A stretch of DNA of 64,000 nucleotides from Sphingobium sp. BYY-5. GTDB lineage: Bacteria > Pseudomonadota > Alphaproteobacteria > Sphingomonadales > Sphingomonadaceae. Under the pieces are notes generated by a model. That model was not told the DNA's origin. It ran no database searches and saw only the letters and a program-made list of their open reading frames with translations. The position numbers were made by a program, and so were the translations under genes. Within the stretch, counting starts at the first letter, position 1. Each line of letters starts with the position of its first letter. This document shows positions 1 through 64,000 of this stretch, one piece after another. The stretch spans positions 914,501 through 978,500 of the forward strand of contig NZ_JALEBH010000002.1 in the NCBI RefSeq assembly GCF_022758885.1, in the 5' to 3' direction.

Positions 1-67
1 CGGACGCACCACTGCCCCCGGCAAGCAGCGCAAAGGACAGGGCCAGCAAAGACGATAACCGAAGCAT
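1..67 (-). CDS. Partial secreted protein (N-terminus only)
   Basis: Only the first 22 codons lie in the window; the gene continues beyond base 1. The start codon is at 67 on the minus strand. The visible residues begin MLRLSSLLALSFALLAGG, a short basic start followed by a hydrophobic stretch, as in a Sec signal peptide. It is divergent from the TonB receptor that starts at 147, so the two may share a regulatory region. Function cannot be judged. Confidence 0.6.
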   Translation of the reverse strand, partial: MLRLSSLLALSFALLAGGSGAS

Positions 68-93
68 GAGGGGCTTTCCTCCCGATCGCGAAA

Positions 94-113
94 CTATATA
101 TCGCCAGATATAG
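94..113. promoter_or_regulatory. Short inverted repeat in divergent promoter region
   Basis: CTATAT and ATATAG form a 6-bp inverted repeat separated by 8 bases, between the divergent starts at 67 and 147. A transcription factor could bind here and control the TonB receptor. The arms are short and AT-rich, so the match could be chance. Confidence 0.25.
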
Positions 114-146
114 CGAGTCGAACGACCAAAATAGGGGGAAAATCAC

Positions 147-2282
147 ATGCGTATCGCCTTGACCTGCTTATTGGCAGCAGGCTCCATCCTCGCGTCCGCC
201 GCCCATGCCCAGGATGCCGCGCCCGAAGCGAGCGATCGCTTTTCCCTTGGCCAGATCATCGTCACCGCGCCGCGCACCGAAGGGATCGGCATCGACAGCA
301 CCACACTCTCTTCCGACGCCATCTACAGCTTCAGCCGCACCGCGCTGGATGACGCCATCAACCTGATGCCCGGCGTGTCGTCCGGCAACAGCGGCGGCAC
401 GCGCAACGAAAGGCTGGTCTTCGTGCGGGGCTTCGACCGGTTCCAGGCGCCGCTTTCGATCGACGGCATTCGCGTCTACCTGCCCGCCGACAACCGGCTC
501 GACTATGGCCGCTTCCTGACCACCGACATCGCCGAAGTGCAAGTGGCGAAGGGCTATGCCTCCGTTCTGGACGGCCCCGGCGCCATGGGCGGCGCCATCA
601 ACCTGGTCACGCGCAAGCCGACCAAGGAACTGGACATCGACGTGCGTGGCACGGTCAATTTCGACAATGACACCGACTATGCCGGCTATTCGACCTCCGC
701 CATGGTCGGCACCCGCCAGGACAAATGGTATGCGCAGGCCAGCTACGCCCGCAGCTTTACCGATCATTGGAACCTGCCACACGGCTTCACCGCCCAGGTG
801 CCTTCGCTGGAGGATGGCGGCGCGCGCGATTTTTCCCGGACGCAGGATTGGCGCGTCAATGCGAAAGTCGGCTTCACCCCCAACGCCACCGACGAATATG
901 CGCTCAGCTACACCCATCAGGAAGGATCGAAGAACGCGCCGCTGCACGTCAGCGACACGGTGACGACCGCGCGTTTCTGGGACTGGCCGTCCTGGGACAT
1001 CAGCAGCATCTATTTCCTGTCGACCACGGCGCTGGGCGACCGGGCGACGCTGAAAACTCGTGCCTATTACAACAAGTTCGATTCGATCCTGCGCTCCTTC
1101 AACGACCGCAGCCAGACGACGCAGAGCCGCCCCTATGCCTTCGATTCTCCTTATGAGGATCGTGCCTGGGGCGGGTCGGCGCAACTGGATTTCGCGGCGA
1201 GCGATGCGGACACGCTGCGCCTCGCCTTCCATTATCGCCATGATCGCCATGTCGAGTTTCAGACCAGCTTCTCGACCGCCGGCGTGCCCGCTACCGAACC
1301 GCGCCAGACCCAGACCGAGGAGACCTTCTCCGCCGCGCTGGAAAATGAATTGAAACTCAGCCCCGACCTGACCTTCACGCTCGGCGGTAGCTTCGACTGG
1401 CGCAATCTCATCAGGGCGGAGGAATATGGCGCGCCGCTCGGCACGTCGGGCGCATCGGTGCTCTATAATTATCCGCGCCGCGATGCCGACACCTGGAACC
1501 TGCAGGGGCGTTTCGACTGGCGGGCGAGCGAGGCGCTCACGCTCCATGCCAGCCTCTCCTCACGCGCGCGCTTCCCCACCATCTTCGAACGGTTCAGCCA
1601 GCGTTTCAACACCGCCATCCCCAATCCCGCGCTCAAGGCCGAGCGCGCGACCAACGCGGAAATCGGCGGCAGCTGGGCGCAGGGCAAGCTGCGTCTGGAA
1701 GGCGCGCTCTTCTACAGCTGGGTCGACGATGCGATCTTCAGCGTGCTGACGCCCGCCTATCCCTGCACCGCATCGACCACGCCACCCGCCGTCGCCCGGC
1801 CCGGCTGTGCGCTCACCAATCTGACGCAAAGCCAGAATGTCGGCAGCGGCCATTATTATGGCGTGGAATTGTCGGTGTCCGCGACGCTATTGCCCGGCCT
1901 GGACGTCGGCGCCAACTATACCGGCATCAGGCGCAAGCTCGACTATGCTGCAAACCCCGCCTTCCAGCCGGTCGGCGTACCGACGCACAAGGGCTTCGTC
2001 TGGGCGGACTGGTCGCCGTTGGACAGGCTCCACATCATACCCAGCGTCGATCTGGCGTCGAACCGCTGGACGCTGTTCACCGCGACGACCGCCAGCCAGC
2101 CGCAACGCTATTACCGTACCGGCGCCTATGCGAATGCGGGCCTGCGGATCGATTATGCGCTGACCGATCATGTCGACATCGGCATCGGCGGACGTAATCT
2201 GTTCGACGATTATTACACGCTGACCGACGGCTTCCCGGAACCGGGCCGGACGCTCTTCGCCAGCCTCCGCGCGCGCTATTGA
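147..2282 (+). CDS. TonB-dependent outer-membrane receptor
   Basis: This is a 711-residue ligand-gated outer-membrane channel that would import a scarce nutrient using TonB/ExbBD energy. A signal peptide ends near AHAQDA (residues 19-24) and is followed by a TonB-box-like QIIVTAPR. A plug domain follows, with LMPGVSSG, FVRGFDR and GAINLVTRKP at about residues 75-155, then a long beta-barrel ending in the aromatic terminus RARY. The length is typical for the family. The plug resembles siderophore or metallophore receptors of the FecA/FhuE class, but the ligand cannot be read. The gene stands alone, with a hairpin just after the stop. Confidence 0.93.
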   Translation: MRIALTCLLAAGSILASAAHAQDAAPEASDRFSLGQIIVTAPRTEGIGIDSTTLSSDAIYSFSRTALDDAINLMPGVSSGNSGGTRNERLVFVRGFDRFQAPLSIDGIRVYLPADNRLDYGRFLTTDIAEVQVAKGYASVLDGPGAMGGAINLVTRKPTKELDIDVRGTVNFDNDTDYAGYSTSAMVGTRQDKWYAQASYARSFTDHWNLPHGFTAQVPSLEDGGARDFSRTQDWRVNAKVGFTPNATDEYALSYTHQEGSKNAPLHVSDTVTTARFWDWPSWDISSIYFLSTTALGDRATLKTRAYYNKFDSILRSFNDRSQTTQSRPYAFDSPYEDRAWGGSAQLDFAASDADTLRLAFHYRHDRHVEFQTSFSTAGVPATEPRQTQTEETFSAALENELKLSPDLTFTLGGSFDWRNLIRAEEYGAPLGTSGASVLYNYPRRDADTWNLQGRFDWRASEALTLHASLSSRARFPTIFERFSQRFNTAIPNPALKAERATNAEIGGSWAQGKLRLEGALFYSWVDDAIFSVLTPAYPCTASTTPPAVARPGCALTNLTQSQNVGSGHYYGVELSVSATLLPGLDVGANYTGIRRKLDYAANPAFQPVGVPTHKGFVWADWSPLDRLHIIPSVDLASNRWTLFTATTASQPQRYYRTGAYANAGLRIDYALTDHVDIGIGGRNLFDDYYTLTDGFPEPGRTLFASLRARY

Positions 2283-2293
2283 GCCTGTGCGGT

Positions 2294-2326
2294 CATCGCG
2301 GGTACCTTCCGACAGCGCCCGCGATG
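2294..2326. terminator. Hairpin between convergent genes
   Basis: CATCGCGGG and CCCGCGATG form perfect 9-bp arms 11 bases after the receptor stop and 15 bases before the SDR stop. It probably ends transcription of the receptor and perhaps of both genes. There is no clear T-tract. Confidence 0.55.
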
Positions 2327-2340
2327 GCCGGCGTGGAACC

Positions 2341-3012
2341 TTATACCCTTCCCGTCACCGGGATGAGAGCACCCGTGATTGCCCGCGCTTCCGACGACAG
2401 GAGGAAGGCCGCCACTGCCGCCAGTTCCTCCGGAGCTACCCAGCGGGCAAAATCCGCATCGGGCATGTCCCTGCGGTTGGCGGGGGTGTCGATGATGCTG
2501 GGCAACAATGCGTTCACTCGCACGCCCTCATCCTTATGCTCTTCCGCCAGTGCCTCGGTCAGACGGGCCACGCCGGATTTGGATGCGGCATAGGCGCCCA
2601 TCCCCGCGGCTGCCTTGACTGACGCCGCCGCGCCGATATTGACGATCGCTCCCTTGTTCGCCCGCAACAGGGGCAAGAGCGACCGGCTGGCGATCAGCGC
2701 CGTCCGCACATTCATGGCATAGAGCCGATCCCACGTCTCCACGCTGCCGTCCGCCACGGTTTCCCAAGCAAAGCCGCCCGCAATATTGACCAGCCCATCC
2801 AGGCGGCCCAGCTCGCTTTCGATCCGGGCAGCCGCATCGGCCATTGCCGTTTCGTCGCTCAGGTCCACGCCACCCAGCGCGAGCGCCAGTCCCGGCGTCG
2901 CGACATCGGCCAGATCGATCCCCACGACGGACCATTGCGCTGCGCGCAAATGCTCCACCACCGCACGCCCCAGGGCGCCCGCCGCCCCCGTCACTGCCAC
3001 AACGCCCTTCAT
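2341..3012 (-). CDS. Short-chain dehydrogenase/reductase (SDR)
   Basis: This is a classical SDR of 223 residues, a cytoplasmic NAD(P)-dependent oxidoreductase. The cofactor motif TGAAGALG is at residues 8-15, the NIAGG motif near 76-80 and the catalytic YAASK near residue 145. The overall length is slightly short for the family (about 250). The substrate is not evident. It lies just left of the mandelate-type island on the opposite strand. Its upstream region (3085-3102) holds only a poor, one-sided match to the operator palindrome of that island, so membership of the same regulon is unproven. Confidence 0.88.
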   Translation of the reverse strand: MKGVVAVTGAAGALGRAVVEHLRAAQWSVVGIDLADVATPGLALALGGVDLSDETAMADAAARIESELGRLDGLVNIAGGFAWETVADGSVETWDRLYAMNVRTALIASRSLLPLLRANKGAIVNIGAAASVKAAAGMGAYAASKSGVARLTEALAEEHKDEGVRVNALLPSIIDTPANRRDMPDADFARWVAPEELAAVAAFLLSSEARAITGALIPVTGRV

Positions 3013-3508
3013 CGCCTTCTCCTTTTCCCGACAGCTGGAGGAAGGACGGCTGCGCCACCCCCCTGCCCTGCCGACTAGTCGATTGATTTTGATATTCGAG
3101 AGCTACCTAGCCTCAAGCGGTATCGAGTGTCAGAAGAGCTTTCGGCCGGGCGACCTAAGCGATTGATTTCGCAGCAAAATCATAAACTTAAGAATTCGCC
3201 ATGGGCAGCATTAGCATGCTTTCAATTCGTGGAATAGGCTGGACGGCGATGGACGTAGTGATTTGAGTGCTCGTGCGGTCCAGTGCATCTGATCTTGGGA
3301 CATTCGCGACAGTCAGCTTCTGAACACAAATCTGCGAATGCGGCCGTTCCGCTATCATCATGTCTGCGATCGGAACTACTTTCGGTTTGGGCGTCCGCAG
3401 AATACAGCTCCGCTTTCCCGGTTTGAAACTCAGGGACGAAAGTGCTCCAGATGGCTCGCTTCTGCAGTTTCCATAGCCCGTGCCTTGCATCCGCCCATGA
3501 GTTGCTTT
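3013..3508. other. Intergenic region without a supported gene
   Basis: About 500 bases separate the SDR start from the first island operator. Base composition is visibly lower in GC than the flanking genes. Overlapping open frames on the minus strand (up to 160 codons, 3222-3704) have no Shine-Dalgarno, no recognisable motif and atypical composition, so I do not call them. A short direct repeat CGATTGATTT occurs near 3080 and 3159. The stretch may be a degenerate remnant of transferred DNA. Confidence 0.5.
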
Positions 3509-3526
3509 TAGTTTGATATCCAACTA
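3509..3526. promoter_or_regulatory. Candidate MarR operator, mdl promoter
   Basis: TAGTTTGATATCCAACTA is a near-perfect 18-bp palindrome (16 of 18 positions symmetric) upstream of the decarboxylase and mandelate dehydrogenase genes. Related palindromes lie at 7305-7322 and 16602-16619, each before a gene of the same catabolic island. The size and symmetry suit a MarR dimer, and a marR gene lies at 6597-7091. This site is 226 bases before the first start codon, further than at the other two promoters, leaving a long leader. Confidence 0.7.
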
Positions 3527-3752
3527 GTATGACTCGGGAGAAGAAGCAAACGGGGGAATTGATGCCGTCGCCAGGGTCCGTGTCGCTGCGATTTGCCTTG
3601 GGTGACGGGCCGTCACCGCGCGATTCCACCCGGCCTAGGCGGACAAAAGGCGGTATCCTCTGCGACCACCCCTTCCTGTCCCGTCTCACACTCGGCCAAC
3701 TCAATGAATTCGCCCCTCGTGCCGATGCACAAATAGAAAGTTCGTTTTAATC

Positions 3753-5465
3753 ATGTATACGACATCGAGCGCTTTTCTGGACGCACTGATCGAACATGGC
3801 GTTTCGTATATCTTCGCCAATCTTGGCAGCGATCATCCTGCGTTGGTGGAAGCCATCGCGGAGGCGCGCGCGCAGGGGCGAAAAATCCCCGAGGTCGTGA
3901 CTTGTCCCAATGAAATGGTCGGCATGAGCGTCGCGCACGGTTTCTGGCAGACTAGCGGTGAGCCACAGGCCGTAGTGGTGCATGTCGAATGCGGCACCCA
4001 GGCCTTGGCCGGCGCGGTGCATAATGCGGCCAAGGGCCGGGCGCCGATGCTGATCTTCGCCGGCGCGTCGCCCTTTACCCAAGAAGGCGAGCTTAAAGGA
4101 AGCCGGAACGAGTTCATCCAGTGGATACAGGATGTGCACGACCAGCGCGGCCTTGTTCGGGGCTATATGCGCTATGACAGCGAAATCCGCACCGGCCGGA
4201 ATGTCAAGGATCTGGTCCACAGAGCCTTCCAATTCGCCCAGTCGGAACCCCAAGGGCCCGTCTATTTGATGGGCGCGCGCGAAGTGATGGAGGAGGAGGT
4301 CGAGCCGAAAGCCGACCAGTCGGCAGCCTGGCGCCCGATCGAGCCCGCCGCGCTCACGCCCGAAGCCCTTGACGACATCGGCCGCGCCCTGCTGACGGCC
4401 AGACGCCCCCTGATTGTCACCTCTTTTGCGGGACGCGATCCCGCAGCGGTGCCTGCGCTCGTCAGGCTGTGCGACGCGCTGGGGATAGGCGTTCTGGAAT
4501 CCGTGCCCAATGCGATGAATTTTCCGCACGATCACCCCCTCTATCTGGGCAATCAATGGAACCAGCCGGTCCAGAATGCGGACCTCGCCGAAGCCGACGT
4601 CGTCCTGGTGATCGACAGCGACGTGCCCTGGATCCCCACCGTGTCGCGCCCTTCGCCCTCCGCGCGTATCTTCCACATCGACGTCGATCCGCTCAAGGAG
4701 CAGATGCCGCTATGGCACGTCCCGGCGCAGCGCGTCTGCCGCGCCCAGGCGGCCACGGCATTGGGCCAGCTCTCTGCATGGCTGGAGGGTCAATCCATCG
4801 ATCCGGCGCAAGTAGAAGACCGGAAGATGCATTATGCGGCGCGTCATGCCGACCGCGACCGGGCGCTGGCGGAACTGGAGGCCGCGCCTGTCGGCAAGAT
4901 CACGCCGGAATATTTCCTGTCCCGGCTGCGCGCCGCGCAGGATGACAGCATGATTTTCGTGAACGAGGCCATTTCCAACTATCCCAACGTCTTCAACCAC
5001 CTGTCGCTCAATCGACCGGGCGCTATTCACACCAGCGGCGGCGGCTCGCTCGGTTGGAACGGCGGCGCCGCCATCGGCGTGAAGCTCGCACGTCCGGACG
5101 CCACCGTGGTCGCCCTGACGGGAGACGGGTCCTTCATGTTCACCGTACCCAGCTCCGTCCACTGGATGGCGCGCCGGTACGAAGCGCCGTTCGTCCAGAT
5201 CATCTTCAACAACCGGGGCTGGAAATCGCCCAAGCTCTCCACCCTCGCCGTCCATCCCGAAGGATATGCGGCGCACGCCGAAAGTCTCGACACCTCCTTC
5301 GACCCCGCCCCGGATTATGTCGGGATCGCGACAGCCGCCGGCAATGGATGGGGTCGGCAGATCAAGGATCCTGCGGAAATAGACAGCGCCATCGCCGAGG
5401 CTTTGCGGGTCGTGAGAGAAGAGCGTAAATGCGCCATATTGGACGTCTGGCTGGATCATCACTGA
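3753..5465 (+). CDS. ThDP-dependent decarboxylase, benzoylformate decarboxylase-like
   Basis: This 570-residue thiamine-diphosphate enzyme has the usual PYR, central and PP domains. The PP-domain ThDP/Mg motif is GDGSFMF at residues 457-463 followed by FNN at about 485-487. Glu54 in CPNEM is the probable cofactor-activating Glu. Ser26 in LGSD and His77 in VVHVECG align by eye with catalytic Ser26 and His70 of Pseudomonas putida benzoylformate decarboxylase (MdlC). Overall it is clearly divergent from MdlC and could be annotated as acetolactate-synthase-like. The next gene is mandelate dehydrogenase, starting 2 bases after this stop, so conversion of benzoylformate (or a ring-substituted analogue) to benzaldehyde is the best inference. 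The Shine-Dalgarno before 3753 is weak. Confidence 0.8.
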   Translation: MYTTSSAFLDALIEHGVSYIFANLGSDHPALVEAIAEARAQGRKIPEVVTCPNEMVGMSVAHGFWQTSGEPQAVVVHVECGTQALAGAVHNAAKGRAPMLIFAGASPFTQEGELKGSRNEFIQWIQDVHDQRGLVRGYMRYDSEIRTGRNVKDLVHRAFQFAQSEPQGPVYLMGAREVMEEEVEPKADQSAAWRPIEPAALTPEALDDIGRALLTARRPLIVTSFAGRDPAAVPALVRLCDALGIGVLESVPNAMNFPHDHPLYLGNQWNQPVQNADLAEADVVLVIDSDVPWIPTVSRPSPSARIFHIDVDPLKEQMPLWHVPAQRVCRAQAATALGQLSAWLEGQSIDPAQVEDRKMHYAARHADRDRALAELEAAPVGKITPEYFLSRLRAAQDDSMIFVNEAISNYPNVFNHLSLNRPGAIHTSGGGSLGWNGGAAIGVKLARPDATVVALTGDGSFMFTVPSSVHWMARRYEAPFVQIIFNNRGWKSPKLSTLAVHPEGYAAHAESLDTSFDPAPDYVGIATAAGNGWGRQIKDPAEIDSAIAEALRVVREERKCAILDVWLDHH

Positions 5466-5467
5466 AG

Positions 5468-6580
5468 ATGAAGCGAGGGCTGTTCACGATCGAGGATTAT
5501 CGACGCGAGGCGCGGCGGCGCCTGCCCCATATGGTTTTCGATTATCTTGAAGGCGGCGCGGGCGACGAACGCGGGCTAGAACGGAACATTGCGGCCTTTT
5601 CGCGAACGCTGCTTCAACCGAGACGACTGGTCGACGTGTCCCTCCGCAACCAGTCGGTGGCGCCGTTCGGCCACCCTTGGGCCAGCCCTTTCGCGATCGC
5701 ACCAATGGGTCTCAACTCCGCGATCTGGCCGGGCGGTGACCTGATCCTCGCCAGGGCCGCTGCCCGGGCGGGCATCCCCTTCTGCCTGTCGACCGCGGCC
5801 AACGCCACGGTCGAAGAAATCGCCGCAGCGACGGACGGGGAATTGTGGTTTCAACTCTATGTGGTCCAGAGATCGCTGGCGGACCAGCTGGTGCGTCGCG
5901 CCGAGGCGGCGGGATGCACCACGCTTGTCCTGACCGTCGATGTCGCCACAAATGGCGACCGGATAAGGGACAAACGATCGGGGTTCGGCATTCCGTTCCA
6001 CTATTCGCCGCGGATCATCTGGGATGCGGCGACCCATCCCCGATGGTCCGTGGCGCAGCTGATGCACGGCTTTCCCCAACTAGCGCATTTTGCAGGGGGA
6101 TCGAATGATATCGAGGCGCAGGCGGCGCTGATGTCGAGGCAGATGGACGCCAGTTTCGACTGGGATGCGCTCAGCCGTTTGCGCGACCTGTGGAAGGGCA
6201 CCCTGCTGGTCAAGGGCATCATGCGGAGCGACGATGCGGCGCAATGCGAGGCACGCGGCGTCGATGGCCTGATCGTGTCCAACCATGGCGGTCGCCAGCT
6301 CGAAGATGTGCCCGCGACCATCGACATTCTGCCGTCGATCCGAAGCGCGTGCACTATTCCTCTGCTGATCGACAGCGGAGTGCGCAGCGGCGCGGACGTG
6401 ATCAAGGCTCTGGCCAAGGGTGCTGCCGGTGCCCTGATCGGGCGCCCGCTGCTGTACGGGCTTGCGGGGGGCGGGACGGGCGGCGTCGATGCCGTTCTTC
6501 AGATCATCCGGCAACAGGTCGACAACACGCTCGCTCTTGTCGGCCACCTGAATGCTGGCACTCTGTGTAAAGCGATATGA
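5468..6580 (+). CDS. mdlB: FMN-dependent (S)-mandelate dehydrogenase
   Basis: A 370-residue member of the FMN-dependent alpha-hydroxy acid oxidase family that would oxidise (S)-mandelate to benzoylformate. Similarity to P. putida MdlB is strong and residue-level: FDYLEGGAGDE near the N-terminus, RRLVDVS, GLNSAIWPGGD, ELWFQLYV, and the diagnostic ALMSRQMDASFDW where MdlB has the same with N for the final D. The catalytic-His motif SNHGGRQLE is at about 271-279 and the FMN phosphate region LIDSGVRSG follows. I chose the ATG at 5468, matching the family N-terminus. An in-frame ATG at 5429 inside the upstream gene has a better purine-rich leader and would add 13 residues. Translationally coupled to the decarboxylase. 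Confidence 0.9.
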   Translation: MKRGLFTIEDYRREARRRLPHMVFDYLEGGAGDERGLERNIAAFSRTLLQPRRLVDVSLRNQSVAPFGHPWASPFAIAPMGLNSAIWPGGDLILARAAARAGIPFCLSTAANATVEEIAAATDGELWFQLYVVQRSLADQLVRRAEAAGCTTLVLTVDVATNGDRIRDKRSGFGIPFHYSPRIIWDAATHPRWSVAQLMHGFPQLAHFAGGSNDIEAQAALMSRQMDASFDWDALSRLRDLWKGTLLVKGIMRSDDAAQCEARGVDGLIVSNHGGRQLEDVPATIDILPSIRSACTIPLLIDSGVRSGADVIKALAKGAAGALIGRPLLYGLAGGGTGGVDAVLQIIRQQVDNTLALVGHLNAGTLCKAI

Positions 6581-6596
6581 CAGCAAATCGGCATCC

Positions 6597-7091
6597 TCAA
6601 GGACGCTGTTTCAACTCTTCCGCCAGCTTTTTGAGTATCTGAAGGAACATCACCCGGTTGTCGCTTCCGACGATACGATCGATTTCTTTGTCATGGGCCA
6701 GGGCATGCGATTCCAGCTGCCTTAGCTGTTCCCCACCCGCTGCGCTCAGTATGAGCCGGACGTTGCGTCGATCGGTTTCGTCCCGCGTTTTTTCGACCAG
6801 TCCAGCTTTCCCGAGTTCGCGAAGCGATGCGGTCAGAGTGGATTTGTCTCTTCCCGTCGCTAGGCTGAGTTCGGTCTGGTTTATGCCGGGATTATCATTG
6901 ATGATCTTCAGGAGCGAATACCAGCCGGGCCAGATGCGCGTGTCCCCTACCATGCGCGCATAGGCGGCAAAGGATGCCTCCTGGGCAAGACGAAGATGAT
7001 ACCCAACGACGTTGTCCAGGCCGCCAGTCCCGATCACGGTCGGGACCTTGTCGCCTGCCTTTTTCTTCCCTCGTGACGAACCGCTGTTCAT
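6597..7091 (-). CDS. MarR-family transcriptional regulator
   Basis: A 164-residue winged-helix regulator. It has the MarR recognition region INQTELSLATGRDKSTLTA (about 91-109) and the wing DETDRRNVRLILSAAG (about 124-139). A strong G-rich Shine-Dalgarno sits directly before the ATG at 7091. It is convergent with mdlB and divergent from the aldehyde dehydrogenase gene, the usual position of a local MarR repressor of aromatic catabolism. The three palindromes at 3509, 7305 and 16602 are its likely targets, with ligand (mandelate, benzoylformate, aldehyde or a CoA ester) unknown. No copy of the palindrome is seen before its own start, so autoregulation is not supported. Confidence 0.92.
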   Translation of the reverse strand: MNSGSSRGKKKAGDKVPTVIGTGGLDNVVGYHLRLAQEASFAAYARMVGDTRIWPGWYSLLKIINDNPGINQTELSLATGRDKSTLTASLRELGKAGLVEKTRDETDRRNVRLILSAAGGEQLRQLESHALAHDKEIDRIVGSDNRVMFLQILKKLAEELKQRP

Positions 7092-7304
7092 TCACCCCCC
7101 CTGAGCTTCCTGTTCTTGGTGACAACCGCGCGACCAAAGCCATGCCGTATGCGCATGCATCCGATCCCACGCAAGCCCCACCACGTCGGTCATTCCTCTA
7201 GCCGCACAGGACAGCCAGGGACTTCGCGATCGATCGAGGCGACCAGATATAGCATCCCTGCCGACGCTGTCAGTCTAGCACAGCGAGCCTCGCCCGTCAG
7301 ATAT

Positions 7305-7322
7305 TGGTTTGATATAAAACTG
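7305..7322. promoter_or_regulatory. Candidate MarR operator, aldehyde dehydrogenase promoter
   Basis: TGGTTTGATATAAAACTG is the second copy of the island palindrome (12 of 18 positions symmetric, core GTTTGATATaAAAC). It ends 46 bases before the preferred start codon at 7369. The third copy is 42 bases from the MFS start, so the geometry is nearly the same at both promoters, as expected for a repressor site overlapping a promoter. Confidence 0.7.
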
Positions 7323-7368
7323 TATGGCGCTAAAAGTGCGCGGAGAGAGACGAGCCAGGAGAAGGTCG

Positions 7369-8769
7369 ATGCCTAGTTTCACCCGTATGAACCCGGTTAC
7401 CGGGGATGTCGCCTCCAATGCCGAAGCCATGACGGTGGATGCCGTCCGTGCCATCGCGGCCAATGCCGGCCGCGCCTTTCCACAATGGGCTTCGGTCGGC
7501 CCTAACGCCAGGCGCGCCATATTGAACAAGGCTGCCGACGCCCTGCTCGCCAGAGAGGACGCTTTCGTCGATGCGATGATGGGCGAAATCGGCGCAACCC
7601 GCGGCTGGGCACTGTTCAACCTGACACTGGCTGCCTCCATCGTGCGGGAAGCCGCCGCGCTCACCACGCAGATCGCGGGAGAGGTCATCCCTTCGGACAA
7701 GCCTGGGTGCCTGTCGATGGCGCTCAAGGAGCCGGTTGGCGTCATCCTGGGTATCGCGCCGTGGAACGCGCCGATCATCCTTGGGGTGCGCGCGATCGCA
7801 GTGCCGCTTGCCTGCGGCAATGCCGTGATTTTGAAGGCGAGCGAAATCTGCCCCCGTACCCATGCCCTGATCATCGAGGCTTTCGCCGAGGCAGGATTTC
7901 CCGAGGGGGCAGTCAATGTCGTCACCAACGCGCCGGAGGATGCGGGCGATGTGGTGGGCGCGCTGATCAACGCGCCGGAGGTGAAACGCATCAACTTCAC
8001 CGGATCCACCCATGTCGGGCGGATCATCGCCAAGCGTGCGGCGGAGCATCTCAAGCCCTGCCTGCTGGAACTGGGCGGAAAGGCGCCGCTGCTGGTGCTG
8101 GAGGATGCCGATCTGGATGAAGCGGTGAAGGCCGCCGCCTTCGGCGCCTTCATGAACCAGGGACAGATCTGCATGTCGACTGAGCGGATCATCGTGGTCG
8201 ATGCGGTGGCGGACGCCTTTGCCGAAAAATTCGCGACCAAGGTGCGCTCGATGCACACCGGCGATCCCCGCGAGGGCAAGACACCGCTGGGCGCTGTTGT
8301 CGACCGCAAGACCGTGGATCATGTCAATGGACTGATCGGCGATGCGGTGGAAAAGGGCGCGCGTTTGATCGTGGGCGGTGCGGCGGACAGCGTGCTGATG
8401 CCCGCCACCGTCGTGGATGGCGTCACTTCGGCGATGAACCTCTATCGGGATGAGAGCTTCGGGCCAGTCGTCGCGATGATCCGCGCCCGTGACGTCGATC
8501 ATGCCGTGGAACTCGCCAATGACAGCGAATACGGTCTTTCCGCAGCTGTGTTCACGCGCGACACTGCCATGGGGCTTTCGGTCGCGCGGCGCATCCGGTC
8601 GGGCATCTGCCATGTCAACGGGCCTACCGTGCATGACGAGGCGCAGATGCCCTTTGGCGGCGTGGGCGCCTCGGGCTATGGCCGCTTTGGCGGGCGGCAG
8701 GGCGTTGATAGCTTCACCGAGACACGCTGGATCACCGTCGAAACACAGCCCGGTCATTTTCCGATCTGA
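7369..8769 (+). CDS. Aromatic aldehyde dehydrogenase (benzaldehyde/vanillin type)
   Basis: An NAD(P)-dependent aldehyde dehydrogenase of 466 residues. Catalytic Glu234 is in LLELGGKAP and nucleophile Cys268 is in GQICMSTERI, wording typical of vanillin, salicylaldehyde and benzaldehyde dehydrogenases (LigV/XylC-like). I chose ATG 7369 because AGGAGAAGG lies at the right distance. A longer frame from 7324 would put the start directly on the operator and adds a basic, non-homologous stretch. In context it would oxidise the aldehyde released by the ThDP decarboxylase to the aromatic acid, the MdlD step. Single-gene transcript with a strong hairpin after the stop. Confidence 0.88.
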   Translation: MPSFTRMNPVTGDVASNAEAMTVDAVRAIAANAGRAFPQWASVGPNARRAILNKAADALLAREDAFVDAMMGEIGATRGWALFNLTLAASIVREAAALTTQIAGEVIPSDKPGCLSMALKEPVGVILGIAPWNAPIILGVRAIAVPLACGNAVILKASEICPRTHALIIEAFAEAGFPEGAVNVVTNAPEDAGDVVGALINAPEVKRINFTGSTHVGRIIAKRAAEHLKPCLLELGGKAPLLVLEDADLDEAVKAAAFGAFMNQGQICMSTERIIVVDAVADAFAEKFATKVRSMHTGDPREGKTPLGAVVDRKTVDHVNGLIGDAVEKGARLIVGGAADSVLMPATVVDGVTSAMNLYRDESFGPVVAMIRARDVDHAVELANDSEYGLSAAVFTRDTAMGLSVARRIRSGICHVNGPTVHDEAQMPFGGVGASGYGRFGGRQGVDSFTETRWITVETQPGHFPI

Positions 8770-8771
8770 TC

Positions 8772-8805
8772 TGATGACGGGGCGGCTGACACCGCCCCGT
8801 CATCA
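8772..8805. terminator. Strong hairpin between convergent genes
   Basis: TGATGACGGGGCGG and CCGCCCCGTCATCA form perfect 14-bp arms with a 6-base loop, right after the aldehyde dehydrogenase stop. It separates that gene from the convergent rhamnosidase gene. No T-tract follows on the plus strand. Confidence 0.7.
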
Positions 8806-8888
8806 GCGCACCGCAAAGGCCCGTACACCGGGCATGCTGCCGGCCTGCGGACACGACGAGGAAATGTCCTGCCCTTCGAATTTCGCGT

Positions 8889-11800
8889 TCAATCCTGTCG
8901 ATTGCCGCCATGTCCGTCGGCCTCAACCCGCTCTTCCAGAACCAGGCTGACCGGCCCCATCAGGCCGGAGGGCAGCAGCTTTGACTCCTTGGTGTAGGGA
9001 TTGAATACGGCCAGCGCCCTGGGACCATCATATCCGGGCTGCTGATCCCCGATAAGGCGGTTCGGCCACAAATTGGTGACGGCGATTTCCACGATATTGC
9101 GGCCGGGGCGGACTGCCTTGCTGATATTGAGCGCATAGGGGTTAGTCCAGGCCAGACCCGCGTCGATCCCGTTGACTTTGACCCGCGCCATTTCCCTTAG
9201 ACCGCCCAGATCGATCTTCACTTGCCGAGACGCGCCCAGCCATGTGGACGGAATATCCACTGTCGTCTTGTAGACGGCAGTGCCGGAAAAATACTTGATG
9301 GCGTCATCACTCGACTCCGTCCACGATCGCAGGCGCCAAGGGGTCTGGATACGAGCCCCGGGCACTTGCAGGCTCCAGGTCGATGTCAGGGGCAAACGCT
9401 CTTTCTGGACTATAGTCGGCGCGTCCCAGCGCGACGCGGGCGCCTTTCCACGAAAAACGACGAAGAGCGCTTCGCCGCCCTGAAGCACGAGCGGCAGTTC
9501 CATCCGGTCGCCGACTACCCTGTAGCTGACGGGCGCCATGCTGCCATCTACCGCCTTCCATATCTCCGGCACTCGATCGGCCACGCGGAACTGCCCTACG
9601 AACCGCACCGCTTCGGCCGATGTATTGGCAAGGAAATAGATGTCCGCATCGGGCAGCAGCCGATGAACAAAGCCGGCGAGCTTCGGGCCGTCGTAAGCGC
9701 GCGTGGAGAAATCCGGAGCGAGACCCATACGATCAAGCGCCTGGCCGACGCTGCGTTCGAGCGGCTCTAGCATATCGGTCGACCAGATGGCATTTGCTAC
9801 GCGATCCCACTCCAGCCTGTCGTCGGTCAGGCTTGGCGACCCAATCGGCCGTCGACCGATGATCGGCACCCCTGCGCGCTTGGCCTCCAGCAACTTCCTC
9901 AGGACCGGCAAGGAGATTTCGGTTGCTTGCGGATCGATCGCCAACACGGCGTAGCTCGCACCGCCCGGCGCCACCAGACGACCGTCCTGAACCGTCATCT
10001 CCTTCTCCAGTGCATCGGCGCTCATATAATCAAAGCTATAGCCGTCAGGGAGCTTAGGACCCGCCGTCGCGAAGCGGTTGGTGATATTGTCGTCTTCGCT
10101 GTAAAAATAGGCGATATCCGCGACCGCCCGCCCCTGCTGCAACAGGTACGAGCTGCGTCCAAGATATTGAATCCAGGCGCCCGCCTCAGAAGCCCAGCTT
10201 TCTTTCCGGGTAAACCATTGGCCGAACGAGCCAAGCCCCACACCGGGGCCGGCCGCTTCCAGGGGCTGATGGACGGAGGTATGAATGACGAAGCGATTAA
10301 GGCCGTAGGACATTTCGCGGTCGGCCGTGGCCTTCAGCCCAGCAGGCGAAAAAGCATAGGTGTCGCCACTGGCCGTGAAGGATTCCGCAGCAACAAGATT
10401 CTGTCCATAGATGCGTGCGACAGACGCTGACTCGCGTATGTCGGCCTCGTACATGGCGTCCTGGCCCTCGCGTCTGGCCCACATAGCGCCCATTGGTATG
10501 GTTGCCGAGGCCTTGACCGCCATGCCGTCACCGACAAATGCGCGTCCGGATTCATGCGCCTCACCATAGCGGCCCATGCCCCGGCTTTTCAGCTCGGTGG
10601 AAAGCTCGCCATAATGTTCGTCGGCGATCATCTCGCCCAGGGTTTTGCGAAAGTCCCAAAGGACCGCCTCGCTTCGTTCGGAACTATCCAAAGGTTCCCC
10701 GGCCAGCACGGGAAGCCAGCAGGTGAGATCATACCCGCGACGCTGCCTGAATTCCGCCAACATGCCTTCAGTCCAATTCGAAGGCCCAGCCTCGAAACTG
10801 TCGGTCATCACATAGCTGATGCTGTTCGCGCCCAAAGGCGTTAGATTTAGCGCGCTTTGATAGTTGGCGAGATATTTATCGACATAATCCCGCACATGAT
10901 TCCGATTGAGCTTGTCGACCTCCAGCCCTTCTCCCCTGGCGGAGGCAGGACCATTGGTATGCCCCTCCAGCGACCACCCGAAACGATAGATCGTCCAGCG
11001 ACCGCCCGAAGGCTTCCAGTCCAGCGTTCCATCGGCCTTCAGGTGCTGGCTGATATCTAGAACCTGTGGATATTGCGCGATGCCTCTAACTTGCGGGGTG
11101 GGGAAAATCGGCCAGTCGGGCCTTTCACCAAACCCCGCCTTGTCCTCGAAGCGGTGGATCCGTGCACGGGAGTGCAGCCGCAGTTCCGCGATCTTCAGGG
11201 GCGGCAATGCGCTGCCTTCCCGGACCGTCTCCGGCGGACTGAACCTGACGCGGAACGTGGTCGATCGCGTGGATGGAAAACTGACTGTCTGATGTTCAGA
11301 GCCGCGGACCGGCAGTTCGCCGATCGTACGGAAACGCCCGTCGGCTGCAAGCGCCTCGATTATCCCGCGGGGCCCCCGCGCGCCTGCCGGGCCTCGCCCT
11401 GCAACCCGTTCGGCCACAAAGCTCAGCGCGGCGATGCTTTGCGGACGATCAAAATCAAACCGCACCCACGCTTCGCGATCGCCAGTATAGGGGATGGACA
11501 GGAAATGATCGAACACATCATCGTCGAGGATGGAAGAGTTGCCCTCACCGCTGCTGATCGATATGCGCGGGCGGATATCTGCCTGCCCGGCTGGCACCGG
11601 AACCGCGATTACTGCCACGTCTCCGCAAGCTGCTGGCGGCTTTTCAAACGGCCTGCCGGTCAGGCCGGCGGAAAAGCCCTGATGCGCGTGCAAGGTCTGG
11701 AACGGTCCGGTCTCACAGGGCGCCTTTGGAAGCGAGATCGAGCGAGCACCACTTTTGACGTCGACCGAACTCCAGACCAACTTTTTCATGGCCTGGCCGG

Positions 11801-12194
11801 GCTTCACCCATGGCCCGCCCGTCTCGCTCCATCCTGGTGACGCCGAGATGGCAAATTCCAGCCCTAGTGCATTCGCCTTCTGGACCGCATGTTTGAACAG
11901 GGCGTCCCATTGCGGAGACAGATATTCGGCCGGGTCGGGGACAAGCACCGGAGTCTTTAGCGCCGCATCGAAGTTCTGCACCCCTGCGATGCCGATGGAT
12001 GCCAGCCATTCCAGATCGGCATCGATGCCCTCCTTCGTCACGTTGCCGTTCATCCAGTGCCACCAAACCCTCGGCCGCGCTTCGGCGGGAGGATTGCTAA
12101 ATCCGGCGGCTAGAGGATCATTCGCCGTCTCTGCGCCATAGGAAGGGGATGTCACGCATATCAAGCAAACGGCCGGCAACAGGACTTTTCTCAA
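8889..12194 (-). CDS. Secreted GH106-type alpha-L-rhamnosidase
   Basis: A 1101-residue protein with a signal peptide ending near PSYGAE. Directly after it comes PRVWWHWMNGNVTKEGI with a following GIAGVQNFDA, the hallmark start of glycoside hydrolase family 106, founded on an alpha-L-rhamnosidase of Sphingomonas paucimobilis. The catalytic region extends through AESFTASGD and ends in a carbohydrate-binding-like beta-sandwich near residues 965-1065 (VYKTTVDIPSTW, VKVNGIDAG). Length matches the family. It would remove terminal L-rhamnose from a glycoside in the periplasm or at the surface. It lies 95 bases downstream of a TonB receptor on the same strand, so the receptor may import the glycoside. 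Specificity for an aromatic rhamnoside is inferred from the surrounding island. Confidence 0.9.
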   Translation of the reverse strand: MRKVLLPAVCLICVTSPSYGAETANDPLAAGFSNPPAEARPRVWWHWMNGNVTKEGIDADLEWLASIGIAGVQNFDAALKTPVLVPDPAEYLSPQWDALFKHAVQKANALGLEFAISASPGWSETGGPWVKPGQAMKKLVWSSVDVKSGARSISLPKAPCETGPFQTLHAHQGFSAGLTGRPFEKPPAACGDVAVIAVPVPAGQADIRPRISISSGEGNSSILDDDVFDHFLSIPYTGDREAWVRFDFDRPQSIAALSFVAERVAGRGPAGARGPRGIIEALAADGRFRTIGELPVRGSEHQTVSFPSTRSTTFRVRFSPPETVREGSALPPLKIAELRLHSRARIHRFEDKAGFGERPDWPIFPTPQVRGIAQYPQVLDISQHLKADGTLDWKPSGGRWTIYRFGWSLEGHTNGPASARGEGLEVDKLNRNHVRDYVDKYLANYQSALNLTPLGANSISYVMTDSFEAGPSNWTEGMLAEFRQRRGYDLTCWLPVLAGEPLDSSERSEAVLWDFRKTLGEMIADEHYGELSTELKSRGMGRYGEAHESGRAFVGDGMAVKASATIPMGAMWARREGQDAMYEADIRESASVARIYGQNLVAAESFTASGDTYAFSPAGLKATADREMSYGLNRFVIHTSVHQPLEAAGPGVGLGSFGQWFTRKESWASEAGAWIQYLGRSSYLLQQGRAVADIAYFYSEDDNITNRFATAGPKLPDGYSFDYMSADALEKEMTVQDGRLVAPGGASYAVLAIDPQATEISLPVLRKLLEAKRAGVPIIGRRPIGSPSLTDDRLEWDRVANAIWSTDMLEPLERSVGQALDRMGLAPDFSTRAYDGPKLAGFVHRLLPDADIYFLANTSAEAVRFVGQFRVADRVPEIWKAVDGSMAPVSYRVVGDRMELPLVLQGGEALFVVFRGKAPASRWDAPTIVQKERLPLTSTWSLQVPGARIQTPWRLRSWTESSDDAIKYFSGTAVYKTTVDIPSTWLGASRQVKIDLGGLREMARVKVNGIDAGLAWTNPYALNISKAVRPGRNIVEIAVTNLWPNRLIGDQQPGYDGPRALAVFNPYTKESKLLPSGLMGPVSLVLEERVEADGHGGNRQD

Positions 12195-12250
12195 GATGTT
12201 GACCTTTAGAGGAGTTGTCTATGTCGGCCCGGGCGGCGCTTCCCTGTCGG

Positions 12251-12285
12251 TTGCCCGGGCGGCGGTTTAAACGCCACCCGGGCAA
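12251..12285. terminator. GC-rich hairpin between receptor and rhamnosidase genes
   Basis: TTGCCCGGGCGGCG pairs with CGCCACCCGGGCAA with one mismatch around a short AT loop, overlapping the gap between the receptor stop and the rhamnosidase start. It may attenuate transcription within the operon, or protect the receptor mRNA 3' end so that more receptor than enzyme is made. Confidence 0.5.
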
Positions 12286-12289
12286 GCTC

Positions 12290-14920
12290 TCAGAACTTCG
12301 CCCCAAGCGTGAGGAAGAACGATCGTGCCTGGTTCAACAAGATATTGAACGGCGCGGTCGGGTTAGCAGCAACCTGCGCGGGCGTCAGATTCTGCCGGTT
12401 GAGCGCGGCGAGCAGGGCGCCCGACGGCGCCCAGGACAGCACGCCCTTCGAGTTGAACACGTTGTTCACATTGGCGCCGACGCTGATATTTTCAGTCAGG
12501 TTCCAGTTCATGCCTAGGTCCACCTCATGATAAGCGGGCAGATTGAAAGCATTGTACCGATTGGCCGGGCGCTTGCCCAGATAGCGCCATGTCACGAAGG
12601 TCGAGAAGGCCTCGTTAGGGGTATATCGCAACGTGGATGTGGACATGATTTTCGCGGCGTTATCCGCCTTGCCGTCAGGCACCGCCACGATTGTGTCGTC
12701 TTGGGGGCCAGGCGCGCCGAAATTATAGGTCGCGAACCCCTTTGACTTCGAATCCTGCAGTGTTAGCGCAACGCGAAGGTTGAGGCTCTCGATCAAATTG
12801 GCGTCCGCCTCCAGTTCAACACCATAAGTCTTTGTCGAGGACAAAAGCGGCGCCGGCACGTAGGAAGTGCCATCGACATTGGTCCCGAAGGCGGTGGTCC
12901 CGACGTTGCTGAGCTTGCTGTAAAACGGCGTCAATGTCGCGCGCAACGGCCCCTGCCGGAAACGATAGCCTGCTTCGATCTGCTGGATCTTCTGCGGGAT
13001 CGGCACCACGTTCTGCAACTCAGGCAGCGTATCGTAGGCGGTGAAGAAGCCGAAGTCCGGCGCCTTCTTGCCTTGCGAATAGCGGACGTAGATCGAGTTA
13101 TTGTTATCGAACTTATACGTAGTGGCCGCCGAAAAGGACAGGAAATCGAGGCTGAACCGATATTGGAAAGGCGTCAGATATGTCACCGCAAAATTATCGA
13201 ACAGCGTGTTGGGGTTGCCGTCCAGGCCACCATAGGCGCTATTGCCCGACTGCGGGTTAGCGATGGCAACGTCATTCGACCCCTTGTTGCGGATATACTC
13301 GTAGCGCAGCGCACCTTCGACCGTGAGCCCGTTCAGAATTTCGTAGTCGGCGCCGCCGAAGATCGAAAACTGCCGCTGCTTCCCGCGATAGGGCACGCCA
13401 AGAAACCGTTGGCCGATACCGGCAAAACCTGCGGAATTCGTCACATCCTTGACCACACCGCCCGGAGTGGTGAGTGTTATGCCCAGCATATGCGGCTGAT
13501 TTTGAAGGGTCGAAACGCCGAAGCCTGCGCCGCCACCTGCTTGGCTGACGGTGGCGTCGGCCAGAAACGCGCCGAGCGTGATGCTTCCCCGGTCCAGCTT
13601 TTTGGAAATACTGAACTGATCCATGATCTCGCGGACCTTGGGATCGAAGTTGAATGCGGTCTGGGTGATGATGGGATTGGCGATCACCTGCGCATTGGGC
13701 AAGGAACTGGACAGGACGGTGCGCGTTCCGTTGACGTTCTGAACCTGGGCAAGAACCTGGCCCGTCACCAAATCGCGATAAGAGTAAATCCCGTTGGCAG
13801 ACGTGTTCAGAAGCGTGTTGGTGAAGCTGTCGGTGATCGGCAGGGCAAATGCCAGCGCCGTGCTGTCATAGTCCGCCTTGTTCCAGTTGGCCTTGAAATT
13901 ATTGCGCACCGTCCATCCGCTGTCGGTGGTGTGATCAAACTTCATGCCTATCATCTTGACCGTAGAACGAACGAGGTTGCGACCGTTCCATCCCTTGACC
14001 GGACCATTGATGGTTTCGACATAGTTGTGGGGAGCGGCCGGGACCAGAAACGAATCATAGCGTGAGATGCCTGGCGCAAGGCGTGGATCGCTGAAATCGA
14101 CGGCAGGTTGGAACTCGTAGAACGCGTTCCGATCATCCTGATATTTGCCGTACAGAAGGACCGATCCGTTGCCATAGTCCCACAGCAGATTGCCTTTCAC
14201 ATGGCCACCGCGGTTCATCGGATATTCGTTGTCGCGGGCGCCCTTGCTGTGGCGGTAAAAACTGCTGATACTATAGTAGAGATCGCTCGTACCGATCTGG
14301 CCGCCTGCGCGCGCGTCGATGCGGTAATAAGGATAGCGGCCATTGCCTTCCAAGCCGAGACGAACCCGCATTTCGAGGCCCGGATCGTCCTTTCCAGTCT
14401 TGGAGATATAGTTGAAGATGCCGCCAGGCGCATTGGGGCCAGTGACGACCGCGGTGCCGCCGCGCAGAGCCTCCAGCCGCTCGAGGCTGAGGTCCTGCCG
14501 ATAGAAGAAGTCCGGCGTATAGTTGGTGGTCGTCACGTTCGTGACCGGCAGGCCGTCTTCCTGCAAAGACACGTAATAATAGCCTGTCGACGCCTCCGTC
14601 GAATTGGCCGAAATGCCGCGCGAGTAGACAATGTTTCGCACTTCGCCGAGGGCGGAGTTGACGAACACACCCGGAACATTGCGCAGTAGATCGGCAGCAC
14701 TGGCCGGTACGGACTGCTGCAAGGTGGCGGTATCGAGCGTGGAAACCGCCACCGAAACCGGCGCGCGCGCGGTAAGCGTTCCAGTTACGACGATATCTGC
14801 GGAAGCTGCTGTTTCTTCACCTTGTGCCGATGTTCCGACACGAGTCTGTGCAAAAACCGGATTACTAATAGTAATCAACGCCGCGCTAGCCATTAGGACT
14901 AATTTATATTGACGGTTCAT
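12290..14920 (-). CDS. TonB-dependent receptor, glycoside/aromatic island
   Basis: An 876-residue outer-membrane transporter. Its signal peptide ends at PVFAQ, with a TonB-box-like ADIVVTGT at about residues 41-48. The plug includes LLRNVPGVFVNSA, VYSRGIS and GPNAPGGIFNYISK (about 78-175), and the barrel ends in FFLTLGAKF with a terminal Phe. It is the size of sphingomonad nutrient receptors rather than of small siderophore receptors. It shares strand and probably transcript with the rhamnosidase downstream and the MFS importer upstream, so uptake of a plant-type glycoside or aromatic compound is the simplest reading. The ligand is inferred, not shown. Confidence 0.92.
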   Translation of the reverse strand: MNRQYKLVLMASAALITISNPVFAQTRVGTSAQGEETAASADIVVTGTLTARAPVSVAVSTLDTATLQQSVPASAADLLRNVPGVFVNSALGEVRNIVYSRGISANSTEASTGYYYVSLQEDGLPVTNVTTTNYTPDFFYRQDLSLERLEALRGGTAVVTGPNAPGGIFNYISKTGKDDPGLEMRVRLGLEGNGRYPYYRIDARAGGQIGTSDLYYSISSFYRHSKGARDNEYPMNRGGHVKGNLLWDYGNGSVLLYGKYQDDRNAFYEFQPAVDFSDPRLAPGISRYDSFLVPAAPHNYVETINGPVKGWNGRNLVRSTVKMIGMKFDHTTDSGWTVRNNFKANWNKADYDSTALAFALPITDSFTNTLLNTSANGIYSYRDLVTGQVLAQVQNVNGTRTVLSSSLPNAQVIANPIITQTAFNFDPKVREIMDQFSISKKLDRGSITLGAFLADATVSQAGGGAGFGVSTLQNQPHMLGITLTTPGGVVKDVTNSAGFAGIGQRFLGVPYRGKQRQFSIFGGADYEILNGLTVEGALRYEYIRNKGSNDVAIANPQSGNSAYGGLDGNPNTLFDNFAVTYLTPFQYRFSLDFLSFSAATTYKFDNNNSIYVRYSQGKKAPDFGFFTAYDTLPELQNVVPIPQKIQQIEAGYRFRQGPLRATLTPFYSKLSNVGTTAFGTNVDGTSYVPAPLLSSTKTYGVELEADANLIESLNLRVALTLQDSKSKGFATYNFGAPGPQDDTIVAVPDGKADNAAKIMSTSTLRYTPNEAFSTFVTWRYLGKRPANRYNAFNLPAYHEVDLGMNWNLTENISVGANVNNVFNSKGVLSWAPSGALLAALNRQNLTPAQVAANPTAPFNILLNQARSFFLTLGAKF

Positions 14921-15182
14921 GTAACTCTCCCTGATTTATCCAAATTCTTTTTTTGTGATCTCCACGTATCGATGCACGGTGGCCCCACAATTGAAACTTG
15001 GATTGTTGAAAAAATTTTGGCGCGGTATCTGCAGATGTCCGAAAAAATCCTATGATTGACACCGTTAGTTATCCATCGATCAAGCGACGCAAGCAGCTTA
15101 TCCGCCCCGGTAGGCATACGAGCCTCTGTGATCCGAGTGGCCCCGATGGCACCCGTCAAGATTTGCCGGGAGCGGGTCATTG

Positions 15183-16559
15183 CTAGCTGCTACGGCGGCC
15201 GAGCGGCGTTGGCGCGGAGATATGTTTTCGCAGGATCAACAGGGCGAACAGCGAGCCGAGCATCGCAATCACAATGAGCATGAAATAAGGTTTGCCACCG
15301 CCGGTCGCGATCACCGCCGCGCCGGCAAAGGCACTGGCGATCGCCCCCATACGTCCGATGATCAGCGCGACGGCGGTCCCGCTGGCGCGGACATGCGTGG
15401 GATATAGGTTGGCGGAAACGGCATACATGGTGGACTGAACGGCGTTCACGAAAAGACCATTTATGGCGATGCCAATGGTCAGAATGAGTGGGGCAGCAAC
15501 GATATTCGTCACCGAGAGGAGCAAGGCGCTGCCCGCAGCGCCCGCGCAGCAGAACACCAGCGGCCAGCGGGATCCGAAGCGCTTGATCGCAAATGCGCAG
15601 GTCAGCGCCCCAAAAATCCCCCCGAGATTATAGAGGGTGAGCCCCGCAGAAGCCTGGGCCACGTCCAGCCCCTCGCTGCTCAACAAGGTCGGCAACCAGC
15701 TAAAAACCAGATAGACAGAGAGCAGCGTGAGAAAGAATGCTGTCCAAAGCGCATAGCTGCTGCCTGCACGACCTTCCGCAACGATCGCCCGCAAACCTCC
15801 ACCATCCCGCACCGACGATGTTTCGTCGCCGTCGACAAAGACGATATCGCTGCGGAACCCATGGCCGCAACGCGCAAGCAATCGCGCCAGTTCAGGCGAC
15901 CCCGGTCGACACCGCGCGAGCCAGCGCGGGGATTCCGGCATGAGCATGAAGAGAACCAGCGCAAAGAAGACCGGGATCGCCCCGCCAATGTGGAACAGTG
16001 CGGTCCACCCGTAAGCAGGCAGGATCTGGGACGCGAAGATGCCCGCGAACATGCCGCCGACGGGAACGCATACGATCGTCGCCGTGACCGCCACCGTCCG
16101 GTTGCGGGCGGGCATGAATTCCGCCGCCATGGTTGTCGATGTCGGTAACGCGCCGCCGATGCCCAGACCTGCGATAAAGCGCAGCGCGCCGACCATTACG
16201 ATGTCGGCCGAAAAGCCGATGGCAATTGTCGCCAAGCCGAAGGTCAGGATCGAACCAACGATCGCGAGTCGCCTGCCGAATAGGTCCGCGGCATAACCGG
16301 CAACGCCACTGCCGACCGCCATACCCAAAAGCCCCATGGCCACGACCGGAGCAAAGTCCGCCTTGGGTACATCCCATTCGGCGATAAGCACCGGCAAAGC
16401 GAAACCGAACAGCTGGCCATCGAAGCCGTCGAGGATGATTGAGAGGGCGGCCAGCAGCACGACCGCGATCTGCAGTCGGCTTGTCGCACTGCCGTCGATC
16501 AGCGCCGCCACGTCGACAGCCTCTGCTTTCCACGGTTCGGACGAAGCGGCATGCTTCAT
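15183..16559 (-). CDS. MFS aromatic acid:H+ symporter (AAHS/PcaK-like)
   Basis: A 458-residue inner-membrane transporter with 12 predicted segments. DGFDGQLFGFALP in the first segment carries the DGxD signature of the AAHS family (PcaK, BenK, VanK). The loop motif GYAADLFGRR, the PESPRWLAR stretch before the central loop and RASGTAV late in the protein also fit. I prefer ATG 16559, which has GAGGGG at good spacing; a GTG at 16583 would add 8 residues. The operator palindrome lies 42 bases upstream, matching the spacing at the aldehyde dehydrogenase promoter. It probably imports the aromatic acid handled by the Mdl-type enzymes and may head a transcript with the receptor and rhamnosidase. Confidence 0.88.
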   Translation of the reverse strand: MKHAASSEPWKAEAVDVAALIDGSATSRLQIAVVLLAALSIILDGFDGQLFGFALPVLIAEWDVPKADFAPVVAMGLLGMAVGSGVAGYAADLFGRRLAIVGSILTFGLATIAIGFSADIVMVGALRFIAGLGIGGALPTSTTMAAEFMPARNRTVAVTATIVCVPVGGMFAGIFASQILPAYGWTALFHIGGAIPVFFALVLFMLMPESPRWLARCRPGSPELARLLARCGHGFRSDIVFVDGDETSSVRDGGGLRAIVAEGRAGSSYALWTAFFLTLLSVYLVFSWLPTLLSSEGLDVAQASAGLTLYNLGGIFGALTCAFAIKRFGSRWPLVFCCAGAAGSALLLSVTNIVAAPLILTIGIAINGLFVNAVQSTMYAVSANLYPTHVRASGTAVALIIGRMGAIASAFAGAAVIATGGGKPYFMLIVIAMLGSLFALLILRKHISAPTPLGRRSS

Positions 16560-16601
16560 ACGCCATCCCCTCACATACGCCACTCACTGACGATTTGGTT
16601 T

Positions 16602-16619
16602 TAGTTTTATACCAAACTA
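16602..16619. promoter_or_regulatory. Candidate MarR operator, MFS promoter
   Basis: TAGTTTTATACCAAACTA is the third copy of the island palindrome (14 of 18 positions symmetric). It lies 42 bases before the MFS start codon and shows that the minus-strand arm of the island (importer, and perhaps receptor and rhamnosidase) is under the same control as the Mdl-like enzymes. Confidence 0.7.
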
Positions 16620-16841
16620 TTTGTCTTATGAGACACTCCGGCTAAGGATGCAAGTCCGATCGAAGACACTGTGTTGATTCCTGCCCGGCATTGTTTGGGG
16701 AAGGTGCTGTCGAAGCAAAGGACAATAGATAGGCGGCGCTTTGGCATCCCAATCCAGCCCATACACCCCGGTTCGGGCTGCTCTGCTGACTGGCTGCTGT
16801 TACCTCGATCACCGGTCCCGGCGCGACCTGACATTCCGCTG

Positions 16842-17276
16842 CTACCTCGGAATGGCTTGAGTTGGTCGCGACATGCCGGTTAGCGGACGGACGAGCAGGT
16901 CTCCGCCTATGAAGGCTTGGCATGCCGCCTTGATGGCGTCGAGCTTGGCCTGCCGCTTCTTACCGGACATCTCCTCCAGCGCCTCGACACTTGCATCTTG
17001 GCCGATGTCTTCGCGAAATACCGTGATGTCGATGTCCTCGGAGAAACGCTGAATCAAGCCGAAGCCCTTCGACAGCGACGTACCCCCTTTGAACAGGAAG
17101 CGCGGACCATGGGATGCCGGACCGTTGAACAGCGCGTCGAGGGTCCAGCAGACCCAGAAATCCTTCTCGATATTCTGGGGCGCTGTGCCGAGCCGCTGCC
17201 CGGCGCCGATGAATACATCCCGTCGATCCGTGGGATCGGCCGCCAGAAACTGGGCGTAAGCGGGGTTCATTGTCAT
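16842..17276 (-). pseudogene. Truncated AbiEii-type nucleotidyltransferase toxin
   Basis: The 144 residues match the N-terminal half of AbiEii/AbiGii toxins. EKDFWVCWTLDALF is followed by the nucleotidyltransferase motif FLFKGGTSLSKGF at about 61-73 and the acidic SEDIDI at about 79-84. Family members are about 300 residues. Here the match stops near residue 132, with an unrelated tail and a stop. No remaining toxin sequence is seen in any frame downstream to the MFS promoter. It overlaps the antitoxin stop by 4 bases. I treat it as a toxin cut by rearrangement, probably inactive, although the core active-site motifs remain. Confidence 0.75.
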
Positions 17277-17944
17277 GCTCGCTTGGTCTTCAGGCGGTCA
17301 GCTGACGAGGTAACCGGTATCGTATCGCGCAGGATATTCTGCATCCAGAGCGGGAGCGTCAGCATATCGGCCTGGAGGTCGTTGACGATGTCGGCGCCGT
17401 GATCAGGGTGGGCGAAGATGGTGCGCAGGCGCTTGGCAACAGCCGGATCGGTGTCGCCCCCGGCGTCGTGCAACCAATGCAGGGCCTGAACGACACGCAT
17501 CGCTGGCCGCCCAGCCCAGTGAAGCCGACTTGGCGCAGTGGTTTTGAAATCGATCTTGAGGTTGCCGAGCGTAATGGGCTTCAATCTTGCATCGGTATGG
17601 ACGACGATGCGAGCCGGGACGGCATCGGAGAGTCCTAGATCGTTGGCCGCGGTTACGCCATCGACGAGGATACGGGCTTGGTCCCGGCGAGCCAGCGCAT
17701 CGACGACGGCGCGCGGATCGGGGTGCGTGGACTTGCCCGTGAGGGGGTTGAGTTTGGGCTTGTCATAGAGGCCACGGGCAATCCTGCGAATGTCGCCATT
17801 GCGGGTCAGTCGATGGAGCGCCTGATCGACGGCGTCGCGAGAGCCGAGATCGAGAAAGTCCTGCGGCGTCCAGACTGAAGGCACGCCTCCGGAGACCATC
17901 CGGCTTGATATGGCACTTTTGAGATCGAGACCCGGCCCGCGCAT
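17273..17944 (-). CDS. AbiEi-type antitoxin / DUF6088 repressor
   Basis: A 223-residue protein with an N-terminal winged helix (VDQALHRLTRNGDIRRIARG, then LYDKPK) and a C-terminal domain as in DUF6088/AbiEi antitoxins. Such proteins repress their own operon and neutralise an AbiEii toxin, which is encoded directly downstream with a 4-base overlap. I use ATG 17944, with AAAGGA just upstream. A longer frame from 17986 would run through the inverted repeats that look like its operator. The gene appears intact although its partner is truncated, as in decayed type IV systems. Confidence 0.8.
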   Translation of the reverse strand: MRGPGLDLKSAISSRMVSGGVPSVWTPQDFLDLGSRDAVDQALHRLTRNGDIRRIARGLYDKPKLNPLTGKSTHPDPRAVVDALARRDQARILVDGVTAANDLGLSDAVPARIVVHTDARLKPITLGNLKIDFKTTAPSRLHWAGRPAMRVVQALHWLHDAGGDTDPAVAKRLRTIFAHPDHGADIVNDLQADMLTLPLWMQNILRDTIPVTSSADRLKTKRA

Positions 17945-17953
17945 GGTAATTCC

Positions 17954-18030
17954 TTTGTCAGAAGCGTGTATACGCAATTCTGACAAACCGCAATCGGTTT
18001 GTCAGATACATGACGCGGATTTCTAACAAA
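17954..18030. promoter_or_regulatory. Operator boxes of the AbiE-like locus
   Basis: Four copies of a TTCTGACAAA box lie directly upstream of the antitoxin start. TTTGTCAGAA (17954-17963) and TTCTGACAAA (17978-17987) are perfect inverted partners. CTGACAAACCG (17980-17990) and CGGTTTGTCAG (17995-18005) form another perfect pair. A diverged copy TTCTAACAAA is at 18021-18030. AbiEi antitoxins are known to bind inverted repeats cooperatively for autoregulation, which this arrangement fits. Confidence 0.7.
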
Positions 18031-18278
18031 TTACGGCTTCGTTCTTGGCTTGGCGGCATTGATCTGGATGTACGTCAGCATGGTCGTTTTCCCAGCAAGG
18101 CCGGGTCGATCCGAGGGCACCAAAAAGAGCAACGTTTTGGGGTCGCTGCTGGTGCTCTTAGCCGGATTTCGCCGGACGATGCCTCGCGATTCTCTGTCTA
18201 AAAATGCTGTGAAACCAGCCTCTTACTGGACGATCCTGGACGTATCCAGAGCCAGTATTGGTGCCCAGAATTGGACCA
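18031..18278. other. Intergenic region, no supported gene
   Basis: Between the AbiE operator and the end of the semialdehyde dehydrogenase gene there are only short open frames without good ribosome sites or motifs. One frame encodes a hydrophobic stretch (AALIWMYVSMVVFPA) near 18050-18090 that could be a fragment of a membrane protein, but nothing supports a complete gene. Confidence 0.5.
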
Positions 18279-19727
18279 CTAGATGCCGGACATGCACATA
18301 TATTTGATCTCGGTATAATCCTCAATCCCGTGACGCGATCCTTCGCGCCCCATGCCCGATTCCTTGATCCCGCCAAAGGGCGCAACCTCGGTCGAGATGA
18401 GCCCGGTATTGATCCCCACCATGCCCACCTCCAGTGCTTCCGCCACGCGCCAGGCCCGCGCCAGATCGCGCGTGTAGAAATAGCCGGCCAGACCCACATC
18501 GGTTTCATTGGCGAGCGTGACGGCCTCGTCCTCGCTGTCAAAGATGAAGAGCGCCGCCAGCGGCCCGAATGTCTCCTCCTGCGCCAGCGTCATGTCGGGC
18601 GTGCACCCCGCGATGATCGTCGGCTGATAGAAGCTCCGGCCCAGCGGATGGCGCTGGCCGCCCATCACCAGTCGGCCACCCTTGGCGAGTGCGTCGGCGA
18701 CATGTTCCTCGACCTTCTCCACCGCCTTGTCGTCGATCAGCGGCCCCTGGTTGACCCCGGTTTCCGTGCCCGGCCCCACCTTCAGCTTCTCGACGGCGGT
18801 TTTCAGCTTCGTCAGGAAATCGTCGAATATGCCCCGCTGGACGAAGATGCGGTTGACGCAGACGCAGGTCTGGCCGCTGTTGCGATATTTGGACGCGATC
18901 GCTCCCTCGACCGCCGCATCAAGGTCGGCGTCGTCAAAGACCAGAAAGGGCGCGTTGCCGCCCAGTTCCATCGACAGCTTCTTCATCGTCGGCGCGCATT
19001 GCGCCATCAGCGTTTTGCCGACCTCCGTCGAACCGGTGAAACTCAGCTTGCGGACGTCGGGACTGTCGGTCAGTTCCGCGCCGATAATTCGTGACGATCC
19101 CGTAACGATATTGAAGACACCGGCCGGCACCCCTGCCCTTTCGGCGAGCACGCCCAGCGCCAATGCGGTCAGCGGCGTCTGTGTGGCAGGCTTGAGTATC
19201 ATGGTGCAGCCGGCCGCCAATGCGGGCGCAGCCTTGCGGGTAATCATCGCCGCCGGGAAGTTCCAGGGCGTGATCGCCGCAACCACGCCGACGGGTTGCC
19301 GGATGACAATGATGCGGCTGTCCGCGCGATGGCTCGGAATGATTTCGCCATAAACGCGCTTGGCTTCCTCCGCGAACCATTCGACAAAGCTGGCGGCATA
19401 GGCAATTTCTCCCCTTGCCTCCGCCAGCGCCTTGCCTTGCTCGCGCGTCAGGATCATCGCCAGATCATCCTGGTGGATCATCAACAGATCGAACCAGCGT
19501 CGCAGGATGCGGGCGCGTTCGCCCGCCGTCCTGCCACGCCATTCGGGCAGTGCGGCCTTCGCGGCGGCAATGGCCGCCTGCGTTTCCCGGCCATCCATAT
19601 CTGGAACGGCGGCGATCTCCTCGCTGCTGGCGGGATCGGTCACTGGAATGGCCGGCGTACCGATCCAGCGGCCGTCAACCAGGCACTGGTCCCGCAGCAG
19701 GGATGGATCGGCAAGGGCAATGGTCAT
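18279..19727 (-). CDS. Succinate-semialdehyde dehydrogenase-like enzyme (GabD family)
   Basis: A 482-residue aldehyde dehydrogenase with catalytic Glu in MELGGNAPF and nucleophile Cys in NSGQTCVCVNR. The DDADLDAAVEGA stretch and the second Cys two residues after the nucleophile are typical of GabD-type, usually NADP-dependent, succinate or glutarate semialdehyde dehydrogenases. I start at ATG 19727 because AAAGGTGA lies just upstream; an upstream frame to 19808 is unrelated to the family. A second, similar enzyme is encoded at 42930-44393. It is a lone gene between the AbiE locus and the replication region, so its physiological substrate is uncertain. Confidence 0.88.
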   Translation of the reverse strand: MTIALADPSLLRDQCLVDGRWIGTPAIPVTDPASSEEIAAVPDMDGRETQAAIAAAKAALPEWRGRTAGERARILRRWFDLLMIHQDDLAMILTREQGKALAEARGEIAYAASFVEWFAEEAKRVYGEIIPSHRADSRIIVIRQPVGVVAAITPWNFPAAMITRKAAPALAAGCTMILKPATQTPLTALALGVLAERAGVPAGVFNIVTGSSRIIGAELTDSPDVRKLSFTGSTEVGKTLMAQCAPTMKKLSMELGGNAPFLVFDDADLDAAVEGAIASKYRNSGQTCVCVNRIFVQRGIFDDFLTKLKTAVEKLKVGPGTETGVNQGPLIDDKAVEKVEEHVADALAKGGRLVMGGQRHPLGRSFYQPTIIAGCTPDMTLAQEETFGPLAALFIFDSEDEAVTLANETDVGLAGYFYTRDLARAWRVAEALEVGMVGINTGLISTEVAPFGGIKESGMGREGSRHGIEDYTEIKYMCMSGI

Positions 19728-20084
19728 GAGATCACCTTTCGCTAGTCTCCGGCAACCACCGGCGCCGACCGGAATTCGGGACGGACGAGTTGGCCATCGC
19801 CTGCTCAACGTCGCAGCGTCTGTTTGGGATGCAGGGTTTGGCGGGCGTGGTCGTATCCGTCAACGCAGCACCGGATCACCAATGCAGGGATCGACCCTGC
19901 GATGCCCGCTTTGGCCCTGCCTTACAGGCCTGCATCGAAACAATATTCTTGTGGATGCATAGCGTCAGCATATTTGCTATAATCCATATATCAGTGAATT
20001 ATATGTATTATATTATTGATATTAAATCATTTTATTGAATTATGAATCTTCAACAAATGACCCCGGGAAACGGTTGAAGCCGCT
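19728..20084. promoter_or_regulatory. AT-rich promoter region beside the replication module
   Basis: This gap separates the divergent genes at 19727 and 20085. Its right half (about 19940-20050) is strikingly AT-rich against the GC-rich background, with stretches such as ATATATCAG and TTATATGTATTATATTA. It can serve as promoter for the plus-strand gene and is one candidate for DNA unwinding near the plasmid origin. A small hairpin GCAGGG/CCCTGC lies at 19884-19900. No iterons are seen inside it. Confidence 0.4.
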
Positions 20085-21101
20085 ATGGATGATATGAGCC
20101 TGATCTCCTCTTACGCCGAAGCCCAAAGCCTTCTGGCGCGCGTTGAGGAACGTCGACGCCTTAGCCCGATCCGGCTTCCACTTGGCATACGCAGTCGTGT
20201 GGCGGAGCGCCATGCGCTTGCGCGGCTCGACAATCTTCCTCTCCAGGATGAAGATATCCGCGTCGACGGGCGCGGCGCGGTGCGAACGTCGGACTTTGAC
20301 CTGAGCCATGGACGCCGGGCAATCGGCACGCCGATCAACCTGGAAACCATCACCAGCGATAGCGCGGGCCTGCTCGATTGGCTGGGGATCAGGCCGGACA
20401 GAGGCATCCTGCCCATGCAGGTCTGGCAACGCCCGCTGGCCGATATGATAGAGGCCGTCACGGCCTGGCAGCGCGATATCGCCGTCCTCTCCCCCTCCCC
20501 TCCTCTGCTCCATAGCGCGCATATGGCGCATCTCTGGAGACACCATGCGCCGGTCGGCCGTGGCGATCTGGTCTACAGTCTGTTGATCGGCGATCGCTGG
20601 GGTCCGGGACGCTGGGATGGATCGGCCGGTGGACTGATCGCGCTTGGGTTGGAGCGTAGTTCCGCCCCATGGCGACGCGCACAGGGCAAGGCTATGGAGC
20701 AGATATGGCTGAGCGCCATCATCACGGGCGCGCAGGCCCATCTCGACCTGGAGGTGCGACTGCGTGGCTATGCCGCGCGGGCATCGCAGTTTATCAACGC
20801 GCGGCGGCGACCGGGTCGGCTGAAGGAGGTGCTCGCCCTCGCCATGGCCCACCCGCGCATCAGCAGCGGCAGTGTCGCCAAGTCCCTCGACCTCAGCGTC
20901 GCCGGGGCCATCAAACTGCTGTCGATCGCGACTGACGCCGGTCTGCTGATCGAGCGATCGGGACAGGCGAGCTATCGCAGCTATGCTATTCCCGTCGCGG
21001 CACCCTCTGAGGCCCCGTCGCGCACGCGCGCGGACCCATTTGAGGTGGCCTCATTCTGGTCTGACGAGGACGATGGCGATTTAGCCCCTATCCCCATTTG
21101 A
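20085..21101 (+). CDS. RHE_PE00001-family plasmid-associated HTH protein
   Basis: A 338-residue protein with the layout of the RHE_PE00001 (DUF1612) family common on alphaproteobacterial plasmids. An N-terminal Fic-like region contains LARVEERRRLSPIR and ALARLDNLPLQDEDI. A C-terminal helix-turn-helix includes VLALAMAHPRISSGSVAKSL and VAGAIKLLSI at about 255-285. The molecular function of this family is not established to my knowledge; DNA binding is plausible from the HTH. It is next to the rep/par module and convergent with repA. The acidic C-terminus (SDEDDGD) is lineage-specific. Confidence 0.75.
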   Translation: MDDMSLISSYAEAQSLLARVEERRRLSPIRLPLGIRSRVAERHALARLDNLPLQDEDIRVDGRGAVRTSDFDLSHGRRAIGTPINLETITSDSAGLLDWLGIRPDRGILPMQVWQRPLADMIEAVTAWQRDIAVLSPSPPLLHSAHMAHLWRHHAPVGRGDLVYSLLIGDRWGPGRWDGSAGGLIALGLERSSAPWRRAQGKAMEQIWLSAIITGAQAHLDLEVRLRGYAARASQFINARRRPGRLKEVLALAMAHPRISSGSVAKSLDLSVAGAIKLLSIATDAGLLIERSGQASYRSYAIPVAAPSEAPSRTRADPFEVASFWSDEDDGDLAPIPI

Positions 21102-21596
21102 CGCCGTCTGTTTCAGATGGGACGCTTGGCACGGACAGCCGACATTATCGCACGTCCGCATATAGCAATTCGCGGCCTGGGAATCATCGCGTTCGATATG
21201 TTCAAGTCAACATACTTGGGCGCACCAGTTCCAAACGATCTTGGATACGTGATCCAGGCGCATGATTCTAATAACACGTTCAATCAGTCGAGCTGAGGCA
21301 TCGAACAGCATCGAGATCGAAACTTCTCGGAAGTTCCACCTGCTTTCTCATTCTCGATCGGGCGAAAGGAAAGGCATCCCGAAAATTCGAGCTAAGTGAC
21401 GTGTTTTCAGAATCAGACTGTAAACCCGCGAATGGGGGCAATTGCGCAGGACTGCTCCTGCTCTCCCTCACAAAAGGGGAGGGGTAATAGCTTGGTTCGA
21501 CGGGGTTTATCAGCCAGGGGGTACCTTCATCGGTGGCGTCTGGCCGGTTTGTCACCCAGAGTCATCGCGATTCCGAAAACACGATGGATGTGCTCA
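21102..21596. other. Intergenic region with iteron-like repeats, candidate origin
   Basis: Nearly 500 bases between convergent genes hold no supported gene. They contain at least three degenerate copies of GATTCYGAAAACACG (described separately) and a palindrome AACTTCTCGGAAGTT at 21321-21335. Composition is lower in GC than the flanks. Together these make it a candidate for the replication origin or a partition site. Confidence 0.45.
21264..21592. repeat. Iteron-like repeats, repA side
   Basis: Three related words occur. GATTCTAATAACACGTT starts at 21264 on plus, CTGATTCTGAAAACACG lies at 21401-21417 read on minus, and GATTCCGAAAACACGATGG starts at 21569 on plus. Related copies GTTTGAAAACACGTTG and GATTCCGAAACCACGTCGG lie at 25539-25554 and 25559-25577 on the other side of the rep/par genes. 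They may bind the RPA initiator or ParB. Confidence 0.45.
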
Positions 21597-22883
21597 TCAA
21601 AGCCGATATTTGTTCCGGCGATGATGTTCCTTGACGAACCCGTAGAAGCGCTTGGAATAGTTACGCGGTAGCTCATGCGGATTGGCGCCAAGGAAGGCAT
21701 CGAAACGCCGCATCAATTCATCATAGTCCCATCCGGGAAAATCGGTGCGAATCGCTTCATAAATATCGCGATCGAGAATCTTGATCGCACTGTCCCGCCC
21801 GGCGGAGGCGCGGGCAGGGCGGATGCTATGCGCTCGTGAAACGGATGGCTGCTCTCTCTCACCGACACGCAAACCCTGCGATAATTGTGAAATCAGACCA
21901 AGGGCAAGGTGCGGCTCGACCAGTTCCTCCGACGTGTGATCGGATCGTTCGCCATTATCCGGCGGAGTAGGGGAGGGCGCCCGTTCCGCACGCTTCCGAC
22001 GATTGGCCTCGTCCAGATAGCGGCGCATGACCATCTTGAGCTTCGGCTTGGCATTATCGCTGTCGATAACCTCCAGGCTGATATCCGGTAGCTCATTCCC
22101 CCGCGCCAGGTCGAGCAGCTTGCGTTTGAACACCGGATAGCTGCTTTCGCTTCCGCTCTTCTGGTGCAGCGTTTCAAACCCGATGGTGAACCCGTCGGCG
22201 CCATTGCCGCCCGCATGTTTGCGCGACGCCCGATAGAGCCATTTGCCAAGGCCGCTCGTAATCTCGAAATAGAGGGGTGAAATCGATAGCACGTTGCGCT
22301 TGTCCATCACCCCGTCGAAGAACCATTTGGACAGGGTGATCTCCATGCCCAGCGACCGCTGCGACCGCTCGTCCACCAGATGCGTATAGCTGTCGATCCA
22401 GGAGAAAGTGGTTTCCCGGCTTTTCGCATTGGCACGGATATTGGTCTTGATCGTCGTGGCCTGCAGCCGGTCAAGCGCGCTGACCAGCCGTTCATAAGCC
22501 CGGCCACTGGTGCCCCAACAGATGCGTTTGAGAAGGTCGCCGGGCTGCAATCGAATGGCAGGGGAAATGTCATTCGTCCCGCGTTCACGCAACTCGTTCA
22601 AATGTGATGCGAGATAGATCATGATGTCCGCATCCCAGATCGTCGCCATGCCATAGGCCGAATTGGGCAGCACCTGCACGGTGACGGTGCGGTCGGGACT
22701 GACATAATCGATGGGCTTGACGCGCTTGCGCTTGGACAGACTGAAGAAGGGACGCTGCATCGTCTCCTGATAGTCGCGCAGCGAAATATCGCTGAAATCA
22801 GGCAGGGTGAAGAACATCTCGAACTGGACCTTGCGCTCCTTGAGCGCCGTCTTCAGTTCCGTCTCACTGGGTGCCGCTACCAT
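21597..22883 (-). CDS. repA: Plasmid replication initiator RepA (RPA family)
   Basis: A 428-residue replication initiator of the RPA type (Replication initiator protein A) that drives replication of many sphingomonad and other alphaproteobacterial plasmids. Seen in sequence: FFTLPDFSDISLRDYQETM near the N-terminus, PFFSLSKRKR, the winged-helix region IWDADIMIYLASHLNE, and the second domain with FFDGVMDKRNVLSISPLYFE. A linker rich in Pro/Ser leads to a C-terminal helical segment (IYEAIRTDFPGWDYDEL). I use ATG 22883 with a G-rich leader; a TTG at 22916 would add 11 residues. It follows parA and parB on the same strand, resembling repABC gene order with an unrelated initiator. Confidence 0.92.
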   Translation of the reverse strand: MVAAPSETELKTALKERKVQFEMFFTLPDFSDISLRDYQETMQRPFFSLSKRKRVKPIDYVSPDRTVTVQVLPNSAYGMATIWDADIMIYLASHLNELRERGTNDISPAIRLQPGDLLKRICWGTSGRAYERLVSALDRLQATTIKTNIRANAKSRETTFSWIDSYTHLVDERSQRSLGMEITLSKWFFDGVMDKRNVLSISPLYFEITSGLGKWLYRASRKHAGGNGADGFTIGFETLHQKSGSESSYPVFKRKLLDLARGNELPDISLEVIDSDNAKPKLKMVMRRYLDEANRRKRAERAPSPTPPDNGERSDHTSEELVEPHLALGLISQLSQGLRVGEREQPSVSRAHSIRPARASAGRDSAIKILDRDIYEAIRTDFPGWDYDELMRRFDAFLGANPHELPRNYSKRFYGFVKEHHRRNKYRL

Positions 22884-22981
22884 TTCGTCCCCGCTTCCCC
22901 CCGGAGGGAAATTCAATATAAATAACTGAAATAAAAGGATTATTTCTCCATTTTCAGCTTTTCATCCCACATATGCATCAA

Positions 22982-23998
22982 TCACCGCCGCCGGGCGCTG
23001 CGAATCTTCGCCTGCTCGATCACCGGGCGCAGCGCCTCCAATATCTCGTCCGTCGACAGGCCGCTCGGCGCCAGCGACAGCGTCAATATCTTCTGCTGAT
23101 CCTTCTCAACCTGACCGATCGAAGCGCCTCCCGCCGCAGCAATCGCAGCCTTCTGAACCCGGCCCTTGGCAAGGGTCGCCTGGACCAGCCGCGTCATCAC
23201 TTCCGCGCCGCTGATCGGCTGTTCGTCGCCCGAACGACGAAAACTCTGCTCAGAGGCAATCTGATCCGCCGCCGCCTCAAGCTTCGTGCGATTTGCCGGA
23301 TCGCGCAGCAAGGGCAGCAGCTTCTCCGCATATTTCGCCTGCAAATCCATCGGCGAATGGAAAGCGCTCACCAGGAAGGGCGGGATTTCGGTCAACGCGA
23401 TGTAGCGCGATAATTGCGACTTGGAGATTTTCAGCCGCTCGGCCATGCGCAGTTGCACGCCGCCATAATAGCTGTCGACCGCCGCCTTGTAGTTGAGGCC
23501 GCGTTCCAGATCGGAAATATCCTCGCGCTCGCGATTCTCGATGTCAGCCAGGCGAAAAGCCGCTTCATCGTCGAGATCCTCGATGATCGCGATAAGGTCT
23601 ATGTCGGGATAATGATTGGCGTTGAGCCAGGAAATGGCCCAATGCCGCCGCGTCCCCGTGACCAGTTCATAGGGCAGGGGACCATTGGGCGTGCGCCGCA
23701 CCACCGCAGGCACGCGATTGCCGCTTTCCGCAAGGATGGAATCGATCAGGCTGCGCAACCGATGCTCGTCAAGCAGCGAGTGATCGCGCGCATTGCCCGG
23801 CCAGATCGAACATTCCGCCGGCTTCAACCTTATCGTCGGACGCTTCACGATCCGCGCGGCCTCGCCAAAGGCTTCAAGCCGCTTGTTGGTGAAGTTCGGG
23901 CGCGCCGCGCTTGCCAATTCGGCGGCAGGCACGACATTGGCGGTCGGCTCGTTCGGGACCGAAGCCAATGCTTCGCTAATCAGCGAACGCCGGCTCAT
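22982..23998 (-). CDS. parB: ParB/RepB-like plasmid partition protein
   Basis: A 338-residue centromere-binding partition protein. The ParB/Srx core is visible in ECSIWPGNARDHSLLDE (about 62-78), ELVTGTRRHWA (about 113-123) and IENREREDISDLERG (about 152-166). It is followed by the HTH region RMAERLKISKSQLSRYIAL. It overlaps the parA stop by 4 bases and is followed by repA after about 100 bases, so the three are probably co-transcribed. With ParA it would segregate the replicon. Its parS site is unknown; the degenerate repeats flanking the module are candidates. Confidence 0.93.
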   Translation of the reverse strand: MSRRSLISEALASVPNEPTANVVPAAELASAARPNFTNKRLEAFGEAARIVKRPTIRLKPAECSIWPGNARDHSLLDEHRLRSLIDSILAESGNRVPAVVRRTPNGPLPYELVTGTRRHWAISWLNANHYPDIDLIAIIEDLDDEAAFRLADIENREREDISDLERGLNYKAAVDSYYGGVQLRMAERLKISKSQLSRYIALTEIPPFLVSAFHSPMDLQAKYAEKLLPLLRDPANRTKLEAAADQIASEQSFRRSGDEQPISGAEVMTRLVQATLAKGRVQKAAIAAAGGASIGQVEKDQQKILTLSLAPSGLSTDEILEALRPVIEQAKIRSARRR

Positions 23999-25179
23999 GC
24001 CGCTACACTCACATCAGAAGTCAGACTGGTCGATGGCCATTGCTGGCGGATCTGCTGTTCGACTTCGCCAAAGACCGCATCCAGATTCTCGCGGCATCGC
24101 ATATAGGTCTGGTGAGAGGCCGACGGCTTGGATTCATAGATGGACCGGAAAGCCTGGGTCGCATTCTTGATCTCTTCCGATGCCAAGATCGGCTGCCCCA
24201 GCAACAATCCCGCATAGGTCGCCTGCATGATGCGCCACATGTCATTCTCCCCCGGTTTGCTGGGCGAAAAAGTGGAACAGACGACGCGAATGAAGCCGTA
24301 ATTGACCGGCGTGCCATTCTGTTCGAGAATTTCGATATTATCGGCGATTGTATCCATGAAATGGATGGTCGACAGATAGTCGAGTTGTCGCGCCGGCACT
24401 GGAATCAACAGCCCGGTCGCGGCCGCCATGACATTGAGACCGAGGAAGCCCATCGCTGGCGGCGGATCGAGCAGGATGACATCGAAGTCCTTGGTAACGC
24501 TGGCGATACCGATGCGCAGCGCCTGCAGGCTTTCGCGCACGGCTTGCCCGCCCTCGCGCAGGGTGGAGGTCAGATCCCATTCCGCATCCTGAAGGCCCAG
24601 GCTCGACGGCACGATCTTGATCGTGGGCCAGGGTGTGTCGCGAATGGTGCGGGAAAAATCGCTGAATGTGCTCCGTGGGGACAGAAATGCGCCCAGGGTC
24701 TCCTCGTCGTCGATCAGCGTCTCCGGCTGGATGTCGAACATAGTGGTGGTCGATGCCTGCGGATCGCAATCGATGACGAGCACCCGATAGCCATGCAATG
24801 CCAGATAGTCCGCAAGATGCTTGGTGATAGTGCTCTTGCCGACGCCGCCCTTGAAATTCTGTACCGCCAGCACGACGGCATCTTCGTCCGGCTGCTTGCC
24901 GACATGGATGCCCAGGGCGCTGCGGATATGGGTCAGGTCTTCGAGCGTATAGTAACGACGGCCGTTGGGAAGCTGCTTGGGTTGCGGCAGGCGGCCCTTG
25001 GCTTCCGCCTTGGCAAGCGCCTCCGGTGTGCGACCGATCAGTTCCGCTGCAACGGTCGGTCCGAAACTGATATCGAGCGTTTTGCGACTATCGGGCCGGA
25101 ACACGATCGTCTTGATATGATCACGCATCTGCTGGCAGGCGGTGGTGACATTGCGTAAAGTGTTGACGGTAAAGGACAT
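23995..25179 (-). CDS. parA: ParA/RepA-type partition ATPase
   Basis: A 394-residue ParA of the long type with an N-terminal DNA-binding domain (AELIGRTPEALAKAEAKGR, a MerR-like helix-turn-helix) that usually represses its own operon. The deviant Walker A is KGGVGKST at 110-117. It is followed by VIDCDPQASTT and by VILLDPPPAMGFL as the Walker B region. I start at ATG 25179, preceded by GAGGGG; the frame also has an in-frame ATG at 25191. It is the first gene of the parA-parB-repA operon and lies beside a 450-base gap with repeats resembling those beyond repA. Confidence 0.93.
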   Translation of the reverse strand: MSFTVNTLRNVTTACQQMRDHIKTIVFRPDSRKTLDISFGPTVAAELIGRTPEALAKAEAKGRLPQPKQLPNGRRYYTLEDLTHIRSALGIHVGKQPDEDAVVLAVQNFKGGVGKSTITKHLADYLALHGYRVLVIDCDPQASTTTMFDIQPETLIDDEETLGAFLSPRSTFSDFSRTIRDTPWPTIKIVPSSLGLQDAEWDLTSTLREGGQAVRESLQALRIGIASVTKDFDVILLDPPPAMGFLGLNVMAAATGLLIPVPARQLDYLSTIHFMDTIADNIEILEQNGTPVNYGFIRVVCSTFSPSKPGENDMWRIMQATYAGLLLGQPILASEEIKNATQAFRSIYESKPSASHQTYMRCRENLDAVFGEVEQQIRQQWPSTSLTSDVSVAA

Positions 25180-25535
25180 GGCACCCCTCATGGCCGAATC
25201 GCAACTGGAAACGGGTTTGCGTTTTATGCGCCTATCACGGCCTGAAAGTCAAACCTTGCCATTTTGCGCTATGCGATCGCCTTCGCACTTGCTCAGTTGG
25301 ACCAGAAAAGGAACCGGTCGGGAGAGAGGTGACGGGAGACCAAGAGTTCCTGCTGATAGCCCATTATAGCGAACTCTCCTCAATGAAAGGCTCCGGTTGG
25401 CAAATGAGATGTCATCCCGCAGCGGTTATGGATTTTATTTGGAGATTAGAGAAATTAGCGGGCCGGCCAGGCGCATTTTCCCCCGTAAATCCGGCGATTC
25501 CCGGTGGAGGCCGCCAAACCGATCACACGTCGGAC
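25180..25535. other. Intergenic region upstream of parA
   Basis: This is the presumed promoter region of the partition/replication operon. No supported gene is present. Short open frames here lack ribosome sites or motifs. Repeats related to those beyond repA begin directly to its right. Confidence 0.45.
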
Positions 25536-25537
25536 CA

Positions 25538-25582
25538 GGTTTGAAAACACGTTGCCGCGATTCCGAAACCACGTCGGATGAG
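25538..25582. repeat. Iteron-like repeats, parA side
   Basis: GGTTTGAAAACACGTTG (25538-25554) and GCGATTCCGAAACCACGTCG (25557-25576) are a tandem pair matching the repeats at 21264-21592. The match between 25557-25582 and 21567-21592 is 21 of 26 bases by eye. The pair lies upstream of parA, so the rep/par module is bracketed. Confidence 0.45.
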
Positions 25583-25591
25583 TCGTGATAA

Positions 25592-25629
25592 CACGCTGGC
25601 GGATCAGGGAAATTTGATCCGCCAGCGTG
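25592..25629. terminator. Perfect hairpin after esterase gene
   Basis: CACGCTGGCGGATCA and TGATCCGCCAGCGTG are perfect 15-bp arms with an 8-base loop, 6 bases after the esterase stop on the minus strand. A T-tract is lacking. It marks the boundary between the replication module and the next gene group. Confidence 0.65.
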
Positions 25630-25635
25630 GTCCGG

Positions 25636-27018
25636 CTAGTCTTCGTTCGTAGCGACAGCCTTGGCTTCAGCGCTCAAGTCCAGCATGACTTTGTCCGCGC
25701 CATAGCGGCGCCAGACGGGCAGGCGGACGCCGTTCGGATCACCCGCTTTCACGAAATTGACCAGATAGGCGCTGGCGATCCGGCCCATCTCCTTGTCCCG
25801 ATCCGTTGTCGCATCGCCATATTTGACCGCCACCGTGTCGAAGAAATAGGGGATTTCGCTGGCATGTCCGGCACCCTTGGTTTCCGCCTTGCGCAGTGAA
25901 GAGGCGACATAGGAGAAGCGATAATAATAGGTCGGCACGCCCTGTGCGGCGAATTGCTGCGCCATGGCGCGCGCGCCAGCGACCATCGGACCTGTAGGCC
26001 CGCCAATATCGTCGCTGGTCGCGCCGATCATCACCGGCACCTTAACGAAGCGTCCGGCCTGATAGGCGGCCTGGCTGTCGACCGCGATCCTGCTGTCGAC
26101 GATCGGGCTGCTATAGGTGCGCGGCCCTCCTGCGAACAACTGGGCAAGGTTCAGCCCATCGACCACCATGTCCGCCGGCAGCGCCCGCAGCTTCGCCAGC
26201 GCATCGGGATCATCGGCCGCCACGCCCTTCTTCTCGGCAAAGGCCGCACCCAGTTTTTCCGCCCCTGCCAAGGTTGCGTCACCCATCGGCATCGGCCCGC
26301 CCGACTGGATCACCGCCTTCTGGAACAGTCCCTGGGTCATTGGCGAGGTCAGCAGCGCATGGACGGACATGCCGCCCGCGCTCTCGCCGATGATGGTGAT
26401 ATTGGCGGGATCACCGCCAAAGGCTGTAATATTGGTCTGAATCCAGCGCAGCGCGGCAACCTGGTCCATATAACCATAGTTGGCGAGCAGCCCCTTATCC
26501 GCATCCGCCTTCGTCAGGGCAGGATGGGCGAATGTGCCGAAACGGCCGAGGCGATAGTTGAAGCTCACCACCATGATGCCCTGCTTCGCCAGCGCTGCAC
26601 CCGCATAAGTGGGCGGGGAGGAGCCGCCATTGACGAAGCCGCCGCCATAGATCCACACCATCACCGGCAGCTTCCTGGCGGGGTTCTCCGGCCGCCAGAC
26701 ATTGGCGTAGAGGCAATCTTCCGCTGGTGGCGTGCCGAGCGGCGCGGCGTCGCTGGGGAAGGGGAGCTGCATACAGTCATGGCCGTAACGGCTGGCGTCG
26801 CGCACCCCTTGCCAATGCGCCATCGGCTGTGGCGCGCGCCAGCGCAGATCGCCCACCGGCGGCTGGGCGAAGGGAATGCCCTTGAAGGCAACGATGCCGT
26901 CCTCCGCCACGCCGCGCAGCGCGCCATCGGCTATGGTCACTTCGGGTTGGGCCGGGGCGGCCGAAGTGCCGGTGGCCGAACCGAGCGCGGCGGCCAGCAG
27001 GATTGCACGCAGGGGCAT
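25636..27018 (-). CDS. Secreted type-B carboxylesterase
   Basis: A 460-residue alpha/beta hydrolase of the carboxylesterase type B family (PF00135), exported by a signal peptide (MPLRAILLAAALGSATGT, then SAAPA). The oxyanion-hole region is WIYGGGFVNG at 122-131 and nucleophile Ser213 is in GESAGG. The catalytic His lies near GAGHASEIPYFF toward the C-terminus. It would hydrolyse ester bonds in the periplasm or outside; the substrate is not readable. I chose ATG 27018, with GAGAGGAAAT upstream, which leaves 26 bases to the preceding oxidoreductase gene. It probably ends a three-gene transcript with the oxidoreductase and TesA-like genes. Confidence 0.9.
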   Translation of the reverse strand: MPLRAILLAAALGSATGTSAAPAQPEVTIADGALRGVAEDGIVAFKGIPFAQPPVGDLRWRAPQPMAHWQGVRDASRYGHDCMQLPFPSDAAPLGTPPAEDCLYANVWRPENPARKLPVMVWIYGGGFVNGGSSPPTYAGAALAKQGIMVVSFNYRLGRFGTFAHPALTKADADKGLLANYGYMDQVAALRWIQTNITAFGGDPANITIIGESAGGMSVHALLTSPMTQGLFQKAVIQSGGPMPMGDATLAGAEKLGAAFAEKKGVAADDPDALAKLRALPADMVVDGLNLAQLFAGGPRTYSSPIVDSRIAVDSQAAYQAGRFVKVPVMIGATSDDIGGPTGPMVAGARAMAQQFAAQGVPTYYYRFSYVASSLRKAETKGAGHASEIPYFFDTVAVKYGDATTDRDKEMGRIASAYLVNFVKAGDPNGVRLPVWRRYGADKVMLDLSAEAKAVATNED

Positions 27019-27044
27019 GTCTGATTTCCTCTCATTCTTGTTGG

Positions 27045-28091
27045 TTATGATAGTGTCACCGTTCGCGCTTCGCGTGCGGACAGGCACGCCGCCTCGATCA
27101 CTTCCTGCACGGCTATCGCCTCACCGGTCGAAACGGGGAGGGGGCTTCCCGTGCGCAGGGCATCGGCAACCTGCCGGTAGAAATGCTCCTGGCATCCCGG
27201 CCTCGCCCTGTGCTGTGTCACGCCGCCTTCGCCATCAAGACGTTCGACCGGATCGGGATCGACGCCCCATCCGGCATCGCCCGGCCGCAGCCCCGCGATC
27301 AGTTGTGCTTCCTGCGGATCAAGCCTGCGCTTGATGAGGGTTCCCCCGGTGCCATGCACCGTGAAGCGCGGCGCACCGCCCGTCTCGCCACTCGGCGCGA
27401 CGAGGCTGGCGTGCAGGATGACCCGAAGCCCTGCGTAGCGCAGCACCACATGCGCCCAATCGTCGGCCGTCGATCCCTCGCGCAAGGCGATGATGTCCGC
27501 GCTGACCGCCACCGGTCGTCCGAACAGCGCCAGCGCCTGGTCGACCAGATGCGGCCCCAGATCGAACCACACGCCCGACCCCGGCGACCCGTCCTCGCGC
27601 CAGCGATCGCGCACCTGTGGACGGAAGCGGTCGAAATGGGATTCGAAGTGCGTCACCCGGCCGATCGCGCCATCTTGGATCGCCGCACGGATGCTCAGAT
27701 AGTCGCTGTCAAAGCGGCGATTATGAAATACCGTCAGCCGCCGACCGACCGCATCGGCCAGGCTGGCCAGATCGCGCGCCTCCGCCAGCGACAGGGCGAA
27801 AGGCTTGTCGACGACCACATGCTTTCCCGCGCGCAACGCCGCAGCGGCAAGCTCTGCATGTGTCGCGCTCGGTGTCGCGATCACCACCAGGTCGATTGCC
27901 GGATCGGCCAGCACATCTTGCGGCTGCGCCATGCAGGCGATCGCCGGATCGAGCGCCGCGACTTCCGCGGCGCGGCTGGTGGCGATGGCCCGAAGCGCCA
28001 GCCCCGACGCCGCCCGGATCAGCGGCGCATGGAAAACGCGACCCGCCATGCCATAACCGATCAGGCCAACCTGGATCCGCTGGTCGCTCAC
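27045..28091 (-). CDS. Gfo/Idh/MocA-family oxidoreductase
   Basis: A 348-residue NAD(P)-dependent oxidoreductase. The N-terminal Rossmann motif is GLIGYGMAGRVFHAP at 9-23. VIATPSATHAE and the family's GKHVVVDKPFALS (catalytic-region Lys-Pro, about 88-100) follow. The C-terminal domain has GVWFDLGPHLVDQAL. Related enzymes act on sugars, inositols or sugar derivatives (YdgJ/GFO group); the exact substrate is unknown. It starts within the last 4 bases frame-wise of the adjacent tesA-like gene, so it would be translationally coupled if transcribed from the left or share only space if not. Confidence 0.88.
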   Translation of the reverse strand: MSDQRIQVGLIGYGMAGRVFHAPLIRAASGLALRAIATSRAAEVAALDPAIACMAQPQDVLADPAIDLVVIATPSATHAELAAAALRAGKHVVVDKPFALSLAEARDLASLADAVGRRLTVFHNRRFDSDYLSIRAAIQDGAIGRVTHFESHFDRFRPQVRDRWREDGSPGSGVWFDLGPHLVDQALALFGRPVAVSADIIALREGSTADDWAHVVLRYAGLRVILHASLVAPSGETGGAPRFTVHGTGGTLIKRRLDPQEAQLIAGLRPGDAGWGVDPDPVERLDGEGGVTQHRARPGCQEHFYRQVADALRTGSPLPVSTGEAIAVQEVIEAACLSAREARTVTLS

Positions 28092-28804
28092 GCCTTCAAT
28101 TCCCCCGCCACCAGCGGCGCCAGCTTGCCGACGATCACGGCCACACCCTTGTCATTGGGGTGGATGCCATCGGGCAGCAACAGCGCGCGGTTGCCGATCA
28201 CCCCGTCGAGCATGAAGGGATAGAGCGCGGCATCATATGCCTTTGCAAGGTCGGGATAGATGGGATTGAACGCTGTCGCATAGTCCGGCCCCATATTGGG
28301 CGAAGCCTTCATCCCGGTAAGTATCACGCGGATTCCTCGCTTCTTCGTCTCCGTCAGGATCGCGCCCAGATTGGCGCGCGTTTCCTTGGGCGACAGGCCG
28401 CGCAGCATGTCATTGCCGCCCAGGCCCACCAGCATCAGGTCGGGCTTGCGCGGCAACCCGTCGAGCGTGAAGGCCAGCCGCGCCAGGCCCGCCGCACTGG
28501 TGTCGCCCGACACGCCGGCATTGACGACCCGTGCTTTCATCCCACGCGCGTTCAGCACCCGCTCCAGCACCGGGGCCAGCCCCTTGCCCTGGTCCAGATT
28601 ATAGCCGGCATAGAGGCTGTCGCCGAACGCCACCACCAGCCGCGCATCGGCGGCCGGGGCCGCGGCCTCATCACTTGCCTGCGCAACATTGGCCGGCGGG
28701 GGAGGAGGGGGCGATCGATCCGAGCAGGCCGTCGCCAGATGGACAAACAGCGCCAGCGCCCCATATTGCATCAGCCTGCCCGCCAAGGAGCGCTCCTTCT
28801 TCAT
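28088..28804 (-). CDS. tesA: TesA-type arylesterase/lysophospholipase
   Basis: A 238-residue SGNH hydrolase like E. coli TesA (thioesterase I / lysophospholipase L1). Block I is VAFGDSLYAGYNLD with the catalytic Ser. VNAGVSGDTSAAGL supplies the oxyanion Gly, LVGLGGNDMLRG the Asn, and the DGIHPNDKG block the catalytic Asp and His. An N-terminal basic and hydrophobic stretch ends in LATACS, a possible lipoprotein site. It is divergent from ybbA, the same arrangement as tesA-ybbA-ybbP in E. coli. The start is uncertain: ATG 28804 gives a normal signal peptide and overlaps the ybbA start codon; 28771 is an alternative. Confidence 0.88.
   Translation of the reverse strand: MKKERSLAGRLMQYGALALFVHLATACSDRSPPPPPPANVAQASDEAAAPAADARLVVAFGDSLYAGYNLDQGKGLAPVLERVLNARGMKARVVNAGVSGDTSAAGLARLAFTLDGLPRKPDLMLVGLGGNDMLRGLSPKETRANLGAILTETKKRGIRVILTGMKASPNMGPDYATAFNPIYPDLAKAYDAALYPFMLDGVIGNRALLLPDGIHPNDKGVAVIVGKLAPLVAGELKA
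28785..28798. promoter_or_regulatory. Palindromic Shine-Dalgarno at tesA/ybbA overlap
   Basis: AAGGAGCGCTCCTT is a perfect 14-bp palindrome. On the plus strand AAGGAG lies 12 bases before the ybbA ATG at 28803. On the minus strand the same bases form the first codons of tesA, whose ATG (28804-28802) overlaps the ybbA ATG (28803-28805). Confidence 0.5.
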
Positions 28805-29504
28805 GCACATGCCCATCGATCCCGCCACTATCGCGATCCGCGCGCAGAATGTCACCCTCCAGCTTGGCACGCGCGTCGCACCGGTGACGATCCTCAAGGG
28901 CGTGGACCTTTCCATCCTGCGCGGTGAGAGTGTCGCCATCCTGGGCGCATCGGGATCGGGCAAAAGCTCACTGATGGCCGTACTGTCCGGCCTTGAACGT
29001 GCCAGCGGCGGCAAGGTTGATGTTGGGGGCGTCGATTTCGGCGCGCTGGGCGAGGATGATCTTGCCCGCGCGCGCCGGGGGCGGATCGGCATCGTGCTGC
29101 AATCCTTCCATCTGCTGCCGACCATGACGACGCAGGAAAATGTCGCCGTGCCGCTGGAACTGGCCGGTCATGCCGATGCCTTCGCCCTGGCGGCGGAGGA
29201 ATTGCGCGCCGTCGGCCTTGGCCATCGGCTCGACCATTATCCCGCCCAGCTTTCGGGTGGCGAACAGCAGCGTGTCGCCATCGCTCGCGCGGTCGCGCCG
29301 CGACCCACTTTGCTCTTCGCCGACGAACCGACCGGCAATCTCGACGCTGCCACGGGCGCCGCGATCATGGACCTGCTGTTCGATCGCCAGATGGCGGCGG
29401 GCGCGACCCTGGTCATCATCACCCATGACCCCGTGCTGGCCGAACGTTGCGGCCGCATCATCGAAATGCGCGATGGACAGATCATCGCGGATCGCGCGGC
29501 GTGA
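28803..29504 (+). CDS. ybbA: ABC transporter ATP-binding protein YbbA
   Basis: A 233-residue ATPase of the LolD/MacB-type family. Walker A is GASGSGKSS (about 44-52), the signature is LSGGEQQRVAIARA, Walker B is LLFADEP, followed by TGNLD; the switch His lies in ITHDP. It overlaps the next gene by 4 bases (GTGA), a permease with which it must pair. In E. coli the YbbA-YbbP pair, next to tesA, belongs to the lipoprotein/lipid-exporter-like group without a settled substrate. Start at 28803 uses AAGGAG of a palindrome; ATG 28809 is also possible. Confidence 0.93.
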   Translation: MHMPIDPATIAIRAQNVTLQLGTRVAPVTILKGVDLSILRGESVAILGASGSGKSSLMAVLSGLERASGGKVDVGGVDFGALGEDDLARARRGRIGIVLQSFHLLPTMTTQENVAVPLELAGHADAFALAAEELRAVGLGHRLDHYPAQLSGGEQQRVAIARAVAPRPTLLFADEPTGNLDAATGAAIMDLLFDRQMAAGATLVIITHDPVLAERCGRIIEMRDGQIIADRAA

Positions 29505-32035
29505 GCGGCCTCTCCTGGCGTACGGGCTGGCGTATTGCCCGGCGCGATCTCCATCTGGGTTTCCGCGGCCTGCGGCTGCTATTTCTCTGTCTCTTCCTTG
29601 GCGTTGCGGCGCTGGCGGCGATCGGCAGCCTGACCGCCGCGATTACGCAGGAACTCAGCGATCGCGGCCGGGTGATATTGGGCGGCGATATCGAGATCGG
29701 CATGACCCAGCGCGAAGCGGGCCTGGGCGACAAGGAAGCTTTCCGCCAGCTCGGCACGCTCAGCGAGACGATCCGGATGCGCGCCATGGCGCAGCGTGTC
29801 GGCCGGGGCGGGGGGCAGGGCAGGGGGGATGCGCCGCCCGCCGTGCTGACCGAACTCAAGGGGGTCGATGCCGTCTATCCCCTCTATGGTGCGCTCGCCC
29901 TGCGCGACGGCGTCTATCGTCCGATGGATGCGGACCATATCCTGATCGGCGTGGCTTTGGCCGATCGGCTCCAGGTCCGGCGCGGCGATCCGCTCCGCTA
30001 TGGCGCTGCGACCTTCACCATCAGCGACATCATCGCCGATGAACCCGACCGGCTGGGGGAGGGCTTCACCCTGGGACCGGTGGCGATCGTGTCGATGGAA
30101 GGATTGCGCCGCACGGGTCTGATCCAACCCGGCAGCCTCTATGCCACCAAATATCGAATCCGGCTCTCGCCCCGCTATGATCCGGTTATCGTCCGGCAGG
30201 ATTGGGAAAAGGCGCGTGCGAACGAAGGCTGGACCTTCAAGGATCGGGACCGCGCGGCGCCCGGCGCCAATCGCTTCATCGAACGGATGGGCCAGTTCCT
30301 ATCGCTCATCGGCCTCGCCGCGCTGGTGATCGCCGGTATCGGCGTCAGCAACGGCGTCGCCTCCTATCTGGCGGGCAAGCGCGGCGGCATCGCGACGTTG
30401 AAAGTGCTGGGCGCGACCTCCACGGACATTGCGCGCATCTACCGGATGCAGGTGGGCGTGGTCGCCCTGCTCGGCATTGCGGCGGGCCTGATCGTCGGTG
30501 CGGCGCTGCCGCCGCTGGTGGTGGCGATCGCCGGCGACGTGCTGCCGGTCAGCCCTGGCTTCCGCCTCCATCCCTTGCCGCTGCTGGCGAGCGCCGCCTA
30601 TGGCCTGCTCATCGCCTTCCTCTTCACCTTCCCGCCGCTTGCGAAGGCGCGCACGCAGCCCGCCGCGGCCATCTTCCGGGGCGCGGTGGAAACACGCACG
30701 GGTCTCGACCGGCGCAGCATCGCCGCCATGGCCGCCGCCGGAGCGCTGCTGGTGCTGCTGGCGCTTTCGACCGCGCGCGATCCGCTTTTCTCCGCCGCCG
30801 TGCTGGGCGCGGTGGCGGCGGTGCTGCTGTTGCTCCTTGGTCTGGGTGCCGCCGTCAGCCGCCTTGCGCGTCGCTTGCCCCGTCCGCGCCGCCCGCTGCT
30901 GCGCCTGGCGCTCGCCAATCTCCACCGCCCCGGCGCGCAGACCGCCGCGCTCATTGTGGCGCTGGGCCTTGCCCTCACCCTCTTCGTCACGCTGGCCGGG
31001 ATCGAAACCAGCCTGGACGCCGAAATCCGCAATGTCGTGCCGAAGAAGGCGCCCGCCCAGATCGTGCTCGACATCCCCGCGCCCCAGCAGGCCCGTTTCC
31101 GGCAGATCGTCGCGGCGCAGGCGCCCGAAGCCCAGCTCAACATCGTCCCCGTCCTGCGCGGCACGATCACCGCCTATGACGGCCAGCGCGTCGCCGACCT
31201 GAAGGATGTGCCCGAAGGCGCCTGGTTCCTGCGTGGCGAGCGCGGCGTCACCTATAGCGCGACCCTGCCGGAGGGCAGCGATCTGGTCGCGGGCCAATGG
31301 TGGCCGAAGGATTATCGGGGTCCGCCACTCGTCTCGCTCGACGCCGAAGCGGCGAAGACGCTCGGCATCGGCGTCGGCGACACGCTCACCGTTTCCATCC
31401 TCGGCCGTGAGATAGAGGCGCGCATCGCTTCCCTGCGCAAGGTCAACTGGGACACGATGGGCTTCAACTATATACTGGTCTTTCCGCCCCATACCCTTGC
31501 ATCGGCGCCGCACAGCGTCGCTGCGACCATCACCATGGATGCGCGTCACAACGCCGCCATGACTCGCGCCCTGCTTGCTGCCTTCCCCGGCGTATCGGTG
31601 ATCGCGGTGGGGGAGGTGATCGACCAGGTCGGCACCATCCTGACCCAGATGTCGCGCGCCATCCTGGTCGCCGCCTCGGTCGCGATCCTCGCCGGTATCG
31701 CGGTGCTGGTTGGCGCCATCGCCGCATCGCGGCAGGCGCGCAGCTATGACAGCGTGATATTGAAGACGCTGGGCGCGACAAGGGCGCAATTATTGGGTGG
31801 ACAGGCGCTCGAATATGGACTGCTCGCCGCGATCCTGGCGCTGGTCGCGTTGGCGTTGGGCAGTGCGGCGGCATGGTTCGTAATCGTCCAGGTCTTCGAT
31901 TTCGGCTGGGCGCCCGACTGGCCGATCGTGCTTGCGACCCTGGCAGGGGGGGCGCTGTTGACGCTTGGCATCGGCCTTGCCGGGTCGATCCCGCTGCTTT
32001 CCGTCCGTCCGGCCAACGCCTTGCGGCAGGTCTGA
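29501..32035 (+). CDS. ybbP: FtsX-like ABC permease YbbP
   Basis: An 844-residue inner-membrane permease with two FtsX domains. The first membrane segment is LLFLCLFLGVAALAAIGSL near residue 25. A large periplasmic domain follows, then three segments starting at FLSLIGLAALVIAGIGVSNG with the FtsX motif KRGGIATLKVLGA. A second periplasmic region precedes the C-terminal group containing ILVAASVAILAGIAVLV and YDSVILKTLGATRAQ. I start at GTG 29501, overlapping the ybbA stop. With YbbA it should extract or move a lipid or lipoprotein-like substrate across the envelope. Confidence 0.92.
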   Translation: MSGLSWRTGWRIARRDLHLGFRGLRLLFLCLFLGVAALAAIGSLTAAITQELSDRGRVILGGDIEIGMTQREAGLGDKEAFRQLGTLSETIRMRAMAQRVGRGGGQGRGDAPPAVLTELKGVDAVYPLYGALALRDGVYRPMDADHILIGVALADRLQVRRGDPLRYGAATFTISDIIADEPDRLGEGFTLGPVAIVSMEGLRRTGLIQPGSLYATKYRIRLSPRYDPVIVRQDWEKARANEGWTFKDRDRAAPGANRFIERMGQFLSLIGLAALVIAGIGVSNGVASYLAGKRGGIATLKVLGATSTDIARIYRMQVGVVALLGIAAGLIVGAALPPLVVAIAGDVLPVSPGFRLHPLPLLASAAYGLLIAFLFTFPPLAKARTQPAAAIFRGAVETRTGLDRRSIAAMAAAGALLVLLALSTARDPLFSAAVLGAVAAVLLLLLGLGAAVSRLARRLPRPRRPLLRLALANLHRPGAQTAALIVALGLALTLFVTLAGIETSLDAEIRNVVPKKAPAQIVLDIPAPQQARFRQIVAAQAPEAQLNIVPVLRGTITAYDGQRVADLKDVPEGAWFLRGERGVTYSATLPEGSDLVAGQWWPKDYRGPPLVSLDAEAAKTLGIGVGDTLTVSILGREIEARIASLRKVNWDTMGFNYILVFPPHTLASAPHSVAATITMDARHNAAMTRALLAAFPGVSVIAVGEVIDQVGTILTQMSRAILVAASVAILAGIAVLVGAIAASRQARSYDSVILKTLGATRAQLLGGQALEYGLLAAILALVALALGSAAAWFVIVQVFDFGWAPDWPIVLATLAGGALLTLGIGLAGSIPLLSVRPANALRQV

Positions 32036-32114
32036 CGGTCCATCCCGCGCCAAACGGCGCATCGTGCCGTGCGGGGCGGATTATCCTGCGACCGATCCAA
32101 CAGGAAAGGCCGCC

Positions 32115-32831
32115 ATGACGAACGAGACTTTGACCCGCAGCTTCATCGATCTGCGCGCCTGGGCCGCCGGTGCGGCCGTCAGGGCCGGGGAGGGCGATCC
32201 CTTCCTTGCCACACGCGCGCAATTGCCGCTGGCGGAAGGGCCGATCACCGCCGGCCTCATCGCCCTGCCACAGGGCGCGGGCATGGTCGATGCGATGCCC
32301 GCCGACGAGTTCGTCATCCTGGCGTCCGGCGCCGTCCGCATCGCGCAGGGCGATCTCGCTGTCACGCTGAACGAAGGCGACAGCCTGGTCCTGCGCAGCG
32401 GCGCGGCCTTCGCCTGGACGGCGGAGAGCGACAGCCGCCTTCTCTTCATCCGCCGTACCGGCGGTCCGGTGAGCGATGGTGCGATCATTCCGGTCGATGC
32501 CGACGCCCCGCTCGAACCCTCGGGCGCGCCGCTCGCCGAACTGCTGGTCGGTTCGACGCCCCAATGCCGCAACCATAGCGACTGGAAGTCGGAGGATGGT
32601 GAATTCATGGCCGGCACCTGGGATTCGACCCCCTATCACCGCCGCGCCATGCGCTACGGCCATTTCGAACTCATGTATCTACTGGATGGTAGCGTCACCT
32701 TCGTCGATGAAGCCGGGGTGGAAGGCACGTTCGACAAGGGCGACATCTTCCTGGTCGAACAGGGCGCCAGTTGCAGTTGGGACAGCCGCGTCGACGTGAA
32801 GAAGGTCTACTGCATCTACCGCCCGGTGTAA
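32115..32831 (+). CDS. Bicupin protein (cupin_3 type)
   Basis: A 238-residue protein with two cupin folds. The first spans about 35-120 (PADEFVILASGAVRIAQGD, LNEGDSLVLRSGAAFAW). The second spans about 150-235 (YGHFELMYLLDGSVTFVDE, FDKGDIFLVEQGASCSWDS) and ends in VKKVYCIYRPV. The second cupin resembles the DUF861/cupin_3 group of ureidoglycine-type proteins. AGGAAAGG precedes the ATG at 32115. A metal-binding His cluster is poor, so binding or isomerase activity cannot be assigned. It lies 79 bases after ybbP and may be co-transcribed, ending at several hairpins. Confidence 0.8.
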   Translation: MTNETLTRSFIDLRAWAAGAAVRAGEGDPFLATRAQLPLAEGPITAGLIALPQGAGMVDAMPADEFVILASGAVRIAQGDLAVTLNEGDSLVLRSGAAFAWTAESDSRLLFIRRTGGPVSDGAIIPVDADAPLEPSGAPLAELLVGSTPQCRNHSDWKSEDGEFMAGTWDSTPYHRRAMRYGHFELMYLLDGSVTFVDEAGVEGTFDKGDIFLVEQGASCSWDSRVDVKKVYCIYRPV

Positions 32832-32844
32832 GAGGCTGTCTGGG

Positions 32845-32862
32845 ATGCGCCTATCGGCGCAT
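32845..32862. terminator. Small hairpin after bicupin gene
   Basis: ATGCGCC and GGCGCAT form 7-bp arms with a 4-base loop, 14 bases after the bicupin stop. It could contribute to termination together with the larger hairpins to its right. Confidence 0.4.
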
Positions 32863-32866
32863 TGCG

Positions 32867-32942
32867 GCACCGGCCCTCTCCCCCACCCGGCCGCCCAACG
32901 GCAGTATTCTATGGGTGGCCGGGTGGGGGAGAGGGCTGGTGC
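32867..32942. repeat. Long GC-rich palindromic element
   Basis: Two 31-base arms (32867-32897 and 32912-32942) pair with only 2 mismatches around a 14-base loop. The arms contain CCTCTCCCCCACCCGGCC and its complement. The size and composition resemble dispersed intergenic palindromes (REP/BIME-like) of alphaproteobacteria. Here it sits between the convergent bicupin and copD genes, where it can also act as a bidirectional terminator. Confidence 0.7.
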
Positions 32943-32948
32943 GGTACT

Positions 32949-32974
32949 GAAAATGCGCCCTTCTGCGCATTTTC
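32949..32974. terminator. Bidirectional terminator before copD end
   Basis: GAAAATGCGC and GCGCATTTTC are perfect 10-bp arms with a 6-base loop. The A/T ends give a U-run on both strands. It lies 10 bases beyond the copD stop and would stop transcription from both sides. Confidence 0.75.
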
Positions 32975-32983
32975 AAACAAACT

Positions 32984-33850
32984 CTAAGCCATCGGATCGA
33001 GCGTCCCCAGCCAGGCGACAAGGCCGATGATGGCAAGGGCGGCGCTTGTTTCCACCAGCAGCGACAGCCGCAGATGTGCGATCGCGCGCTGCGGCGTCCC
33101 GCCCGCTTCCAAAGCCGGGGTCAGCCACCAGCGATTGGCCGCCGCCAGCCCCAGCATCAGCCCGAACAGCGCCAGCTTGGCGCCCAGCAGCCAGCCATAG
33201 CGGCTGCCGGCCAGCGCGGGCAATTGCGCCAGCCCCACGATCATGATCGCGTTGATCGCCCCGGTCACGACCAGCGTCGCGACGATCAGCGTCCCCATCA
33301 GCGAAAAGCGCGCCAGCATCGCCGCCACGCGAGGCATATCGTCCTTCGCGCGCAGCCTCGATACGGCATGAAGCAGCACCGCGAGCGCGCCGATCCATCC
33401 TGCCGCCACCCAGATATGCGCGATATCGGCAGCACGGTGGAGCGACCCGGCACCATCTTCGGTCGCCCCTGCATGACCCGTCCATGCCAATGTCGCGGCG
33501 GCAATCGCGCCTGGCGCAAGCGCCCATCGCGCCCCGCGCGGCAAGGCGGTCGCGCCCAGCGCGACCAGCAACGCCGCACCGCGCACCGCCGCCACCGACC
33601 CGATCGGCGTCATCGTCAGCAATATCCGGGCGCTCGCCCAATCGGGGGAAGTGATCGGCGTGCCGGTCATCGCCGCCACGCTCGCCATCAGCCACAGCAC
33701 CGACAGCGCCATGCCCATGGCGGCCAGCGCGGCCAGCACCCATCGCTGCCCCGCCATGCCCATCGCCCACCAGAACAACGGCAGGCCCATGAGCATGGCA
33801 AGGTCCAGCATCAGCGCGAAGCGCGCGCCGATCAAAGCCCCCTCGGTCAT
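32984..33850 (-). CDS. copD: Copper resistance protein CopD
   Basis: A 288-residue inner-membrane protein with about eight predicted segments, matching the CopD/PcoD family thought to move copper across the cytoplasmic membrane with CopC. Family features include AWTGHAGATEDGAGSLHRAADIAH split over the central region, with conserved His residues, and WVAAGWIGALAVLLHAV. It follows copC by 6 bases on the same strand and the pair is divergent from the regulator and copAB genes. The length fits the short CopD form. Confidence 0.9.
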   Translation of the reverse strand: MTEGALIGARFALMLDLAMLMGLPLFWWAMGMAGQRWVLAALAAMGMALSVLWLMASVAAMTGTPITSPDWASARILLTMTPIGSVAAVRGAALLVALGATALPRGARWALAPGAIAAATLAWTGHAGATEDGAGSLHRAADIAHIWVAAGWIGALAVLLHAVSRLRAKDDMPRVAAMLARFSLMGTLIVATLVVTGAINAIMIVGLAQLPALAGSRYGWLLGAKLALFGLMLGLAAANRWWLTPALEAGGTPQRAIAHLRLSLLVETSAALAIIGLVAWLGTLDPMA

Positions 33851-33856
33851 CGCGGC

Positions 33857-34237
33857 TTACTTGACCGTGAAGCTGTAGCCGCCTTCCATCTTGTGCTGGT
33901 CGGCGCCGACGATATGCCATTTCAGGTCATAGCTGCCGGCGGGCAGCGCGCGGGGCAAGGTAACGATCAGCGTCTTGCCGTCCGGGCCGACGCTGGTCTT
34001 GAAGCCCTTGATCGGCATCGGTTCGTGACTGGCCATGCCCGGCATCCCGGTCATCGTCAGGTCCACGCCGCTCATCGGCGCCAGGAAGGTTTCGGAAAAG
34101 GTCAGCGTCAGCCGGGTCGGCTTGGCGATGGTCGCATTGGCGGCCGGGTTGGCCGAAACGAGCTTGCTGTGCGCACTCGCCACGCCGGGCAGGGCCAGCG
34201 CAAAAGCGGCGGCGGCGGTCAGGAAATAACGGGTCAT
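33857..34237 (-). CDS. copC: Periplasmic copper-binding protein CopC
   Basis: A 126-residue protein with signal peptide MTRYFLTAAAAFALALPG ending at VASA. The mature protein then starts with His, the N-terminal copper ligand typical of CopC. TFSETFLAPMSGVD and the Met/His-containing TGMPGMASHEPMP follow, and HIVGADQHKMEGGYSF carries further potential ligands. The fold is a small beta-sandwich that carries Cu in the periplasm. The start at 34237 has GGAGA upstream; the longer open frame to 34297 runs into the promoter region. It is the first gene of copCD. Confidence 0.92.
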   Translation of the reverse strand: MTRYFLTAAAAFALALPGVASAHSKLVSANPAANATIAKPTRLTLTFSETFLAPMSGVDLTMTGMPGMASHEPMPIKGFKTSVGPDGKTLIVTLPRALPAGSYDLKWHIVGADQHKMEGGYSFTVK

Positions 34238-34381
34238 GTCGGTGTCTCCATCAGGGTGGTCAGGAACGTTTACGCATGGACTTGTCGGACCCCTCATCCC
34301 ATGCGCATAATTTTCCGCGTCTTGTTCCGAGGGGTGGACGTGTCATGCGCGTATAGGGCCATGAGGATGGAGATTGAAGCG
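34238..34381. promoter_or_regulatory. Divergent promoter region of the copper locus
   Basis: This 144-base gap separates copC (minus) from the anti-sigma-like gene (plus). Two loosely related words occur: CTTGTCGGACC...ATGCGCATA (about 34284-34313) and CTTGTTCCGAG...ATGCGCGTA (about 34320-34352). They could be promoter elements for the ECF sigma factor of this locus, but I cannot define -35 and -10 boxes with confidence. Confidence 0.35.
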
Positions 34382-34642
34382 ATGACCGATCTGGACCGGA
34401 TGCTCGACGCGGTGCGGGGGATGCCCACCGATGCACGGCTGGAGGATATGAACGCTGCCGTCATGAGCGGCCTTGCCCACCGTCGCGACCGGACGACCGC
34501 GCGGCGCAGCCTGATGCTCGCGGGTGTGCTGGCGATCGGTATCGGCTGGGCGGGCAGCATCGTGCCGGCCGCCCCGGCGCAGGCGTCGTCGGTGCCGATC
34601 GGCATGTCCGACTATGCGCCTTCGCGCCTGCTCGGCCAATGA
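34382..34642 (+). CDS. Small membrane anti-sigma-like protein (CnrY position)
   Basis: An 86-residue protein with a cytoplasmic N-terminus (MTDLDRMLDAVRGMP), a region LEDMNAAVMSGLAHRR, and one membrane segment SLMLAGVLAIGIGWAGSIV at about 44-62. CnrY of Cupriavidus is a similarly small single-pass anti-sigma factor encoded just before the CnrX sensor and CnrH sigma factor, the same order as here. Sequence identity to CnrY is not evident to me, so the assignment rests on size, topology and gene order. An alternative ATG is at 34367. Confidence 0.65.
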   Translation: MTDLDRMLDAVRGMPTDARLEDMNAAVMSGLAHRRDRTTARRSLMLAGVLAIGIGWAGSIVPAAPAQASSVPIGMSDYAPSRLLGQ

Positions 34643-35085
34643 GCGTCCGGCGCTATTTCCTCGTCGCGCTGGTCGCCTTTGCCGCAGCGCTGGCGGCGGT
34701 GCTGGTCGCGCGCATTTGGCTCGCCCCCGCGCCGCGGGTGGAGAGTGAAGTCCATGCCCTGCTGCATCAGCGGCTGACGCTCGACGCGGCGCAGGAACAG
34801 CGCATCCATGACCTGGAGGCCGCCTTCGCCACACGTCGCGAGGCGCTGGAGGCGGAAATGCGCGCGGACAATCAACGGCTGGCCGACGCCATCGCCGCCG
34901 AACATGGCTATGGTCCGAAAGTCAGCGAAGCCGTCGACCGTTCGCATCATGTGATGGGCCAGCTTCAGAAGGAAACGCTCCAGCATATCTTTGCGATGCG
35001 CGGTGTGTTGCGCCCGGATCAGGCGTCGCAATTCGACGCCGCCATCGTCAAGGCGCTGACCCAGCCTGCCCAGTCAACCCAATAA
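34639..35085 (+). CDS. Periplasmic heavy-metal sensor (CnrX/Metal_resist-like)
   Basis: A 148-residue protein anchored by one N-terminal segment (YFLVALVAFAAALAAVLVA). Its helical periplasmic domain contains LHQRLTLDAAQEQRIHDLEA, FATRREALEAEMR and SEAVDRSHHVMGQLQKETL, like the CnrX/NccX and CpxP/Spy-type metal-resist fold. In CnrX a metal bound by His/Met releases the sigma factor. Here the HH...M group near residues 98-102 is a candidate site. It overlaps the small membrane protein gene by 4 bases and is followed by the sigma factor gene. Confidence 0.82.
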   Translation: MSVRRYFLVALVAFAAALAAVLVARIWLAPAPRVESEVHALLHQRLTLDAAQEQRIHDLEAAFATRREALEAEMRADNQRLADAIAAEHGYGPKVSEAVDRSHHVMGQLQKETLQHIFAMRGVLRPDQASQFDAAIVKALTQPAQSTQ

Positions 35086-35086
35086 G

Positions 35087-35662
35087 GTGAGCGGGTCGGA
35101 CCCCGACGATCGTGCGCTCGCCGCCCGCGCGCTGGCGGGGCAGCAATCGGCCTATGGCGCGCTGATGCAGCGGCATCGCGATGCGGTCTATCGGCTGGCG
35201 CGCAGCCATGTCGGTGACAGCGACGAAGCGCTCGACATCACGCAGGAGACGTTCGTCGCCGCCTTCGCCGCGCTCGCCCGCTATGATGGATCGCGCCCTT
35301 TTCGCGTCTGGATCGCGCGGATCGCGCTCAACAAATGCCGCGACTGGGCGCGGCGGCGTGCGGTTCGTCGTTTCTTCACCTTCGCCAGGCCCATCGACGA
35401 TGCGCTCGACATCGCGACCCTCGACGCCACGCCCGAAGAGGCCGCGCATTCGAACCGTGAAATCGCCCGCATCAATGCCGCTATCGCGTCATTGCCCGTG
35501 ACCCTCAAGGACGTGCTGCTCCTCCGCGCGATCGAAGGGATGAACCAGGCGGAAGCGGCGCAGGTGCTGGGCGTCACCGAAAAGGCGGTCGAAACCCGCC
35601 TCTATCGCGCCCGCGCCAAATTGACGGAAATTTTGAGGGATTGGCCGCCCGCTCGCGTATGA
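35087..35662 (+). CDS. ECF RNA polymerase sigma factor (CnrH-like position)
   Basis: A 191-residue ECF sigma factor. Region 2 has YGALMQRHRDAVYRLARSHV, DITQETFVAAFAAL and VWIARIALNKCRDWARR (about 22-90). Region 4 has LPVTLKDVLLLRAIEGM and AAQVLGVTEKAVETRLYRAR (about 140-180). It begins with GTG 2 bases after the sensor stop and ends 6 bases before copA, making a regulator-to-effector operon. I infer that it activates copAB and perhaps copCD when the sensor detects metal. Confidence 0.92.
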   Translation: MSGSDPDDRALAARALAGQQSAYGALMQRHRDAVYRLARSHVGDSDEALDITQETFVAAFAALARYDGSRPFRVWIARIALNKCRDWARRRAVRRFFTFARPIDDALDIATLDATPEEAAHSNREIARINAAIASLPVTLKDVLLLRAIEGMNQAEAAQVLGVTEKAVETRLYRARAKLTEILRDWPPARV

Positions 35663-35668
35663 TGGGGC

Positions 35669-37405
35669 ATGACGATATTGTCCCTCAATCGCCGCACCCT
35701 CTTCAAAAGCGCCGCCGCCCTCGGCCTGGCCCAGGCCTTTCCCGCCTGGGCGCGTAGCGGCACGCCCGGCCTGCGCCCCGCGCCTGGCGTGCTTTCTGGC
35801 GATAATATCGCGCTGACCGTGGGGACAAGCCATTTCGGCACCGGCGGTCGATCGGCCCATGCGATCACCATCAACGGCACCGTCCCCGCGCCGCTCATCC
35901 GCCTGCGGGAAGGGCAGACTGTCCGCCTCGCCGTCACCAACAACCTGAAAGAAGACACGTCGATCCACTGGCACGGCCTGATCGTCCCCTTCCAGATGGA
36001 CGGCGTACCGGGCATCAGCTTCCCCGGCATCCGCCCGCAGGAAACCTTCACCTATGAATTTCCGATCCGCCAGTCGGGCACCTACTGGTATCACAGCCAT
36101 TCCGGAATGCAGGAGGCGATGGGCCATTATGGCCCGATCGTGATCGACCCCGCCGGTCCCGATCCGGTGGTTAGCGATCGTGAGCATGTCATCGTGCTCG
36201 CCGACTGGAGTCCGGTTCATCCCCATGTGCTGCTGAAACGCCTCAAGCAGTCGGGCGGCTATTATAATATGCAGCGCCAGACGCTGGCCAGCCTGCTCAA
36301 GGGCAAGGACCAGAGCGCCAGGGACCGGAAGGACTGGGGCAAGATGCGGATGGACCCCACCGACATTTCGGACGTCACCGGCTCCACCTACAGCTTCCTG
36401 GTGAACGGCCATGGCACGGCGGAAAACTGGACCGGCCTGTTCACCCCCGGCGAGCGCGTTCGCCTGCGCATCGTCAACGCCTCGGCCATGACCAATTTCA
36501 ACGTCCGCCTGCCCGGCCTCCCCATGACCGTGGTCCAGTGCGACGGCCAGCATGTCCAGCCGGTCGAAACCGACGAGTTCCAGATCGGCATCGCCGAAAC
36601 CTACGACATCATCGTCCAGCCGACCGAGGCGAAGCCCTATGGCCTGATCGCCGAAGCCATCGACCGTTCCGGCCTGGTCCGCGCGACGCTCGCGCCGCAG
36701 ATCGGCATGGCCGCGCCCATTCCCGAACTGCGTCAGCGCCCGCTGCTGACGATGAAGGATATGGGGATGGACATGTCTGGCATGGATATGGGGCAGGGGG
36801 GCGTCATCGATTTGAGCCAGCCCGCCAATGACAGCATGTCGGGCCATAGCATGAAGATGCTCGATCCTTCCGTCGCGCCGAACGTGCCGATGGGGCCGGG
36901 CGTCGCGACCCTCTCTCCCATGCCGGCGGATCGTACCGCCGACCGGCCCACGGGCCTTGAGGATGTGGACCATCGCGTCCTCACCTATGCCGACCTGCGG
37001 TCGCTCGAACCCAATGGCGACACCCGCACGCCCACGCGCACGCTCGACATCCATCTGACCGCCAATATGGAACGCTATATGTGGTCCTTCGACGGGGTGA
37101 AGCTGTCGGACGGCGCCGATCCGATCCCGTTCCGCCATATGGAGCGCGTGCGCGTGAACCTCATCAACGACACGATGATGCCGCACCCCATCCATATCCA
37201 CGGCCATTTCTTCCAACTCGTGACCGGGGATGCCGACCATAATCCGCGCAAGCATACGGTGAACGTCCTGCCCGGCGGCAGGATCAGCTTCGACCTGACC
37301 GCCGATGCGCTGGGCGACTGGGCCTTTCACTGCCACATGCTGATGCACATGCACGCCGGGATGATGCGCGTCGTGACCGTGCGCCGCGAAGGAGAGGTGG
37401 CATGA
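35669..37405 (+). CDS. copA: Multicopper oxidase CopA
   Basis: A 578-residue periplasmic copper oxidase of the PcoA/CopA type. A Tat signal carries LNRRTLFKSAAALGLAQ. The four copper-binding motifs are IHWHG, YWYHSHSG, HPIHIHGHFF and HCHMLMHMHAGM. A Met-rich insert (MKDMGMDMSGMDMG near 365-380 and SGHSMKM) is typical of CopA and binds Cu(I). It would oxidise Cu(I) to less toxic Cu(II). It overlaps copB by 4 bases and follows the sigma factor gene. The length is slightly below the 600 residues usual for the family. Confidence 0.95.
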   Translation: MTILSLNRRTLFKSAAALGLAQAFPAWARSGTPGLRPAPGVLSGDNIALTVGTSHFGTGGRSAHAITINGTVPAPLIRLREGQTVRLAVTNNLKEDTSIHWHGLIVPFQMDGVPGISFPGIRPQETFTYEFPIRQSGTYWYHSHSGMQEAMGHYGPIVIDPAGPDPVVSDREHVIVLADWSPVHPHVLLKRLKQSGGYYNMQRQTLASLLKGKDQSARDRKDWGKMRMDPTDISDVTGSTYSFLVNGHGTAENWTGLFTPGERVRLRIVNASAMTNFNVRLPGLPMTVVQCDGQHVQPVETDEFQIGIAETYDIIVQPTEAKPYGLIAEAIDRSGLVRATLAPQIGMAAPIPELRQRPLLTMKDMGMDMSGMDMGQGGVIDLSQPANDSMSGHSMKMLDPSVAPNVPMGPGVATLSPMPADRTADRPTGLEDVDHRVLTYADLRSLEPNGDTRTPTRTLDIHLTANMERYMWSFDGVKLSDGADPIPFRHMERVRVNLINDTMMPHPIHIHGHFFQLVTGDADHNPRKHTVNVLPGGRISFDLTADALGDWAFHCHMLMHMHAGMMRVVTVRREGEVA

Positions 37406-38328
37406 AGCGCTTGATCTGCGCCGCAGCGCTGATCCTCACGACCGTCCCGCCCGCATTGGCGCAGACGATGGACCATAGCCAGATGGATCATGGCGCGCAC
37501 CAGATGCCGCCGGCACAGGAAGTCCCGTCGCCGGAGCAGCCCGTCGATCCCCATGCCGGCCACGGCGCGCCCGCGACCGACGATGCCATTCCGCAGGGCG
37601 TCGCCCCACTCGTCCCCACCGACCATGCCGCCGAGGTTTTTTACGATCCCGCCGTCATGGCCCGCGCCCGCGCCGCGATGCTCAAGGAAAGCGGCGGCAT
37701 GACTTTCTCCCAGCTCATGATCGACCGCCTCGAATATCGCGCCCAAAAGGGTGGGGACGGCTATCATTGGGAGGGCGAAGGCTGGATCGGCGGCGATATC
37801 AACCGCCTCGCGATCAAGTCGGAAGGGGAGGGGGACGTTGGCGGTCGCCTCGAAAGCGCCGAACTCCAGGCGCTCTACAGCCGCGCCATCGACCCGTGGT
37901 GGAACATCGTCGCCGGCGTACGCCAGGATTTCCGCCCCCAGCCGCAGCGCACTTACGCCACCATCGGTATCGAAGGCCTCGCCCCTTATTGGTTCGAACT
38001 GGAGGCCCAGGCCTTCCTCTCCGACAAGGGCGATGCCCATCTGCGCGTCGAGGGCAGCTATGACCAGCGCCTGACGCAGCGCCTGATCCTGCAACCCGCC
38101 GCCGAAGTGAACATCGCCGCGCAGGATGTGCCCGAACTCGGGATCGGCTCGGGCGTCTCCGACATCGAACTGGGCTTGCGCCTGCGCTACGAGTTCGCCC
38201 GCGAGTTCGCTCCCTATGTCGGCGTCAACTGGGAACGCAAGCTGGGCGATACCGCCCGCTATGCCCGTGCCGCAGGAGAGGGGGCGTCGGCCACCAGCCT
38301 GGTGATGGGCATCCGGTTCTGGTTCTGA
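37402..38328 (+). CDS. copB: Outer-membrane copper resistance protein CopB
   Basis: A 308-residue outer-membrane protein with signal peptide MKRLICAAALILTTVPP ending at ALAQ. A His/Met-rich N-terminal region follows (MDHSQMDHGAHQMPP, HAGHG), then a beta-barrel domain (PF05275 CopB) starting about residue 100 with RLEYRAQKGGDGYHWEGEG. It ends in the aromatic FRFWF-like MGIRFWF. CopB works with CopA in copper sequestration or export at the outer membrane. It is the last gene of the plus-strand copper operon. Confidence 0.94.
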   Translation: MKRLICAAALILTTVPPALAQTMDHSQMDHGAHQMPPAQEVPSPEQPVDPHAGHGAPATDDAIPQGVAPLVPTDHAAEVFYDPAVMARARAAMLKESGGMTFSQLMIDRLEYRAQKGGDGYHWEGEGWIGGDINRLAIKSEGEGDVGGRLESAELQALYSRAIDPWWNIVAGVRQDFRPQPQRTYATIGIEGLAPYWFELEAQAFLSDKGDAHLRVEGSYDQRLTQRLILQPAAEVNIAAQDVPELGIGSGVSDIELGLRLRYEFAREFAPYVGVNWERKLGDTARYARAAGEGASATSLVMGIRFWF

Positions 38329-38341
38329 CGGTGGTCGTTCT

Positions 38342-39487
38342 TCAGCCCAGATGCCGCTCGGCCAGCGCGACATGCAGGCGTATGCCAATCCCCAGCACAT
38401 CGTCGTTGAAGTCATAATGCGGATTGTGCAGCGGCGCCGACCCTTCGGCCTTCGCCTGGCCCAACCAGATATAGGCGCCCTTGCACGCCTGCAGCATGAA
38501 GGCGAAATCCTCCGACGTGAAAGCGGGATCGGGCGCCAGCTTTGCTTCGCCCACGGTTGCCGCGGCGTCCAGCGCTTCCTGCGCGGCCTCCGCATCGTTG
38601 ATCGTCGCGGGATAGTAACGCTGATAATCGACCGTCGCGGTCAGGTCGCCCGCTTGCGCGACACCCGCCGCTACCTGCCGGATCGACGCCTCGATCCGGT
38701 CCTGCACGGCGGGATCGAACGTGCGCACCGTCCCGGAAATCGTCACCACTTCCGGGATCACATTATGCGTATGCCCGCCATGGATCTGGGTGATCGACAG
38801 CACGGCCGACGCGGTCGGCGCGATCCGGCGCGACACGATGGCGTTCAATTGCTGCACCAATGACGCTGCAGCAAGAATGGCGTCCGGCGTATCCTGCGGG
38901 ATCGCGGCATGACCGCCGCGCCCTTCCAGGCGGATCTCGAACTTGTCGGCCGCCCCCATGATCGGGCCGGGTCGCGTGGCGATCGTACCGGCGGGCAGGT
39001 CGGGCCAGTTGTGTAGGCCGAACACGCGGTCGCATGGGAAGCGTTCGAACAGTCCCTCATTGACCATCTCCCGCGCGCCGCCCTGGCCTTCCTCGGCGGG
39101 CTGGAAGAAGAAGTTCACCGTCCCATCGAAGTTCCGCGTCCGCGCCAAATGCTGCGCCGCGCCCAGCAGCATCGCGACATGGCCGTCATGGCCGCATCCA
39201 TGGAAGCTGCCCGGCGTCTTGCTGGCATAGGGCAGGTTGGTCTGCTCATGGATCGGCAGCGCATCCATGTCCGCGCGCAATCCGATGCTGCGGCCGGACG
39301 TGCCGTTGCTCAGGACGCCGACGACGCCGGTCCTGCCGATCCCCTCATGCACCTCCAGCCCCAGCGCGCGGAGTTGCTCGGCGATGCGCCCGGCGGTGCG
39401 ATGCTCGCAGAAACCAAGCTCGGGATGCGCATGGATGTCGCGGCGGAACGCGACGAGCGGCTCGATCAGGTCGGCAATGTCGGTCAT
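38342..39487 (-). CDS. M20 family amidohydrolase (hippurate hydrolase-like)
   Basis: A 381-residue metallopeptidase of the M20D group that removes acyl groups from N-acyl amino acids (HipO, IAA-amino-acid hydrolase, AbgAB). Metal and catalytic motifs are visible: FRRDIHAHPELGF, ADMDALPIHE, FHGCGHDGHVAML and the Glu pair FQPAEEGQGGA. HNWPDLPAGT and the dimerisation domain GRGGHAAIPQDTPD follow, with a late NPHYDFND. ATG 39487 is preferred; a GTG at 39511 would extend it. It lies beside an Lrp regulator and an amine aminotransferase, so a role in amino acid or amine deacylation is plausible. Confidence 0.9.
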   Translation of the reverse strand: MTDIADLIEPLVAFRRDIHAHPELGFCEHRTAGRIAEQLRALGLEVHEGIGRTGVVGVLSNGTSGRSIGLRADMDALPIHEQTNLPYASKTPGSFHGCGHDGHVAMLLGAAQHLARTRNFDGTVNFFFQPAEEGQGGAREMVNEGLFERFPCDRVFGLHNWPDLPAGTIATRPGPIMGAADKFEIRLEGRGGHAAIPQDTPDAILAAASLVQQLNAIVSRRIAPTASAVLSITQIHGGHTHNVIPEVVTISGTVRTFDPAVQDRIEASIRQVAAGVAQAGDLTATVDYQRYYPATINDAEAAQEALDAAATVGEAKLAPDPAFTSEDFAFMLQACKGAYIWLGQAKAEGSAPLHNPHYDFNDDVLGIGIRLHVALAERHLG

Positions 39488-39519
39488 AGTTCGAACTTGT
39501 CCCTCTATCACAGTCTGGA

Positions 39520-39537
39520 CCCCGGCCTTCGCCGGGG
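39520..39537. repeat. Short GC hairpin between M20 and Lrp genes
   Basis: CCCCGGC and GCCGGGG form 7-bp arms around CTTC. The wider word CCCCGGCCTTCGCCGGGG is, from memory, a frequent intergenic palindrome in sphingomonads. It may stabilise or end the lrp transcript. Confidence 0.5.
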
Positions 39538-39554
39538 AGCATCCTCATCAAACC

Positions 39555-40049
39555 CTATCGCTGCTCGCCGAACAGGTGCTGGATCGGATAATGATGCTTG
39601 ATGAAGGGTGACTTGATGACGACGTAGCTGAAATATTTCTCGATACCGTAATCGCTTTCCAGCATCCCTTCGATGATCGACTGATAATGCGCCACGCCGC
39701 GCGTCACGAATTTCAGCAGATAGTCGTATCCGCCGCTGACCAGATGGCATTCGACGATTTCGTCCAGCTTGCGGATGCGCGTCTCGAACCGGGAAAAGTC
39801 CCCCGCCCGATGCTCGGTCAGCGTCACTTCGGTAAAGACGGTCAGATATTCGCCCAGCTTGTGCAGGTTGATATGCGCGCCATAGCCGGTGATGTAGCCC
39901 GCCTTCTCCAGCCGCTTGACGCGGGTGAGGCAGGGGCTGGGGGACAGGCCGACCGCATCGGCCAGCTCGACATTGGTGATGCGGCCCGATAGCTGAAGCT
40001 GCGTCAGTATCTTGAGGTCGATCCTGTCCAGTCTGGGTCCGCCCAACAT
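39555..40049 (-). CDS. Lrp/AsnC-family transcriptional regulator
   Basis: A 164-residue regulator with an N-terminal helix-turn-helix (LDRIDLKILTQLQLSGRITN and VGLSPSPCLTRVKRLEKAGYI, about 7-55). A C-terminal RAM ligand domain has VECHLVSGGYDYLLKFVTRG at about 98-117. It lies 22 bases downstream of an amine aminotransferase gene on the same strand and is a likely local regulator of amine or amino acid breakdown, with the effector probably an amino acid. Confidence 0.93.
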   Translation of the reverse strand: MLGGPRLDRIDLKILTQLQLSGRITNVELADAVGLSPSPCLTRVKRLEKAGYITGYGAHINLHKLGEYLTVFTEVTLTEHRAGDFSRFETRIRKLDEIVECHLVSGGYDYLLKFVTRGVAHYQSIIEGMLESDYGIEKYFSYVVIKSPFIKHHYPIQHLFGEQR

Positions 40050-40071
40050 ATCCCTGCTTCCCCTTTATATA

Positions 40072-41475
40072 TTATCCTATCGCCGCGCGAATATCCGCCT
40101 CTTCGAGCAGGTCGTCGAGCGTTTTGCGGATGCGGGCGAAGATCATGTCCATCTCTTCATCGGACGCGCAGAGCGCCGGCGCAAGCCCGATGATATTGTC
40201 GGCAAAGGCGCGGAAAATGACGCCATTCTCATATCCCTTGGCGAACAGCCGATCGGCCAGTTTCAGCGCGGGGTTGAACCGCGCCTTGCTGCCCTTGTCC
40301 GCGACCAGTTCGATCGCGCCCAGCAGGCCGCGTCCGCGCGTGTCGCCGACCATCGGATGGTCGGCAATGCCCGCCATCCCGGTGTCGAAGCGCGCGGCGA
40401 CCTTCTGCCCGTTCGCCAATATGCCGCCCTCGGTATAGAGGCGCAGCACTTCCAGCCCCACCGCCGCGCTGACCGGATGGCCCGAATAGGTGGCGCCATG
40501 GCCGATCGCGATGTCCGGCGCCGCGCCATTGGCGATGCCCTGATATATCTTGTCCGACATCAGTAGCGCGCCCATCGGCACATAGCCGGCGGTCAGCCCC
40601 TTGGCGAGGGTCATGAGGTCGGGCGTGACATCTTCCGCGTCACAGGCGAACATCGGCCCGGTGCGGCCGAAGCCGGTGATGACCTCATCCGTCACGAACA
40701 ATATGTCCAGTTCGGTGCAGGCCTCGCGCATGGCCTTGAGCCAACCGACCGGCGGCACGATCACGCCGCCTGAACCCTGGATCGGTTCGCAGAAGAAGGT
40801 GGCGACATTGTCCGCGCCCAGTTCCGCCACCTTGTCCTTCAACTCCTGCACCGACCGGGCGATGATCGCGGCGTCATCCCCCTCCAGATCGCTGCGATAG
40901 GGGTAGGGTGACGCGATATGATGCTGCCAGCGCAGCGGCAGGTCGAAGCCGCGATGGAAATTGGCGAGCGCCGTCAGGCCCGCGCCTGTCGTGCTGGACC
41001 CATGATAGCCCCGCTCCAGGGCGATGCACTGCTTCTTCGCCGGCTTGCCGATCGCGTTATAATAATGGGTGATATAGCGGATCGCGCTGTCCACCGCGTC
41101 CGACCCACCCAGGGTGAAATAGACATGATCCAGCCCCTCCGGGCTGATATCGACCAGGCGTTGCGCCAGCCTGACCGCCGGCTCGCTGCCGAAATGGAAA
41201 TAGCCGGTGGCGTAGGGCAGGCGGCGCATCTGCTCGGCCGCCGCCTCGACGATGCTGTCCTGGCCATAGCCGACATTGACGCACCACAGGCCGGCAAAGG
41301 CGTCCAGCAATTCCTTGCCGTCCATATCCTTCAGCCACATGCCCTTGCCGCTTTCCAGCAGCAGCGCGCCATGCGCCTCATGCCCACGGAAGGAGGTGAC
41401 GGGGTGGATCAGGTGGTCGCGGTCGATGTCCAGCAAGGACCGGTTGGATTGCAGAGTCATCAGCAGGCTCGCCAT
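40072..41475 (-). CDS. Class III aminotransferase (putrescine/GABA:pyruvate type)
   Basis: A 467-residue PLP enzyme. The PLP-phosphate region is GGSDAVDSAIRY, with HGSSTTGAGLTAL next and the acidic FVTDEVITGFGRTG. The Lys region is LMTLAKGLTAGYVPMGA, where Lys forms the Schiff base. The wording is close to omega-amino acid:pyruvate and putrescine/spermidine aminotransferases of the SpuC group, which feed aminoaldehyde or semialdehyde dehydrogenases. GabD and a PuuC-like dehydrogenase are encoded nearby. The start may also be ATG 41460 (MTLQSNRS), as neither start has a good Shine-Dalgarno. Confidence 0.88.
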   Translation of the reverse strand: MASLLMTLQSNRSLLDIDRDHLIHPVTSFRGHEAHGALLLESGKGMWLKDMDGKELLDAFAGLWCVNVGYGQDSIVEAAAEQMRRLPYATGYFHFGSEPAVRLAQRLVDISPEGLDHVYFTLGGSDAVDSAIRYITHYYNAIGKPAKKQCIALERGYHGSSTTGAGLTALANFHRGFDLPLRWQHHIASPYPYRSDLEGDDAAIIARSVQELKDKVAELGADNVATFFCEPIQGSGGVIVPPVGWLKAMREACTELDILFVTDEVITGFGRTGPMFACDAEDVTPDLMTLAKGLTAGYVPMGALLMSDKIYQGIANGAAPDIAIGHGATYSGHPVSAAVGLEVLRLYTEGGILANGQKVAARFDTGMAGIADHPMVGDTRGRGLLGAIELVADKGSKARFNPALKLADRLFAKGYENGVIFRAFADNIIGLAPALCASDEEMDMIFARIRKTLDDLLEEADIRAAIG

Positions 41476-41748
41476 TGTGGGTCTTACGATTAGCCTAGTC
41501 TCATGCGGCAGAGCGAAAGCCCGATATGGGACACATGGCGACCGTCCCCGCGCTTAATCGCAAAGCATCGCAGCATAATATGCCGCTGTCCTACAGGCGG
41601 CCGGATATGGTATGGAAAAGGAGAAGGCCGCCCCATCCGGGACGCCCCTCTCTCTATCGCTGGGACACTTTCCGATAGGATCAGGCCAGCGCAACAAAAT
41701 GTCTGATTCAGCAGGAAATGTGCGAAGTTAAGCGTATGATTTCCTATT
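41476..41748. promoter_or_regulatory. Aminotransferase promoter region with direct repeats
   Basis: This gap is upstream of the aminotransferase start. It contains two direct copies of TGGGACAC (41527-41534 and 41661-41668), 134 bases apart, and no supported gene. They might be activator sites, but two copies of an 8-base word are weak evidence. Confidence 0.25.
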
Positions 41749-42828
41749 TCACGCCAGCGCGTTGGCGATCGCCTTGCCGCATTCGATGGTGCTTGCCTTG
41801 CCCTTCAGGTCGCCGGTGCGCAGGCCCGGCTCCGCCAGCACGGTTTCGACCGCGCGCATGATCGCGGCGGCGGCGTCCGCCTCGCCCAGATGCTCCAGCA
41901 TCATCGCCGCCGACCATATCTGGCCGACCGGGTTCGCAATCCCCTTGCCCGCAATGTCGGGGGCGGAACCATGCACCGGCTCGAACAGTGAGGGCGCGGT
42001 GCGGTCCGGGTTGATATTGCCCGACGGCGCAACCCCGATCGTGCCGGTGCAGGCTGGGCCGAGATCGGACAGGATGTCGCCGAACAGGTTGGACGCCACC
42101 ACCACGTCGAACCGGTCCGGGTTCAGCACGAACTGCGCGGTCAATATGTCGATATGATATTTGTCATGGGTGACGGTGGGATAATGTTTCGCCATCTCCT
42201 CCACCCGCTCGTCCCACCAGGGCATGGTGATGGCGATGCCGTTGGACTTGGTGGCGGACGTGACATGCTTGCGCTCGCGCGCCGCCGCCAGCTCGAACGC
42301 ATAGCGCAGCACGCGGTCGGTGCCGTGGCGGGTCATCACCGTTTCCTGGATCACCACCTCGCGCGGGGTGCCGGGGAACATCTTGCCGCCGACGGAGCTA
42401 TATTCCCCTTCCGTATTCTCGCGCACCACCCAGAAATCGATGTCGCCCGGCTCGCGCCCGACCAGCGGGCAGGGGACGCCTGGCATCAGGCGGACGGGGC
42501 GCAGATTGACATATTGATCATATTCGCGTCGGAACTGGAGCAGCGATCCCCATAGCGAGATATGATCGGGCACCGTGTCGGGCCAGCCGACCGCGCCGAA
42601 GAAGATCGCATCGGGATTGCCGATCCGCGCCTTCCAATCGTCGGGCATCATCTGGCCATGTTTGGCATAATAATCGCAGCAGGCGAAATCCTGCCATGTC
42701 TGCTCGATGGTGAAGCCATAGAGGCTCGCCGCGCGCTCCAGCACGCGGATGCCTTCGGGCATGACTTCCTTGCCGATGCCATCGCCGGGGATGACGGAGA
42801 TATTGTAGGCGCGGTTGGTGGCGGACAT
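41749..42828 (-). CDS. Tartrate/D-malate dehydrogenase-like enzyme
   Basis: A 359-residue beta-decarboxylating dehydrogenase of the isopropylmalate/isocitrate family. The start is ISVIPGDGIGKEVMPEG. The substrate region NLRPVRLMPG, FWVVRENTEGEYSSVGG and the metal-binding VVASNLFGDILSDLG follow, with the NAD site near FEPVHGSAPDIAGKG. The ENTEGEYSS variant and length are those of tartrate dehydrogenase/decarboxylase (TtuC) and D-malate dehydrogenase (DmlA). Its role beside amine catabolic genes is unclear. Confidence 0.85.
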   Translation of the reverse strand: MSATNRAYNISVIPGDGIGKEVMPEGIRVLERAASLYGFTIEQTWQDFACCDYYAKHGQMMPDDWKARIGNPDAIFFGAVGWPDTVPDHISLWGSLLQFRREYDQYVNLRPVRLMPGVPCPLVGREPGDIDFWVVRENTEGEYSSVGGKMFPGTPREVVIQETVMTRHGTDRVLRYAFELAAARERKHVTSATKSNGIAITMPWWDERVEEMAKHYPTVTHDKYHIDILTAQFVLNPDRFDVVVASNLFGDILSDLGPACTGTIGVAPSGNINPDRTAPSLFEPVHGSAPDIAGKGIANPVGQIWSAAMMLEHLGEADAAAAIMRAVETVLAEPGLRTGDLKGKASTIECGKAIANALA

Positions 42829-42840
42829 AATTTACTCCCG

Positions 42841-42914
42841 TTCGCCCTGAGCCTGTCGAAGGGCTGCACTTCACTTCAAGAACAAGAACGAGGCTTCGAC
42901 AGGCTCAGCCCGAA
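42841..42914. repeat. Intergenic palindromic repeat (sphingomonad type)
   Basis: Two 21-base arms (42841-42861 and 42894-42914) pair with 2 mismatches. The arms contain GAGCCTGTCGAAG and CTTCGACAGGCTC. This word is, from memory, a dispersed palindromic repeat in sphingomonad and other alphaproteobacterial genomes. It lies between gabD and the tartrate dehydrogenase gene and may end or stabilise transcripts. Confidence 0.75.
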
Positions 42915-42929
42915 TGGAGGTAGAGGGGA

Positions 42930-44393
42930 TTAAAGTTTCAGCCCCGCAATATGGAACGCCTTGGTCTCCAGATATTCCTCGATTCCCGCATGGGCGCCTT
43001 CGCGGCCCAGACCCGACATCTTGACCCCGCCGAACGGTGCGACCTCCATCGCGATCGATCCGCTGTTGAGCGCGACCATGCCCGCCTCCAGCCGCTCCGC
43101 CACGCGGAAGGCGCGGTGGAGATTCTCGGTATAGAAATAGCTGGCCAGGCCATAGCTGGTGGCGTTGGCGAGTTCGATGCCTTCCTCTTCATGGGTGAAG
43201 CGGAACAGCGGCGCGACCGGGCCGAACGTCTCCTCCTCCGCCAGCCGCATGTCGCGGGTCGCGCCGGTCAGGATGACAGGCGTCGCGAAACGCTCGCCGG
43301 TGGTGCCTTCGGGCGCCTGGGCGAACAGCGTCGCGCCATGCGCCAGCGCGTCGTCGATATGCGCCTTCACCTTGTCGGCGGCGGCGGCGTTGATGAGCGG
43401 ACCGATCGTGCTGCCCGCCTGGTCACCCGGCGCGACCCGGAGCGCGGCGACCGCCTTGGCCAGCTTCTCGGCAAAGGCGTCATACACGCCGTCCTGCACC
43501 AGGATGCGGTTCGCGCAGACGCAGGTCTGGCCCGCATTGCGGAACTTGCTGACCATCGCGCTGGCGACGGCGATGTCGATATCGGCGTCGTCGAACACGA
43601 TCAGCGGCGCATTGCCGCCCAGTTCGAAACTCACCCGCTTCACCGTATCGGCGCATTGCCGCATCAGCAGCGATCCCACCCGCGTCGATCCGGTGAAGGA
43701 CAATTTGCGCACTACCGGACTGGCGGTCAGCGCCCCGCCGATCGCGGCCGGCATACCGGTGACGACGTTGAACACCCCTGCGGGGAAACCCGCCTGCTCC
43801 GCCAGCTTCGCCAGCGCCAGCGCGGAAAATGGGGTGAGTTCGGACGGCTTCACGACCACCGGACATCCTGCCGCCAAAGCGGGCGCGCATTTGCGGGTGA
43901 TCATCGCCGCCGGGAAGTTCCACGGCGTGATCGCCGCGGACACGCCGACCGGTTCCTTCATCAGCAGGATGCGACGATTGGCTTCGGGTGCGGGGATGAT
44001 GCCGCCGTCGATGCGGCGGGCTTCTTCGGCGAACCATTTGATGAAGCTCGCCGCATAACGGATTTCGCCTTCGGCCTCCGCGATCGGCTTGCCCTGTTCC
44101 GCGGTCATGATGCGGCCAAGGTCTGCGATATTCTCCAGCACCAAAGCGTGCCATCGCTCCAGCAGCGCTGCGCGTTCGCCGGCGGTCTTCGCGCGCCACG
44201 CCGGCCAGGCGGCCTCGGCCGCAGTAATGGCGGCCTGCGTCTCGGCCTCGCCGCAATCGGGCACGGTGCCGATAATCGCACCGGTGGCGGGGTTGTCGAC
44301 CGGAACGCAGGCGCCGGACGCGACGCCGGTCCATTGGCCGCCGATGAAGGCCTGTTCGATGAAGAGAGCGGGATTGGTGAGCGAAAGGGTCAT
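42930..44393 (-). CDS. gabD: Succinate-semialdehyde dehydrogenase
   Basis: A 487-residue aldehyde dehydrogenase. Catalytic Glu lies in FELGGNAPL and nucleophile Cys in NAGQTCVCANR. FDDADIDIAVASAM and PWNFPAAMITRKCAPALAAG are typical of GabD. It is the paralogue of the enzyme at 18279-19727, with the same NAGQTCVC/NSGQTCVC arrangement. The neighbouring aminotransferase would produce its semialdehyde substrate from GABA or a related amino acid. It overlaps the preceding GNAT gene by 4 bases. Confidence 0.92.
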   Translation of the reverse strand: MTLSLTNPALFIEQAFIGGQWTGVASGACVPVDNPATGAIIGTVPDCGEAETQAAITAAEAAWPAWRAKTAGERAALLERWHALVLENIADLGRIMTAEQGKPIAEAEGEIRYAASFIKWFAEEARRIDGGIIPAPEANRRILLMKEPVGVSAAITPWNFPAAMITRKCAPALAAGCPVVVKPSELTPFSALALAKLAEQAGFPAGVFNVVTGMPAAIGGALTASPVVRKLSFTGSTRVGSLLMRQCADTVKRVSFELGGNAPLIVFDDADIDIAVASAMVSKFRNAGQTCVCANRILVQDGVYDAFAEKLAKAVAALRVAPGDQAGSTIGPLINAAAADKVKAHIDDALAHGATLFAQAPEGTTGERFATPVILTGATRDMRLAEEETFGPVAPLFRFTHEEEGIELANATSYGLASYFYTENLHRAFRVAERLEAGMVALNSGSIAMEVAPFGGVKMSGLGREGAHAGIEEYLETKAFHIAGLKL

Positions 44394-45277
44394 CCGAGCG
44401 CCTGCGTGGTGAGGGAAAAGGTGGTGACGGTTGGGTCAGCCTTGGGCATCGGGCCGCGCACCATGCGCATCACCCGACCTACACAGGGCAGGCCCAGCGC
44501 ATCGAGCCAGGTCGACAGCTCACTTTCTTCCGGCACGTCGAGCCGGCAGAACATGCCCGCATTGGACCCCAGCCAGTGGGAGATCAGCGCCCGCGCCCCG
44601 CCTGTATCCGGGGCGATGGTCGGTCCCACCACATAGCCTCGCCCGAAGCGGCGGAAGAGCGCGAAGCCCACCGGCTCGTTGCGGCGCGTCAACACCACGC
44701 CCTGGGCGCCCGGGACGAGCGCGTCGAGCAGAGCGTCGCGATTCATGCCGGTGGCGCGTTGCGCCAGATCGCGCAGCGTCGCCATATCCTTGCTGCCCAG
44801 CGGCCGGACCCGTTCGTCGGGGATCAACTCGGCCATCGGGACGGCAAACGCCGCGCCTTGATGCTGGAACACCGGGCCTACGGGCATGAAACCCAGCTTG
44901 CGATAGAGCGGCGCGCCTTCGTCGGTGGCGTTGAGCAACACGGTGCGCCCGTCCAGATCGCCCAGCACCGCATCCATCAGCCGGCGGCCGACGCCCATGC
45001 CCTGGGCCTGAGGTGACACGATCACCATGCCCAGCGTTGCGGCATCCGTGCCATAGAGCCACGCCATGGCCGTGCCGATCACCTCCTTTTGATGATCTGG
45101 CTTTTGATGATCTGGGCCATCACGCTCGGCGACATAGCCGAAGCCCATGCTCAGCAGCATCTCCCAATCCTCGATACGGTGGGGCCATTTCTGCTCGCTG
45201 GAAAGTCCATGGGCGGCGGTGAGGTCCTCGACGGTCATGCGCCGCAGGGTCACCATCGCCTCTATGCCTGTCGCCAT
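44390..45277 (-). CDS. Two-domain GNAT N-acetyltransferase
   Basis: A 295-residue protein. The N-terminal GNAT domain has the acetyl-CoA loop SPQAQGMGVGRRLMDAVLGD (about 87-106) and LLNATDEGAPLYRKLGF after it. The C-terminal part (about 150-290: GFALFRRFGRGYVVGPTIAP and FCRLDVPEESELSTWLDAL) resembles the Acetyltransf_18 domain found after GNAT domains. The ATG at 45277 has AAGGAG in good position; an open frame continues far upstream only by chance antisense to the plus-strand aldehyde dehydrogenase. It overlaps gabD by 4 bases, so acetylation of an amine or amino acid intermediate is plausible. Confidence 0.88.
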   Translation of the reverse strand: MATGIEAMVTLRRMTVEDLTAAHGLSSEQKWPHRIEDWEMLLSMGFGYVAERDGPDHQKPDHQKEVIGTAMAWLYGTDAATLGMVIVSPQAQGMGVGRRLMDAVLGDLDGRTVLLNATDEGAPLYRKLGFMPVGPVFQHQGAAFAVPMAELIPDERVRPLGSKDMATLRDLAQRATGMNRDALLDALVPGAQGVVLTRRNEPVGFALFRRFGRGYVVGPTIAPDTGGARALISHWLGSNAGMFCRLDVPEESELSTWLDALGLPCVGRVMRMVRGPMPKADPTVTTFSLTTQALG

Positions 45278-45466
45278 GCGTCTTGCTCCTTGGCGGAAAG
45301 GGTTGGTCGGAATCGGTAGCCGGACATTAGGGGGCCGCGCCAAGCATTGGCTGCTGCCTTCGTCCTGTTTTTGGAAGAATATCGCGCGGATTTTCCTGTG
45401 CAATCGCCACAAATGCCGTCGTGCACGCCTATTCTGCCGCGAAGTCCGAATAAGGAGACAAGGGCC

Positions 45467-46939
45467 GTGACCGGTTTCGACCCCGATCAGATCAGCGTGG
45501 CGCAGGCGAATAATTTCATCGGCGGCCGCCGGGTGGAAGGGCGCGGCGCGGCGATCGCCGTCCGCCGTCCTTCGGACGGTCGGGTGCAGGCGGATCTCGA
45601 CAGTGTGGACGCGGACCAGCTTGCCCAGGCGGTTGAAAATGCGCAGGCCGCCTACAAGGGCAGCGGCTGGGCGCAGGCCGACCCGCGCGGGCGGATGAAG
45701 GTGCTGCGTCGCTGGGCTGACCTGATCGAGGCGGATGCCGCTCAACTCGCGCCGCTGGAAGCGCTGGGTTCGACCCGGACGATCAACGAAATCAATGCCT
45801 GGGATCTGAGCTATACCGCCGAAACGATCCGCTTCTTCGCGGAGTGGGCCGACAAGGTCGGCGGCGAAGTCGCGGCCACCACGCCCGACAAGCTCGGCTT
45901 CACCATCGCCGAACCCTATGGCGTGGTCGCGGCGATCGCGCCGTGGAACCTGCCGCTGGTCATGGCCGGCTGGAAGATCGCACCCGCCATCGCGGCGGGC
46001 AATTCGGTGGTATTGAAGCCCTCGGAAATGACGCCCTTCAGCATCGTGCGCCTGGCTGAACTGGCGATCGAGGCGGGGCTGCCCGCTGGCGTTTTCAACA
46101 TTGTGCAGGGGGATGGCCGATCGGTCGGCGATCCGCTGGTGCGTCGTCCCGAAGTAGCGAAAGTCACCTTCACTGGCTCGACCTGTACCGGAGCTGCGAT
46201 CATGGCGGCCTGCGCGCAGACCGGGCCGAAGCCGGTCACACTGGAACTGGGCGGCAAGAGTCCGCAGATCGTCTTCGCCGATGCTGGGATCGACAAGGCG
46301 GCGGCCTTGGTCGCGCGCGCTATCACGCTCAACGCCGGGCAGGTCTGCGTCGCCGGATCGCGGCTGCTGGTGCAGGATAAGGTCGCCGACCAGGTGATCG
46401 ACCGCATCCTGTCCGCCTTCGCCGCGCACAAGGCGGGGCCGACCTGGCGCAGCGACACGACGCTGGGTCCGATCATTTCCGAAGGTCAGCTCGATCGCAT
46501 GGAAGGCATCGTCAAGCGCGCGGTGGCGGACGGTGCCGAACTGCTGGCGGGCGGCGGCCGGGCCACTGCGCCGCAGGAAGGCAGCTATTTCGCGCCGACC
46601 CTGCTCGCGAATGTCGATCAGAAGAGCGAGGTGGTGCAGGGTGAGGTTTTCGGTCCCGTGCTGACCGTCCAGACCTTCACCGATGAGGCGGAGGCCTATA
46701 CGCTGGCCAATGACAGCGACTATGGCCTGGCCGCAGGCGTCCATACCGGCGACGTGGCCAAGGCGCTCCGCGCCACCCGCGCACTGGAGGCGGGCACGAT
46801 CTGGGTCAACCGCTATGGTCGTAGCAACGACTTCATCCTGCCGACGGGCGGCTATAAACAATCGGGCATCGGCAAGGATCTGGGCCGCGAAGCCTATATG
46901 GCGAACCTCAAGACCAAGACGGCGCTGATCGAATTTTGA
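45467..46939 (+). CDS. Aminoaldehyde dehydrogenase (PuuC/betaine aldehyde type)
   Basis: A 490-residue aldehyde dehydrogenase with catalytic Glu in TLELGGKSPQ and nucleophile Cys in NAGQVCVAGSR. GRSNDFILPTGGYKQSGIGKD near the C-terminus is typical of gamma-glutamyl-aminobutyraldehyde and other omega-aminoaldehyde dehydrogenases. I start at GTG 45467 because AAGGAG lies upstream and the family N-terminus begins there. It is divergent from the GNAT-gabD pair, so a shared promoter region controls both arms of amine breakdown. Confidence 0.88.
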   Translation: MTGFDPDQISVAQANNFIGGRRVEGRGAAIAVRRPSDGRVQADLDSVDADQLAQAVENAQAAYKGSGWAQADPRGRMKVLRRWADLIEADAAQLAPLEALGSTRTINEINAWDLSYTAETIRFFAEWADKVGGEVAATTPDKLGFTIAEPYGVVAAIAPWNLPLVMAGWKIAPAIAAGNSVVLKPSEMTPFSIVRLAELAIEAGLPAGVFNIVQGDGRSVGDPLVRRPEVAKVTFTGSTCTGAAIMAACAQTGPKPVTLELGGKSPQIVFADAGIDKAAALVARAITLNAGQVCVAGSRLLVQDKVADQVIDRILSAFAAHKAGPTWRSDTTLGPIISEGQLDRMEGIVKRAVADGAELLAGGGRATAPQEGSYFAPTLLANVDQKSEVVQGEVFGPVLTVQTFTDEAEAYTLANDSDYGLAAGVHTGDVAKALRATRALEAGTIWVNRYGRSNDFILPTGGYKQSGIGKDLGREAYMANLKTKTALIEF

Positions 46940-46945
46940 TCCTTT

Positions 46946-47005
46946 GGCGTCATCATTCCATGTGTTACATTGCACTTTGTTGGCAAAACATGGAATGATG
47001 ACGCC
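46946..47005. promoter_or_regulatory. Large perfect inverted repeat at toxin-antitoxin promoter
   Basis: GGCGTCATCATTCCATGT and ACATGGAATGATGACGCC are perfect 18-bp arms separated by 24 bases. The right arm ends directly at the GTG of the antitoxin gene. Ribbon-helix-helix antitoxins bind inverted repeats that overlap their promoter, so this is probably the autoregulatory operator, with the promoter between the arms. It could also fold as terminator for the aldehyde dehydrogenase gene, whose stop is 6 bases away. Confidence 0.7.
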
Positions 47006-47293
47006 GTGAATGAGGCAACATTTACCTTTCGCGTCGACGAACAGTTGAAGAGCCAGTTTGCGCGCGTCGCCAAGGCGCGAGATCGGTCCGGTGCTCAGTT
47101 GTTGCGCGATTTCATGCGCGACGTTGTGCGACACGATCAACTGGAAGATTCTCATGACGCCTGGTTCCGACGTCAAGTCGAAGCCGGGCGCGTGTCCGCA
47201 CAGGACGGTGCGATGACCTCCGGGGAAGATGTCGAGGCGCATTTCGCCGCGCGACGGGCCGCCACCCTGCGGAAGATCGATAGCGGAGAATGA
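47006..47293 (+). CDS. Ribbon-helix-helix antitoxin (ParD/StbD-like)
   Basis: A 95-residue protein. Its N-terminal strand-helix-helix (ATFTFRVDEQLKSQFARVAK then RSGAQLLRDFMRDVV) fits a DNA-binding ribbon-helix-helix antitoxin. The acidic C-terminal part (SGEDVEAHFAARRAATLRK) would cover a toxin. It is encoded just before a ParE/RelE-like toxin gene with a 4-base overlap. The GTG start at 47006 abuts the inverted repeat. It appears intact although the toxin gene is not. Confidence 0.82.
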   Translation: MNEATFTFRVDEQLKSQFARVAKARDRSGAQLLRDFMRDVVRHDQLEDSHDAWFRRQVEAGRVSAQDGAMTSGEDVEAHFAARRAATLRKIDSGE

Positions 47294-47569
47294 GACTGCG
47301 CTGGACGGCGGAGGCGGTCGCCGACCGCGACGCCATCTATGACTATGTCGAAGCACGCAATCCTCGCGCCGCGCTCAGGCTCGATGGTCTGTTCTCGGAA
47401 AAGGCCCTCCCTGGCCGATCATCCTGCCATGGGCCGGCCGGGGCGGGTCGCGGGGACACGTGAACTGGTGGCGCACCGCAATTATATATTGGTCTATGAT
47501 GTGGCCGAGAGCGAAATACGCATTTTGCGTTTGCTCCATGCGGCGCGCCGATGGCCTCCGTCCCGATGA
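47290..47569 (+). pseudogene. Frameshifted ParE/RelE-type toxin
   Basis: The reading frame from ATG 47290 gives RLRWTAEAVADRDAIYDYVE and then AALRLDGLFSEKA, the start of a ParE-like mRNA interferase or gyrase toxin. Near 47405 the match moves to the +1 frame, which continues with LADHPAMGRPGRV, GTRELVAHRNYILVYDV and IRILRLLHAARRWPP to the stop at 47569. Together the two parts make a normal-length toxin of about 92 residues. A single-base indel in the run GGCCCTCCCTGG explains this; a sequencing error or programmed shift cannot be excluded. Confidence 0.78.
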
Positions 47570-47578
47570 ATCTTCACT

Positions 47579-48715
47579 TTATTGCTGGTCAGCAAACCGT
47601 CCGATCCTGTACGGTTCCATCGGGATATCCGTCGCGCTCTTGGCGATGATTTCCGCCATCGTCTCGCCCACGCCTGGCCCGATCTGGAAGCCCGATCCTG
47701 AAAAGCCGAACGCATAATAAAGCCCGCTGGTTGTGGCGCTCGGTCCCATGACCGGCTGGCTGTCGGGCATATATCCCTCGATCCCGGACCAGACGCGGAT
47801 GATGTTGAGCTTGCCCAGTTGCGGCGCGAGCCGGCGGATCTGCTTCAACTGGCTCAGCGTATTTTGCGGTTCGACATAGGCGCGATACTGGTCGGGGAAG
47901 GACGGCCCACGCGTGCTGCCGCCCAGCACGATATTACCGCGCGCCACCTGGCGGAAATAGACCGTTTCCTCCTCCAGCGGCGTCATCACGCCGACGGCGG
48001 GATGGATCGCATAGGGCACCGGCTCGGTGACGCTCATATTCGGGCCGCGCGGGATGATCGGCACCGGTTCGCCGAATTGCGAGGACAGCGTATTGCCCCA
48101 CGCGCCCGCCGTCACCAGCAGGATTGGCGCGCGGAAAGTCCGCCCGTCCGCCGCCGTGACAACGAAATCCTCGCCCAGCTTCTGCGCGTCGACGATCTTC
48201 GTATTCTCATGCACCACCGCGCCTAGTTTCTGCGCGGCACGGGCGAAGGCAGGGGCGGCTAGGCGCGGATTGGCGTGGCCATCCAGCGCCGAATAGGAAC
48301 CGGCCAACACGTCCGGCCCGAAGAAGGGGAATTTGCTGCGCAGCGCATTGCCGCTCAGCAGTTCGAGATCCAGCCCTTCCAGTCGTGCCTTTTCGGCATA
48401 ATCCTCCATCGCGCCGACCAGTTCGGGCCGCTCGCGATAGCAGACACGGATATGCCCCGACTGGAGATATTCGACCTCCGCGCCCAGCAATTCGCGCGAC
48501 TTGCGCCAGATGGCGATGGCGCGATTGGCGAGCGGGAGTTGATGGAACGGCCGCCCCTGACGGCGCACATTGCCGAAATTGGTGCCGCTCGCCTGCCGCC
48601 CGATCAGATCGGTTTCCAGCAAAGTGACCGACAGCCCATGACCGCGCAGGAACAAGGCGGCCGACGATCCCATCAGCCCGCCGCCCACGATGATGACGTC
48701 GCTCGCGCCGCTCAT
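47579..48715 (-). CDS. FAD amino-acid dehydrogenase subunit (HcnC/OoxB-like)
   Basis: A 378-residue DAO-family flavoprotein. FAD site VIIVGGGLMGSSAALFL is at 7-23, with GTNFGNVRRQG and SALDGHANP following, and a C-terminal GFSGSGFQIGPGVGETMAE. It is the last gene of a nine-gene operon and overlaps the HcnB-like gene by 4 bases. HcnC, opine oxidase OoxB and D-hydroxyproline dehydrogenase subunits share this pattern: a DAO subunit with a BFD-domain subunit and a small 2Fe-2S subunit. It would oxidise the C-N bond of an amino acid or opine. Confidence 0.88.
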   Translation of the reverse strand: MSGASDVIIVGGGLMGSSAALFLRGHGLSVTLLETDLIGRQASGTNFGNVRRQGRPFHQLPLANRAIAIWRKSRELLGAEVEYLQSGHIRVCYRERPELVGAMEDYAEKARLEGLDLELLSGNALRSKFPFFGPDVLAGSYSALDGHANPRLAAPAFARAAQKLGAVVHENTKIVDAQKLGEDFVVTAADGRTFRAPILLVTAGAWGNTLSSQFGEPVPIIPRGPNMSVTEPVPYAIHPAVGVMTPLEEETVYFRQVARGNIVLGGSTRGPSFPDQYRAYVEPQNTLSQLKQIRRLAPQLGKLNIIRVWSGIEGYMPDSQPVMGPSATTSGLYYAFGFSGSGFQIGPGVGETMAEIIAKSATDIPMEPYRIGRFADQQ

Positions 48716-50085
48716 TCTTCTTCTCCGATCGCGATGGTCAGCGGCTTGACCGGCGCCTGTCCGCGCAAACGCCCGACCTGTTCGACCGGGATGCCGGCTT
48801 CCGCCGCGATCAGCTCTGCGGCGGCCAGGCCGCAATAGCGCCCCTGGCAGCGGCCCATGCCGACCCGGCTGAACGCCTTGGCCCGGTTCGCTTCCTGCGC
48901 GCCCGTTTCGCGCATAACGCCACGCAGGTCGCCCGCCGTCACGCCCTCGCAGCGGCACAAGATCGCCTCGTCGGGCAGATCGGCAGCCTGTTTGACCGGC
49001 CAGGGGAAAGCCGTGGCCAGCCCGCGCGCGAACTTCGCATAAGTCGCGACATCGCCGCGCAACGCCGTCATCTCGCCCTTGTTTGCCGGCAGGCCCAGAT
49101 CGTCCAGGGCCGCCAGCGCCGCCAACTTCCCACTCGCTTCGGCCGACCGCGCGCCCAATATCTTGGCGCCGTCGCCCGCCAGATAGATGCCTTCGACACT
49201 CGCGCGCCCGTCGCCGTCGCGGTCGGGCAGCCATTGCCGGGTGAGGGGATCGAAGGAGAAGGCGCAACGCGCCAGATCGGCCAACTGCGTTTCGGGCCGC
49301 AGATGATAGCCCATCGCCACCGCATCGCAGGCAATGTCTCGTTCCGTGCCTCTGCCATCGCGGAATCGAAGACCGCTGACTCCCGTTTCGGGATCGCCTA
49401 TGATCTCCACCGGCGTCACGCCATGATGCATCGCCACGCCCGCTCGCTTCAGCGCCTGCGTCAGCTTCACCCCGTTCCACAGTACCGACGGCATCGCCAG
49501 CAGGTCCGGCAAGGCCCTTATCCGCGTGGAGAAGGGCGATGTGTCCAGCACCGCCGCGACATTTGCGCCCGCTTCCACATATTGGCTGGCGACCAGATAG
49601 AGCAGCGGTCCCGACCCCATGAACACGACCCTGTGCCCGATCGACACGGCTTGCGACTTGAGCGCCACCTGCGCGCCGCCCAGGCTATAGGCGCCCGCGA
49701 AGTTCCAGCCCTTGATCGGCATCAGCCGATCGGTCGCCCCGGTGCAGAGCAGCAGCGCATCGAACGGCAGAGCGTCCTGACCCGTCGCTCTCGCTGTCCA
49801 GACATGGCGGCCCGCAATGTTCCACACCAGCGTTTCGGGCCGATAGTCGATGCGGTCCCGGATCATATCGAACGCGCCATGCACTGCCTGCGCCCGCCCT
49901 GCTTCGGTGCCGTAGAGCTTGGCATAGGACCTGGTGAAATGATCGGGCTGTCGCCGATAGATCTGTCCTCCGTCACGCCGTCCCTCGTCGATGACCACGG
50001 GCCGTAGTCCTGCCTCCACGCAGGCCTGCGCTGCGCGCGTGCCAGCCGGTCCCGCGCCGACGATGATTATCCGTGGCTGGGCCAT
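48712..50085 (-). CDS. FAD/[2Fe-2S] subunit (HcnB/OoxA-like)
   Basis: A 457-residue flavoprotein. It begins RIIIVGAGPAGTRAAQACVE (about 5-24) with GGQIYRRQ next, and a second nucleotide site VVFMGSGPLLYLVA in the middle. A C-terminal BFD-like [2Fe-2S] domain has CRCEGVTAGDL and GMGRCQGRYC. The same layout is found in HcnB, OoxA and proline or hydroxyproline dehydrogenase alpha subunits. ATG 50085 is inside the last codons of the 2Fe-2S gene, so translation is coupled. It probably passes electrons from the DAO subunit to a quinone or acceptor. Confidence 0.88.
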   Translation of the reverse strand: MAQPRIIIVGAGPAGTRAAQACVEAGLRPVVIDEGRRDGGQIYRRQPDHFTRSYAKLYGTEAGRAQAVHGAFDMIRDRIDYRPETLVWNIAGRHVWTARATGQDALPFDALLLCTGATDRLMPIKGWNFAGAYSLGGAQVALKSQAVSIGHRVVFMGSGPLLYLVASQYVEAGANVAAVLDTSPFSTRIRALPDLLAMPSVLWNGVKLTQALKRAGVAMHHGVTPVEIIGDPETGVSGLRFRDGRGTERDIACDAVAMGYHLRPETQLADLARCAFSFDPLTRQWLPDRDGDGRASVEGIYLAGDGAKILGARSAEASGKLAALAALDDLGLPANKGEMTALRGDVATYAKFARGLATAFPWPVKQAADLPDEAILCRCEGVTAGDLRGVMRETGAQEANRAKAFSRVGMGRCQGRYCGLAAAELIAAEAGIPVEQVGRLRGQAPVKPLTIAIGEEE

Positions 50086-50372
50086 GACGCCTCCGGCTGG
50101 CTGGTGACGATCCGCTGGCCGGGTGCCGCCAATGTGGAGCAGGCGCGCAACCGGTCGCCATTTTCGGTCCAGACCCAGCAATCCTGGCACGCGCCCATCA
50201 GGCAGAATCCCGCCCGCTTCTCCGGCCCGAACTCACTCTGGCGCAGCGTGCCGCCGCTGGCGAGCAGCGCGACCATCAGCGTATCGCCCTCCAATGCTTC
50301 GACCGGCCGGCCGTCGACATATAGGGTCACAGATGGGCGATCGGTTTCGCCCAGTCGAACGAACCGGCTCAT
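50067..50372 (-). CDS. Small (2Fe-2S) ferredoxin-like subunit (HcnA-like)
   Basis: A 101-residue protein with the plant-type ferredoxin cysteine pattern of Fer2_4: CLMGACQDCWV and then RACST. TLYVDGRPVEALEGDTLMVALL precedes it, as in HcnA and sarcosine-oxidase-alpha N-termini. It is the first of three genes encoding an electron-transfer amino-acid or opine dehydrogenase. It overlaps the ABC ATPase gene by 4 bases, which ties uptake to oxidation. Confidence 0.88.
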   Translation of the reverse strand: MSRFVRLGETDRPSVTLYVDGRPVEALEGDTLMVALLASGGTLRQSEFGPEKRAGFCLMGACQDCWVWTENGDRLRACSTLAAPGQRIVTSQPEASWPSHG

Positions 50373-52189
50373 GACGCGATCAAACCTTCATCTCCATGGT
50401 GGCACAATATGCGGCTGACCCCGGCCGATCCTTTATCCAGCGGATGGCGGGGTGGCGGGGTGGTGTTGCAAAGCCCATTCACGCGCACAGCGCAACGGGG
50501 CAGGAAGCGGCAGAGGTCGGGATGATCCCCGGCCATGCCGATCGGCGGTGGCGACTGTCCGGCATGGCTTTCCTCCAGCCAGCCCGCGCGCATTTCCGGC
50601 ACCGACCCGATCAGCAGGTCGGTATAGGGGTGGAAGGGCGCCGCCTGAAAAGCCGCGCGCGGCCCCATCTCGACCATCGTCCCGGCATAGAGGACAAGAA
50701 TATCGTCGCAGATCGCCCGCACGGTCGAAATATCATGGCTGATGAACATGGTCGCGATCCCCAGTTCCCGTCGCAGCTCCGCCATAAGGTCGAGGATCGC
50801 CGCACCCACCACCGTATCCAGCGCCGACGTCACCTCATCACACAGGATCAGTTGCGGGTCGGCGGCCAGTGCGCGGGCCAGATTGACGCGCTGCTTCTGG
50901 CCCCCGGAAAGACCCCCGATATTGCGGTCGATGAGGCTCGCAGGCAGGCGGATCAGATCGAGCAGCTCCAGCACCCGCATGTGTGCGGCATTGCCCTTGA
51001 GGCCGTGATAGAAGGCCAGCGGCCGCTCCAATATCTGCCCCACGCTATGCGCGGGATTGAGCGCCGTGTCGGCATTCTGGAACACCAGTTGCACCCGGCG
51101 GAACTGCTCGCGGCTGCGCCCGGCCAGACCCGGCGGCAACGGTTCGCCGTCCAGCAGCACCTGTCCGCTCGCGGGCGGCAACAGCCCGGCAATGACCCGC
51201 GCGATAGTGGATTTGCCCGATCCGGACTCGCCGATCACCCCCAGCGTCGCGCCGCGCTCGATCGTCAGGTTGATATCACGCAGCACCGGCACGCGCGGCC
51301 GTCCATCCTTGCTGATCTTGCCATAGCCCGCCGTCATGCCCCGGATCTCCAGCAGCGGCGCGGAGGGCAGGTTGGCCTTCGCGGGCGTCGGCCGGATCGC
51401 CGGGCGCGCGGCGGCCATCAGCGTTCGGGTATAATCGTCGGTCGGCGCGTGCAATATCTGGGCCGCCTCGCCCGCCTCGCGGATGCGCCCCTGACTGAGC
51501 ACGACGATCTGGTCCGCCATCTGCGCCACCACTGCCAGGTCGTGCGAGACGTAGATGGCGGTCGCCCCGCGCTCCAGCACTACTGCCTTGAACGCGCGCA
51601 GCACCTCGATCTGGGTGGTGACGTCCAGCGCGGTGGTCGGCTCGTCCAGGATGACCAGTTCGGGATCGGTGATCAGCGCCATCGCCGCCATCAGCCGCTG
51701 CAACTGCCCGCCCGACAATTGATGCGGGTAGCGCGACCCGATCGTGTCGGGGAAGGGCAGGGCGAGCGCGCGGAACAGCTCAACCGCTTTCGTCTCGGCC
51801 TGTGCGCGCGACATCAGGCCGTGGATCAGCGCCGGTTCCACAACCTGATCCATGATGGTGCGCGACGGGTTGAAGGCGGACGCGGCGCTCTGCGCGATAT
51901 AGGCGATGCGGTTGCCGCGCAGGCTGGCAAGCCCCTTGGCGTCGAGCGCACGAATGTCGGCGTCGCCCACGCGGATGCTGCCACCCGCAATTGTCGCGCC
52001 CGGCCGGGCATGGCCCAGCAGCGTCAGCGCGATGGTGGTCTTGCCCGACCCGGATTCCCCGATCAGCGCCAGCACTTCGCCGCGCTTCAGCGCGAAATCG
52101 ATGCCGCTGACGATGGGAAATGTCTCGCCCGCCGCATTGCGCGCGGTGACGGTCAGGTCTTTCACCTCGACATGGATGGTCTCGCTCAT
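50369..52189 (-). CDS. Dipeptide/opine ABC transporter ATPase, DppD-DppF fusion
   Basis: A 606-residue protein with two ATPase cassettes. The first has GESGSGKTT (about 43-51), LSGGQLQRLMAAMA and VILDEPTTALD. The second has GESGSGKST (about 326), LSGGQKQRVNLARA and LILCDEVTSALD. Both have oligopeptide-transporter wording (FNPSRTIMDQV, LNPAHSVGQIL). A C-terminal region with CRFLPRCAV is the metal-like cysteine segment seen at OppD/DppD ends. It pairs with the two permeases that precede it in the operon. A single-chain ATPase is common in this class (YejF/GsiA-like). Confidence 0.93.
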   Translation of the reverse strand: MSETIHVEVKDLTVTARNAAGETFPIVSGIDFALKRGEVLALIGESGSGKTTIALTLLGHARPGATIAGGSIRVGDADIRALDAKGLASLRGNRIAYIAQSAASAFNPSRTIMDQVVEPALIHGLMSRAQAETKAVELFRALALPFPDTIGSRYPHQLSGGQLQRLMAAMALITDPELVILDEPTTALDVTTQIEVLRAFKAVVLERGATAIYVSHDLAVVAQMADQIVVLSQGRIREAGEAAQILHAPTDDYTRTLMAAARPAIRPTPAKANLPSAPLLEIRGMTAGYGKISKDGRPRVPVLRDINLTIERGATLGVIGESGSGKSTIARVIAGLLPPASGQVLLDGEPLPPGLAGRSREQFRRVQLVFQNADTALNPAHSVGQILERPLAFYHGLKGNAAHMRVLELLDLIRLPASLIDRNIGGLSGGQKQRVNLARALAADPQLILCDEVTSALDTVVGAAILDLMAELRRELGIATMFISHDISTVRAICDDILVLYAGTMVEMGPRAAFQAAPFHPYTDLLIGSVPEMRAGWLEESHAGQSPPPIGMAGDHPDLCRFLPRCAVRVNGLCNTTPPPRHPLDKGSAGVSRILCHHGDEGLIAS

Positions 52190-53013
52190 ACACGCTTCCC
52201 CTGACCGGGCAGCGCATCGATCAGCAGGTTTACTCCCACGGTCAGCGTGGCGATAGCCACGGCGGGGGCGAGGATGGCGAGCGCGCCTTCGCCCAGCCCC
52301 GAAATATTCTCGCGCACCAGCGATCCAAGATCGGCGTCGGGCGGCTGTACGCCCAGCCCCAGGAAGCTGAGGCCCGACAGCAGCAGCACGATGAACACGA
52401 AGCGCAGCCCGAAATCGGCGAGCAGCGGGTGGATCATGTTGGGCAGGACTTCGGCGATGGCGATGTGAAACCGCCCTTCGCCTCGCGCCTTCGCCACCTG
52501 CACATAGTCCATCTGCGCCAGATTGACCGCCAGCGCGCGGGCGATGCGATAATTGCCCGGCACATAGGTCAGCGCCGCGATCAGCAGCAACAGCGGCAGC
52601 GACGATCCGAACGCCGCCACCAGCACCAGCGAGAAAATCTTCGACGGAATGGAGATCAGCATGTCCATGAAGCGCGACAGCGGCTCGTCCACCTTGGGGC
52701 CGCCCACCGCCGCGGTGAGCGCCAGTGCCGTGCCGGTCGTGCTCGCCAGCAGCGCGGCGGCGGCGGCCAGCGTCACCGTATAGCGCGCGCCCCAGAGCAA
52801 CCGGCTCAGCACGTCGCGGCCCAGATAGTCGCTGCCCAGCATATGGGCGGCGGACGATCCGTCGAACACGTCATAGGCGACGAACGCGCCAACCGGATAG
52901 GGCGCCAGCATCGGCCCGAACAAGGCGGCGAGCAGCCAGAACAGTACCAGCGTCAGGCCGATCTTGCCCGACAGCGGCAGGGCTTTGACCCTTCGGAGAG
53001 CGGCGATCCTCAT
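52186..53013 (-). CDS. ABC transporter permease (DppC-like)
   Basis: A 275-residue inner-membrane permease. The first segment LTLVLFWLLAALFGPMLAP and HMLGSDYLGRDVLSRLLWGAR are family signatures. The BPD permease core includes EPLSRFMDMLISIPSKIFS and the EAA-type loop VQVAKARGEGRFHIAIAEVLPN, ending SGLSFLGLGVQPPDADLG. The start at 53013 is inside the stop of the DppB-like gene (ATGA). It should import a peptide, opine or nickel-like solute with the neighbouring genes. Confidence 0.92.
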   Translation of the reverse strand: MRIAALRRVKALPLSGKIGLTLVLFWLLAALFGPMLAPYPVGAFVAYDVFDGSSAAHMLGSDYLGRDVLSRLLWGARYTVTLAAAAALLASTTGTALALTAAVGGPKVDEPLSRFMDMLISIPSKIFSLVLVAAFGSSLPLLLLIAALTYVPGNYRIARALAVNLAQMDYVQVAKARGEGRFHIAIAEVLPNMIHPLLADFGLRFVFIVLLLSGLSFLGLGVQPPDADLGSLVRENISGLGEGALAILAPAVAIATLTVGVNLLIDALPGQGKRV

Positions 53014-53990
53014 TGCGCGCGCAGCCTGGGGTTGGCGAGGATCGCGGTCACGTCCGCGATCAGCATCAGGATCAGATAGGCGGCGCAAAATATCATCGCG
53101 CAGGCCTGGAGCAGCGGCATGTCGCGGCTGGTGACGGCATTGACCATCAGGCTGGCTAGCCCCGGATAGTTGAAGATGGTTTCCACGATCACCGCGCCGC
53201 CCAGCAGATAGGACAGGCTCAGCGCCATGGCGTTGACGATCGGCGCGATCGCATTGGGCATGATATGTTTCAGCACGACCTGCACCGGCGCGACGCCCTT
53301 CAGCACTGCCATCTCGACATAGGGCCGGTCCATCTGGTCGATCACCGCCGCCCGCGTCATCCGCGCCATCTGCGCGATGACGATGACGCTCAAGGTCAGG
53401 ATCGGCATGGCGACCCCGCGCAGATAATCGCCCCAACCCATCTCGTCCGACACCAAAGCGATCGAGGGCAGCCAGCGCAGCTTGACCGAAAAGATCAGCA
53501 CCGCGATCGTCGCGACCAGAAATTCGGGCACCGCGACCATCGAAAGAGTGGCGATATTCAACGCCCGGTCGATCCGTCCGCCCCTGTTCATCGCCGATCC
53601 GATGCCGATCGCCAGCGCCACGGGCACGGCGACCAGCGCCGTCAGCGCGGCCAGCAGCAGGCTGTTGGGCAGGCGGCTGGAAATCACCTCGGACACCGGC
53701 ATGTTGGCGACCAGCGACTGGCCCGGATCGCCGCTCAGCATCCCCGTCAGCCAGCTTGCGTAACGGACCGGCGCGGGCCGATCGAGGCCCATTTCATGGC
53801 GCAGCGCCGCAACCTGCTCGACCGTGGCGCTTTGCCCCAGCGCTTCCTGCGCGGCATCGCCGGGCAGCAATTGCGCGATGACGAAGATCGTCACCGACAC
53901 CAGGAACAGCGTCAGCAGCGACGATGCAAAGCGTTTGCCGATCAGGACCAGCGCGGCCTTCAGGCCGCTGGAAGTCGCAGCGCCTGCCAT
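53010..53990 (-). CDS. ABC transporter permease (DppB-like)
   Basis: A 326-residue permease. LLTLFLVSVTIFVIAQLLPGD is the first segment, followed by LRHEMGLDRPAPVRYASWL and GDPGQSLVANMPVSEVI, typical of DppB/OppB. The permease core has YLLGGAVIVETIFNYPGLA near the C-terminus. I start at ATG 53990, whose A overlaps the last base of the upstream stop (TGATG) with GGAAGG just before it. An in-frame start at 54005 is less likely. Confidence 0.92.
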   Translation of the reverse strand: MAGAATSSGLKAALVLIGKRFASSLLTLFLVSVTIFVIAQLLPGDAAQEALGQSATVEQVAALRHEMGLDRPAPVRYASWLTGMLSGDPGQSLVANMPVSEVISSRLPNSLLLAALTALVAVPVALAIGIGSAMNRGGRIDRALNIATLSMVAVPEFLVATIAVLIFSVKLRWLPSIALVSDEMGWGDYLRGVAMPILTLSVIVIAQMARMTRAAVIDQMDRPYVEMAVLKGVAPVQVVLKHIMPNAIAPIVNAMALSLSYLLGGAVIVETIFNYPGLASLMVNAVTSRDMPLLQACAMIFCAAYLILMLIADVTAILANPRLRAQ

Positions 53991-55531
53991 CAGCCTTCCC
54001 ACCACACATGTTCTGCGAACTGATAGCCCATCAGGCCGCCCAGCGACACGGGATGCAGCCCTTTGAGCCGCCGGTCATAACCGTCGATCAGGCTGATGAA
54101 GACCGGAATGCCCACGCCGCAATGGGCGCGGACCAGCCCCTGCATCTCGCCGTAAAGCTGCTTGCGCCGGGCCTGATCGGATTCCCCCCGCGCTTCCAGC
54201 AACAGCCGGTCGAAACGCGGATTCTTCCATCCGCTCTCGTTCCACGCCGCATCGGATTTGTAGAAAAGGCTGAACAGCAGGTCGGCGGTCGGGCGCGGGT
54301 TGGTGTTGCCGAAGCCCAGCGGGTGCTTCATCCAGTGGGTCGACCAATAGCCGTCCGCCGGCACGCGATTGACCGCGAGGTTCAGGCCGACCCGCGACCC
54401 ATATTCCTGCAATATCGACGCCATGTCGACCGATCCGTCCGCCGCTGGCGAGGCATAGACCGGCAGGCGAACCCCACTCAGCCCCGCCCGTTGCAGATGC
54501 CAGCGCGCCTTGTCCAGATCGAGTACGGTCTGCGGCAGGTCGGCGCGATAATAGGGGTGAAAGGGCGGGATCGGCTGGTCGTTGGCGATGGTTGCATAAC
54601 CGCGATAGAGCGCCCGCTTGATCAGCGGCCGGTCGATCAGATACTTCATTGCGGCGACGAAATGCGGGTTGCCGGTCGGCAACTGGTCCTGCCGCATGAT
54701 GATGTTGGTGTAGAGGCCCGACTGGGTTTCCAGCAATCCATGGCCGCGCGACGCCACGATCCGCTTGGTCGATCGCGGATTGACCGCAATCACCAGTTGC
54801 ACATCGCCCGACAGCAGCGCGTTGACCCGGCTCACCTCGTCGGGAATGCCGATCAGCTCTATCTCGTCCAGCCAGGCCTTGCCCGATTTCCAGTAATTGG
54901 GGTTGCGCCGCACCAGCGTCCGCACGCCCGGCCGGAACTGCGTGCACATATAGGGGCCGGTGCCGTTGGCGGTGCTGAAATCGCGCGTGCCCGCGCGCAG
55001 GATCAGGAAATGGGATTGCGCCAATATGGCGGGCAGATCGGCATTGGGGCCGATCAGGCGGATGATGACATCCTGCTTGCCCGCCGCCTTCACCTCCGCG
55101 AACTGTTCGGCGATCGGCGCCATCTTCGAACCCGTCGCGGGGTTTTTGTGCCGCAGCAGCGACCAGACCACATCCTGCGCGGTGAGCGTCGCGCCATCGT
55201 GAAAGGTCACGCCCTTGCGCAGCCGGATATGCCAGATGGTCTGGTCGTTGCTCACGATCCGTTCGGCCAGCGCCGGGCGCGCGATCAGGTCGCCGCCCAT
55301 CACGGTCAGGCCGCTATAGAGCATATAATGGCGCACATAGTCGGTCGACAGCGCGCCCTTGGCCGGGTCGAGCGTGTCGGCGGTCGAGCTGGAGAGGCTG
55401 GCGACGCGGATGCGTCCGCCCCGGCGCGGCTTGCTGGCGGCCAGCGCGCCTTCAGGCAGCAGCAGCCCGGCGCCCCAGCCCAGCCCTGCGCCGATCAGCC
55501 CGCGTCGGGAAAGGGCGGCGAAATCCTCCAT
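53990..55531 (-). CDS. Solute-binding protein, SBP family 5, Tat-exported
   Basis: A 513-residue periplasmic binding protein of family 5 (peptides, opines, nickel, glutathione). The N-terminus carries a Tat signal LSRRGLIGAGLGWGAGLLL. Family wording includes TLDPAKGALSTDYVRHYML, WHIRLRKGVTFHDGATLTAQDV and RRNPNYWKSGKAWLDEIE. Later, DKARWHLQRAGLSG also fits. The ligand is unknown; the neighbouring oxidases suggest a nitrogen-containing acid such as an opine or gamma-glutamyl amine. Start at 55531 overlaps the upstream stop by one base. Confidence 0.9.
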   Translation of the reverse strand: MEDFAALSRRGLIGAGLGWGAGLLLPEGALAASKPRRGGRIRVASLSSSTADTLDPAKGALSTDYVRHYMLYSGLTVMGGDLIARPALAERIVSNDQTIWHIRLRKGVTFHDGATLTAQDVVWSLLRHKNPATGSKMAPIAEQFAEVKAAGKQDVIIRLIGPNADLPAILAQSHFLILRAGTRDFSTANGTGPYMCTQFRPGVRTLVRRNPNYWKSGKAWLDEIELIGIPDEVSRVNALLSGDVQLVIAVNPRSTKRIVASRGHGLLETQSGLYTNIIMRQDQLPTGNPHFVAAMKYLIDRPLIKRALYRGYATIANDQPIPPFHPYYRADLPQTVLDLDKARWHLQRAGLSGVRLPVYASPAADGSVDMASILQEYGSRVGLNLAVNRVPADGYWSTHWMKHPLGFGNTNPRPTADLLFSLFYKSDAAWNESGWKNPRFDRLLLEARGESDQARRKQLYGEMQGLVRAHCGVGIPVFISLIDGYDRRLKGLHPVSLGGLMGYQFAEHVWWEG

Positions 55532-56811
55532 CAATGGATCAGATCCTGCCATTTATACCACAGGCCCACCATCGGCAGGAACCAGGGCTTGCCGAAATGG
55601 CCCGGCACGCTCGGCCAGTCGAGATTACCCCAGGGATTGGCGGTCGCATCGCCGCCCATCACCCGCGCCATCTGCTGCCCCATATAGGTCGCCATCTGCA
55701 CGCCATGGCCGCTATAGCCCATGGAATAATATAGCCCGTCTTGTTCGCCCGCACGTGGCAGGCGGTCGGCGGTCAGGTCCACCATCCCGCCCCAGACATG
55801 GCTGATGCCTACGCTCTTCAACGCGGGGAACATCTCGCCCATCGTCTGTTCCAATATGCGCCCGCTCTTCTGGTCCGACCGGGGATCGCTGATCGCAAAG
55901 CGCGCGCGCCCGCCGAAGATCAGGCGATTGTCAGGCGCCAGCCGGAAATAATTGCCGATATTCTTGCTGGTCACATAATTGCGGCGGCCCGGCAGCAACC
56001 GGTCGACCAGCGCATCGTCCAGCGGATCGGTCGCGATGATGAAGCTGCCGACCGACACAATCCGTCGCCGGAAAAAGCCGAAGGGCGCGGTGGCCGGCGC
56101 ACCGCCGGTCGCGACTAGCAGCTGCGCTGCCACGACCCGCCCCTTGGGCGTCGTCACCCGCCAGCCGCCCGCCACGTGATCCATGCCGGTCACTTCTGCA
56201 TTCTCGAAAATCTTCGCACCTGCCCGCGCCGCCGCCTCGGCCAGGCCGACGCCGAAACGTCCGGGATGGAGTTGCGCGCTGGTCGTCTGGATCAGCGCGC
56301 CGTGGAAAGCATCCGACCCCACTTCCTCAGCGATGCGTTCGGGCGGCACCAGCCGGACATTCTCGTCCACTTCCGCCGCCAGCAGGTCATGCGCGCGGAC
56401 CAGCTTGTCATAATGGGCGGGCTTGGCCGCCAGTTTCACCCGGCCGCACCGGCGAAAGGCGCAATCGATGCCTTCTTCCGCTGCGATCCGTTCGACCAGG
56501 TCGACCGCGTCGCAATGGACGCGATAATAGGCCTTGGCGATGTCCTTGCTGAACCGCGCGGACAGCGCCCCATAATCGTGGGCCGTGCCGTTGTTGCACT
56601 GGCCGCCATTGCGTCCCGAAGCCTCTCCGGCCACCCGGCCTCTCTCCAGCAGTATGACGCTCGCGCCTTGCTTGGCCAGCGCCAACGCCGCCGACAGCCC
56701 GGTGAAACCGCCGCCGATGATGGCGACATCCACCTTGCCCTCGACCGCGCCTTGCGCCCCGCCGGTAAAGGCGGGGGCGCTGGCCAGCCAGTAGGAGAGG
56801 GGGGAGGTCAT
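55531..56811 (-). CDS. FAD-dependent amine oxidoreductase (PuuB/OrdL-like)
   Basis: A 426-residue DAO-family flavoprotein. VDVAIIGGGFTGLSAALALA is at about 27-46, with EASGRNGGQCNNGTAHDYG, and LHPGRFGVGLAEAA later. The C-terminus has YYSMGYSGHGVQMATYMGQQMA. The pattern is that of gamma-glutamylputrescine oxidoreductase PuuB and related OrdL proteins. It overlaps the binding-protein gene by one base, and a HAD gene lies 6 bases before it. It probably oxidises an amine or N-substituted amino acid taken up by the transporter. Confidence 0.88.
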   Translation of the reverse strand: MTSPLSYWLASAPAFTGGAQGAVEGKVDVAIIGGGFTGLSAALALAKQGASVILLERGRVAGEASGRNGGQCNNGTAHDYGALSARFSKDIAKAYYRVHCDAVDLVERIAAEEGIDCAFRRCGRVKLAAKPAHYDKLVRAHDLLAAEVDENVRLVPPERIAEEVGSDAFHGALIQTTSAQLHPGRFGVGLAEAAARAGAKIFENAEVTGMDHVAGGWRVTTPKGRVVAAQLLVATGGAPATAPFGFFRRRIVSVGSFIIATDPLDDALVDRLLPGRRNYVTSKNIGNYFRLAPDNRLIFGGRARFAISDPRSDQKSGRILEQTMGEMFPALKSVGISHVWGGMVDLTADRLPRAGEQDGLYYSMGYSGHGVQMATYMGQQMARVMGGDATANPWGNLDWPSVPGHFGKPWFLPMVGLWYKWQDLIH

Positions 56812-56817
56812 GTTGCC

Positions 56818-57486
56818 TTACAGGCCCACGACCGCCGGCAGCGCGCCGATATGCGGGATTTCGACGTCGCGATAAAAGGCGTTGGATGGCTCATGCCCGC
56901 GTCCCACGAACACACGGCAGCCGAAATGCAGGTCGGTCGCCGTATTCTGGTCGTATCGGAAGCTGGAGGAGACATGCATCATCTCTTCGGGCTTCGCGCC
57001 GAGCTGGTCGAACATATATTCGAACGCCTGCATCCGTGGCTTGTAGGCCTGCGCCATCTGCGCGGTATAGACCGCGTGGAAGGGCGCGCCCAGCATCCCG
57101 ACATTATGATGGATCTGGTCGTTCATCGCATTGGACAGGATGACGAGCGGGATCTTGTCGCCGATCTTGCCAAGGCCGCCCGGCACATCCTCATGCGGAC
57201 CCCAGGTCGGTACGGCATTGTAGACCGCATCCGCATCGGCTTCGCGATACTCGACACCCCATTTCTTGCAGGTGCGGGAAAGCGAGTTGCGGATGATCTC
57301 CTGATAGGGTTCCCACGGACCCATCACCTGGTCGAACCGGTATGCGCCCCAGTCCTTGCAGAAGGCGGGCAGGTTTTCCGCCGCGACGCGATCGGCCATG
57401 AAGGCGGTCGCCATCTCGGTCATGCGGAAACGGGTCAGCGTGCCATAGCAGTCGAAACTGATATATTTGGGCCGGAAATTGGGCAT
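56818..57486 (-). CDS. HAD hydrolase, haloacid dehalogenase type II-like
   Basis: A 222-residue HAD-superfamily hydrolase. Motif I is ISFDCYGTLTRF with the nucleophile Asp near residue 10. Motif II is LVILSNAMND, motif III the Lys in AYKPRMQAFEYM, and motif IV SSSFRYDQNTA. These match L-2-haloacid dehalogenase (type II), but motif II has SNAMND rather than the usual SNG, so phosphatase or another hydrolase activity is possible. I prefer ATG 57486, with AAGGA upstream, over 57504. It is the first gene of the nine-gene operon. Confidence 0.85.
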   Translation of the reverse strand: MPNFRPKYISFDCYGTLTRFRMTEMATAFMADRVAAENLPAFCKDWGAYRFDQVMGPWEPYQEIIRNSLSRTCKKWGVEYREADADAVYNAVPTWGPHEDVPGGLGKIGDKIPLVILSNAMNDQIHHNVGMLGAPFHAVYTAQMAQAYKPRMQAFEYMFDQLGAKPEEMMHVSSSFRYDQNTATDLHFGCRVFVGRGHEPSNAFYRDVEIPHIGALPAVVGL

Positions 57487-57724
57487 CGGCGGAACGTCCT
57501 TCATGGGTTCGACGGAGGGCTTGGAAAGCCCTGTGACAAGAACATTACGGCATGGCGGAGCCGGAACATGCGCCCGATTGCTCCGGGTCGGGACGCAGAT
57601 TCACGACTTTATCGCGATCCTTTCGGCATAGTTTGCCGCGCTCCCGACCGGGCCGCAATCAGCACGTCCGGCCGGGACAAAAAGGGACGATCGGGCGGAT
57701 CGGACGGCATGGAATATCGTCCGT

Positions 57725-58651
57725 TCAATAACCTCGATTGCGCGCGACTTCACCGTCCAGCGGTTCACCCGCCTCATGACGCCGGATATTGGCGATCAGG
57801 ACGCGGGCGGCGCTGTCCGCACGGGTCATGCTGGCGACATGGGGGGTGATGATGATGCGGGGATGCGCCCAAAAAGGGTGATCGCCGGGCAGCGGCTCAG
57901 GATCGGTGACGTCCAGGACCGCGCCGGAAAGATGCCCTTCGTCCAGCAAGGACAGCAGATCCTGCTCCACCAGATGACCACCTCGCCCGACATTGATGAG
58001 GGCCGCGCCTTTCGGCAGTCGGGATAGGCTATCCCGGCACAAAATGCCGCGTGTCGCGTCGGTCAGCGGCAACAGGCAGATGAGGATGTCGCATTCCGCC
58101 AGAAACGCCGCCATCCCCGCCGCGCCCGCATGGCAGGTCACGCCGTCGATCTGGTGGGCGGAACGGCTCCATCCCGACAGCGGAAAGCCGAATGGGGCGA
58201 GCGCCTTCAGCACCGCCTGCCCCAGATTGCCCAGCCCCATCACGCCCACCCGCCGCTCGCCCGCCGGCACCAGCTTGATCGGCGACCAGCGCGCTTCGCC
58301 TTGCGCCACGCGATAATCGATCAGGTTCCGGTGCAGCGCCAGTGTGGCCATCGCTGCATATTCGACCATGCCTGCGGTGATGCCCGGCTCGATCATGCGC
58401 ACGACGCGGACATGGGGTGGCAGGCGGGTCATGTCGAACTGGTCGATCCCCGCGCCGATCGAAAACAGGATTTCGAGGCGCGGCAGGCTGGCGATCAGTT
58501 CAGCCGACGGGCTCCAGGCCGCCAGATAGCGGACGGCGGCGGGATCATGCGGCTCCGACGGATCGGCAAAGCCGACATCGGGCGCTTCCGCCGCAAAAAT
58601 CTCGCGCCAGATGCGGCCGCGTTCGGGATCGGATGTGTAGAGCAGGGTCAT
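57725..58651 (-). CDS. D-2-hydroxyacid dehydrogenase (GhrA-like)
   Basis: A 308-residue NAD(P)-dependent dehydrogenase. The Rossmann motif is VGVMGLGNLGQAVLKAL at about 135-151. Catalytic elements include LINVGRGGHLVEQDLL (Arg), DVTDPEPLPGDHPFWAHP (Glu) and IITPHVAS (His). These match glyoxylate/hydroxypyruvate reductase A. I start at ATG 58651; the longer frame to 58696 is unrelated. It is a single gene about 70 bases from the end of the siderophore-type receptor, with a hairpin between them. Confidence 0.9.
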   Translation of the reverse strand: MTLLYTSDPERGRIWREIFAAEAPDVGFADPSEPHDPAAVRYLAAWSPSAELIASLPRLEILFSIGAGIDQFDMTRLPPHVRVVRMIEPGITAGMVEYAAMATLALHRNLIDYRVAQGEARWSPIKLVPAGERRVGVMGLGNLGQAVLKALAPFGFPLSGWSRSAHQIDGVTCHAGAAGMAAFLAECDILICLLPLTDATRGILCRDSLSRLPKGAALINVGRGGHLVEQDLLSLLDEGHLSGAVLDVTDPEPLPGDHPFWAHPRIIITPHVASMTRADSAARVLIANIRRHEAGEPLDGEVARNRGY

Positions 58652-58720
58652 GCAGGCGACCTTCGGGCAAAAAAGAAGCCGCCGATACCCTCCCACCTTG
58701 GAAGAAGAGTAGCGGCGGCC

Positions 58721-58742
58721 GTCGGGACATGTCCGTCCCGAC
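58721..58742. terminator. Hairpin after TonB receptor gene
   Basis: GTCGGGAC and GTCCCGAC are perfect 8-bp arms with a 6-base loop, 9 bases beyond the receptor stop. It probably ends the receptor transcript, without a clear T-tract. Confidence 0.5.
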
Positions 58743-58751
58743 CGTCATTCA

Positions 58752-60899
58752 TCAGAAATTGAAGCTCGCCCGCACCGTGAACTGGCGCGGCGCGCCAGGC
58801 TGGACCCACAGAGCCGCATAGGAGCTGGCATAATATTTCTTGTTGAACAGGTTGTTGACGTCCGCCGACAGCTTGATCTGATCGGTGATGTTGACCGACC
58901 CCAGCACCTTGGCGATGGTGTAGCTGGGCAGATAGAAATCCGCCGCCGTTTGACCGAGGCGCTTGCCGACATGGGTCACGCCCGCGCCCAGCATTGCGTC
59001 ATGATTGCCGATCGAGAAATTCTTGAACAGCAGGGCATTGCCCTGATGCTTGGGAATGTTGATCAGAGGATCGTTCTTGCTCACCCCGGCGGAGAGATAG
59101 TCGTCCGCCCAGCCCGCATCGGTATAGGCATAGGTCGCGAACAGTTCGAACCCGGCGGGCAGCTTGGCGTTGACGTCGAACTCCACCCCTTGGCTTTTGG
59201 CCGCGCCGACCGCCATCGACAGGCCGGTCAGCAGATCGGCGGTCAGGACGTTGCTCTTCTTCATCTTGTATAGCGAGAGCGTGCTGGTGAGCCTGCCATC
59301 CGGCGTCACGAACTTCGCACCGACCTCATAGCTTTTGCTGATTTCCGGGGCGAAGGGATTGTTGTTTACATCGACGCCGCTGTTCGGCCGGAATCCTTTG
59401 CCATAATTGGCGTAGAAGGACAGGCTTTGCGTCGGTTCGAACACCAGTCCCGCCATCGGGCTGAACTTGGTGTAGGATGCAGGGTTTGTCGTCCCCAGCC
59501 GGTTGTCGATATTCTGGCTGAAATCGTCGTATCGGCCGCCAAACCGCACCTTGAACTGTTCGGTGATCTCGATCTGGTCCTGTGCGTACACACCCCAGGC
59601 TTTCTGGACCTCCGTCGAATTCTGGATCACCGCAGTCGGTGTCGGCTCGGCAATATCATAATCAGGGTTAAAGATGTCGATCGAATAGGACTGGTCCGTG
59701 GCGGTCGGGCGATAACGGGTCTGGAACGTCTTGATCTTGAAACGATCCCAGTCCGCGCCGATGCGGATATTGTGGACGATGGAACCGGTTTCCAGCTTGC
59801 CGCTGATTTCGCCACGGAACACCATATGCGTGGTGCTGTAATCGCGATAACGGCGCTGGCGCGACAGGGTCCGCCCGTCATTGTCCAGAAGCTGACGGCC
59901 CATGGCCAGTTCGGGATCGCTGGAATAGCCCTCGAACGTCGTGTCCTTATATCCAGCGCCCAGCATCAGCGTCCAATCGTCATTGAAGTCATGCTGATAT
60001 TGCGCCTGGTGGCCCAGCACGCCGATCTTGATCGGACCGTCATTCGGGTTGCTCAGGAAACGTGAATTGGGGATAGCGCCCAGATTATAGCTGGTCGTGC
60101 CGTCGGCGCCGACGGTCGGGATCGCCACCACGCCCCGGTCGAACGGCACTTCCTGCTTCACATATTCCAGTTCGTAGGTGAAGATATCCTTGTCCGACAG
60201 CTTCGCCATGAAGGACGGGGTCAGCGTATATTTCTGCGTCTTCACCGTGTCGCGGAAACTATCGGCCTGTTCGGATGATCCGTTGATGCGCACCGCGATA
60301 CTATCGGTGAGAGGCAGGTTATAATCGCCCTCCACCCGATAGGTTTCCCAGCTCCCGGCGGAAACGGCGAAGCTGCCGCCTTCCTTGAAGGTCGGCTTCT
60401 TGGTGACGATGTTGATCGTGCCGCCCGGCTCGCCGCGCCCGAAGATCGCGCTGTTCGGGCCTTTCAGCACCTCGATCCGCTCGACGTTCGACGCATCGCG
60501 CGGGCCGCCATAGCCGCGCCCGCCGTTGAAGCCGTTGACCAGGAAGCCGCTTGGGAAATTTTCGTCGCCGGCAAAGCCGCGAATGGCGAAACTGTCCCAC
60601 AGGCCGCCGAAATTATTCTGCTTCGACACGCCGCTCGCCAGTTCCAGCGCGGTGTCGAGCCGGGTGATGTTGAGGTCGTCGAGCAGCTTGCCTTCCAGGA
60701 ACTGCACCGCCTGCGGGATTTCCTTGACCGGCGTGTCGCCGAAATATTGGCGCTTGAGGCCGGTGACGACAATGTCGCCGTCGGCTGTTGCCGCGGCCGG
60801 CTCCTGCGCCTGGGCGGCGGAGGATAGTCCGACTGTGGACAGGGCGATGGTGGCGGTGCTGGCGATGAACGCCAGGCGGAGGGCCGGTATAGTGCGCAT
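58752..60899 (-). CDS. TonB-dependent siderophore receptor
   Basis: A 715-residue outer-membrane receptor with signal peptide MRTIPALRLAFIASTATIAL... ending near AAQAQ. A TonB-box-like GDIVVTGLKRQ is followed by a plug with KEIPQAVQFLEG, FAIRGFAGDENFP and GPNSAIFGRGEPGGTINIVT (the siderophore-receptor GRGEPGG wording). The barrel ends in FTVRASFNF. This is the FhuA/FoxA/FpvA-like group (TIGR01783 type). AAGGGG precedes the ATG at 60899; an upstream frame to 61022 is not supported. No obvious Fur box was found by eye. Confidence 0.92.
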   Translation of the reverse strand: MRTIPALRLAFIASTATIALSTVGLSSAAQAQEPAAATADGDIVVTGLKRQYFGDTPVKEIPQAVQFLEGKLLDDLNITRLDTALELASGVSKQNNFGGLWDSFAIRGFAGDENFPSGFLVNGFNGGRGYGGPRDASNVERIEVLKGPNSAIFGRGEPGGTINIVTKKPTFKEGGSFAVSAGSWETYRVEGDYNLPLTDSIAVRINGSSEQADSFRDTVKTQKYTLTPSFMAKLSDKDIFTYELEYVKQEVPFDRGVVAIPTVGADGTTSYNLGAIPNSRFLSNPNDGPIKIGVLGHQAQYQHDFNDDWTLMLGAGYKDTTFEGYSSDPELAMGRQLLDNDGRTLSRQRRYRDYSTTHMVFRGEISGKLETGSIVHNIRIGADWDRFKIKTFQTRYRPTATDQSYSIDIFNPDYDIAEPTPTAVIQNSTEVQKAWGVYAQDQIEITEQFKVRFGGRYDDFSQNIDNRLGTTNPASYTKFSPMAGLVFEPTQSLSFYANYGKGFRPNSGVDVNNNPFAPEISKSYEVGAKFVTPDGRLTSTLSLYKMKKSNVLTADLLTGLSMAVGAAKSQGVEFDVNAKLPAGFELFATYAYTDAGWADDYLSAGVSKNDPLINIPKHQGNALLFKNFSIGNHDAMLGAGVTHVGKRLGQTAADFYLPSYTIAKVLGSVNITDQIKLSADVNNLFNKKYYASSYAALWVQPGAPRQFTVRASFNF

Positions 60900-61224
60900 G
60901 ATGCTGTAACCCCTTATAAAATCGCTATTCCCTAATGTCCTGCGAAACGGGGAGGCCGGATTATGTCTTTCCCAAGCAGGCTTTTGCCTGTCGTCGGGGC
61001 CGGTCCTTGGGTGATTGGCCACCTCTTCCTTGGGTTCGAGGCTAAGTTGAGTGACGGAAATATTACGTCAAACTTGGCTCATAAGACGGCGCATAATTGT
61101 GAATCGCAGGCTCCTACGGCAGGAAAATGCTGCGCCCCATGATGCGGTTCGAAGGCGCGAGAAGGCTGGAAAATGGCCGCCTTCCTGTGATGGAAGGCGG
61201 CCCAGGCGACCCGACGCAGGACCG
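60900..61224. promoter_or_regulatory. Promoter region of the siderophore receptor
   Basis: A 325-base gap between two minus-strand genes. Its right end holds the terminator of the DUF1624 gene at 61175-61202. An imperfect inverted repeat at 61045-61076 has AAGTT/AACTT ends and TGACG/CGTCA inner arms 9 bases apart and could bind a regulator of the receptor. The left 140 bases are a GC-rich leader before the ATG at 60899. I compared it by eye with cobalamin and TPP riboswitch consensus words and found no match. Confidence 0.35.
61175..61202 (-). terminator. Rho-independent terminator of DUF1624 gene
   Basis: GGCCGCCTTCC and GGAAGGCGGCC are perfect 11-bp arms with a 6-base loop. On the minus strand ATTTTCC follows the stem, giving a short U-run. 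It lies 22 bases beyond the stop at 61225. Confidence 0.8.
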
Positions 61225-62436
61225 TCAGAGATATTTGAGCCACCAGATGTCCTTGCGGCGTTGTTTGAGCTGTGCGAACCAGCGGGTGGGGAAATAGAGG
61301 ATCGGGATCAGGATGAAGACCCAGATCCAAACCCAGCGCAGATGATCGACGCCGAATACCGCGCCCTTGGTCGGGCCATACATCAGCAGCGCGACATTAT
61401 AGATGGCCTTCAGCACATAGAGGTGCAGGACATAATAGAACATCGGCGCGCCGCCCAGCAGGGCAAGGTGCGGCATCAGCTTGCTGCCCTCGAATCGTTC
61501 GAACAGCGCCAGCAACAGGCAACCGGCGCCGACGGTCGGCATCAGGAACAGCAAGGAAGGCGGATATTTGGTCAGCGCCAGAAAGCTCATCACCGTGCGC
61601 AGCGGCGTTTCCGCGACGAACCAGGGCTTGTCCCCGTAAAAGTTGAGATAGCGGATGACGACGAAGCCGATGAGGAGGCTGAGGCCCAGCGTCACCAGCA
61701 GCCTGATGCGCCGTTGCGGGTCGCTGCCGCGCGCGAACCAGGGGCCGCAGGCATAGCCGAGCAGGATCACGCCGATCCACGGCAGGATCGGATAGGTGGT
61801 CTTAACCGCGATGCCGCCGACATCGATCAGCGAACGCTGATGCAGGATCGCCCAGAACGCATAGCCCGGCTGATCCGCCGTCAGCCGGATCGGATCGAGC
61901 AGATTGTGCAGGCAGACGATGGCCAGTCCGACCGCGAATTGCGCCGGGCGTGGGAGATGGAGCAGCGCCGCCAGCGCGATCATGCTGATGCCGATTGCCC
62001 AGATCACCTGCAACCAGATCGCCGTCGGTGGAAAGGCGGGCGCCTGCGTCGGCCAGGCATAGCCGACCACGGTGAATTCCAGGACGATCAGGAACAGGCC
62101 GCGCTTGAACAGGAATTCCGACACTTGGCGCTTGCTGTGCGACTGGCCATAGAGCCAGGCGGACAGGCCGGTCAGCGCGACGAAGGTCGGCGCGCAGAAA
62201 GTCGACAGCAACCGCGTGAAGAACAGCCCCGGATCGGTCGTGTTGGCGTCGACCGGGTCCGTCACCTGCAAATGCAGGAACCAGGTTTCGCGGACATGGT
62301 CGACCAGCATGAACAGCATGACCAGCCCGCGCAGCGCGTCGATCGCGATCAGGCGCGTGCGCGTCTTTGCCGCGTCGAGCGGAGATGCGGAGGCCCGAAG
62401 GCCGATGGGGGGTGCGTGCCCCGCGATACTGCTCAT
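61225..62436 (-). CDS. DUF1624-family multi-pass membrane protein
   Basis: A 403-residue inner-membrane protein with about ten predicted segments. RLIAIDALRGLVMLFMLVDH near the N-terminus is the hallmark of DUF1624/YeiB-like proteins related to heparan-alpha-glucosaminide N-acetyltransferase, and a His follows the DALRG motif. HLYVLKAIYNVALLMYG and RWFAQLKQRRKD are at the C-terminus. It may acetylate or acylate a sugar or lipid across the membrane, but no substrate is known. I use ATG 62436; an upstream start at 62502 would overlap the next gene. Confidence 0.82.
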   Translation of the reverse strand: MSSIAGHAPPIGLRASASPLDAAKTRTRLIAIDALRGLVMLFMLVDHVRETWFLHLQVTDPVDANTTDPGLFFTRLLSTFCAPTFVALTGLSAWLYGQSHSKRQVSEFLFKRGLFLIVLEFTVVGYAWPTQAPAFPPTAIWLQVIWAIGISMIALAALLHLPRPAQFAVGLAIVCLHNLLDPIRLTADQPGYAFWAILHQRSLIDVGGIAVKTTYPILPWIGVILLGYACGPWFARGSDPQRRIRLLVTLGLSLLIGFVVIRYLNFYGDKPWFVAETPLRTVMSFLALTKYPPSLLFLMPTVGAGCLLLALFERFEGSKLMPHLALLGGAPMFYYVLHLYVLKAIYNVALLMYGPTKGAVFGVDHLRWVWIWVFILIPILYFPTRWFAQLKQRRKDIWWLKYL

Positions 62437-62461
62437 GATGCTGTCCCTGATTGCGCCGTCT

Positions 62462-63061
62462 TCACTCGCCCTTGGGCTGGAAGAGATCCTTGTAGAAACC
62501 AACCGTCTTCACGGTGACGGTGACGGGCGTGTCGCCCTTGTTACGGAAATACCAGCCATGGGTGCCGTCGAAGGGGGCAGTGAAATCGCCCTGGCCGCCG
62601 GTCATCTCCAGTTCTTTCCAATAATCGGTGAACTCCCCCTCGGCGGCCTGCGCCTTCTCACCGTGCATTTCGGCCTTTACCGGGCCGCCGGTCGATTTCC
62701 AGGTGAAGATGAAGCTGTCGCCCTTGGCCATATGCGCCTTCACCTCGCGGCCGCTGTGCGGTTCCAGCGTGATGGTCATCTCATCCTGCCGCCAGGCGGC
62801 GGGTCGGGCGATCGTTGTCTTGGTCGGAATCTCGACATCGGCCGGGGCGGCGGCTTCTGTAGCGGGCGCGGCTTCCGCCTTGTCCGCCACCATGCCGGTA
62901 AGGCCCAGCGCGCTGCCGACGCCGGTCGGGTCGACGCCATATTCGGCCGGCAGCACGAACAGGGTGACGATGGCGATTGCGGCGATCGCCGCGCCTCCGG
63001 TCGCCTTGGCCAGCGTGGCGGGCGATGGGCTGATCCGGTTGGGAAGGGTGGTTGCGGTCAT
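62462..63061 (-). CDS. Membrane-anchored periplasmic protein, unknown function
   Basis: A 199-residue protein. One membrane segment AAIAAIAIVTLFVLPAEYGVD lies near residues 24-44, followed by an Ala/Glu-rich linker and a beta-rich domain with ITLEPHSGREVKAHMAKGDS and FDGTHGWYFRNKGDTPVTV. The domain looks like an immunoglobulin or COG-type periplasmic fold, but I recognise no catalytic motif. It lies between a HupE/UreJ-like gene and the DUF1624 gene on the same strand, a triad that probably acts together. Confidence 0.78.
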   Translation of the reverse strand: MTATTLPNRISPSPATLAKATGGAAIAAIAIVTLFVLPAEYGVDPTGVGSALGLTGMVADKAEAAPATEAAAPADVEIPTKTTIARPAAWRQDEMTITLEPHSGREVKAHMAKGDSFIFTWKSTGGPVKAEMHGEKAQAAEGEFTDYWKELEMTGGQGDFTAPFDGTHGWYFRNKGDTPVTVTVKTVGFYKDLFQPKGE

Positions 63062-63071
63062 GTCAGGCCCC

Positions 63072-63806
63072 CTAGGAAATAGAACCGGCTGTGAAATAGC
63101 CGGCAAGCTGATAGCCGATCAGGACGAAGCCTGCGGTCATCAGCGCGGCGTTGGCGACGATGGCGCTGCGGTGAAAGGTCGAAGTCATGCGCCACAGGTT
63201 CATGAGGAGAAGGATGATCGTCAGCGCCATGAACTGGCCCAGCTCGACGCCGACATTGAAGCTTATGAGATTGTATATCATTCCATCTTTGGCCAGTGTC
63301 AACTCCTGCAACTTGGTCGCCAGGCCGAAACCGTGGAAGAAGCCGAAGATCAGCACCGCCGCCTTGGGATTGGGCGATATACCGAACCAGGTCTTGAACC
63401 CGTCCAGATTGTCGATCGCCTTGTAGACCACCGACAGGCCGATAATCGCGTCGATCAGGAAGGGATTGGCGCGGATGTCGAGCAGCACGCCCAGCAGCAG
63501 CGTCGTGCTGTGGCCGATGGCGAACAAGGTTACATAAGCGCCGACATCCTTCAGCCGGTAGAGGAAGAAGATGACGCCCGCCAGGAACAGCAGATGGTCG
63601 TAGCCAGTGACCATATGCTTGGCCCCCAGATACATGTACGGGATGATGTTGATCCCCGACGCGCCTTCGATAAAGGCCTTGTCATTCTCGTTGACGCCAT
63701 GCGCCCAGAGCGTCGAACTCAGGAACGCCAAAGCCAGTCCCAGGAGCAGCAGCGCGATCCGCCGCATGGTCCGGGATGGGATCGGGGGGCGGATCGCAAG
63801 GAACAT
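63072..63806 (-). CDS. HupE/UreJ-family membrane protein
   Basis: A 244-residue membrane protein of the HupE/UreJ_2 family (PF13795). GYDHLLFLAGVIFFL at about 67-81 and GHSTTLLLG are the hallmark His motifs. ISFNVGVELGQFMALTI follows. HupE proteins are thought to transport nickel or cobalt; this subgroup is also seen beside periplasmic proteins in copper or methanobactin-like contexts. The start at 63806 is near the stop of the preceding gene; ATG 63767 would give a typical signal peptide (MRRIALLLLG). Confidence 0.85.
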   Translation of the reverse strand: MFLAIRPPIPSRTMRRIALLLLGLALAFLSSTLWAHGVNENDKAFIEGASGINIIPYMYLGAKHMVTGYDHLLFLAGVIFFLYRLKDVGAYVTLFAIGHSTTLLLGVLLDIRANPFLIDAIIGLSVVYKAIDNLDGFKTWFGISPNPKAAVLIFGFFHGFGLATKLQELTLAKDGMIYNLISFNVGVELGQFMALTIILLLMNLWRMTSTFHRSAIVANAALMTAGFVLIGYQLAGYFTAGSIS

Positions 63807-63809
63807 GGC

Positions 63810-64000
63810 TTATTGCGCCTGGAAGGTGGCGAAGCTCTTGGCTCCGCTCTTGTCGACCAGCGCGACCACCAGCTTGGCGCCCTTGGCCGCCTTGAAGCCC
63901 GGTGCGCTCAGCTTGTTGCCGCCGGCGGGTTTCAGCGCCGCTTCGGTCTTGGCGCCGGCGGCGGTCTGGGTCAGCTTGGCGGTGAAGCCGGCGGTGGCCA
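63810..64000 (-). CDS. Partial gene, C-terminal 63 residues
   Basis: The open frame runs off the right end of the window and stops at 63810. The visible part is rich in Ala, Lys and Gly (GAKLVVALVDKSGAKSFATF, then QAQ) and looks like the end of a small secreted or periplasmic protein. It is 4 bases before the HupE/UreJ-like gene, suggesting one operon. I cannot assign a family. Confidence 0.7.
   Translation of the reverse strand, partial: ATAGFTAKLTQTAAGAKTEAALKPAGGNKLSAPGFKAAKGAKLVVALVDKSGAKSFATFQAQ

Follow-up and report, generated by a model that had tools for sequence, protein, structure and literature searches.

Probable interleaving of an arylglycolate gene cluster with a GH106-TonB receptor pair in Sphingobium sp. 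BYY-5

In a 64,000-nucleotide stretch of Sphingobium sp. BYY-5 (hereafter the window; contig NZ_JALEBH010000002.1, positions 914,501 to 978,500), genes resembling those for mandelate oxidation lie next to genes for a GH106 rhamnosidase and a TonB-dependent receptor. This raises the question of whether the locus encodes one pathway for a rhamnosylated aromatic acid or two neighbouring pathways. Six genes had been named in a sequence-only reading of the locus, and ORF and Pfam calls recovered all of them at coordinates near those it gave; the others were about right, whereas the MFS gene ends at 16583 and not at 16559. The list of six was sound, but it had overlooked a MarR gene on the reverse strand. 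The features are as follows:

3510..3525, + strand: palindrome site 1 (AGTTTGATATCCAACT, 1 mismatch), 243 bases 5′ of the ThDP gene
3753..5465, + strand: ThDP-dependent enzyme of the PRK08327 family (three TPP_enzyme Pfam domains; NF006203, 680.3 bits)
5468..6580 (ORF 5429-6580), + strand: mdlB-type FMN-dependent (S)-mandelate dehydrogenase (399.9 bits to 6bfg)
6597..7091, − strand: MarR-family regulator (MarR-type NCBIfam matches, all below cut-off)
7306..7321, + strand: palindrome site 2 (GGTTTGATATAAAACT, 1 mismatch), immediately 5′ of the aldehyde dehydrogenase start
7324..8769, + strand: aromatic aldehyde dehydrogenase, salicylaldehyde/vanillin dehydrogenase type (812.3 bits to 6qhn)
8889..12194, − strand: GH106 alpha-L-rhamnosidase (PF17132, 907.9 bits, cut-off 29)
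12290..14920, − strand: TonB-dependent receptor, partner of GH106 (PF07715 and PF00593)
15183..16583, − strand: MFS transporter, aromatic acid/H+ symporter type (TIGR00895, 289 bits, below the cut-off of 418.55)
16603..16618, − strand: palindrome site 3 (AGTTTGGTATAAAACT, 0 mismatches), 5′ of the MFS start

The earlier description of a "fused" pathway does not fit this layout. The genes are physical neighbours only, with ThDP-mdlB and the aldehyde dehydrogenase on the forward strand and receptor-GH106 and the MFS on the reverse strand. Promoter and terminator scans gave results at chance level, and a repeat search over positions 2900-18400 returned short matches only.

Judged by its sequence, the FMN enzyme is of the (S)-mandelate dehydrogenase type, resembling MdlB more than it does lactate or glycolate enzymes. 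Besides 6bfg, it matched the solved mandelate dehydrogenase 1huv (342.5 bits); the lactate-oxidase constructs 7f20/7f22 scored 303-315 bits over four stretches and other solved enzymes 214 bits or less (glycolate oxidase, 213.6). The alignment to solved mandelate dehydrogenases begins at residue 14, and therefore the start is likely to be at 5468, two bases past the ThDP stop. The aldehyde dehydrogenase has salicylaldehyde and vanillin dehydrogenases as its nearest solved relatives (6qhn, and 9ihb at 802.7 bits), and is 75-81% identical across six Novosphingobium mdl-type loci. The MFS is 56-57% identical to an MFS adjoining MdlB in an Acetobacteraceae MAG and is probably an aryl acid importer.

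The ThDP enzyme had been called MdlC-like. It does keep two hallmark residues of benzoylformate decarboxylase, but its family is PRK08327 and not MdlC: it exceeds the NF006203 cut-off of 456, and falls far short of that of NF005485, the model for benzoylformate decarboxylase (149 bits against 493). The best solved benzoylformate decarboxylase scored 95.9 bits, and identity to the true benzoylformate decarboxylases of MdlB loci is only ~25%. We take the catalytic residues of benzoylformate decarboxylase to be S26, E47, H70 and H281. S26, E54 and H77 of the window enzyme align with catalytic positions, and the H281 position is variable. The Ser, Glu and His positions are kept in the window enzyme and five near homologues, the Glu (E54) being a general feature of ThDP enzymes in the alignment; an Aliihoeflea relative, 31% identical, carries Thr at the S26 position. 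The enzyme is probably an arylglyoxylate (benzoylformate-type) decarboxylase.

The same set of genes recurs in relatives. Six Novosphingobium loci contain the ThDP gene with either MdlB or a ketopantoate-reductase-like gene, together with an aldehyde dehydrogenase, an MFS and a MarR gene. Strains SG751A, SG707 and SG919 share 82-83% (ThDP), 68-71% (MdlB), 76-78% (aldehyde dehydrogenase) and 56-57% (MarR) identity with the window, and a Verticiella cluster shares 64, 54, 62 and 44%, respectively. In N. capsulatum, N. humi and PP1Y the ThDP gene lies beside the ketopantoate-reductase-like gene. Nitrilases are found in four of the six Novosphingobium loci (the SG strains and PP1Y); those of SG707 scored 175 and 229 bits against TIGR04048, both under the cut-off of 502.6. 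The best match to this model in the BYY-5 genome was only 40.6 bits, and a nitrile as the source of substrate in this strain was rejected on this score.

A palindrome (consensus AGTTTKRTATMAAACT) lies 5′ of ThDP-mdlB, the aldehyde dehydrogenase and the MFS, with 3 sites in 64 kb. The pattern was built from sites 2 and 3 only, and site 1 was then found with it. At ≤1 mismatch these 3 sites per 64 kb compare with a mean of 0.015 and a maximum of 1 for 200 shuffled palindromes. At ≤2 mismatches, 8 sites were found in 6/9 loci of the arylglycolate type elsewhere, and none in 14 other MdlB loci, in 17 GH106 loci or in 6 other stretches of C2 of the same genome. In Verticiella, N. humi and N. capsulatum, copies in the clusters appear only when 3 mismatches are allowed; the short MAG locus with the closest MFS lacks the palindrome. 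The window MarR is 56-65% identical to the MarR of the SG, N. humi and N. capsulatum clusters, and the palindrome is probably its binding site. The family assignments, the conserved clustering and this common operator-like palindrome support the earlier proposal of a mandelate-type oxidation route. The MFS also holds its place as a member of that route, by family, clustering and the position of site 3.

The receptor-GH106 pair behaves differently. By sequence the enzyme is a GH106 alpha-L-rhamnosidase, with both PF17132 and the catalytic-acid positions present: it scored 745.6 bits to 6q2f, and D465, E468 and E604 align with D503, E506 and E644 of that structure, which we take to be the catalytic acids. 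Its N-terminus appears signal-like by eye, and its gene follows that of the receptor on the same strand. GH106 and receptor are not specific to the window, because the genome contains three GH106 genes, each adjoining a TonB receptor; only one is near mdl. Of the two others, both on C2, one is adjoined by a KDPG-type aldolase and a 2-keto-3-deoxygalactonokinase; no rhamnose genes were found near these two among ten proteins scanned. The nearest receptor relative found, in G115, is 59% identical and lies inside a rhamnose-use locus (RhaT, RhaD/ADH, LldD and a GH106 beside the receptor) that has no mdlB. In N. humi G5 a single megaplasmid carries both the pair and, 14 kb away, a comparable aromatic cluster. 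In a tree, the window GH106 groups with a Caulobacter GH106 of a sugar-type locus (100/100), and it shares 38.6% identity with the GH106 encoded by the PP1Y plasmid, which is presumably RHA-P. No GH106 was found in the fetched flanks of mdlB loci (0/20), and no mdlB-grade or PRK08327 match in the GH106 stretches of relatives (0/15). Regions 5′ of the receptors in GH106 loci have in common only 14-mers with 2 mismatches.

Taken together, it is likely that two independent units are interleaved here, a MarR-controlled arylglycolate regulon and a rhamnoside operon inside it. In the former, the MFS would import an arylglycolate (mandelate or ring-substituted mandelates), the MdlB-type flavoenzyme would convert the (S)-2-hydroxy acid to an arylglyoxylate, the PRK08327-type ThDP enzyme would decarboxylate this to an aromatic aldehyde, and the aldehyde dehydrogenase would yield the aromatic acid. 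MarR would act at the palindrome 5′ of ThDP-mdlB, the aldehyde dehydrogenase and the MFS. The TonB receptor and GH106, which are flanked by the aldehyde dehydrogenase and MFS genes, would take up and trim rhamnosides, and we infer that the two units are expressed independently.

The aromatic substrate need not be plain mandelate. A quite possible, if not favoured, variant that is compatible with two units is that the route serves lignin aryl-C2 acids: 4-hydroxy- or 4-hydroxy-3-methoxymandelate with their corresponding benzoylformates. Among the solved relatives of the aldehyde dehydrogenase, vanillin dehydrogenase ranks second, and the best BenA match in the genome is far under cut-off (82.6 bits, cut-off 781). 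Moreover, the available portion of one account describes a route for 4-hydroxy and 4-hydroxy-3-methoxy aryl-C2 acids in R. jostii RHA1 via benzoylformate decarboxylase and vdh (PMC9811514). However, PobA is likewise far under cut-off (34.9, cut-off 539), and the N. capsulatum ThDP gene adjoins catechol ortho-cleavage genes (catC, muconate cycloisomerase, a dioxygenase and pcaF). On the BenA and PobA scores, degradation of the ring by way of benzoate or 4-hydroxybenzoate found no support in BYY-5.

It is unlikely that receptor, GH106, MFS and mandelate enzymes act jointly, as a single system, on a rhamnosylated aromatic hydroxy acid or a cyanohydrin glycoside. The pair is flanked by two palindrome-marked genes, and in N. 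humi both units share a replicon. Rhamnosyl-glucosides of (R)- and (S)-mandelonitrile are reported from Passiflora in the accessible part of one source (PMC7866531). Sugar use is also not the obvious purpose of this GH106, because no TIGR02629 rhamnose isomerase was found in the genome (0/1), a model that matched 3/14 controls with 0 over cut-off. However, the protein scan of 0-20 kb showed no glycosidase besides GH106, the genome lacks a nitrilase match comparable to those of SG707, and two of its three GH106-receptor pairs are away from mdl. Above all, the pair is separable, occurring without mdlB in both G115 and N. humi, in the latter apart from the aromatic cluster, and no palindrome lies 5′ of it at ≤3 mismatches; the fused system was therefore rejected as the best reading. 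The tie of GH106 and receptor to the mandelate enzymes, as first proposed, is not supported by these results, which largely agree with what that reading had itself named as grounds for refuting it, with the shared N. humi replicon as a point on the other side. About as improbable is that the pair was recruited to strip rhamnose from mandelonitrile- or mandelate-type rhamnosyl-glucosides outside the cytoplasm, the MFS importing the aromatic part into the MarR-controlled route; if so, the cell would possess a pathway devoted to rhamnosides of aryl cyanohydrins or arylglycolates.

Lastly, it is very improbable that the FMN enzyme serves rhamnose catabolism as its L-lactate dehydrogenase, with the aldehyde dehydrogenase converting lactaldehyde to lactate: FMN enzymes do occur in 4/15 GH106 stretches of relatives (one cut off by the stretch end), both of those scanned exceed the LldD cut-off and just one FMN_dh match in the BYY-5 genome is strong, but the window enzyme scored 267 against that cut-off of 550, groups with Novosphingobium MdlB (100/100) apart from the LldD of GH106 stretches, and has as partners an aromatic-type aldehyde dehydrogenase and a ThDP enzyme without an evident role in rhamnose use, and the reading was rejected on these scores and the tree.

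If two units is the correct reading, sphingomonads would have their own mandelate route, one in which decarboxylation falls to a different ThDP family and dehydrogenation to either MdlB or a ketopantoate-reductase-like enzyme, and which some strains combine with nitrilases. Plant and soil sphingomonads encounter cyanogenic and lignin-derived aromatics. The predicted MarR palindrome would mark the members of the route and offers a cheap test of which neighbours belong; a rhamnosidase adjoining an aromatic pathway is no evidence of a common substrate. Among the matches listed in the open-access literature searched, we recognised no account of GH106 combined with mandelate genes. Searches there for a mandelate dehydrogenase with a MarR operator, and for Novosphingobium with benzoylformate or with mandelate and nitrilase, likewise listed no recognised account of these combinations or of the palindrome.

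The mandelate pathway of Pseudomonas putida is mdlABCD. As there, the window clusters an MdlB-type dehydrogenase with an aromatic aldehyde dehydrogenase and a ThDP enzyme in the position of the decarboxylase. Unlike in P. putida, the ThDP enzyme is no orthologue of MdlC, the 0-20 kb protein scan showed no mandelate racemase, and a MarR gene is accompanied by a common palindrome that also covers the MFS. Pseudomonas fluorescens EBC191 combines a nitrilase with a mandelate cluster, according to the available text (PMC8955678); the relatives in the SG strains and PP1Y adjoin nitrilases in the same way, whereas BYY-5 has no comparable match (40.6 vs 175-229 bits for SG707). The Pseudomonas bzfRABCD cluster for benzoylformate, as described in the accessible passages of its report (PMC7760541), includes a decarboxylase, an MFS, an aldehyde dehydrogenase and an outer-membrane channel. 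Predicted counterparts of the first three are also clustered in the window; in place of the LysR regulator and OprD porin of that system, the window has MarR and the Novosphingobium versions have TonB receptors. For the rhamnosidase, the visible part of one source describes RHA-P of Novosphingobium sp. PP1Y and SpGH106-1 of Sphingobium as GH106 enzymes acting on flavonoid/saponin rhamnosides (PMC10653915). The window enzyme is likewise a sphingomonad GH106, and differs in sequence from the PP1Y-plasmid protein presumed to be RHA-P (38.6% identity). Unlike in the G115 rhamnose locus, RhaT, RhaD/ADH and LldD were not found around the window pair among proteins scanned from 0-20 kb, and receptor and GH106 stand in the opposite order; the two loci share the related receptor and the GH106 adjoining it.

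The locus is best described as a variant of mandelate catabolism that harbours a separable rhamnoside operon among its genes. The gene content and order of the sequence-only reading were confirmed, with four corrections included here:

3753-5465, plus strand, ThDP enzyme
5468 (probable start, 2 bases past the ThDP stop), MdlB-type FMN enzyme
6597-7091, minus strand, MarR regulator
7324-8769, plus strand, aldehyde dehydrogenase
8889-12194, minus strand, GH106 rhamnosidase
12290-14920, minus strand, TonB receptor
15183-16583, minus strand, MFS transporter

The six genes originally listed are all present; the MarR gene had been overlooked, the FMN enzyme probably needs a new start and the MFS ORF extends to 16583. 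The supposed MdlC-like decarboxylase is not MdlC, scoring 680 bits against NF006203/PRK08327 (cut-off 456) and 149 bits against the benzoylformate decarboxylase model (cut-off 493).

Comparison of intergenic regions in the window revealed a 16-base near-palindrome common to sites 5′ of the aldehyde dehydrogenase and 5′ of the MFS. The pattern built from these two sites only, AGTTTKRTATMAAACT, revealed a third, 243 bases 5′ of the ThDP gene, and no fourth was found in the 64-kb window with up to 3 mismatches. At ≤1 mismatch the window has three sites, whereas 200 shuffled palindromes averaged 0.015 and never exceeded 1. Outside the window, at ≤2 mismatches, six of nine ThDP-module-type loci together hold 8 sites, and there are none in 14 MdlB loci of other types (256 kb), 17 GH106 loci (301 kb) or six further stretches (116 kb) of C2, the replicon carrying the window. 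These sites lie 5′ of aldehyde dehydrogenase or ThDP genes in the Novosphingobium strains SG751A, SG707 and SG919, and 5′ of ThDP in Novosphingobium sp. PP1Y and both Aliihoeflea loci. In N. capsulatum and N. humi, the aldehyde dehydrogenase and receptor genes flank sites with 3 mismatches, and the Verticiella locus matches at 3 mismatches only. MarR may bind these sites.

The FMN enzyme scored 399.9 and 342.5 bits against the solved (S)-mandelate dehydrogenases 6bfg and 1huv, compared with 214 bits for glycolate oxidase and 196 bits for 4-hydroxymandelate oxidase; two lactate-oxidase constructs (720-736 residues) gave 303-315 bits over four stretches. In a 23-row tree, which excluded fragments from loci L035 and L093, it clusters with MdlB of three Novosphingobium strains (support 100/100), away from three FMN rows that come from GH106 stretches. 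Residues S26, E54 and H77 of the ThDP enzyme (window numbering) match the Ser, Glu and first His of benzoylformate decarboxylases, which we take to be functional positions there. All three are also kept in five near homologues; a more distant Aliihoeflea relative has the His, with Thr replacing Ser. Four paralogues from the same genome were taken, and with L011 giving no usable match the comparison rests on three: L010 and L012 have neither Ser nor His, and L009 is without the His, its Ser position being unaligned. Because the Ser, Glu and first His are kept while the position of the second His (H281) varies among the enzymes aligned, it is plausible that the ThDP enzyme decarboxylates an arylglyoxylate. 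The aldehyde dehydrogenase matches salicylaldehyde dehydrogenase (812 bits) and vanillin dehydrogenase (803 bits). The genome's best matches to BenA and PobA fall far below the cut-offs.

MdlB (E 1e-100) and the ThDP enzyme (E 1e-120) were each found in 1 of 249 family genomes sampled, this one. A scan of genome contigs with MdlB recovered 20 loci, several under 21 kb (e.g. L024, 4.4 kb; L035, 10.5 kb), and a PRK08327-type ThDP gene (≥60% identity) is present in four: SG751A, SG707, SG919 and Verticiella. The SG707 locus runs nitrilase, aldehyde dehydrogenase, TonB receptor, ThDP, MdlB and AraC, followed by TonB receptor, a 304-aa protein, nitrilase, MFS and MarR. SG751A and SG919 retain two nitrilases (one cut or split), AraC, the 304-aa-type protein and MFS. 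Mandelate-type clusters of Novosphingobium conserve this 304/305-aa protein next to the TonB receptor (L018:15445-16359, L061:13147-14064); the L018 copy matched nothing in Pfam or NCBIfam and has no solved relative. On plasmid records, N. capsulatum carries aldehyde dehydrogenase, receptor, a further protein, a 2-dehydropantoate-reductase-like protein, ThDP, MFS and MarR, then pcaF, catC, a dioxygenase and muconate cycloisomerase and, farther on, a ring-hydroxylating dioxygenase; N. humi has the identical seven-gene order. PP1Y, also a plasmid record, reads MarR, aldehyde dehydrogenase, receptor, AraC, nitrilase, MFS, reductase-like protein and ThDP. Nitrilases thus occur in 4 of 6 Novosphingobium loci with the module. 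The reductase-like protein matches solved '2-dehydropantoate 2-reductases', including 3wfi, presumably a D-mandelate dehydrogenase. The Acetobacteraceae MAG locus L024 (MFS, reductase-like protein, MdlB) holds the closest MFS, 56-57% identical to the window's, and no palindrome site.

The GH106 assignment is sound (PF17132, 907.9 bits; 6q2f, 745.6 bits), with D465, E468 and E604 aligning with D503, E506 and E644 of the 6q2f chain, which we assume to be the catalytic acids. Three GH106 genes occur in the genome, each of them beside a TonB receptor, and these receptors barely resemble one another. GH106 (E 1e-200) occurs in 14 of 249 family genomes including this one, with at most three candidates per genome scored among the matches listed. 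G045, of the same family, carries one at 40021-43311 of a contig. In 15 stretches from the 13 others, a custom-made TonB profile matched in 9, and in 4 the match lay no more than 700 bases from GH106. FMN enzymes are present in four (L088, L090, L093, L097) at 125-253 bits to MdlB, the 125-bit match being a gene truncated by the stretch end. Both of those scanned (L090 and L097, two of the four) exceed the LldD cut-off, and family rhamnosidase loci with FMN enzymes seem, on these scores, to bring their own lactate dehydrogenase. The receptor (E 1e-100) was found in 2 of 249 genomes, among the best 3 of up to 139 candidates per genome in the matches listed. The second, G115, has a 59% identical receptor in the order further gene, LldD, RhaT, DeoR-type regulator, receptor, GH106, rhamnose isomerase (637 bits, slightly under the 646.75 cut-off) and RhaD/ADH. 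In a 32-row tree, using the single best tblastn piece per locus and with the window row flagged for unusual composition, the window GH106 pairs with a Caulobacter rhizosphaerae enzyme (47%; 100/100), whose neighbours include an alpha-L-rhamnosidase, a tannase/feruloyl esterase-type gene, D-lactate dehydrogenase, an IlvD/Edd dehydratase and receptors.

The sequence-only reading had fused receptor, GH106 and mandelate enzymes into one system for a rhamnosylated aromatic. The receptor-GH106 pair does sit between two palindrome-marked genes, and both units share one megaplasmid in N. humi, where G5 has the receptor (40.5%) and GH106 ordered as here with the aromatic module ~14 kb beyond; a second N. 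humi record places receptor and ThDP gene ~73 kb apart. GH106 is also common among Novosphingobium bearing the module: 5 of 6 Novosphingobium contain it, against 0 of 14 others, in a set of 20 genomes or records that underlie mdl-type loci and represent 17 of the 20 MdlB loci together with 3 plasmid records. The PP1Y copy is ~182 kb from its ThDP gene. A search of the genome for the TIGR02629 rhamnose isomerase gave no match, and therefore rhamnose use by that route was not seen, which would also fit a single system. Plants make mandelonitrile rhamnosyl-glucosides, according to an excerpt of PMC7866531; however, the genome's best nitrilase-model match is 40.6 bits, against 175 and 229 for the SG707 nitrilases. 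The fusion claim is not supported. No GH106 (E 1e-15) was found in the fetched flanks, some of them short, of the 20 MdlB loci, and none of the 15 GH106 stretches has a PRK08327 or mdlB-grade match. Moreover, the stretch 5′ of the receptor-GH106 pair (14921-15182) has no palindrome site.

The genome (4.70 Mb, 99.7% complete) comprises two contigs, of which C2 is a 1.30-Mb replicon; the window spans its bases 914501-978500. RepA (RPA), ParB and ParA genes, a replication and partition set, lie at 21597-25191 near the catabolic genes, suggesting that the origin of C2 is located in the window. A DUF6088/AbiEi-like gene (17273-17986, minus strand) adjoins the MFS and is overlapped by a 144-aa ORF (16842-17276, minus strand), the two perhaps forming an AbiE-type pair. 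Copper resistance genes (multicopper oxidase and CopB) lie at 35669-38328. Immediately 5′ of the window is a second catabolic cluster (C2:899000-915000, local positions 1066-12733) with an AMP-ligase, aldehyde dehydrogenase, ThDP enzyme, ring-hydroxylating dioxygenase, FMO-like oxidoreductase and SDR.

For the aromatic module, an arylglycolate route is most likely: the MFS would import the arylglycolate, MdlB would oxidise it to the arylglyoxylate, the ThDP enzyme would decarboxylate this and the aldehyde would be oxidised to the aryl acid, with three operons derepressed via MarR. Two features of this variant are testable and useful, namely the other ThDP family and the palindrome. Parallels appear in excerpts of the literature: Pseudomonas fluorescens EBC191 has a nitrilase together with mandelate genes (PMC8955678), the bzf cluster is another case (PMC7760541), and for lignin aryl-C2 acids RHA1 combines vdh and a benzoylformate decarboxylase (PMC9811514).
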